From a virus, in IMG/VR virus record IMGVR_UViG_3300023084_000139, positions 1 to 23,013 of that record: DNA of 23,013 nt; one strand, written 5' to 3'. Below are positions 1 to 23,013 of this stretch, piece after piece. A program made the translations under genes and the position numbers. Under the pieces are notes generated by a model, which saw nothing but the letters and a program-made list of their open reading frames with translations, made no database searches and was not told the origin of the DNA. Position 1 is the stretch's first letter, and the number at the start of each line of letters is the position of its first letter.

Positions 1-179
1 ACTTGGAAGGAGTAACTGACTTCCAAAGATACGAACTAGGCAGACATTTTGAAGATCATCAATTCCGTAAAGAATTTGGTGAAGAAGCAACATATCCTCA
101 GATTGCTATTGGATACAAACATATCGGTAGCATGAAGGAAGCACTACAATACATGAGTGATAAAGGCATGTTTGTCTGA
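1..179 (+). CDS. Glutaredoxin, C-terminal part (5' end outside window)
   Basis: An open frame enters from the left edge (first full codon at 3) and stops with TGA at 177-179, giving 58 residues. The segment T-Y-P-Q-I followed by A-I-G-Y-K-H-I-G-S matches the cis-proline motif (T-V-P-x-I) and the following K/H-I-G-G strand-turn of glutaredoxins, which bind glutathione there. Glutaredoxins reduce disulfides, classically supplying electrons to ribonucleotide reductase, and T4-like cyanophages often carry one. The CxxC active site would lie upstream of the window, so redox activity cannot be judged. The final residues (MKEALQYMSDKGMF) resemble the C-terminal helix of the family. The identification is fairly sure; whether it is the T4 NrdC counterpart is not shown. 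Confidence 0.75.
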   Translation, partial: LEGVTDFQRYELGRHFEDHQFRKEFGEEATYPQIAIGYKHIGSMKEALQYMSDKGMFV

Positions 180-180
180 C

Positions 181-209
181 TTGACAAATTGCCAATACTC
201 CTCTACAAT
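181..209 (+). promoter_or_regulatory. Host-type sigma70 promoter
   Basis: A perfect -35 hexamer TTGACA (181-186) is followed after exactly 17 bp by TACAAT (204-209), one base from the -10 consensus. It starts 2 nt after the glutaredoxin stop codon. Transcription would begin near 216, leaving only about 17 nt of leader before the ATG at 233. Such promoters are expected to be read by unmodified host RNA polymerase, so the genes that follow are probably early. Confidence 0.8.
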
Positions 210-232
210 ACAAATATGCAAACCCTTTTATC

Positions 233-430
233 ATGAACTACAGACCCTATAGTGTTGAATGGAATAGGCGACGCTACTTATCAGAAGCGATTAAGTCTTA
301 CTTCAACGACGATGTAGAACCTGCTATTATCGTAGACGATATCCTTGACGTTCTCGCTGAGGAGATTGACTACTATAGGGGACGTGCTGATGACCTACAA
401 CAAGTAATGGATGGTATTAGAAATGACTAA
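233..430 (+). CDS. Small acidic protein of unknown function (65 aa)
   Basis: I do not recognise this protein. It is 65 residues long, acidic, and its middle (about residues 25-60) is rich in D, E, I, V and L and looks helical, with no membrane segment or Cys/His metal motif. The ATG lies about 17 nt downstream of the predicted start of the sigma70 promoter, so the leader is very short and no good Shine-Dalgarno sequence is visible. The stop codon overlaps the next gene by 8 nt. The promoter and position suggest a host-takeover or accessory early gene; the function is open. Confidence 0.7.
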   Translation: MNYRPYSVEWNRRRYLSEAIKSYFNDDVEPAIIVDDILDVLAEEIDYYRGRADDLQQVMDGIRND

Positions 431-563
431 GAAAACTTATAAGAAGATTGATAGCAAGGGTCATGAAGAAATCTGGGAGTGGGATGAGACTCCAGAACTC
501 AAGGCGTTTATCAAGCAGCAGTCATTCACAAAACTGTCTGCACCTCCCACAAGACCTACATAG
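423..563 (+). CDS. Small hypothetical protein (46 aa)
   Basis: ATG at 423 overlaps the end of the preceding gene, and the frame closes with TAG at 561-563. The product begins MTKKTYKKIDSKGHEEIWEW and ends with a Pro/Thr-rich tail. It is a mix of Lys-rich and Trp/Glu-rich stretches with no recognised domain. The 8-nt overlap with the upstream gene, the same strand and the lack of a competing frame support a real, translationally coupled gene; its small size keeps the confidence moderate. Function unknown. Confidence 0.55.
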   Translation: MTKKTYKKIDSKGHEEIWEWDETPELKAFIKQQSFTKLSAPPTRPT

Positions 564-574
564 TATGCTATAAT
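564..574 (+). promoter_or_regulatory. Extended -10 promoter element
   Basis: A consensus TATAAT (569-574) is preceded one base upstream by TG (566-567), the extended -10 form that can work without a -35. No -35-like hexamer is seen 15-19 bp upstream. Transcription would start near 581, leading into the 41-aa basic gene and tRNA-Leu. The element lies just behind the stop codon of the 46-aa gene. Confidence 0.55.
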
Positions 575-596
575 TCTTAGGTACTGAGACAGACCA

Positions 597-722
597 ATGA
601 CGACGCCCAACTGGCAACATCACTCCAAGAAAGACCAGAAGCGTCGTCTAAAACCTCAGGCGCTTCGCCAAGCGAAAGCAAGAAAGCAAGCACTAAAGAA
701 AAAACTTCTAGTGTTTGCATAA
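597..722 (+). CDS. Tiny highly basic protein (41 aa)
   Basis: The frame from ATG at 597 to TAA at 720-722 encodes 41 residues, more than a third of them Lys or Arg, with two neighbouring His residues near the N-terminus and a continuous K/R/A/Q/L-rich stretch that would form a basic amphipathic helix. Such peptides usually bind nucleic acid or acidic protein surfaces, but no family is recognised. It follows the extended -10 element and its stop codon touches the 5' end of tRNA-Leu (723). Only a weak ribosome binding site (GAGA) is seen. It could be a chance frame; the fit between promoter and tRNA argues for a real gene. Confidence 0.5.
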   Translation: MTTPNWQHHSKKDQKRRLKPQALRQAKARKQALKKKLLVFA

Positions 723-807
723 GGGACGGTGGTGGAATTGGTAGACACACCAGACTTAAAATCTGTCGATTGTAAAGATCGTGCGGGTTCAAGTCCCGCT
801 CGTCCTA
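723..807 (+). tRNA. tRNA-Leu (anticodon UAA)
   Basis: An 85-nt cloverleaf with a class II variable arm: acceptor GGGACGG pairs with TCGTCCT (two G-U pairs), the D arm carries the Leu-type GTGGAATTGG-TAGACAC, the anticodon loop is CTTAAAA (anticodon TAA), and the T stem GCGGG/CCCGC encloses TTCAAGT. CCA is not encoded. It would read UUA (and UUG by wobble). It starts directly after the stop codon of the 41-aa gene, so it probably shares that transcript. Confidence 0.92.
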
Positions 808-846
808 TTTCTTGTTAAATAGTAATGACAGGAAACACTGACACAA

Positions 847-1113
847 ATGGCAATCAAGTACACAATCACTAGAAAGCATGTTTTTGTTGACAATGAACCT
901 GTACTGATGTATTATGTTGAGAATATTCCATTTGCTTTTGATGTTCTTGAAAAAGAAGAGAAAGAAGACAAGTGGATATTGTCAGAATGTGCAATCAATC
1001 CAGAGTATACTATGGAGGACATCTTCAGGTTCTCTGATTATCTGATTGCTGAAGAATGCCATCCCGTGTTATTTGAATTAGATCTCGTTAATCCAGAACT
1101 TATACCAGAATGA
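847..1113 (+). CDS. Hypothetical protein upstream of cpeT (88 aa)
   Basis: I do not recognise this 88-residue acidic protein. It begins with a beta-like stretch (MAIKYTITRKHVFVDNEPV), has an E/K-rich turn at about residues 35-42 and ends acidic. There is no signal peptide, membrane helix or known motif; two isolated Cys residues are present. An AGGA sequence about 12 nt before the ATG is a weak ribosome site. The end overlaps the cpeT start by 4 nt (ATGA), so the two genes are almost certainly translated from one mRNA and may act in the same process, but no function can be assigned. Confidence 0.75.
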   Translation: MAIKYTITRKHVFVDNEPVLMYYVENIPFAFDVLEKEEKEDKWILSECAINPEYTMEDIFRFSDYLIAEECHPVLFELDLVNPELIPE

Positions 1114-1628
1114 GTGAATTTATTGAGTTGTTGATTGGTACTTTTTCGAACAAAGTACAAGCACAATCACACCCTACTCGTTATGCACACATCCGAGTCT
1201 CTCACCGTTTGATTGGAGAAAACCGTATTTACGGTGAGCAAGCATACAATTACCAACTCGATCGCCCATATCGTCAGTTTGTTATTGATGTTGTAGAAGA
1301 GGGAGATGATTATCGTCTCAAAAATTATGAGATCTTAGACGCACAACGCTTTGCACAATGCAAGAACTTAGAATGGATTTCTGATAAGATCTTGACTTAC
1401 CGCGAAGGTTGTGATATTATTATGAAGAAGGTTGGAAACAAAGTTTATCAAGGCGGAACTTCAACCTGTAATTGCTGGGTAGACTGGCAAGGAACTAAAA
1501 CCTATGTTGCCAACGAAGTAATCCTCTCTGAGGGAGATTATCAAGTTCTTGACAAAGGTTTGAATGCTGAAACTCATGAGAAAGTATGGGGTTCAAATTG
1601 GGGAGCATTCAAATTCAAGAGGCAGTAA
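1110..1628 (+). CDS. cpeT: CpeT/CpcT-type phycobiliprotein lyase (auxiliary metabolic gene)
   Basis: This 172-residue protein matches the T-type lyase family along its whole length. Near the N-terminus, GTFSNKVQAQSHPTRYAHIR fits the family's F-S-N-x-x-Q-A...P...Y-A-H-I-R block; about residues 42-58 give E-Q-A-Y-N-Y-x-L-D-x-P-Y-R-Q; the C-terminal third has a C-N-C-W segment, T-Y-V-A-N-E-V, L-D-K-G and the closing W-G-S-N-W-G-A-F-K-F. Host T lyases attach phycoerythrobilin or phycocyanobilin to a Cys of phycobiliprotein beta subunits in the cytoplasm; they are usually somewhat longer (around 200 aa). Cyanophage CpeT homologues are known and have been reported to bind phycoerythrobilin. The ATG overlaps the upstream stop by 4 nt with no separate ribosome site, indicating coupling. 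The TAA stop lies in the loop of the downstream terminator. Confidence 0.9.
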   Translation: MSEFIELLIGTFSNKVQAQSHPTRYAHIRVSHRLIGENRIYGEQAYNYQLDRPYRQFVIDVVEEGDDYRLKNYEILDAQRFAQCKNLEWISDKILTYREGCDIIMKKVGNKVYQGGTSTCNCWVDWQGTKTYVANEVILSEGDYQVLDKGLNAETHEKVWGSNWGAFKFKRQ

Positions 1629-1638
1629 TGCCTCTTTT
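1617..1638 (+). terminator. Intrinsic terminator overlapping the cpeT stop codon
   Basis: An 8-bp perfect stem (AAGAGGCA 1617-1624 with TGCCTCTT 1629-1636) closes a GTAA tetraloop, followed by two more T, so the 3' arm and tail read TGCCTCTTTT. The TAA of the tetraloop is the cpeT stop codon (1626-1628). tRNA-Thr begins 2 nt later. The U-tract is short, so it may be a partial terminator or an RNA processing hairpin. Confidence 0.6.
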
Positions 1639-1639
1639 C

Positions 1640-1713
1640 GCCACTATAGCTCAGCTGGATAGAGCAACGGTTTTGTAAACCGTAGGTCGTCGGTTCAAGT
1701 CCGACTTGTGGCT
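1640..1713 (+). tRNA. tRNA-Thr (anticodon UGU)
   Basis: A 74-nt cloverleaf: acceptor GCCACTA pairs with TTGTGGC apart from one T-T mismatch, the D arm is GCTCAGCTGGATAGAGC, the anticodon stem ACGGT/ACCGT encloses TTTGTAA (anticodon TGT), and the T arm GTCGG/CCGAC encloses TTCAAGT. CCA is not encoded. It reads ACA and related Thr codons. It is the first of three closely packed tRNAs. Confidence 0.9.
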
Positions 1714-1716
1714 CTC

Positions 1717-1789
1717 GGGGAATTAGCTCAGTTGGTAGAGCACCTGCTTTGCAAGCAGGCTGTCAGGAGTTCGAGTCTCCTATTCTCCA
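1717..1789 (+). tRNA. tRNA-Ala (anticodon UGC)
   Basis: A 73-nt cloverleaf: acceptor GGGGAAT pairs with ATTCTCC (one G-U), D arm GCTCAGTTGGTAGAGC, anticodon stem CCTGC/GCAGG around TTTGCAA (anticodon TGC), T arm AGGAG/CTCCT around TTCGAGT, discriminator A. CCA is not encoded. It lies 3 nt after tRNA-Thr. Confidence 0.93.
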
Positions 1790-1804
1790 TTCCCGAAAGG
1801 GAAT
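1789..1804 (+). other. GAAA-tetraloop hairpin between tRNAs
   Basis: A 6-bp perfect stem (ATTCCC / GGGAAT) capped by a GAAA loop fills the spacer between tRNA-Ala and tRNA-Asn. There is no U-tract after it, so it is more likely a processing or folding element of the tRNA precursor than a terminator. Confidence 0.45.
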
Positions 1805-1807
1805 CAT

Positions 1808-1880
1808 TCCTCTATAGCTCAGTCGGTAGAGCGGGTGACTGTTAATCACCATGTCCCTGGTTCGAGCCCAGGTGGAGGAG
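1808..1880 (+). tRNA. tRNA-Asn (anticodon GUU)
   Basis: A 73-nt cloverleaf: acceptor TCCTCTA pairs with TGGAGGA (one T-G), D arm GCTCAGTCGGTAGAGC, anticodon stem GGTGA/TCACC around CTGTTAA (anticodon GTT), T arm CCTGG/CCAGG around TTCGAGC, discriminator G. CCA is not encoded. Its 3' acceptor strand GGAGGAG (1874-1880) also serves as the Shine-Dalgarno sequence for the next gene, whose ATG is at 1883. Confidence 0.92.
1874..1880 (+). promoter_or_regulatory. Shine-Dalgarno sequence inside the tRNA-Asn acceptor stem
   Basis: GGAGGAG is a strong match to the anti-Shine-Dalgarno sequence, and the GGAGG core ends 4 nt before the ATG at 1883. These bases are the 3' strand of the tRNA-Asn acceptor stem. 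When the tRNA folds they pair with 1808-1814, and 3' processing of the tRNA would remove them from the mRNA. No other ribosome site is available for this start. Confidence 0.65.
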
Positions 1881-1882
1881 TT

Positions 1883-2467
1883 ATGGCAATCCTAAAACTA
1901 TTTCCAACCATTGCATACAAGGAACAGATAAAGATTCCTGACAGTGTTATTGCTGCATATAAAGAAGAGAAACTTCTTAGAAATGGTCACAACAATGGTT
2001 GGATGAGTCGTGTTGGCAAACATAAAGACGAGAAATATACTCCACTGATTTCTATTATCGATGAGCATGTAGATAAGTACCTAAAGTATTTGAATCTTCC
2101 TCACCGTGTGAAATGCTGTGGTGCGTGGATAAACATGCACAGTGATAAAGACTGGGCACAAGAACACTATCACCAAAATTCTATGATTAGTGGTATTGTG
2201 TATCTCGAAGCACCAGAAGGATCTGCTCCTATTAAATTTCATGCAAATCAAATGATGACACATATGTTTGGTCCTTTCTTTGATCATTCGGGACTTTACA
2301 CGGTGCCATTACCTGTGGAAACTGGAACTTTGCTACTATTTCCATCTACACTGTTACATTCTGTTCCTATGAACACAAAACAAGTGAGTAGATATAGTTT
2401 TGCTTTTGATTATATGGTACATGGTAAGATAGATACATTCTTGAATACAACAGAGGTTTCAATATGA
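1883..2467 (+). CDS. 2OG-Fe(II) oxygenase family protein (194 aa)
   Basis: The ATG at 1883 is chosen because the frame's earlier ATG (1835) lies within tRNA-Asn. The protein fits the small putative 2-oxoglutarate/Fe(II) dioxygenases common in cyanophages. The central segment WINMHSDKDWAQEHYHQNS plus SGIVYLEAP (about residues 82-111) matches the W-x-N...H-x-[HN]...S-G-x-x-Y-L core, with H95 and H97 as probable metal-side residues. L-L-F-P-S-x-L-L-H-S-V-P (151-162) supplies the second histidine (H159), and R170 in R-Y-S-F-A-F-D is the expected 2-oxoglutarate-binding arginine. Substrates of the phage members are not established; hydroxylation of protein, nucleic acid or a small molecule are all possible. 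It lies between the tRNA cluster and the late virion operon. The 3' end overlaps the next small frame by 4 nt (ATGA). Confidence 0.8.
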   Translation: MAILKLFPTIAYKEQIKIPDSVIAAYKEEKLLRNGHNNGWMSRVGKHKDEKYTPLISIIDEHVDKYLKYLNLPHRVKCCGAWINMHSDKDWAQEHYHQNSMISGIVYLEAPEGSAPIKFHANQMMTHMFGPFFDHSGLYTVPLPVETGTLLLFPSTLLHSVPMNTKQVSRYSFAFDYMVHGKIDTFLNTTEVSI

Positions 2468-2571
2468 AAGGAGATTGTACTTGGAGCGAACAGTTTGGGT
2501 ACATCTTCTTGTGTTTCAGGGAGATAGTCAAAATGCTTATCATGGGAGATAGGTACAGACCAGGCGTATAA
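2464..2571 (+). CDS. Possible 35-aa protein coupled to the oxygenase gene
   Basis: An ATG overlaps the oxygenase stop (ATGA), and an AGAGG ribosome-site-like sequence lies 7 nt before it. The frame runs 35 codons to TAA at 2569-2571. The product (starting MKGDCTWSEQFGYIFLCF) has a short hydrophobic stretch at about residues 11-18 and a basic C-terminus; no family is recognised. Coupling and the ribosome site favour a real gene; its size and unknown conservation leave doubt. Its stop codon is embedded in the late promoter. Confidence 0.5.
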   Translation: MKGDCTWSEQFGYIFLCFREIVKMLIMGDRYRPGV

Positions 2572-2574
2572 ATA
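2567..2574 (+). promoter_or_regulatory. T4-type late promoter
   Basis: TATAAATA at 2567-2574 is the exact T4 late promoter consensus, recognised in T4 by the phage late sigma gp55 with gp33 and the sliding clamp. Transcription should begin about 2580-2585, some 30-35 nt before the ATG of the giant structural gene at 2615. No other exact copy was found downstream in the window, so it probably drives the giant protein and the three collar genes together. Confidence 0.85.
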
Positions 2575-2614
2575 AATCCGAGGATCAAGTTTACACCGCA
2601 GGGTCAAAATAATC

Positions 2615-5600
2615 ATGCCATTAACACGTCTGGATAACCTTATCAGCTCTAAGACTGGTAAGTATCTTTATGTTTCTCCTGATGATTTCAATGCAACAGA
2701 TGCATTATCCAATAGAGGTAATTCACCTGTAACACCATTCAAAAGCATCCAGCGTGCTTTTCTAGAAATCGCAAGATATTCGTATCTACCTGGATTTGGC
2801 AACGATAGATTTGACCAGTTCAGCATCATGCTGATGCCTGGTATTCACTACATTGACAACCGTCCTGGTCTACTTGACACCAGTGGTATCGATGTATTTG
2901 GATTCGATCAAGGAACTAATGCTTGGACTGATGACAGCATCCTAGATCTTTCCAATCCTGATAACATCTACTGGAAGTTTAACAATACTGAGGGTGGTGC
3001 TATCATCCCTAGAGGTTCGTCCCTTGTCGGTTATGACCTCCGTAGAACCACTGTTCGTCCTCTCTACGTTCCTGATCCTGCAACAACGGAACGTGAGATT
3101 CCTCGCTCTGCCATCTTCAACGTAACTGGTGGTTGTTACTTCTGGCAGTTTACCATCAAGGATGGTCAAACTACATCTGAGTCTCCTCTGTACAATACTG
3201 CAGCAGGAACTGGTGAGGTTTACTATGATCCTACTGACTTCACCAAAAAGACAGCACCTAACTATTCTCACCACAAACTAACTGTATTTGAATATGCAGA
3301 TACAGAAGAACTAGGTATCTTCTACAGAAAGATTGCTAAAGCATTCTCTGCATATCAACCAACAATCGATGACCCAGGCGAATTCGATCTCAGAGTCCAA
3401 GAGAACAGAATTGTTGGTCCTCTATCTGACTCTAGAGTTATTGAGAGTCTAAAGATTACTGATAACACAACTGATTCTAGCATCCCTGCTTCTACTTCTG
3501 AGATTGAAGTAACAACCAAGGTAGACCACGGATACTTCCAAGGTCAGTTTGTTGCTATCGCTAACACTGAGATTGATGATGTACTGGAGGGTATCTTCCA
3601 GATTAAATCTATTGACCAGAATGATGCTCGTAAGTTTACTTATGAAGTGCCATTTGTTGCTACTGCGATTGGAACTAACATTACCTCAGAGAAGGTTGTT
3701 AGTGTAGATACTACTCCCGCACTAGGTCAGAACGCACAGACTCTTGCGGAAGTTGACTCTGTTGAGTCCGCATCTCCTTACGTTTTCAACGTATCTATCC
3801 GCTCCACATGGGGTATTTGCGGAATCTGGGCAAACGGTCTGAAAGCCACTGGATTCAAATCCATGGTTATCGCGCAGTACACGGGTGTTTCGCTCCAGAA
3901 AGACGACAGAGCATTCATTCGTTACGACGAGTACACCAATACTTGGAACCAAGCATCACTAACTGACGCATTTGCAACAGTTCCTTACCACACCAAGGGT
4001 GATTCCTACTGGAAGGATGAGTGGAGAAACTTCCACGTCCGCGCTTCGGAAGATGCATTCATCCAGAACGTTTCGATCTTCGCTGTTGGTTTCGCTGATC
4101 ACTTCCTGATGGAGAGTGGTGGTGACATGTCCATCACCAACTCTAACTCCAACTTCGGTAACACATCTCTACACGCTATTGGTTTCAAAGGATTCTCCTT
4201 TAACCAAGACAAGGGTGGTTACATTACTCACATCATTCCACCTAGAAAGGTAGAAGATACACAGGCAAACACTAAGAAGATTGCCTACTACACCATTGAT
4301 ATTCAAGGTACTCTACAGACTAGTGGTAACTATACCAAACTATTCTTAGGTAGTGATGAGATCTCTGATCCTAGAACCAGACCTGCTGCCACCATTGATG
4401 GTTACAGAATTGGTGCTAAGTCTGGTGATAAACTATATGTCAAACTGGATCCAGCACCTGGAACGGATAACCTGTTTGAAGCATCCCTAGAACCAACTGG
4501 TTTCGTCAAGTATGTTGCAAAGGGTTCTATCCTCAATCCATCTGGTGGTGTAATTAACAGTGTCTATGCTGATGCTGCTAACCTGATTGAGTCTAACCGT
4601 CGCTTCATGCAAGAAGAAGTCTTCGGTTATATCCTAGAGAAGTATCCTAGACTCCAGAACATTTCTTATGTCAACCCTGGTCTAAATCCTGCTGGCAACC
4701 GTTACTTCGACGCACGTAACCTAATCGTTGCTAACCGCCAAGAGATTGTTGATGCAGCATATGCATCGATGCTTCAGACTTTCCCCAACTATGATGGAAA
4801 CAATGGTAACACCTTTGGTGATAAGTGTAAGCGTGATATCGGTCTAATCGTTGACGCAGTTGCAGAAGACCTTAGAGATGGTGGCAACGCTAACATTATT
4901 GAGGCAACCAGAAGATATTTTGATGGTGCTGGTAATCCAATCAGCAATGGTTTGGTTGGTGAAGAAGATCCTGCAATCTTTGCATTCAATAGAGCAAGAG
5001 ATCTTTGCAAGAAAGCAATTGCTAACCTGTTGACTGTACAAGCAGATCTATATGATCCTGATGCTAACAGCGAACTAACAACATATGGTATTAATGCTGG
5101 TTACACTGGTTCTGCAGCAGAAGAAGCAGGACTAACAACCAATGGCGTAACCATTGATGTTTCTCAGAAGCAAGATCCTGCTGGCAGAAACAAGGATGCA
5201 CGTAACAGAATTGTCGCCAATAGAGATTTCATTCTCGACGCAGCACTGGCAGAGATCAGTGTATATCATCCTGACTTCTACATTCCTGGCGACTCCCAAA
5301 CTGATGATCAGTCCAGACTTGCTGATGCATTCCGTCTGATCCGCCGTAATAGCAAGGAGATTGGAGACAAGGCACTTGCTTCTATTGCACTCAATCACCC
5401 CGATTTCTATATCCCTGGTGATCAGCAGACTGATGGTACTTCTAGATATGCTGATGCATATCGTCTCATTCAGCAGAACAAAGATCAGATCGTTGATACT
5501 GCACTAGCACAGATTGCATACGAGCATCGTGATTTCTACTTCCCTCTTGACTCTCAGACTGATGAGCGTTCTAGATTTGCGGATGCATACTACTTAATTC

Positions 5601-8600
5601 AAGCAAATCGCCAGGAGATCATTGACACTGGTTATGCAAACATGCTTGCATTGTATCCAAACTATGATGGAAACAATGGTAACACTTTTGGTGATAAGTG
5701 TAAGCGTGACATGGGATTCTTGATCGACGCTGTATCGCTTGACCTCATGGTTGGTGGTAACAAGTATTCCCGTAAGTTTATCTCTGAATACTTTGATGCT
5801 ACTGGACAGAACTGGATCTCTGGTGGTCTACAGGGCGAGACAACTGAAAGTATTGAAGCATTCAACCAAGCACGTGATCTCATGCGTTCTGCGGTTGCTA
5901 ACCAACTCAGTATTGTTGATGGAAGTGTTACTGCTGGAACAGCTGAGTATGGTGTAGGAACTACAATTATTCCCAACACTAATTCTGCTGCATGTACTGA
6001 TGTTCAGTCCACAATTACTACTCTGGTTGACATCATCACCACACCTATTAGTAATGGCAACTTGAATTCTCTACCAGCAGAATCTTCTTATATCTCTGGA
6101 GTAGGTGAAAGTAAGTGTCGTAGAGACATTGGTTACTTTGTCGATGCAGTTGCACTTGACCTATTCATTAATGGTAACGAGTACACTTGGAAGTTCTGTG
6201 CAGAATACTTCACTAATGCAACCACACAAATTGCTAATGGTCTTGTAGGTGAGACTACAGAGAGCAGAGCTGCATTTGCTAAAGCTGCTGAGATGATGAA
6301 GAAGGCAGTAAGCAATCAACTATATGAAAAAGATCTAACCATCACTGCAGACAATGCACCTGGATCTGCATATGGTCAGGTAACTAAGAGTTTCACTCCA
6401 CATGGTGCAACTTATGATCCAAACACTGGTGCTACGGTTCTTAGCATTGCTAATCATGGTCTGTCTGTTGGCGACTATATCACCATTGCTACTGACTCGC
6501 TAACCTTTACTTGTGATTTGGATGGCGATGCTACTCAGCATACATATCCAAGAAATACTGACCCCGCTGCGGGTCAGTACCTAGAAATTACTGCTGCTAC
6601 CACTGATACAATCACTATTAATGTTGGTGATGGTGGTAGCAACACCAGTGTTCACACATTTGTAAGTGCTGCAACTGATGCAGTTACATTTGCTGGTAAC
6701 ACTGCAAACCAATTGATTGATGCTCAGACTGCACTATGTTCTGACGTTCAGTCTGCGATTGATACTCTCAACACTATTGTTCAGGATGTATTCACTGTTG
6801 GTAACCTCAACAGTATGCCACTTGAGATCAATAAGGGATCTGCTGGTCCTGGTGAAACTAAGTGCCGTAGAGACATTGGTTACTTTATCGATGCTGTCTC
6901 TGTTGACATGTATTGTGCTGGTAACAGGCACACCAAGGAATTCACGAGACAATACTTCACCAATGCTACTACACCACTAAGCAATGGTCTTGTAGGTGAA
7001 GAAGCAGAGAGCATCACTGCATTCTCTGCTGCTATCTCGGAGATGAGAAAGGCAGTATACAATGCTCTATACTACAAGGATCTGACTGTAACTGAAGGTG
7101 CTTCCGAGTATGGTGGTGCTGGTGGTAATGTCGATAGACAAGATGCTGCAGCATGTTCTGATGTTCAGAGCGCAATTCAAACACTGGGAGATTTGGTTAC
7201 CGATGCAATTGCTGCTGGTAACATTAATGGTGGAATCTGGAACCAACCAGACAATGAAGGTTCCTTCAAGACTGGCGAAAGCAAGTGCCGTAGAGACATT
7301 GGTCACGTTGTTGATGCTATCGCACAGGATCTCTGGTTTGGTGGTAACGAGTATACCATCGCAGCAACTAAAGAATACTTCGCACAGAATGCTCTCATCT
7401 CTAACGGTGTAGACAATGAAGTTGGACCTGCTATCACCGCATTCAAGCGTGCTGCAGATCTAATGAACCGTGCAGTAAACAACCAATACTATGATAGAGA
7501 TCTAACCATTACTCTTGATCAGGTTGGAGATCCTCCATTTGTATCAGACATTCATGCTGATGCATATAATCTTGTTCTTGACAATAAAGAGTTTATTGCT
7601 GAAGAAGCATATCAGCGTATGCTCTCTGCATATCCACTCTACACTCCTTCTGCTGGTAACACTAAGCAGGATTGCCTAGATGACGTTTATGACGTTCTAG
7701 AAGAGGTAATGTGGGATGTTAAGTTTGGAGGTAACTCTAAGACATATGATGCTGCTAAGGTTTATGTTACTAACATTTTCAATGGTGATGCAGTAGAAAC
7801 ATTCATCGATGCTGAGCGTGATGAAGCTGCTAAGGTCTTCACTGAAGTCAAGAACATTGCAATCCAAGTTCTAAGAAACGAAACGGTAACTGTTTCTGCT
7901 GGTAACACTCTAACTCAGACCAAGGATCTTACCATCGTTGATGACTGGGATATTGATGAGTTGCTACCTACTTGTGGTTCTGCTGCAGGTGCTGTTGATA
8001 CTCTACTTGGTATCATCATTCAGGCAATTGGAAATGATGGTGGCGTTGGTACGCTAACTGCAGAGAGAACAACTGGTGCTACTGCGGATCCTGCATATGA
8101 TACCGCAGTCAACATCACTGCTGCTACTGCAGAAACAATCACTATCAATGTAGGAACCTCTACTCACCTCTATCCACATACATTCTCCAGAGCAACTGCT
8201 GGTGCAGTAGTATCTGGTGGTAACTATCTACACAGATTTGTAAGTGCTGCTGCTGGTGCAGTCAACGTTGTTAATGGTCCTCAACTAACTCCAACCAACG
8301 CAACTTACAATGCAGTAACTGGTGACTTTGTGATGTACTTCGGTGCAGCACACGGTGTAACTACCAGCGATCAACTATCTCTTGACGACAACTCCTTCAC
8401 ATTCAAGTGTGACATGGACGACTTCACTGCCGACCATGTATATCCACGTCCTGGATCTGATTCCATCGTCGGACAGAATGTCAATCCAACTGCTGTAACT
8501 GACTACAGCATTACAATTAATGTTGGTGCATCTCCTCTAGTTGAATGGGATGTAACTGCTGCAACTTATGATCCTGCATCTGGTGATGTTGTAATCACTA

Positions 8601-11600
8601 TTGGTGCTCACAGTCTACCTGTTGGCACTAAGGTCAAGGTGAAGACTGAATCCATTGCCTTCAAGTGTGGTAAGGACAACTATAAGACTGAGCACGCATA
8701 TCCTCGTGCTGCAAGAGCATATCAACCTTCTGTATATACAGTAGGTAACTGCTCGGATGTTCTAGCAACAATCGATACTCTAACTGGTATCCTTTGTGAT
8801 GCACTTCTCGCTGGTAATCTAGACGATCTCCCACCACTATCGAATGGTCTCTGGGATTGTGCAAACGTTAGATCTTCTATTGAGAACCTATTTGATATCC
8901 TTACCGATGCAATCGGTACAGGTTCTCTCGATGGTCTACCTGTACTCAACAAAGGTGACTTCACAATCAATAACGAAGCATCGAAGTGCTTCCGTGACGT
9001 TTCCTACATCGTTGACGCTGTTGTCAATGACTTGAGACTTGGTGGTAACATCAACAGCATTCAGGCAGGTGAAGCATACTATGTTGGTAACAGCCTCACC
9101 TACATCGATGGTGAGAAGACTGAAACCCTAGATGCATGGGATTATGTCGGACAGTTGGCAACTGCTGCCATGAGAAACTTCGACTTCCTTGCATATAATT
9201 GCTCTACTACTGCTGGTTCTGACATCGTAGATGTTGGTGACACTCGTGGTATTGTAATTGGCATGTCCGTTGCTGAGTATGATGCAGCATCTTATAATTG
9301 GGCAGAGCAACAAGCTCTTGAAGGTCTACTTAACTTCTCTGATAATGGTACAATTACGCAAGTTACTTCTACCATTCCTGCAGGAGCTTACGTTAGAGAG
9401 ATTCTAAACGGTACTCAAATCAGACTAGGAACTATTGGTTCTAGACTAGAAGATGGTAGCCCAGTAAATGCTGTTCAGACCAACAATGGTAACATCAACC
9501 TACACTTCAGACTAGAGAAAGGTGCATGGGCAGACACTGATGTAAACACTGTCTTGGTTGGACCTGAAGATGGATGGCAGCAGGGTGGTGTAGAAGTCTT
9601 CCCAGATGTTATCGCTGATAGTCTAACATCTCAGAATTACAGAGAGTGTGAGGGAACCGCAGATGCAATCGAATCCCTAGTTGGTGTCATTACTACCATT
9701 ATTAATAGTGGTCTTGGCACAGTTGTTAGACAAGAGCAGACTGTAGACACAACTGTTCTTTCTAAGAGAGCAACTGTATTCACCATTGATACTGGTGGTG
9801 GTGCATCTAACCCACACAACTGGGAGACAGGTACACCTGTTAGACTGGTTCCACGTCCACGTTTCGATCCAGTTACAGGTAAGTATGTTGATGTTGACAA
9901 GCGTCTTGTCAGATTACCTAATGGTTTCGAGACAAACAGAACCTACTATGTAATCGCTCCTGGTAGATTCACTTCTCCTGAAAACTATGCTAACACTTCC
10001 TTCTGGAATAGTGAAGCAACTACAACACTGATGCTCGCAACTTCTCCTGAGAATGCAGCAGCAGGTACATACATCTATGCTTCTGAGACTGATAGCATCG
10101 ACAGAGATGTTGAGATTGACATCTATCAGTTTATTCTAGATGAGTCCTATGATCTACATGCATACACATCTTCTCTTGAGTCTTCTGATAGAATCAGAAC
10201 AGAAGTAGCACACGTCTTTGATATTCCTGTCGATGGTGTAACACCTCAGAAGGTATTCATCAGAGCAGCAGAAGGTGGTAACTTGCCACTCATCTCCCAG
10301 AGTTACATTAATGACCCTCTGGTCGCTGTAACTGATCCTCTCGATGGTAACTTTGGTAGAATCAATCCAAATGTTGAGTTCTTCGTTCGCTATCAGTCTC
10401 CTAAGATCATTTCGATTCACAAGACTGCAGCAGATGCAAGAGCAAATGTACAACCAATCTCGTTTGCTGCTGGACAAAGTGGTGTAACATTTGATGTCTT
10501 CGCTAACAAGCGTAGAACACCAATGAAATTTGACCCATCATTCACTGATGGATCTACTTCTACTGGTAAGTGGTACGTCAACTGTAGAGATGACTCTGCT
10601 CAACCACAGTCTGTCCTCAACGACAACATCTTCTGGAGAATCAGTCAGTCTGATTACTCTGACAGACAGAGATCCACAGACATGTGGTACGAGCGTCTGG
10701 AGGATAATAGAGACAAGGATGATAGAACATACAAACTACGTTATGTCATTCCTTCTTACTTGGAGAACGCAAGAGATCCTATCAATGGATTTGTTCTCAA
10801 GACAAGAACTGACGACACCCGTAAACTTGTACCTCAGAAGATTGTACTGAAGCCTGTGACTGGCACAGTATATGGTGCTCGCTTTGAGAACAGACAGAAC
10901 CCAGGTGAATTTATCGGTCAAACTGCATCACAACTTGCAGGATTTGATCAAGATTCTCTCTATGATCCATTCAGAAAAGAAGTTGGTGTTGAGTATCGTG
11001 AGTTTGCTAAGTTTGCATCTGGTGTTCAGGCAACTATTCAGTCTGCTCGTTACATCCCAGATGCTATCGATGAGACAATTGAGTATCTAGAACTCACGGT
11101 CTTTGACCATGCTATCGATACCAGAAACTTCCCTGGACTAAGAAACGAAGTTCTCACCACAGTTAAGATTACTGCTCCTCAGGGTGGTGCATTCGTAACT
11201 GATAAAGCAGATAATCAAGCAGGTGACACTAACTATGCTAGCTTTACTGGAAACACTTCTGGTAACTGCAATATCCATGCATACTACACTGTCAATGGTG
11301 AGCATTATCTCATCATCAAGGGTATCCGCAATGGCACTCTAGAGTACAGTGAGTTTGCTAACACCAGATTCTCTCAGACGCAAGGCAGCATCACTGTATT
11401 TGCTGACATGCTTGAGGATCAGGACATGGGCAAATCGCTACCTCTGAAGACTCATATCAGAAAAAATTTCCCAGAGTATTATTACAAGCAAAACGGCGCT
11501 AACGTTTATACCATCACCCCTGGTGATAGAATCACTGATAGTGCTGGTGTTGAATACTATGTTGATAGCGTCAAAGATGCAGGCATTATCGAAGATACAT

Positions 11601-14600
11601 TCTACATCTTCGGTTATGAAACCCTACAGAGACGTATCGCTGGTCAGCAAGATGGTATCTACTATCTAACTTGCCTACGTGGTAACGTTTCTCCATTCCC
11701 AACAGGTGCTGGAGTCAGCAATAACTTCCGTAGATTTAAGTTCTCTCAGCCAGTCAGTAAACTCTATCCTCTCAACTATAAGAACGATCCTCTCTGGTTC
11801 CAAAACAATGGTACATCTAATGAAGAGAAGAACTACTACGCAGGTCTAATCGATCCACCTTCTACATTCTCTGCTGCAGACAACTACGTTCACGGTCTAG
11901 TTACCGTCAACGACTTCAAGAACTCTGTAACAAGAGAAGGTATTGATGATCTACTCAAGCAGAGTGCATTCATCGAGAATTCCTATGAAGCAGGTAGCAA
12001 TCAAATCAGAGCACAAAGAGGTAACGCTACCGCTGGTTCTGAGGATCGCTTGATTCCTATCGCTGGTGACAGCACAGTTGTTGTTGATCAGCGTTACTAC
12101 GTTGAACTCCGTAGACCATCTATCGCACGTGCTGGTAACCACACGTTTGAATACCTTGGTTTCGGTCCTGGTAACTACTCCACAGGTCTCCCAGCGCGTC
12201 AGGAAGTCGTCCTAACTCCTGAAGAGGACTTCTATGCCCAAAGTAAGAAACAGGACGCTGGTATCGTCTTCTACACGGGTATCAACTCTCAGGGTGATCT
12301 CTATATCGGTAACAGAAGAATTAATGCTATTACTGGTGAAGAGACATTCATCGATGCTGCAGTTCTTGCAGATGATGGAGACGAGGATGATACCGTAGGC
12401 GGTCTCGTTACCACTTTCGATACACCTGTAACTTTCAACCAGAATATCACGGTTGTTGGTGGTGATGGACAACTAGTCAACAACTTCGAGTCTCCTGTAA
12501 CTATCTCTGTTCAGGATGATGACTTTACTCAACAGCGTGATGCTCTAATCATCCGTTCTAACGTATCTTCTGTCGATCCTGTAACTCAGTTGCAGCAAGA
12601 CGAGGGTCTAGACAGAACTGCATGGGCACCACCAACTGAGGGTGACATCAGACTCAGCAAGAACAGCATCAGATCTGCTATCTTCCAGTTCAATGCTAGA
12701 GGAAATGGTCAGAGTTACATGTTCCAGACGCACACCGTTGCTGGTGTAGCATCTAACGCAACTCCTAACCAGTCTCCACTAATTTCTGCTGGCGGAACAA
12801 GAATCGCAGCATCTCAATATATCACCTATGGTGGTGTACTACCTGCTCCTGGTGATGTTCTGTTCAAGGGCGAGGAAGTTGGTAAGAATGGTTCCATTGC
12901 ATGGATACTTGCAAACTACTTCCAGCAGATTGCAAACAACAGCATTGACAATATCGTCTTCGACGGTAGCAATGTTGTTAAACTTGAGTTCAGAGACTTC
13001 AATAGCGGTGTTGCACTTTCCAACTCTGACATTGGTATTACTTCTACCTCTCAGATTAGAGTCAGCAACTTCTACTATGATCCTAGACTGAACCTAACCT
13101 GGACAGTATATGCTACGAAGCCTGGTGATCCATTCGATCCTGCTGATAACTACTGCTACTTCCAAGTAATCGATCAGATTCCTCAGGATACTCAGGCATG
13201 GGAAGACATCATTGCAGGAACTGCACAAGGTGCTGACGCTCCTACCATCGAGTTCTCTAACTCTAACTTCAAGGAAGTTGGTGTTATTGGTGGTGAAGCA
13301 CTCAGAACTGAGACTGAGACCATTGGTGATTACAAACTGGGTGTCAACACTATTGCAAGATCTACTCACGATGCATATAGAAATGCATTCGTTGAGAACC
13401 TCAACACCGATCCTCGTGCAAACCTAGACGTTGTTGGTAATGCATACATCAGCGGTCGTAAGACTCCTGATTATCTCTCCCACACCAACTTCGCAGATCG
13501 TGATAAGAACAGAATCCCAGATGCACTGCTAGTTGGTGGTGACAGTTCTGCTGTTGCTGATTATGCAACTCTCCGTGTTTCTACTGAGACTGCAGCGATC
13601 ACTGAGTCTGGTAGAGGCAACAATGAAGGCAAGGTTGGTATCAATGCAACTGATGCTGAACTAGACAGAGCACTGGTTGTCAAGGGTGACTCCAGATTCT
13701 CTGAAGACGCAAGATTCGAGCGTGACATCGAAGTCAACGGTGATGGATCTGTTGCTGAGATCAGAACATCCGAGACGGTTGGTACATTCAACCTAATCAC
13801 GGATGATACATTCACTGGTACAATCAATCTTGGTAACAAGGTAGAGAACATTAACATCGGTAACACTACCGAAGAAGATCAGTTCATCAGAATTGGTCAG
13901 ACATCTCTACACAGTAACATCTTCCTAGGTGTAACTCCAGATGATCGTCCTTCTGACAATGCTCTAACCATCAGTAAGATTGAAATTGGTGGTGCATATA
14001 ACAATAACGAATCTCAGTCGTTCACCAGAATCAAAACTAAGTCCTTCAAGGTTGATGGTGACTTCCAACTAGGTTCGAGAAGAACAATTAATGATACTGT
14101 AACACTTTCTACAACTGCTGGTACAGTCAACTTCTTCTCTAACTCTGGTTCTGCATCGATCATCAACTTCGGTCTAAATGCATCTGAGATCAATATCGCT
14201 GGTCAGGGTGGTACAACTACCATTAATAACCAGTTAGAAGTTATTGCTTCTGCTACATTCAACGGTAACATCACACTCTGTGGTGGTGTTGCAGCGTTCT
14301 CCTTCACTGGTGGTCGTGGTAAACTAGGTTCTCCAATCACTGCACATGACGATGGTATCCTAAGCGATACTCTCTTCAATAAGAACATTGACATCCTCAA
14401 CGTTCTTGTCAAACTAACCACCGAAGAAGGATATAACGAGGTTGACACCGCAGGTAGTGGTAATTGGGGTGGTGCTGGATTCCAAGCAGCACGTGGAAGT
14501 ATTGGTGGCACACCTGTTGTTGAACCTCAGGATCTTCCTGCTCTAACTGGTGATGAGTATTATCTACCACTTCTCAACGCACCTAACAAACTGAATGGTG

Positions 14601-17017
14601 ATCCATACTTCGTTGAGAATGACTACATCATTATCAATAGCGCAGAGAGTGCTAGTGGACATCCTGAAATTGTTCAGGTTGTTGAACTAACCAGAACATC
14701 TGTTGCTCCATACTACATTAAGGTTCGTCGTCAACCACTCGGAACATACACTGCTGTTCTAACTAACCATCCTGACAGAACACCAATCTATAAGGTAAAT
14801 GTTCAGTTTGATGCTACTTGGACTGAGCAACCATTGAACAGCAATGTTCCTGGTTCTCAAGACAATGTATATCTTGCAGAATTTGGTGGTAGCCTAACCA
14901 ATAATGATTATGTAATCATCGATCGTGAAGATACAACCAGCGATGGAATCTTCGATCAGGGTGAGGTTATCAAGGTTCTTGCTCCTCTATCTCAGGAAGT
15001 TCAGAAGTTCAGAATCTCCAAGGATTGTAATGATGCTGACGGTGATGTATTTGTTGTAGATTCTACTACTGGTGATGTTACCATTGGTGGTGCAACAACA
15101 ATCAACAACACACTAACAGTCAAGGGTGGTTGTGGAACAATTCAGACAGTTCAATTCACTGCTGATTGTACCGCTGGTGAATTCAGATTAACTAATGTTG
15201 TTATTACAACTCCTGGTAAGTCACTCTCCGACATCAATATTGGTGATGTTGTTGATAACATCCTTAATGAGTCTTCAATCGAATTCCTCTATGATACTGA
15301 GGTAATTGCAATTGACACTAGCAACGCTGTTGTCGAACTCAGCAAAGCAGTTGTAGGTTCTACCTCTGCTAGCTTCACTGGCGAGTTTAGAAGAAACGAA
15401 AAAGTTCTCCTAACCAATGGTAATGAAGTTCCTACATTCAGAGTAGACACTTGCACTGGCACAACTCACATCGGCAACCATTACGGTAGAATTGAGGTTG
15501 AGTTTGCTCATCAGGGTCAACAGGGATCTATCACAAATAATGCTGCTCTAGTACCTAACTTTGATTCTGGTAACATTGCAAGAGCATACAGCTACTGGTT
15601 CGATCCTCAAATTGTTTCTGATGGTGGTCCTGACACTACAATTAGAGTTGGTGTTACTGGATCTAGCGGTCAAATTCAAGTTCCTGTACAGAGTCTTGGT
15701 GTTGGAACTGGTAAGTTTGCAGTTGATGATATCGTATTTGTTGGTGATGCAACGTCAGCATCAACAGGCATTGGCGATTTCATCATCGGTAAAGTTACTC
15801 AGGTTATCGAAGATGTAGCAAATCCAACTGTCGTGATTGCTGACGTTGGTGATAGTCTTGGAACCAATAATACATTCGTAATTGGTGACAGTGCATTTGC
15901 TGTTGGTAATGTAGTCAGAAGACTAGTCAAGCATCGTGAAGTTGCAAATGTCATTGATTTTGAAGAGAGAACAAGAATTAATGCTGGTGCATCTAGCACT
16001 TATCTCTCCCTCATCCTTGACAGAGGATACATTGTACAACAGAAACTAGACTACCTCAACTGGGTTGTACTTACAGACTCCCAGGGCAGATCTCTTGCCT
16101 GGACAGCAGTCAAGGGTAGAATGTTTGGTGTCGTTCATTCTGCAACAATGAATGAGCAGCGCACTGACGGCGGCATTGCATACAGAACTGGTGATCTAAA
16201 TGTCTCTGGTGGACTAACTCTAACAGGTGGCAACTTCACAATTTATGATTCCATCAATCAGACACAACTCTTTAGAGTTGTCAACGATGACGGTCACGCC
16301 GATCACCAAGGTCTGATCACTTGGGACTGTGGTGTTGTTGCTCGTGGTGACTTCTACCTGTTCACCGCACAGGATCCTGAGAACGTCATTACAAGCCCAG
16401 ACTCCACAACTCCATCCTTCTTCGTTGATAACCTTGGCAATGTAGGTGCTAAAACTACGCTTACCGTTACTGGTAATGCTAGTGCAACACCATCTCCAGT
16501 TGTTGAGCAACTATCTATCCAGAACCTAGGTATCAATGGTACTAAGAAGTTCACTGTCAATCAAGATAACTCTCTTGACTCCTTCGGTATTAATAACTTC
16601 TATTCGTCCAGTGGCGGTAGACATACTAGATATCTCTCTGCTGCATCTGCTGAAGAAGAACTGACCCTAACGCCAAACATTGTTTACTGTGTCAATGTTC
16701 AGGCATCTTCTACACTGATCCTAACTCTACCAACTTCTCCTGTAACTGGAGATACGGTTAAGATTGTTGAGGTTGGTGGTCAACTAAGTTACAACACATC
16801 TCTTGTTCTTAGAACTGCAGAATCCTCTGGAGTCAAGATTCAAGGAGATGCTACTGGTACACTACTTGGAGACAGAATTACTCCTTATCCATCTGGTGAA
16901 CTGGTTGTACAAACACCAAACGCAGCATTCACACTCGTATACCTAGGAGGAACCGATAACAATGGTCAGGTTGGAATTCCAACATCCGTACAGGGTTGGT
17001 GGCTAATGGAGGTCTGA
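2615..17017 (+). CDS. Giant virion structural protein (4800 aa), probable tail/baseplate-fibre component
   Basis: This single uninterrupted frame fills over 60% of the window. Residues 1-300 look like a pectate-lyase-type beta-helix: S-P-V-T-P-F-K-S-I-Q-R-A near residue 40, P-G-I-H-Y, an I-P-R-G-S-S-L-V-G-Y turn and an F-x-V-T-G-G-C-Y-F-W-Q-F-T-I-K-D-G rung. Residues about 295-348 hold an H-G-Y...G-x-F-x-I...F-T-Y-E module shared with the last gene of the window. Residues about 650-2370 are an array of helical repeats with regularly placed cysteines and inserted beta modules (see repeat entries). Residues 2370-3500 are beta-rich without clear repeats. Residues about 3700-4000 have N-I-N-I-G / I-N-L-G / I-N-F-G strands typical of trimeric fibre shafts, and about 4670-4800 form a fibre-type C-terminal domain (T-L-P-T-S-P-V-T-G-D-T-V-K-I-V; ending G-W-W-L-M-E-V). 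It follows the late promoter with only a weak ribosome site and ends in tandem in-frame TGA TAA. No T4 homologue is evident by eye; very large structural proteins of this kind occur in marine T4-like phages. No enzyme motif was seen. Confidence 0.88.
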   Translation: MPLTRLDNLISSKTGKYLYVSPDDFNATDALSNRGNSPVTPFKSIQRAFLEIARYSYLPGFGNDRFDQFSIMLMPGIHYIDNRPGLLDTSGIDVFGFDQGTNAWTDDSILDLSNPDNIYWKFNNTEGGAIIPRGSSLVGYDLRRTTVRPLYVPDPATTEREIPRSAIFNVTGGCYFWQFTIKDGQTTSESPLYNTAAGTGEVYYDPTDFTKKTAPNYSHHKLTVFEYADTEELGIFYRKIAKAFSAYQPTIDDPGEFDLRVQENRIVGPLSDSRVIESLKITDNTTDSSIPASTSEIEVTTKVDHGYFQGQFVAIANTEIDDVLEGIFQIKSIDQNDARKFTYEVPFVATAIGTNITSEKVVSVDTTPALGQNAQTLAEVDSVESASPYVFNVSIRSTWGICGIWANGLKATGFKSMVIAQYTGVSLQKDDRAFIRYDEYTNTWNQASLTDAFATVPYHTKGDSYWKDEWRNFHVRASEDAFIQNVSIFAVGFADHFLMESGGDMSITNSNSNFGNTSLHAIGFKGFSFNQDKGGYITHIIPPRKVEDTQANTKKIAYYTIDIQGTLQTSGNYTKLFLGSDEISDPRTRPAATIDGYRIGAKSGDKLYVKLDPAPGTDNLFEASLEPTGFVKYVAKGSILNPSGGVINSVYADAANLIESNRRFMQEEVFGYILEKYPRLQNISYVNPGLNPAGNRYFDARNLIVANRQEIVDAAYASMLQTFPNYDGNNGNTFGDKCKRDIGLIVDAVAEDLRDGGNANIIEATRRYFDGAGNPISNGLVGEEDPAIFAFNRARDLCKKAIANLLTVQADLYDPDANSELTTYGINAGYTGSAAEEAGLTTNGVTIDVSQKQDPAGRNKDARNRIVANRDFILDAALAEISVYHPDFYIPGDSQTDDQSRLADAFRLIRRNSKEIGDKALASIALNHPDFYIPGDQQTDGTSRYADAYRLIQQNKDQIVDTALAQIAYEHRDFYFPLDSQTDERSRFADAYYLIQANRQEIIDTGYANMLALYPNYDGNNGNTFGDKCKRDMGFLIDAVSLDLMVGGNKYSRKFISEYFDATGQNWISGGLQGETTESIEAFNQARDLMRSAVANQLSIVDGSVTAGTAEYGVGTTIIPNTNSAACTDVQSTITTLVDIITTPISNGNLNSLPAESSYISGVGESKCRRDIGYFVDAVALDLFINGNEYTWKFCAEYFTNATTQIANGLVGETTESRAAFAKAAEMMKKAVSNQLYEKDLTITADNAPGSAYGQVTKSFTPHGATYDPNTGATVLSIANHGLSVGDYITIATDSLTFTCDLDGDATQHTYPRNTDPAAGQYLEITAATTDTITINVGDGGSNTSVHTFVSAATDAVTFAGNTANQLIDAQTALCSDVQSAIDTLNTIVQDVFTVGNLNSMPLEINKGSAGPGETKCRRDIGYFIDAVSVDMYCAGNRHTKEFTRQYFTNATTPLSNGLVGEEAESITAFSAAISEMRKAVYNALYYKDLTVTEGASEYGGAGGNVDRQDAAACSDVQSAIQTLGDLVTDAIAAGNINGGIWNQPDNEGSFKTGESKCRRDIGHVVDAIAQDLWFGGNEYTIAATKEYFAQNALISNGVDNEVGPAITAFKRAADLMNRAVNNQYYDRDLTITLDQVGDPPFVSDIHADAYNLVLDNKEFIAEEAYQRMLSAYPLYTPSAGNTKQDCLDDVYDVLEEVMWDVKFGGNSKTYDAAKVYVTNIFNGDAVETFIDAERDEAAKVFTEVKNIAIQVLRNETVTVSAGNTLTQTKDLTIVDDWDIDELLPTCGSAAGAVDTLLGIIIQAIGNDGGVGTLTAERTTGATADPAYDTAVNITAATAETITINVGTSTHLYPHTFSRATAGAVVSGGNYLHRFVSAAAGAVNVVNGPQLTPTNATYNAVTGDFVMYFGAAHGVTTSDQLSLDDNSFTFKCDMDDFTADHVYPRPGSDSIVGQNVNPTAVTDYSITINVGASPLVEWDVTAATYDPASGDVVITIGAHSLPVGTKVKVKTESIAFKCGKDNYKTEHAYPRAARAYQPSVYTVGNCSDVLATIDTLTGILCDALLAGNLDDLPPLSNGLWDCANVRSSIENLFDILTDAIGTGSLDGLPVLNKGDFTINNEASKCFRDVSYIVDAVVNDLRLGGNINSIQAGEAYYVGNSLTYIDGEKTETLDAWDYVGQLATAAMRNFDFLAYNCSTTAGSDIVDVGDTRGIVIGMSVAEYDAASYNWAEQQALEGLLNFSDNGTITQVTSTIPAGAYVREILNGTQIRLGTIGSRLEDGSPVNAVQTNNGNINLHFRLEKGAWADTDVNTVLVGPEDGWQQGGVEVFPDVIADSLTSQNYRECEGTADAIESLVGVITTIINSGLGTVVRQEQTVDTTVLSKRATVFTIDTGGGASNPHNWETGTPVRLVPRPRFDPVTGKYVDVDKRLVRLPNGFETNRTYYVIAPGRFTSPENYANTSFWNSEATTTLMLATSPENAAAGTYIYASETDSIDRDVEIDIYQFILDESYDLHAYTSSLESSDRIRTEVAHVFDIPVDGVTPQKVFIRAAEGGNLPLISQSYINDPLVAVTDPLDGNFGRINPNVEFFVRYQSPKIISIHKTAADARANVQPISFAAGQSGVTFDVFANKRRTPMKFDPSFTDGSTSTGKWYVNCRDDSAQPQSVLNDNIFWRISQSDYSDRQRSTDMWYERLEDNRDKDDRTYKLRYVIPSYLENARDPINGFVLKTRTDDTRKLVPQKIVLKPVTGTVYGARFENRQNPGEFIGQTASQLAGFDQDSLYDPFRKEVGVEYREFAKFASGVQATIQSARYIPDAIDETIEYLELTVFDHAIDTRNFPGLRNEVLTTVKITAPQGGAFVTDKADNQAGDTNYASFTGNTSGNCNIHAYYTVNGEHYLIIKGIRNGTLEYSEFANTRFSQTQGSITVFADMLEDQDMGKSLPLKTHIRKNFPEYYYKQNGANVYTITPGDRITDSAGVEYYVDSVKDAGIIEDTFYIFGYETLQRRIAGQQDGIYYLTCLRGNVSPFPTGAGVSNNFRRFKFSQPVSKLYPLNYKNDPLWFQNNGTSNEEKNYYAGLIDPPSTFSAADNYVHGLVTVNDFKNSVTREGIDDLLKQSAFIENSYEAGSNQIRAQRGNATAGSEDRLIPIAGDSTVVVDQRYYVELRRPSIARAGNHTFEYLGFGPGNYSTGLPARQEVVLTPEEDFYAQSKKQDAGIVFYTGINSQGDLYIGNRRINAITGEETFIDAAVLADDGDEDDTVGGLVTTFDTPVTFNQNITVVGGDGQLVNNFESPVTISVQDDDFTQQRDALIIRSNVSSVDPVTQLQQDEGLDRTAWAPPTEGDIRLSKNSIRSAIFQFNARGNGQSYMFQTHTVAGVASNATPNQSPLISAGGTRIAASQYITYGGVLPAPGDVLFKGEEVGKNGSIAWILANYFQQIANNSIDNIVFDGSNVVKLEFRDFNSGVALSNSDIGITSTSQIRVSNFYYDPRLNLTWTVYATKPGDPFDPADNYCYFQVIDQIPQDTQAWEDIIAGTAQGADAPTIEFSNSNFKEVGVIGGEALRTETETIGDYKLGVNTIARSTHDAYRNAFVENLNTDPRANLDVVGNAYISGRKTPDYLSHTNFADRDKNRIPDALLVGGDSSAVADYATLRVSTETAAITESGRGNNEGKVGINATDAELDRALVVKGDSRFSEDARFERDIEVNGDGSVAEIRTSETVGTFNLITDDTFTGTINLGNKVENINIGNTTEEDQFIRIGQTSLHSNIFLGVTPDDRPSDNALTISKIEIGGAYNNNESQSFTRIKTKSFKVDGDFQLGSRRTINDTVTLSTTAGTVNFFSNSGSASIINFGLNASEINIAGQGGTTTINNQLEVIASATFNGNITLCGGVAAFSFTGGRGKLGSPITAHDDGILSDTLFNKNIDILNVLVKLTTEEGYNEVDTAGSGNWGGAGFQAARGSIGGTPVVEPQDLPALTGDEYYLPLLNAPNKLNGDPYFVENDYIIINSAESASGHPEIVQVVELTRTSVAPYYIKVRRQPLGTYTAVLTNHPDRTPIYKVNVQFDATWTEQPLNSNVPGSQDNVYLAEFGGSLTNNDYVIIDREDTTSDGIFDQGEVIKVLAPLSQEVQKFRISKDCNDADGDVFVVDSTTGDVTIGGATTINNTLTVKGGCGTIQTVQFTADCTAGEFRLTNVVITTPGKSLSDINIGDVVDNILNESSIEFLYDTEVIAIDTSNAVVELSKAVVGSTSASFTGEFRRNEKVLLTNGNEVPTFRVDTCTGTTHIGNHYGRIEVEFAHQGQQGSITNNAALVPNFDSGNIARAYSYWFDPQIVSDGGPDTTIRVGVTGSSGQIQVPVQSLGVGTGKFAVDDIVFVGDATSASTGIGDFIIGKVTQVIEDVANPTVVIADVGDSLGTNNTFVIGDSAFAVGNVVRRLVKHREVANVIDFEERTRINAGASSTYLSLILDRGYIVQQKLDYLNWVVLTDSQGRSLAWTAVKGRMFGVVHSATMNEQRTDGGIAYRTGDLNVSGGLTLTGGNFTIYDSINQTQLFRVVNDDGHADHQGLITWDCGVVARGDFYLFTAQDPENVITSPDSTTPSFFVDNLGNVGAKTTLTVTGNASATPSPVVEQLSIQNLGINGTKKFTVNQDNSLDSFGINNFYSSSGGRHTRYLSAASAEEELTLTPNIVYCVNVQASSTLILTLPTSPVTGDTVKIVEVGGQLSYNTSLVLRTAESSGVKIQGDATGTLLGDRITPYPSGELVVQTPNAAFTLVYLGGTDNNGQVGIPTSVQGWWLMEV
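3481..3670 (+). other. HGY/FTYE beta module in the giant protein
   Basis: Residues about 295-348 read T-T-K-V-D-H-G-Y-F-Q-G-Q-F-V-A-I-A, then D-V-L-E-G-I-F-Q-I and K-F-T-Y-E-V-P. A module with the same landmarks (N-H-G-Y...G-K-T-V-E-I-A-G...D-A-F-N-G-A-F-V-I...T-F-T-Y-E-A-P) lies at residues about 659-709 of the third collar protein (21571-21720). This suggests a small beta-sandwich building block reused between virion proteins of the same operon. Confidence 0.55.
4787..5709 (+). repeat. 50-bp direct repeat, copies at 4787-4836 and 5660-5709
   Basis: The two copies are identical except for one base (C at 4813, T at 5686) and lie 873 bp (291 codons) apart in the same frame. They encode N-Y-D-G-N-N-G-N-T-F-G-D-K-C-K-R-D, the entry into the first and second Cys modules. 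The flanking DNA is much more diverged, including synonymous sites, so this stretch looks recently copied or homogenised by recombination. Confidence 0.85.
5219..5605 (+). repeat. Three tandem 43-residue repeats in the giant protein
   Basis: Residues 869-911, 912-954 and 955-997 repeat with an exact 43-residue (129-bp) period: an N-x-x-x-I-x-D-x-A-L-A-x-I helix, [HR]-D-F-Y-[IF]-P-x-D-x-Q-T-D-x-x-S-R, and an A-D-A-[FY]-x-L-I helix. A partial fourth copy (N-R-Q-E-I-I-D-T-G-Y-A) leads into the second Cys module, and similar D-A-x-N-L-I-x-x-N-R helices precede module 1 (4567-4790) and module 6 (7555-7660). The array extends the linker between modules 1 and 2, explaining their wide spacing. Confidence 0.85.
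5993..9715 (+). repeat. Seven C-S-D-V-Q-S-type short helices in the giant protein
   Basis: A second Cys motif, C-[ST]-D-V-Q-S-[AT]-I-x-T-L-x-x-[IL]-[VI]-x-x-x-I-x-x-G-N-[LI]-N, recurs with Cys at residues 1127, 1375, 1514, 1787, 2046, 2082 and 2345; the copies at 1787 and 2345 are degenerate. Four copies stand 41-44 residues before a C-[KR]-R-D module (1127/1168, 1375/1417, 1514/1558, 2082/2125), so the basic unit is a two-cysteine helical pair. Confidence 0.8.
6389..8740 (+). repeat. Three A-T-Y-[DN]-x beta modules inserted in the helical array
   Basis: Modules starting at residues about 1265, 1896 and 1983 share A-T-Y-[DN]-x-x-[TS]-G-x-x-V-x-x-[IF]-x-x-H-x-[LV], a D/E-S-x-x-F-x-C core, x-x-[EDQ]-H-x-Y-P-R, and (copies 1 and 2) a following T-x-x-x-I-T-I-N-V-G strand. 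The T-I-T-I-N-V-G tail also occurs alone near 8140. They are beta-rich and lie between the helical Cys units. The first lengthens the distance between modules 3 and 4 from about 140 to 249 residues. Confidence 0.75.
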
Positions 17018-17020
17018 TAA

Positions 17021-18271
17021 ATGGCAAGTTACAATAGAATCAAGGCACTGAAAGCGGTCCCAATCGGGACCATAGTGCCTTGGACTGGTTCGTCCAGTAC
17101 ATCACAGTTGCTAGATGAAGCAATTCCAACTGGATATCTTGTGTGCAGAGGTCAAACTGTACGTGCTATTGATTACCCTTTACTAGCACAGTTACTTGGA
17201 AATGCATATGGTCCTTTTCAAGAACCTGGAGGTCCACCAGTTGGTATTCAAAACTCATATCCAAATTATACTGAGGATGATGTTTTTGTTTTACCATCAT
17301 TAAATAATACCTCTTTGGTTGACCTTGAGGGGTCTAGACTTGATCCTCTAGATCAATTTGTTGTCGGAGAATACATTACGGAAAACGGTAGTGATGCTGC
17401 CCCGTTGAGTAATGTTGTGTCATATGTTGATGTTAACTTCCAAGTAGAACCAGATAGTTTGTTGTCTGGTAAACTTACTGGTGTTACTTTACAGGAACCA
17501 GCATACTTTGATACTTATAGAACTATTCCTAGAAAACTAGGTGTTGACCATACTCCTCCTCATACTCACCCTAGACCTACAGGTGAGAATGCAGATCCAT
17601 ATCCATCTGCACAACCATCAGGTAGATACATCGCATTCTTTATTCCTGGTAACTATGTTACACAGGATGATCAGTGGACTACTGCTGACTCTGTAAACGC
17701 AGAAGATCAGAATGAGATTGCAGATAGATTTGAACCTGGCACAGTCAATCTGACATGGTATGACCCAACAAACCAGAGTTTGCCTACCATGGACACATTC
17801 CATGATTTTACGGCAGAGTCTCCAGTCTTACCTGCTAGCAGAAGTGCAAACAATCCAAGAAATATTTCCGCATTTGCACAAACATTAAATTCATATTCTG
17901 ACGATTATAGTTGTCTACCATCTCAACAGGCTCCTGCCGTTGCAAATCAATTCCCTCCTCCTGGTAACTATTCTGGTCTTTTGAATTTTTACCCAGGTGT
18001 GGATGTTTCTGCTGCAAGAAATCAAGGAACTTATCCTGTTACATTGAACCACAACACTGACTCGTGGAACTCTACTGCATTGCAATCTCATAATCACTTC
18101 ACAATTGACCTTAGCATGACGCTTGGTCAGATGCGTGTTCCTGGAACTATTCTCATAAATAATATGACGACAGGAACTATTGCACCTGTTAGTGTTGACA
18201 AGGCTTTGAGTGTCCAAGTCAATCCTAATACACCTTCGTTAACCACATTAGTTGTAATAAGGGCATTCTGA
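17021..18271 (+). CDS. Tail-collar domain protein 1 (416 aa)
   Basis: The ATG is 3 nt after the giant gene's tandem stops and has an excellent ribosome site (GGAGG at 17008-17012, 8 nt spacing). The N-terminal 70 residues carry the phage tail collar signature: V-P-I-G-T-I-V-P-W, then P-T-G-Y-L-V-C-R-G (Cys at 42), D-Y-P-L-L-A-Q-L-L-G-N-A-Y-G, and F-V-L-P-S-L near residue 90. Histidine pairs H181/H183 (P-P-H-T-H-P-R-P) and H357/H359 (S-H-N-H-F) resemble the HxH metal sites of T4 gp12 and gp37 fibre tips. The C-terminus (L-V-V-I-R-A-F) is a plausible end strand. The protein is probably a baseplate or short-tail-fibre-like receptor-binding or fibre-attachment component. It overlaps the next gene by 1 nt. 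Confidence 0.8.
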   Translation: MASYNRIKALKAVPIGTIVPWTGSSSTSQLLDEAIPTGYLVCRGQTVRAIDYPLLAQLLGNAYGPFQEPGGPPVGIQNSYPNYTEDDVFVLPSLNNTSLVDLEGSRLDPLDQFVVGEYITENGSDAAPLSNVVSYVDVNFQVEPDSLLSGKLTGVTLQEPAYFDTYRTIPRKLGVDHTPPHTHPRPTGENADPYPSAQPSGRYIAFFIPGNYVTQDDQWTTADSVNAEDQNEIADRFEPGTVNLTWYDPTNQSLPTMDTFHDFTAESPVLPASRSANNPRNISAFAQTLNSYSDDYSCLPSQQAPAVANQFPPPGNYSGLLNFYPGVDVSAARNQGTYPVTLNHNTDSWNSTALQSHNHFTIDLSMTLGQMRVPGTILINNMTTGTIAPVSVDKALSVQVNPNTPSLTTLVVIRAF

Positions 18272-19596
18272 TGGCAGTATTCTACGGAAAAGAAAAATCA
18301 AAAGTCGGAACGAATACTGGTACAATTATTCATTGGGCAAGACAGTTACCTACAAATGATCCAGAGGATCAAACACGTAAGGAATTACTTCCCTCTGGAT
18401 ATTTGCGTTGTGATGGTACAGTTTATTCTGCAGAAATTTTTCCAGAACTTGCTACTATCTTAGGTACTGGTCAAAATTGTAGATTTAGAAAACCAACTCA
18501 AACATTACAAGATAATCAATTTCAAGTTCCAGACTATGGATCAAAGAAATTGAGAGCATCTTCTGGATCAAACTTAGGTGATGAGATTGATCTTCGTATT
18601 GAAGATGATGATGGAGAAGAAATTGTCAAATCTGGTGTAGGATTGGAAGTTCAAAGTAACATCGGTACTACATACGAGATTCAATATCAAGGTAATTTCT
18701 TTCTTCCATCGCAGCAAATTGTTATCACAGGTCAACCTGGATTTACAAGAGCAACAGGAAACTATACTGAAGTTACTGAGGTATTGCAAACAGCATTTTT
18801 ACCACATGCTCACTTCCACGATGGAACTAGAACAAGACAAGCGTCTTCATTAGGCAACGAATATAATAATATTGGTAGAAACTTTTATTCTCGCAAATCT
18901 ACACTTTGCATTCAACCTTGGTATTATAATACTTACCAACCTCTCTGTATGCTAGCAGCGGGTAGACTTAGAACTGCGAATATTACTCAAGCATCCGATC
19001 CATATGGTGGTGGTGGTGGATTATTTGGTAGATGTGTTAGATACTATTATGGTGCATGTTTTACTGGTTGTGACTTTTCTGGAGCAAGATATGAGTGCTT
19101 GATTCCAGATGGAACTAGTTGTGGATATCCACTGTGGAGTGGACAAACTTCTGGATGTGCTGGTGGTGGTGGTGGTCCTGAAACACTTAATTGTGGTACT
19201 GTTCAGTATACTGGAACATTATATTCTGTTTGCGAGTGTAATGGATTTGCTGGCGTTGACCCAGGTGATGCCAGACCACAAAGAGGTCCTCAACAATTAA
19301 CACCAAACTATTCTGACCCAACTGTTCCATGGGACTCTGTTAAAACTGATGATAGAGAGGGATTCTCTGCTATCTCAAACGTTACAACTGAAGTAGAAAA
19401 CTTCGGTGATGAAGCAATACACAGGCACTTCGTTAATTTCAGTGCAGATGAGCATACATATGTTGTGAACACAACACCAGTGTTCATTCCTGCTGCTCCC
19501 CTTGTCTCTACCATTCAAATTCAAGTCAATACAGAGAACAAGGCAGATCAATTTATTCAGCCTTACATCGTACAAGAGTTTCTAATTAAATTCTAA
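18271..19596 (+). CDS. Tail-collar-like protein 2 with cysteine-rich insert (441 aa)
   Basis: The start overlaps the previous stop by 1 nt (TGATG), with AAGGG 7 nt upstream as ribosome site. The N-terminus repeats the collar pattern: N-T-G-T-I-I-H-W, L-P-S-G-Y-L-R-C-D-G (Cys at 47), F-P-E-L-A-T-I-L-G, and F-Q-V-P-D-Y-G near residue 90. H179/H181/H183 (P-H-A-H-F-H) and H384/H386 (I-H-R-H-F) are HxH-type motifs. Residues 249-325 contain Gly runs and nine cysteines, absent from collar protein 1. The C-terminus ends Q-P-Y-I-V-Q-E-F-L-I-K-F, a likely beta strand. It is probably a virion tail protein, paralogous to its neighbours at least in the collar core. The exact place in the virion is unknown. 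Confidence 0.75.
   Translation: MAVFYGKEKSKVGTNTGTIIHWARQLPTNDPEDQTRKELLPSGYLRCDGTVYSAEIFPELATILGTGQNCRFRKPTQTLQDNQFQVPDYGSKKLRASSGSNLGDEIDLRIEDDDGEEIVKSGVGLEVQSNIGTTYEIQYQGNFFLPSQQIVITGQPGFTRATGNYTEVTEVLQTAFLPHAHFHDGTRTRQASSLGNEYNNIGRNFYSRKSTLCIQPWYYNTYQPLCMLAAGRLRTANITQASDPYGGGGGLFGRCVRYYYGACFTGCDFSGARYECLIPDGTSCGYPLWSGQTSGCAGGGGGPETLNCGTVQYTGTLYSVCECNGFAGVDPGDARPQRGPQQLTPNYSDPTVPWDSVKTDDREGFSAISNVTTEVENFGDEAIHRHFVNFSADEHTYVVNTTPVFIPAAPLVSTIQIQVNTENKADQFIQPYIVQEFLIKF
19027..19240 (+). other. Nine-cysteine segment within collar protein 2
   Basis: Between C255 and C323 (69 residues) there are nine cysteines, in the contexts G-R-C-V-R, G-A-C-F-T-G-C-D, Y-E-C-L, T-S-C-G, S-G-C-A, L-N-C-G and V-C-E-C-N, flanked and interrupted by runs of five glycines. 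The rest of the protein is far poorer in Cys. The spacing recalls small disulfide-stabilised or metal-binding domains, but it matches no family I can name. Confidence 0.7.
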
Positions 19597-22500
19597 TGAC
19601 AGCCTCTTATAGAAATAAATTCGGTAACTATAAGCAGGAGCATGAGGCAAACTATGCTCCATGTGGATCTATATTCCCTGTCTTAGTTGATAGTTTTTCT
19701 GGTAAACCCACTATCCAAGCAGGTGCTGGATCTGGATTAGAACCACCAGAACATGCATATCAAGATTACTTATACTGTGATGGATCTGTTCTCAATATTA
19801 GAGACTATCCTCAATTATATAATGTTCTGAGAAATTCATATGGTGGATCAACATCAGTAACAAAGTTGAGTCCATCTGTTGCTGGTGGTATAAAAAGATT
19901 TCTTAGAGGTGATGCTGTAGGATTGTCTGCAACAGATTGGTATGCTGTTATAAATCAAGATCCTAGTGTTCAGGCTACAGTAAAACTACCATATCCATAT
20001 GGAGTTAGTTTTAGATTTTTCGATAATACAGGCAATACACCACCTGGAAATGGACTAGGGAATCTAAATTCTAATGACTGGGAATATGATACATTTTATG
20101 GCACTGAAGCACCAACACAAGCAGAACTAACAGCAATTGCCCCAGGTGCCACGGAATTTGTATATAAATTGAAGTTTCCTGATGATGTAGACACTAGCAC
20201 TTTCAGTGGAACACAGTCATATTTCTTTGGTAACTCTGATCACCCTGCTACCATATTCAATAAAGGTTTCACAATCAGAGATTATCCATATAATGTTGGA
20301 ACATTTACTTTACCAGACTATAGAGATAGAATTGTAGTAGGATTTGGCGGAGTCGATGGTGATGGATCTCCAACGGTTGAGAATGCTCTAGTTAATGAGG
20401 TTGGACAACTTGGTGGTAGTTGGTATATCAGTAAGGATCAACTTCTCGATGGTGGTGTATTCTTTACTGTAGGTGATGTAAGAACGAGAGGATATTCGGA
20501 TATTGCTGCTGATGTTTTTACATATCTTACAGGTAGTGTAAGTTATAGAGTAGGACCACTATCTGATCATATCTTTACTAGACCAGCAGAGCACAACCAT
20601 AAGATTCTATCTTGTAAACCAGATGAACTAAATGACAATGAAGTTGGTGCTATCAACTGGGATGAGTTTGCTGTCATGTACAGTGAAACTAGAGCAAATA
20701 TTGCATTGTTTGAACCAGCAACATCTGGTGGTGTAGCATTAGGTCACTCTCATGGTCTGACAAGAGATAGATTGAATGATCCAAATGCTGCTACCTATGG
20801 TAACACTGCTGGCATTGGTGGACTAGATCCTAACACACCAGCAAACGTATTGTATGATGTTAGTGATAACATCATTGCTTCTACAGCAGTATATGATGAT
20901 ATTTCACTGGAACCACATGGACCTGGAACAGGTGAATGGGAAGGATTTGATAAACCAGGCATTGCACAGAGTAATAGATATCTAGCATTTGGATATAAAA
21001 ATACTGCTAGTATTAATGACCCTGGCTCTTTGAAAGTGACTAGAAGTGTAACATACACTATGGATTTCACTGGTTACACAGAGTTTTTCATCTATGCTAT
21101 TGCAGGAAATGATAGTAATGGTGGTGAGAGACCTAATAACCCAGAAGAGGGTTTGGTAGTAGAATTTTCAGATGGATCGGAAGTTGAAATTATTCCATCT
21201 GCTAGAAAATTTAATAATGACAATAACATTGAGAGCGGGTTTGAGCAGTATGATGCTGTTTATGCTTATTGGACAGCAAGCACTATCACTATTCCCACGG
21301 CACTACAGAACCAACCAAATCAAACTGTAAAAATTAAACAAATACTTAGATCATCTGACCCTGGGGATGGTGAGGGATCTGGTGGTGTAGAGCAAGGTTC
21401 TGGTGTTCCTGCTGGAAATAATAATGCTAACGATATGTTTGGCATTCAAGCAATTGGATTGCGTGGTGGTATTACTACTGATCCACCAGATCCAGATGGT
21501 GAATATCCAATCACAGGATCTACGTATTTCAATGTACTCAGCATTACATATGATTCTGCAAACAATTGGTGCTTAGTTACAACCAATGAGAATCATGGTT
21601 ACCAAGCAGGTAAGACAGTTGAAATTGCTGGTGCTATTCCTGATGCTTTCAACGGTGCATTTGTAATCCAAGATAATAATCAACTTAGTGGATCTACATT
21701 TACATATGAAGCACCAGCAGGTGTTCCTGCATCTGCATCTGGAAGTGCAATCACTGTTAGATTGGCTCCTGGATATTTTGAGGATGTTGTAACAACACCC
21801 GAACCAAGAATGTATGTTGTTGATGACAACACAGGTATTGGTGGTAAAACTGAGGTATTTGTTATTCCTGGCACTGGTGTTTCATTTGGTTTTGAAGAAC
21901 AGGTGGGAGAAGGTGTCATCAATACCGATCCAATCCCTGCAGAGACAGGTGAAGTCACACAACTACAAGTAACATTAGATGCTCCTGGTGGAGGTGGTGG
22001 TGGAACATTTTCTGATGGCGGTGATGCTGGATATGCATATGCATCTTTCCAATTAGACGGATCATTCTACACAATCTACGCATATGGTGGAGAAGGTGGA
22101 CAAGCAGGTGACAGTGGTGGTGCAGGTGGTGCTGGAGGATCATTCTTAATTCCTCAGGAACTTATTGACAATCCACTGTTTTCATATACTACAAATGCAG
22201 GATCTGACGGTGCTGCTGGAAGTGGAACATCACCTGGAAGTGGTGCTGGACCACAATTCCAAGGTGCTGCATCTACTAGATCTGGTGGTAATGGTGCATC
22301 AGAAGTATTCCAAACCACAACTGGTGACGCTGATTTTGTCTTACAGACATCTACAACATACACACCACCAGCAACATACCCAGGAGAAGCATCTAGAATC
22401 CACGAACTAAGAGTCGTTGGTGGAGGCGGCGGTGGCGGTAATGGTAACGCCAACTCTGGTTGTCAAGATGGTGGATATGTTGGTGGTTCTGGTCCTCAGG

Positions 22501-23013
22501 ATGGATCTGCAACTGGTGGAGATGGTGGTCCTGGCGCTCTAATTAATGCAACAATTGGTGGTACTTTTGCTAACTTACAGTTTGCATTTGGTCAAGGCGG
22601 CGGCGCTGGTGTCAATGCTCGTGATGGTTATCAAAATGGTGCTGGATATGAATATGGTCCTGTATCCTCTGGTGGCGGTGGCGCTTCTAGTGGTGGTAAC
22701 GGTGGACTAGGTGCATACGGTAACGGTGCAACTGGTGGTGCTGGTGGCGGTACAACTGCTGTATTCTATGAAGGTGCTATTCCCATCATTGGTGCTGGCG
22801 GCGGTGGTGGCGGCGGCGGATCAGGTGGTGGATACAATGGCGGTAGTGCATATGATGGTTGCTATCGTGGTGGAAATAGCCAGTCTGCAAGAACTTCTTT
22901 ACACTCAAGAACATCTGCTATTGACTTCTCTGGTGGTGCTAATGGCACCCAAGGTGGTTGCACCGCTGGTGGCGGTGGTGGAGGCGGCGCTGGATGTGGT
23001 CCTAACGGTCAAT
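19596..23013 (+). CDS. Tail-collar / polyglycine adhesin-like protein 3 (at least 1139 aa, 3' end outside window)
   Basis: The ATG overlaps the previous stop (TAATG) with no strong ribosome site, so translation is probably coupled. The frame stays open to the right edge (1139 full codons). Residues 20-90 carry the collar motif, with C-G-S-I-F-P-V, Y-L-Y-C-D-G-S-V (Cys at 61) and D-Y-P-Q-L-Y-N-V-L; a second typical stretch F-T-L-P-D-Y-R-D-R-I-V-V-G-F-G-G lies at about 238-253. HxH motifs are H333/H335 (E-H-N-H-K) and H384/H386 (G-H-S-H-G). Residues 659-709 hold the HGY/FTYE module shared with the giant protein. From about residue 796 it becomes glycine-rich in two blocks (796-900 and 942-1139+) separated by a short ordinary segment. 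Polyglycine II bundles form the receptor-binding tip of S16-type gp38 adhesins, so a host-recognition role is likely but inferred. Confidence 0.78.
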   Translation, partial: MTASYRNKFGNYKQEHEANYAPCGSIFPVLVDSFSGKPTIQAGAGSGLEPPEHAYQDYLYCDGSVLNIRDYPQLYNVLRNSYGGSTSVTKLSPSVAGGIKRFLRGDAVGLSATDWYAVINQDPSVQATVKLPYPYGVSFRFFDNTGNTPPGNGLGNLNSNDWEYDTFYGTEAPTQAELTAIAPGATEFVYKLKFPDDVDTSTFSGTQSYFFGNSDHPATIFNKGFTIRDYPYNVGTFTLPDYRDRIVVGFGGVDGDGSPTVENALVNEVGQLGGSWYISKDQLLDGGVFFTVGDVRTRGYSDIAADVFTYLTGSVSYRVGPLSDHIFTRPAEHNHKILSCKPDELNDNEVGAINWDEFAVMYSETRANIALFEPATSGGVALGHSHGLTRDRLNDPNAATYGNTAGIGGLDPNTPANVLYDVSDNIIASTAVYDDISLEPHGPGTGEWEGFDKPGIAQSNRYLAFGYKNTASINDPGSLKVTRSVTYTMDFTGYTEFFIYAIAGNDSNGGERPNNPEEGLVVEFSDGSEVEIIPSARKFNNDNNIESGFEQYDAVYAYWTASTITIPTALQNQPNQTVKIKQILRSSDPGDGEGSGGVEQGSGVPAGNNNANDMFGIQAIGLRGGITTDPPDPDGEYPITGSTYFNVLSITYDSANNWCLVTTNENHGYQAGKTVEIAGAIPDAFNGAFVIQDNNQLSGSTFTYEAPAGVPASASGSAITVRLAPGYFEDVVTTPEPRMYVVDDNTGIGGKTEVFVIPGTGVSFGFEEQVGEGVINTDPIPAETGEVTQLQVTLDAPGGGGGGTFSDGGDAGYAYASFQLDGSFYTIYAYGGEGGQAGDSGGAGGAGGSFLIPQELIDNPLFSYTTNAGSDGAAGSGTSPGSGAGPQFQGAASTRSGGNGASEVFQTTTGDADFVLQTSTTYTPPATYPGEASRIHELRVVGGGGGGGNGNANSGCQDGGYVGGSGPQDGSATGGDGGPGALINATIGGTFANLQFAFGQGGGAGVNARDGYQNGAGYEYGPVSSGGGGASSGGNGGLGAYGNGATGGAGGGTTAVFYEGAIPIIGAGGGGGGGGSGGGYNGGSAYDGCYRGGNSQSARTSLHSRTSAIDFSGGANGTQGGCTAGGGGGGGAGCGPNGQ
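21981..23013 (+). repeat. Polyglycine-rich domains of collar protein 3
   Basis: Two blocks (21981-22290 and 22419 to the window edge) encode dense runs of Gly with Ala, Asn, Ser and Asp (G-G-G-G-G-T-F-S-D-G-G-D-A-G; V-V-G-G-G-G-G-G-G-N-G-N; I-G-A-G-G-G-G-G-G-G-G-S). At DNA level the tracts are mostly GGT/GGC/GGA codon mixtures. The second block also contains scattered Cys (G-C-Q-D-G, D-G-C-Y-R-G, G-G-C-T-A-G, G-C-G-P-N). Confidence 0.8.

Follow-up and report, generated by a model that had tools for sequence, protein, structure and literature searches.

Background

Phycobiliproteins form threefold rings. Cyanophages carry genes linked to the bilin pigments of these proteins: a survey of 16 genomes tabulated CpeT-like genes for all except P-SSM2, Syn1, S-SM2, and S-SSM7, recorded pebS in P-SSM2 and S-SSM7, and in 2010 described the function of pcyA and pebS in phages as a mystery and considered that of cpeT unresolved (PMC3037559). 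According to a review, CpcT acts at the beta Cys153 position (PMC10452541). In the open-licence literature searched, to the extent that its texts were accessible, no report of phycobiliprotein domains in virion proteins was found, nor was any paper naming PF00502 together with phage.

The window analysed in this study is a stretch of 23,013 nucleotides from a virus of marine cyanobacteria (positions 1 to 23,013 of IMG/VR record IMGVR_UViG_3300023084_000139). Judged from profiles and predicted fold, residues about 680-2200 of a giant protein encoded in it are very probably tandem phycobiliprotein homologues, which would have been taken from the host antenna and reused mainly as a spacer and assembly module.

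Organisation of the locus

An uninterrupted open frame at 2615-17017 (+) codes for 4800 aa. Its best stretch against PHROG 4527 ("short tail fiber protein") was residues 2344-4800, and against PHROG 529 ("tail fiber protein") residues 1-612. A separate antenna subunit of the phycobilisome type (160-180 aa) was considered and discarded, as the domains sit inside the 4800-aa frame. The features are listed below.

1110-1628, + strand: CpeT/CpcT-type phycobiliprotein lyase gene, upstream of the fibre gene (PF06206, E 1.2e-38; PHROG 488)
2615-17017, + strand: giant tail-fibre-type protein that bears the domains (open frame; PHROG 4527 and PHROG 529)
4655-5050, + strand: phycobiliprotein-like domain, Cys738, residues 681-812 (predicted fold; PF00502 at 4691-4849, E 7.3e-7, over cut-off)
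5258-5536, + strand: helix-B-like repeats without helix E, residues 882-974 (partial domain-profile matches, E 3e-4 and 1e-7)
5516-5929, + strand: phycobiliprotein-like domain, Cys1029, residues 968-1105 (viral domain profile; PF00502 at 5561-5794, E 5.1e-7, over cut-off)
5942-6343, + strand: phycobiliprotein-like domain, Cys1168, residues 1110-1243 (viral domain profile, E 2e-50)
5981-6064, + strand: upstream-Cys helix, Cys1127, possibly helix H of the preceding unit (short helix profile, E 2e-10)
6380-6643, + strand: inserted module, residues 1256-1343 (PHROG 1276, unknown function)
6686-7090, + strand: phycobiliprotein-like domain, Cys1417, residues 1358-1492 (viral domain profile and predicted fold)
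6725-6808, + strand: upstream-Cys helix, Cys1375 (short helix profile, E 4e-10)
7103-7510, + strand: phycobiliprotein-like domain, Cys1558, residues 1497-1632 (viral domain profile, E 4e-46)
7142-7225, + strand: upstream-Cys helix, Cys1514 (fold alignment and short helix profile)
7520-7900, + strand: phycobiliprotein-like domain, Cys1687, CxDD variant, residues 1636-1762 (viral domain profile, E 6e-34; PF00502 at 7556-7699, E 7.9e-4, below cut-off)
8738-8821, + strand: upstream-Cys helix, Cys2046 (short helix profile, E 2e-10)
8840-9190, + strand: phycobiliprotein-like domain, Cys2125, with upstream Cys2082, residues 2076-2192 (viral domain profile, E 5e-32)

The first-pass annotation had described this protein as carrying helical repeats that conserve their cysteines, and the present results support this. 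All 14 positions that it named were cysteine, and its four pairs recurred at a spacing of 41-44 residues (1127-1168, 41; 1375-1417, 42; 1514-1558, 44; 2082-2125, 43). Its two motif types fitted poorly at three of the 14 positions, 1687 (CLDDVY), 1787 (CGSAAG), and 2345 (CEGTAD). A viral-copy profile, built partly from the window's own copies, found seven full copies in the 4800-aa protein (E 5e-32 to 1e-50), and on these scores the repeats are far above chance. CxRD was present in six of the seven and CxDD in one, with 2 partial rows set aside. The short profile of the upstream-Cys helix gave five copies at E 4e-10 to 4e-12 and a weak copy near residue 2349 (E 9e-3), while no copy was found at Cys1787 in this search of the protein.

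Homology to phycobiliproteins

The repeats had earlier been thought to belong to no named family; this no longer holds, as PF00502 (Phycobilisome) matched above its curated cut-off. The whole protein scored 52.7 bits (E 6e-14) against a cut-off of 22.2, and single stretches scored 23.8 and 23.3 bits (over the cut-off) and 13.5 bits (below it). NCBIfam models for C-phycocyanin alpha (E 2.5e-7) and C-phycoerythrin alpha (E 1.8e-5) also matched, with scores far below those models' cut-offs and no stretch passing alone. One domain searched alone against the PDB returned phycobiliproteins in 17 of 18 matches at E<=1 (best E 0.11). A 12-row profile returned 55 matches (best E 9.1e-6), 52 of them named phycobiliproteins; the remaining three were the "bacterial fluorescent protein" 8u0f together with two entries for smURFP, and we take them to have the same fold. 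Four of the 12 profile members matched PF00502 on their own at E<=0.01. A pairwise comparison of profiles with 164 cyanobacterial phycobiliproteins gave a probability of 85.8 (E 5.4e-6), and an earlier profile-profile test, limited by a narrow allophycocyanin set, gave a probability of 49.7 (E 1.7e-4).

In these alignments the C-K/R-R-D-I-G motif is helix E and its cysteine matches the bilin-attachment cysteine, with K-C-x-R-D-I-G comprising this chromophore-site cysteine, Arg at +2, and Asp at +3. The confident sequence match spans helices B to E; past the GG motif, no clear sequence match to phycobiliproteins was found in the profile alignments.

Predicted fold

Two models were compared, one of the Cys738 domain (mb6c04d45a658, mean pLDDT 75.8) and one of two units including the Cys1417 unit (mcc0b4b3cd275, mean pLDDT 71.8). 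For the Cys738 model, phycobiliproteins or derived biliproteins (8u0f counted among them) made up 50 of 50 among the Foldseek matches listed (best E 3.9e-3). They also made up 50 of 50 among the VIA matches listed, mostly with 107-119 residues aligned at about 2.5 A and with Z 13.1-11.8, although helical models may reach Z about 13 through a common arrangement. For the Cys1417 unit, the top 28 VIA matches were of phycobiliprotein type (Z 10.2-6.2), the others scoring 5.4 and below, and the first phycobiliprotein in Foldseek stood at rank 4 (E 2.0) for the two-unit model. Residues 48-172 of mcc0b4b3cd275 align to residues 74-177 of beta subunits, an alignment that bears mainly on the first unit and barely covers the second. 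The predicted fold is the globin-like phycobiliprotein fold.

The fold alignment of one model placed the next unit's CSDVQ helix in the helix H position of the preceding unit, which implies that the 41-44 spacing probably spans the boundary between neighbouring units, running from the final helix of one to helix E of its successor. The upstream cysteine would then lie at the start of a helix packed as the closing helix of the unit before it.

Distribution

The phage collection contained 402 matching records, all cyanophage-named except one "Marine virus", so that many viruses are concerned. A phycobiliprotein domain was named in none of the annotations among the matches listed (60 of 402 rows) and the cyanophage genomes viewed. 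The S-RSM4 homologue carries the label "putative short tail fibre", and P-HM2 gp7 bears the phycobiliprotein-like domain. Against 59 genomes of the cyanobacterial phylum, the phage profile gave 28 matches spread over 21 genomes, and every match lay in a frame of 163-192 aa.

The domain was present in 13 of the 16 genomes of PMC3037559 (an IMG/VR record being taken as P-HM1) and absent from P-SSM2, S-SM2, and S-SSM7. Contigs chosen by gp8 (83-189 kb) had the domain in 7/7 and CpeT in 3/7, a sample that is not neutral because the gp8 query came from a domain-bearing phage. Among 27 contigs chosen by CpeT from 80, the domain was present in 11, and the other 16 were fragments of at most 26.2 kb.

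Chromophore site and CpeT gene

A further step, compatible with phycobiliprotein homology, would be that the helix-E cysteines, and perhaps the upstream ones as beta Cys153-like sites, carry covalent bilins loaded during infection, on the upstream ones by phage CpeT, giving a pigmented tail. This is a possible but rather doubtful reading. In its favour, the chromophore site is kept in most fibre-type copies (C in 95%, R in 87%, and D in 98% of 254 viral copies; Cys in 40 of 45 full copies from nine panel phages, with 9 partial copies set aside). However, columns outside the CxRD motif are kept as well, and C, R, and D reach only ranks 7, 11, and 4 among 105 well-filled columns. Arg is frequently missing in the copies of Syn9, P-HM2, P-RSM4, and P-SSM7, and Cys is missing in 3/3 copies of P-SSM4. 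In the Cys738 model, a single short helix is predicted in the region after helix E, which forms the pocket in phycobiliproteins.

A possible counterpart of the upstream cysteine is beta Cys153, which belongs to the class of sites served by CpeT-type lyases. If the last helix is ungapped, the end anchors in the fold alignment place Cys1514 at PC beta 153 / PE beta 158. A local profile alignment set Cys on Cys (E 0.0018, probability 14.7) only at a loose confidence setting; at a stricter one it stopped after helix E, short of the Cys153 region. The register was lost once cysteines were masked, the sequence match depending on the Cys itself, and short-profile searches in both directions gave no significant match for this equivalence.

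CpeT lies directly upstream of the fibre gene in the window, S-RSM4, S-PM2, Syn1, and contigs G082, G083, G086, and G094, which favours bilin loading, but it is at least 30 kb from the domains in four of seven CpeT-positive panel phages (P-HM2, Syn9, P-SSM4, and P-RSM4), and ACG-2014f has CxRD copies with no CpeT match found. A single-protein CpeT search matched in 4/10 genomes and found none in Syn19 and S-ShM2, and the published table was therefore used for both. Against its CpeT column, the domain was concordant in 15 of 16 genomes (16 of 16 if Syn1 is scored by its Pfam match); the last six were searched with the column already known and no prior written expectation. The three genomes with neither domain nor CpeT (P-SSM2, S-SM2, and S-SSM7) agree with bilin loading, and the published puzzle over phage pcyA, pebS, and cpeT leaves room for it. 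These three nevertheless form one clade with long branches on the gp8 tree and therefore count as one event, and two of them have pebS in the published table, which weakens co-occurrence as proof of function.

Cysteine pairs

The first-pass annotation had also proposed a compact unit for each pair, with its two cysteines facing each other. A disulfide or metal site inside each unit of 41-44 residues would agree with the constant spacing: 263 of 356 upstream-Cys motifs sit 41-44 residues before the next helix-E motif (154 viral loci plus the window, counted in ORFs by regular expressions with overlapping contigs retained). It would also agree with the upstream Cys always being accompanied by a helix-E Cys in the fixed columns of 254 aligned copies (119/119). 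In the same columns, however, the upstream Cys is missing in 122 of the 241 copies having the helix-E Cys. By this alignment the pairing is not obligate, and such a pair was rejected as the basis of the repeat. With the helix-E Cys aligning to the chromophore cysteine and the upstream helix belonging to the preceding unit by fold alignment, the proposal is very unlikely.

That the repeats are a convergent globin-like helical bundle with no common descent is scarcely credible: helical bundles reach middling fold scores by chance and single sequence matches are weak, but Pfam, NCBIfam, and the PDB-sequence profile search all rank phycobiliproteins first and the KCxRDIGY string is in register.

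Discussion

The most likely explanation is that host antenna domains were captured as tandem structural modules in the tail fibre. An ancestor of these phages would have acquired the domain from its host's antenna, and the domain would have multiplied in proteins of the fibre and baseplate, serving there as a helical building block. From its context, its main role would be that of a spacer and assembly module, and a threefold assembly would suit a trimeric fibre. The reuse of an antenna fold as a repeated tail building block would be unexpected to phage and photosynthesis specialists.

It is unlikely, slightly more so than bilin loading as such, that the virions are pigmented, with rows of host-derived domains in fibre and baseplate, bilins installed by phage CpeT and, in some phages, phage-made bilins. 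If true, the fibre would be the viral equivalent of the phycobilisome rod, perhaps working as a light sensor, quencher, or stabiliser, and would supply the acceptor that has been missing for the phage lyase. Antenna domains in the tail could account for the presence of a pigment-attaching enzyme in such viruses, and they are a specific candidate for the acceptor of the bilin lyase found in many cyanophages.

Among known systems, the upstream gene is a member of the CpeT/CpcT T-type bilin lyases, which differ in being enzymes and not the domain, and whose link to the fibre we infer. The window protein matches the giant tail-fibre and baseplate proteins of cyanophages (PHROG 4527, 529, 5342, 701, and 18802). 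With the phycobiliprotein alpha and beta subunits (PF00502: phycocyanin, phycoerythrin, and allophycocyanin), the domains have in common the helix-E Cys with its Arg and Asp, a profile match, and the predicted fold; they differ in being tandem domains embedded in a 4800-aa tail protein, with about 20% identity in fold alignments and a diverged region after helix E.

Sequence identity of the repeated domain

The virus record (23,013 bases) encoded four tRNA genes and the following features:

Upstream of the giant-protein frame: CpeT gene and 2OG-Fe(II) oxygenase gene
2615-17017, plus strand: frame of the giant tail-fibre-type protein, 4800 aa
After the giant-protein frame: three collar-domain proteins, the last one truncated at the record end

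A collar-domain protein at 19596-23012 continued past the record, with a very glycine-rich end and local GC up to 0.50.

In Pfam, the giant protein matched a single family at E ≤ 1, PF00502 (Phycobilisome): E was 6e-14 and the score 52.7 bits, where the cut-off is 22.2. Residues 694-745 were the top-scoring stretch, and a six-frame search of the record gave three stretches, two of them above the cut-off. The NCBIfam C-phycocyanin alpha match (E 2.5e-7) was under the cut-off of that model. Against PDB sequences, 17 of the 18 matches of a single domain (E ≤ 1) were phycobiliproteins, all weak (best E 0.11). A 12-row profile, of whose members 4 matched PF00502 singly at E ≤ 0.01, gave 55 matches (best E 9.1e-6), and 52 were named phycobiliproteins; the other three were fluorescent proteins (8u0f and two smURFP entries), which we take to have the phycobiliprotein fold. 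A profile of 127 viral segments matched 164 cyanobacterial phycobiliproteins with a probability of 85.8. PHROG matches bore only tail or virion protein names, the remainder being nameless.

Predicted fold

Two AlphaFold models were built on alignments of the window and viral loci: model 1 (residues 648-850; 101 rows drawn from 140 representatives; mean pLDDT 75.8) and model 2 (residues 1362-1660; 41 rows; mean pLDDT 71.8). For model 1, the best 50 of 420 Foldseek matches (E ≤ 10) were all phycobiliproteins or derived biliproteins, 8u0f counted, and the best had E 3.9e-3 and probability 1.00. VIA-align, which re-examines candidates supplied by Foldseek, gave such proteins, again with 8u0f, in 50/50 of the matches listed (Z 13.1 to 11.8). 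Model 2 was weak in Foldseek (first phycobiliprotein at rank 4, E 2.0); in VIA-align its top 28 rows were phycobiliproteins or derived (Z between 10.2 and 6.2), other chains scoring no higher than 5.4.

Model 2 positions 48-172 aligned with beta-subunit 74-177, and the final stretch, the CSDVQ helix of the next unit, occupied the place of helix H. The alignment ended with 172 on 172 in a phycocyanin beta and on 177 in phycoerythrin-type beta chains. Because the tool reports ranges only, we infer that Cys1417 (model position 56) would correspond to beta position 82, assuming no gap, and Cys1514 to 153 or 158, assuming a gapless CSDVQ helix.

Chromophore-site residues and cysteine motifs

In phycobiliproteins, the helix-E Cys, Arg and Asp hold the chromophore. 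In profile alignments with PDB sequences, the viral KCxRDIGY aligned with KCARDIGYY of phycocyanin alpha, Cys over Cys. The window together with 80 viral loci yielded 406 distinct domain copies, of which the 254 of at least 100 aa were analysed, related contigs included. C, R and D were conserved in 95%, 87% and 98% of these copies and ranked 7, 11 and 4 among 105 well-filled columns; they are therefore well conserved, not uniquely so. Among 45 full copies from nine panel phages (9 partial ones excluded), Cys was kept in 40 and CxRD in 26, departures from CxRD being most frequent in Syn9, P-HM2, P-RSM4, P-SSM7 and P-SSM4.

The first-pass annotation had placed 14 cysteines in two helical motifs, CSDVQ type and C-K/R-R-D-I-G type, and proposed that the two cysteines within each of four pairs face each other, as a disulfide or metal site, in a compact helical unit. 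All 14 positions were cysteines, the spacings were 41, 42, 44 and 43 residues, and most motif assignments held, with a poor fit at 1687, 1787 and 2345. The facing-cysteine unit was unsupported: 122 of the 254 copies kept the helix-E Cys without the upstream Cys, against 119 with both; 13 had neither and none had the upstream Cys alone.

A second repeat outside these units, tFxC-x-x-D...T-x-HxYPR, occurred in three copies at residues 1300, 1932 and 2018 (about 6512-8705), the first within a PHROG 1276 match (1256-1343); its conserved Cys and His are a possible metal site. At 5258-5536, repeats of about 43 aa resembling helix B (ADA-RLI--N---I-D-AL), with no helix E following, stood immediately ahead of the Cys1029 domain, and similar partial repeats were present in S-RSM4 and S-PM2.

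Distribution among phages

With one domain as tblastn query, 402 of 50,697 phage records matched, named Synechococcus (323), Cyanophage (60), Prochlorococcus (18) and Marine (1, a Kyanoviridae single-cell virus). A profile search of 22 phages found the domain in 9, every one a T4-like cyanophage; it was not found there in pelagiphage HTVC008M, T4, KVP40, phiM12 and Cr30, or in cyanophages P-SSM2, S-SM2, S-CRM01, S-TIM5, Ma-LMM01, P-SSP7, Syn5 and PSS2. With 9 positive and 13 negative, the domain is thus widespread, not universal, in T4-like cyanophages. Predicted viral structures gave 14 matches at E ≤ 0.001, comprising 9 named ones, all Synechococcus phage proteins, and 5 displayed without a name.

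Phycobiliprotein-like domains were also seen in gp7 baseplate-wedge giants or other frames of several thousand aa in P-HM2 (gp7 according to annotation), P-HM1, Syn9, P-SSM4 and further genomes; in such copies Arg was often replaced by Asp (CxDD).

Association with CpeT

In the window, S-RSM4, S-PM2, Syn1 and viral contigs G082, G083, G086 and G094, CpeT was located upstream of the fibre gene that carries the domains. It was distant from the domains in P-HM2, Syn9, P-SSM4 and P-RSM4, and was undetected in further domain-bearing contigs. Among the 16 T4-like cyanophages tabulated in PMC3037559, the three domain-negative phages were those without CpeT, Syn1 being counted CpeT-positive by its own Pfam match. 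That match, at Syn1 19950-20462, was full-length (E 1.5e-35); the 2010 table (PMC3037559) gives no CpeT-like gene for Syn1, and lists pebS for two of the three domain-negative phages. These three formed one clade in the gp8 tree (long branches), and the joint absence of domain and CpeT therefore counts as one event.

Interpretation and best named match

Homology to phycobiliproteins is secure enough to act on; function is not. We favour the reading that the domains are a structural module taken over from the antenna of the host; bilin loading is a serious, if less probable, possibility. The top named match of the Cys738 domain (residues 681-812) was Synechococcus phage S-RSM4 (77% identity), whose gene order is nearly that of the window: tRNA-Leu and a small gene come first, then cepT and tRNAs, next a conserved phage protein, and finally a putative short tail fibre of 13.4 kb and tail proteins.

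Follow-up and report, generated by a model that had tools for sequence, protein, structure and literature searches.

Why would a tail-collar protein of a cyanophage concentrate cysteines in a single stretch, and what would that stretch do on the virion? An earlier note on this DNA had proposed an externally exposed, possibly metal- or disulfide-stabilised receptor-contact domain. The DNA in question, here called the window (23,013 nucleotides, positions 1 to 23,013 of IMG/VR record IMGVR_UViG_3300023084_000139), was assigned to a marine T4-like cyanophage with S-WAM2 and S-RSM4 as the best matches, to which it shows about 80% nucleotide identity, piecewise, over the first 13.8 kb. Three collar-domain genes follow one another (17021-18271, 18271-19596 and 19596 to the window end) behind a gene for a 4,800-aa fibre-like protein, and the genes are similarly arranged in S-RSM4, S-WAM2, S-PM2 and Syn1. 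Homology to these phages drops steeply in the collar genes, to about 27-54% at the amino acid level with almost no DNA match, as is usual for host-contact genes. The cysteine-rich stretch lies in the product of the second gene, collar protein 2.

Other features of the window were recorded alongside. The giant fibre-like protein is encoded by a single ORF at 2615-17017; its local matches to the Sf-CH1b relative are numerous and repeated, and its counterparts in S-RSM4 and S-WAM2 are similarly large. The third collar protein (19596-23013) runs past the window end, and glycine makes up 33% of its final 350 residues, which include runs of G4-G8 and are reminiscent of polyglycine adhesins. Four tRNA genes (Leu, Thr, Ala, Asn) surround a CpeT-like gene at 723-1881, directly followed by a 2OG-Fe(II) oxygenase gene, an order identical to that of Sf-CH1b.

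Collar protein 2 matches the phage tail collar domain PF07484 with an E-value of 1.1e-5 (25.7 bits, above the gathering cut-off of 24), and the same domain is matched by all 29 members of the relatives' set examined (29/29; best E 1.6e-8). A full-length match to the cyanophage virion protein family PHROG 31602 (aa 1-441, E 2.9e-76) and 30-35% identity to virion proteins of S-RSM4 and S-WAM2 further support its identity. Its parts are as follows.

18271..19596, plus strand: tail-collar or short-tail-fibre-type virion protein, collar protein 2, 441 aa (ORF)
18385..18468, plus strand: core of the Pfam collar domain, aa 39-66 (PF07484 match)
18805..18819, plus strand: first HxH motif, H179-A-H-F-H183, with H179 and H181 invariant
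18907..19239, plus strand: eleven-cysteine stretch from C213 to C323 (cysteine positions and conservation)
18916..19326, plus strand: tip domain predicted to fold independently, about aa 216-352 (AF2 of the full length and of aa 194-364 alone)
19006..19020, plus strand: first GGGGG run, aa 246-250, not conserved in the alignment of relatives
19162..19176, plus strand: second GGGGG run, aa 298-302, within the cysteine cluster, not conserved in the alignment of relatives
19420..19428, plus strand: second HxH motif, H384-R-H386, with H384 and H386 invariant
19477..19593, plus strand: C-terminal segment, aa 403-441, with the conserved end PYIVQEFLIKF common to cysteine-poor orthologues

The tip thus comprises about 190 aa between two HxH motifs (H179, H384) and contains 11 cysteines at aa 213-323, while H179, H181, H384 and H386 are invariant in 61 aligned sequences and in the cysteine-poor orthologues.

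The earlier note had singled out nine cysteines within 69 residues, and these were recovered at positions 255, 263, 267, 276, 284, 296, 308, 321 and 323, inside the interval 18997-19245 (aa 243-325 of the 441-aa ORF). At the cysteine frequency of the other window proteins (0.78%), at least nine cysteines in one stretch of 69 residues have a probability of 4e-9; shuffling collar protein 2 itself produced such a cluster in 21 of 20,000 trials, and the other window proteins checked reach at most 4 cysteines per 69 aa. Collar protein 1 of the window, with 2 cysteines in total, has no counterpart, as had been stated. The nine-cysteine unit is therefore real, yet incomplete, since the domain also includes the near-invariant C213 and C226. 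C47 and C70 are not part of the tip, as they also occur in the collar part of cysteine-poor relatives. The description of the cluster as bounded by polyglycine runs does not hold: the run at aa 298-302 lies between C296 and C308, and most homologues have no such runs. A role of polyglycine as a functional flank was accordingly rejected.

AF2 modeling of the full-length monomer was confident only for about aa 216-352 and part of the collar, with pLDDT values of about 30 in the flanks. Modeled alone, aa 194-364 reach a mean pLDDT of 75.7 and a pTM of 0.65, with helices followed mostly by strands, suggesting that the tip folds independently. The collar part (aa 34-93) weakly matches the T4 gp12 collar 1ocy (Z 2.8, rmsd 5.5, 51 residues) as well as the A-1(L) cyanophage tail fibre, and its match to 8kec is likewise weak (Z 2.4, rmsd 3.5 over 58). 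Searching the PDB with the tip model, using Foldseek and VIA-align, gave no match with E <4 or Z >=2, which is not proof of a new fold. At the sequence level, three different members of the tip family used as queries had no match among 50,697 phage records, and comparison of the tip with Pfam, PHROGs and PDB sequences yielded nothing above chance. None of the known cysteine-rich Pfam families matched the window tip; two other members match the Furin-like family (best E 0.0055), probably an effect of composition. With the full model, significant matches in BFVD were confined to cyanophage virion proteins. The full alignment found relatives among 84,980 prokaryote genomes on two metagenome-assembled contigs, filed as Pelagibacterales and Rhodobiaceae, which are probably mis-binned phage DNA. 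Literature searches found no cysteine-rich cyanophage collar proteins among the papers covered.

Conservation of the cysteines was assessed in 65 distinct intact relatives from uncultured phages, obtained by related-locus searches of IMG/VR (35, then 80 loci), together with the window, S-RSM4 and S-WAM2 (n=68). C226, C263 and C276 are present in 68/68 sequences, C267 in 67/68 and C213 in 66/68, and all five are kept in each of the 65 IMG/VR relatives. The tip contains exactly 11 cysteines in 43 of the 68 sequences and 12 in 16. Mean pairwise identity is 0.77 for the cysteine columns and 0.42 for the remaining tip, and the median dN/dS over 127 pairs is 0.28 for the tip compared with 0.10 for the flanks. 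Conservation among homologues, which the earlier note had made decisive for its reading, is thus what we found. It is hard to reconcile with cysteines that are incidental, the result of composition drift or free buried residues with no structural role. The S-WAM2 homologue, with only 4 cysteines between the HxH motifs, fits such an explanation, but we regard it as very improbable because the cluster is far above chance and the cysteines are far better conserved than the remaining diverging tip across 66 sequences.

The pattern of change also bears on what the cysteines do. C284 and C308 are both missing in one clade of six distinct sequences (L073/L077/L079/L080/L083/L089), in which the other nine cysteines are kept. 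A tree built from the flanks places both losses in one event (support 94/93), so the joint loss is suggestive, and not proof, of a C284-C308 disulfide. Elsewhere, positions shift while the count is held at 11: 296 moves to 293/295, 321 to 319, and 323 to 326/329 or later. A second cysteine layout, which adds a cysteine at the place equivalent to aa 382, immediately ahead of the second HxH motif, was seen in some relatives (L093, L095, L097, L102, L103, L109 and L112, and L105, L108, L110, L111 and L116). Between L058 and L078, identity is 95% in the collar protein flanks but falls to 70% in the tips, which points to tip exchange or rapid divergence.

The cysteines might instead bind metal, zinc or iron-sulfur, making the tip a metal-stabilised domain. 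The collar protein folds in a reducing cytoplasm, the total of 11 is odd, and five cysteines (213, 226, 263, 267, 276) stay invariant while others shift, as ligands might. Nonetheless, we consider metal binding unlikely. The spacings from 255 to 323 are 8, 4, 9, 8, 12, 12, 13 and 2, and no CxxC pair occurs in the window tip, which therefore departs from the pattern of zinc ribbons, rubredoxins and ferredoxins; no Pfam metal domain matches the tip either. Paired loss and shifting positions at a near-constant total are better accommodated by a disulfide scaffold than by a canonical zinc or iron-sulfur site. The tip cysteines would most likely form about five intrachain disulfides, of which C284-C308 is the best supported, and the odd number leaves one cysteine that is unpaired, inter-chain, or in a metal site.

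Comparison with cultured phages sets the domain in context. The T4-GC 736 tail collar protein of S-PM2, Syn1, ACG-2014h, S-H9-1, Sf-CH1b and Sf-FR1 (287-299 aa) occupies the same gene position as collar protein 2 and resembles it in the N-terminal 184 aa, both HxH motifs and the C-terminus. However, these six orthologues have only 46-54 residues and no cysteine between the HxH motifs (taken at 187 and 237 in S-PM2), whereas collar protein 2 has about 200 residues with 11 cysteines. The cysteine-rich domain is therefore a lineage-specific insert or replacement. SRSM4_212 of S-RSM4, 35% identical to collar protein 2 over the full length, is intermediate: the first half of its tip is homologous (hhalign E 5.9e-6) and keeps C226, C263, C267 and C276, but it has 7 cysteines between the HxH motifs and the second half of the tip does not align. 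In S-WAM2, a phage otherwise close to the window, the tip is of similar length and has 4 cysteines, so that cysteines are not essential to this type of protein. The orthologues also bear on the glutaredoxin gene upstream, which the earlier note had mentioned as possibly coincidental. A glutaredoxin gene occupies the equivalent position in Sf-CH1b, whose orthologue of collar protein 2 is cysteine-poor, and a link to the cysteines was therefore rejected; in the window, the gene is a fragment (3-179) cut by the window edge and lacking the active-site part, and its proximity looks coincidental.

Collar protein 1 has its own cysteine history in some phages. In ACG-2014h (L118:1893-2996; C189, 197, 201 and 205) and S-H9-1 (L119:1890-2999), it carries a four-cysteine cluster between two HxH motifs, absent from the collar proteins 1 of S-PM2, Syn1, S-RSM4 and S-WAM2. 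This cluster, which differs from that of collar protein 2 but lies at the corresponding place of a paralogue, may mean that tips with cysteines evolved on more than one occasion.

The position of the tip can be compared with known fibres. In T4 gp37, D11 with the stem and tip is inserted in the collar-fold domain D10, the tip binds LPS/OmpC and HxH motifs bind iron (PMC6957217); in gp37, gp12 and R pyocin fibres and spikes, the metal that HxH holds on the trimer axis is iron or zinc (PMC6116203). Along collar protein 2, the collar core at aa 39-66 is followed by the tip and the conserved C-terminus, an order taken from the sequence layout as the monomer model is too poor for the fold. By analogy with D10 of gp37 (PMC6957217), aa 403-441 may be the closing half of the collar domain, and the tip apparently sits within a split collar. 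The two proteins would share the split collar, HxH motifs where the chain enters and leaves the tip, and a tip that, in gp37, contacts the host (PMC6957217). They differ in that the tip of collar protein 2 has about 190 aa with 11 cysteines and predicted helices and strands, compared with a 28-residue subdomain in gp37, and in having two HxH motifs as opposed to seven iron sites; no sequence match between them was found. The likeness to T4 gp12 consists of the collar fold, at the weak level given above, and the HxH metal motif (PMC6116203). The proposal of an exposed receptor-contact domain stands insofar as the tip sits where the receptor tips of collar fibres sit; for the disulfides, the metal and the receptor contact themselves, our reading is by inference. 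We know of no cysteine-rich tip in gp12.

Disulfide-rich knots had also been called rare in phage virion proteins, which needs qualifying given the extensive virion networks of the Agrobacterium phages Milano and 7-7-1 (PMC10811340, PMC12796354). These networks set a precedent for virion disulfides among myophages, and a short tail fibre is involved: that of Milano, like the baseplate, is disulfide cross-linked (PMC10811340). This precedent, like the odd number of cysteines, fits a purely structural tip that bridges the baseplate or fibre network through inter-chain or inter-protein disulfides and makes no host contact. Such a bridge nevertheless seems rather improbable, as the dN/dS of the tip is nearly three times the flank value, its location between the HxH motifs matches that of receptor tips, and partners are few, given that the remaining fibre and collar proteins encoded in the window have little cysteine (0.5-0.7%). 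Moreover, the disulfides of Milano and 7-7-1 are proteome-wide and inter-protein, whereas in the window phage only one domain of a single protein is enriched in cysteine: cysteine content is 0.78% in the other window proteins and 2.1% in Milano structural proteins, so there is no Milano-like enrichment.

Taken together, these data seem to favor a collar fibre whose tip is exposed on the outside, braced by disulfides and in contact with the receptor, and whose two HxH motifs probably bind metal, a reading we hold to be reasonably probable. Collar protein 2 would be a collar-type short tail fibre or adhesin, probably trimeric, of a Synechococcus-type T4-like cyanophage. As judged from the order of motifs, its chain would run, as in gp37, from the collar through the first HxH into the compact eleven-cysteine tip (about 135-190 residues), and back through the second HxH to close the collar. 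The tip would be the outward part that contacts the host. Its disulfides would hold a fast-evolving binding surface, forming either in oxic sea water once the cell has lysed or at a late stage of assembly. Each HxH, with no involvement of the cysteines, probably binds one metal ion on the trimer axis. More speculatively, the tip might be an undescribed disulfide-rich receptor-binding fold whose conserved odd cysteine makes the collar fibre redox-sensitive. We give this little credence; if true, thiol exchange on the surface of a host that produces oxygen would be required for attachment or for triggering of the baseplate.

Collar fibres with a variable tip are ordinary in kind. What is unusual is a conserved 11-cysteine domain for which we found relatives only in this cyanophage gene and which is nearly missing from isolated phages. 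Little is known about the receptors of marine T4-like cyanophages or the domains that bind them. The tip is a well-delimited, foldable candidate, and proteins with and without it can be clearly compared: the short orthologues of S-PM2 and Syn1, the partial tip of S-RSM4, and the full tip, so far only in uncultured phages. This comparison allows direct tests of what the tip does and of what disulfides contribute to a phage produced in a reducing cytoplasm.
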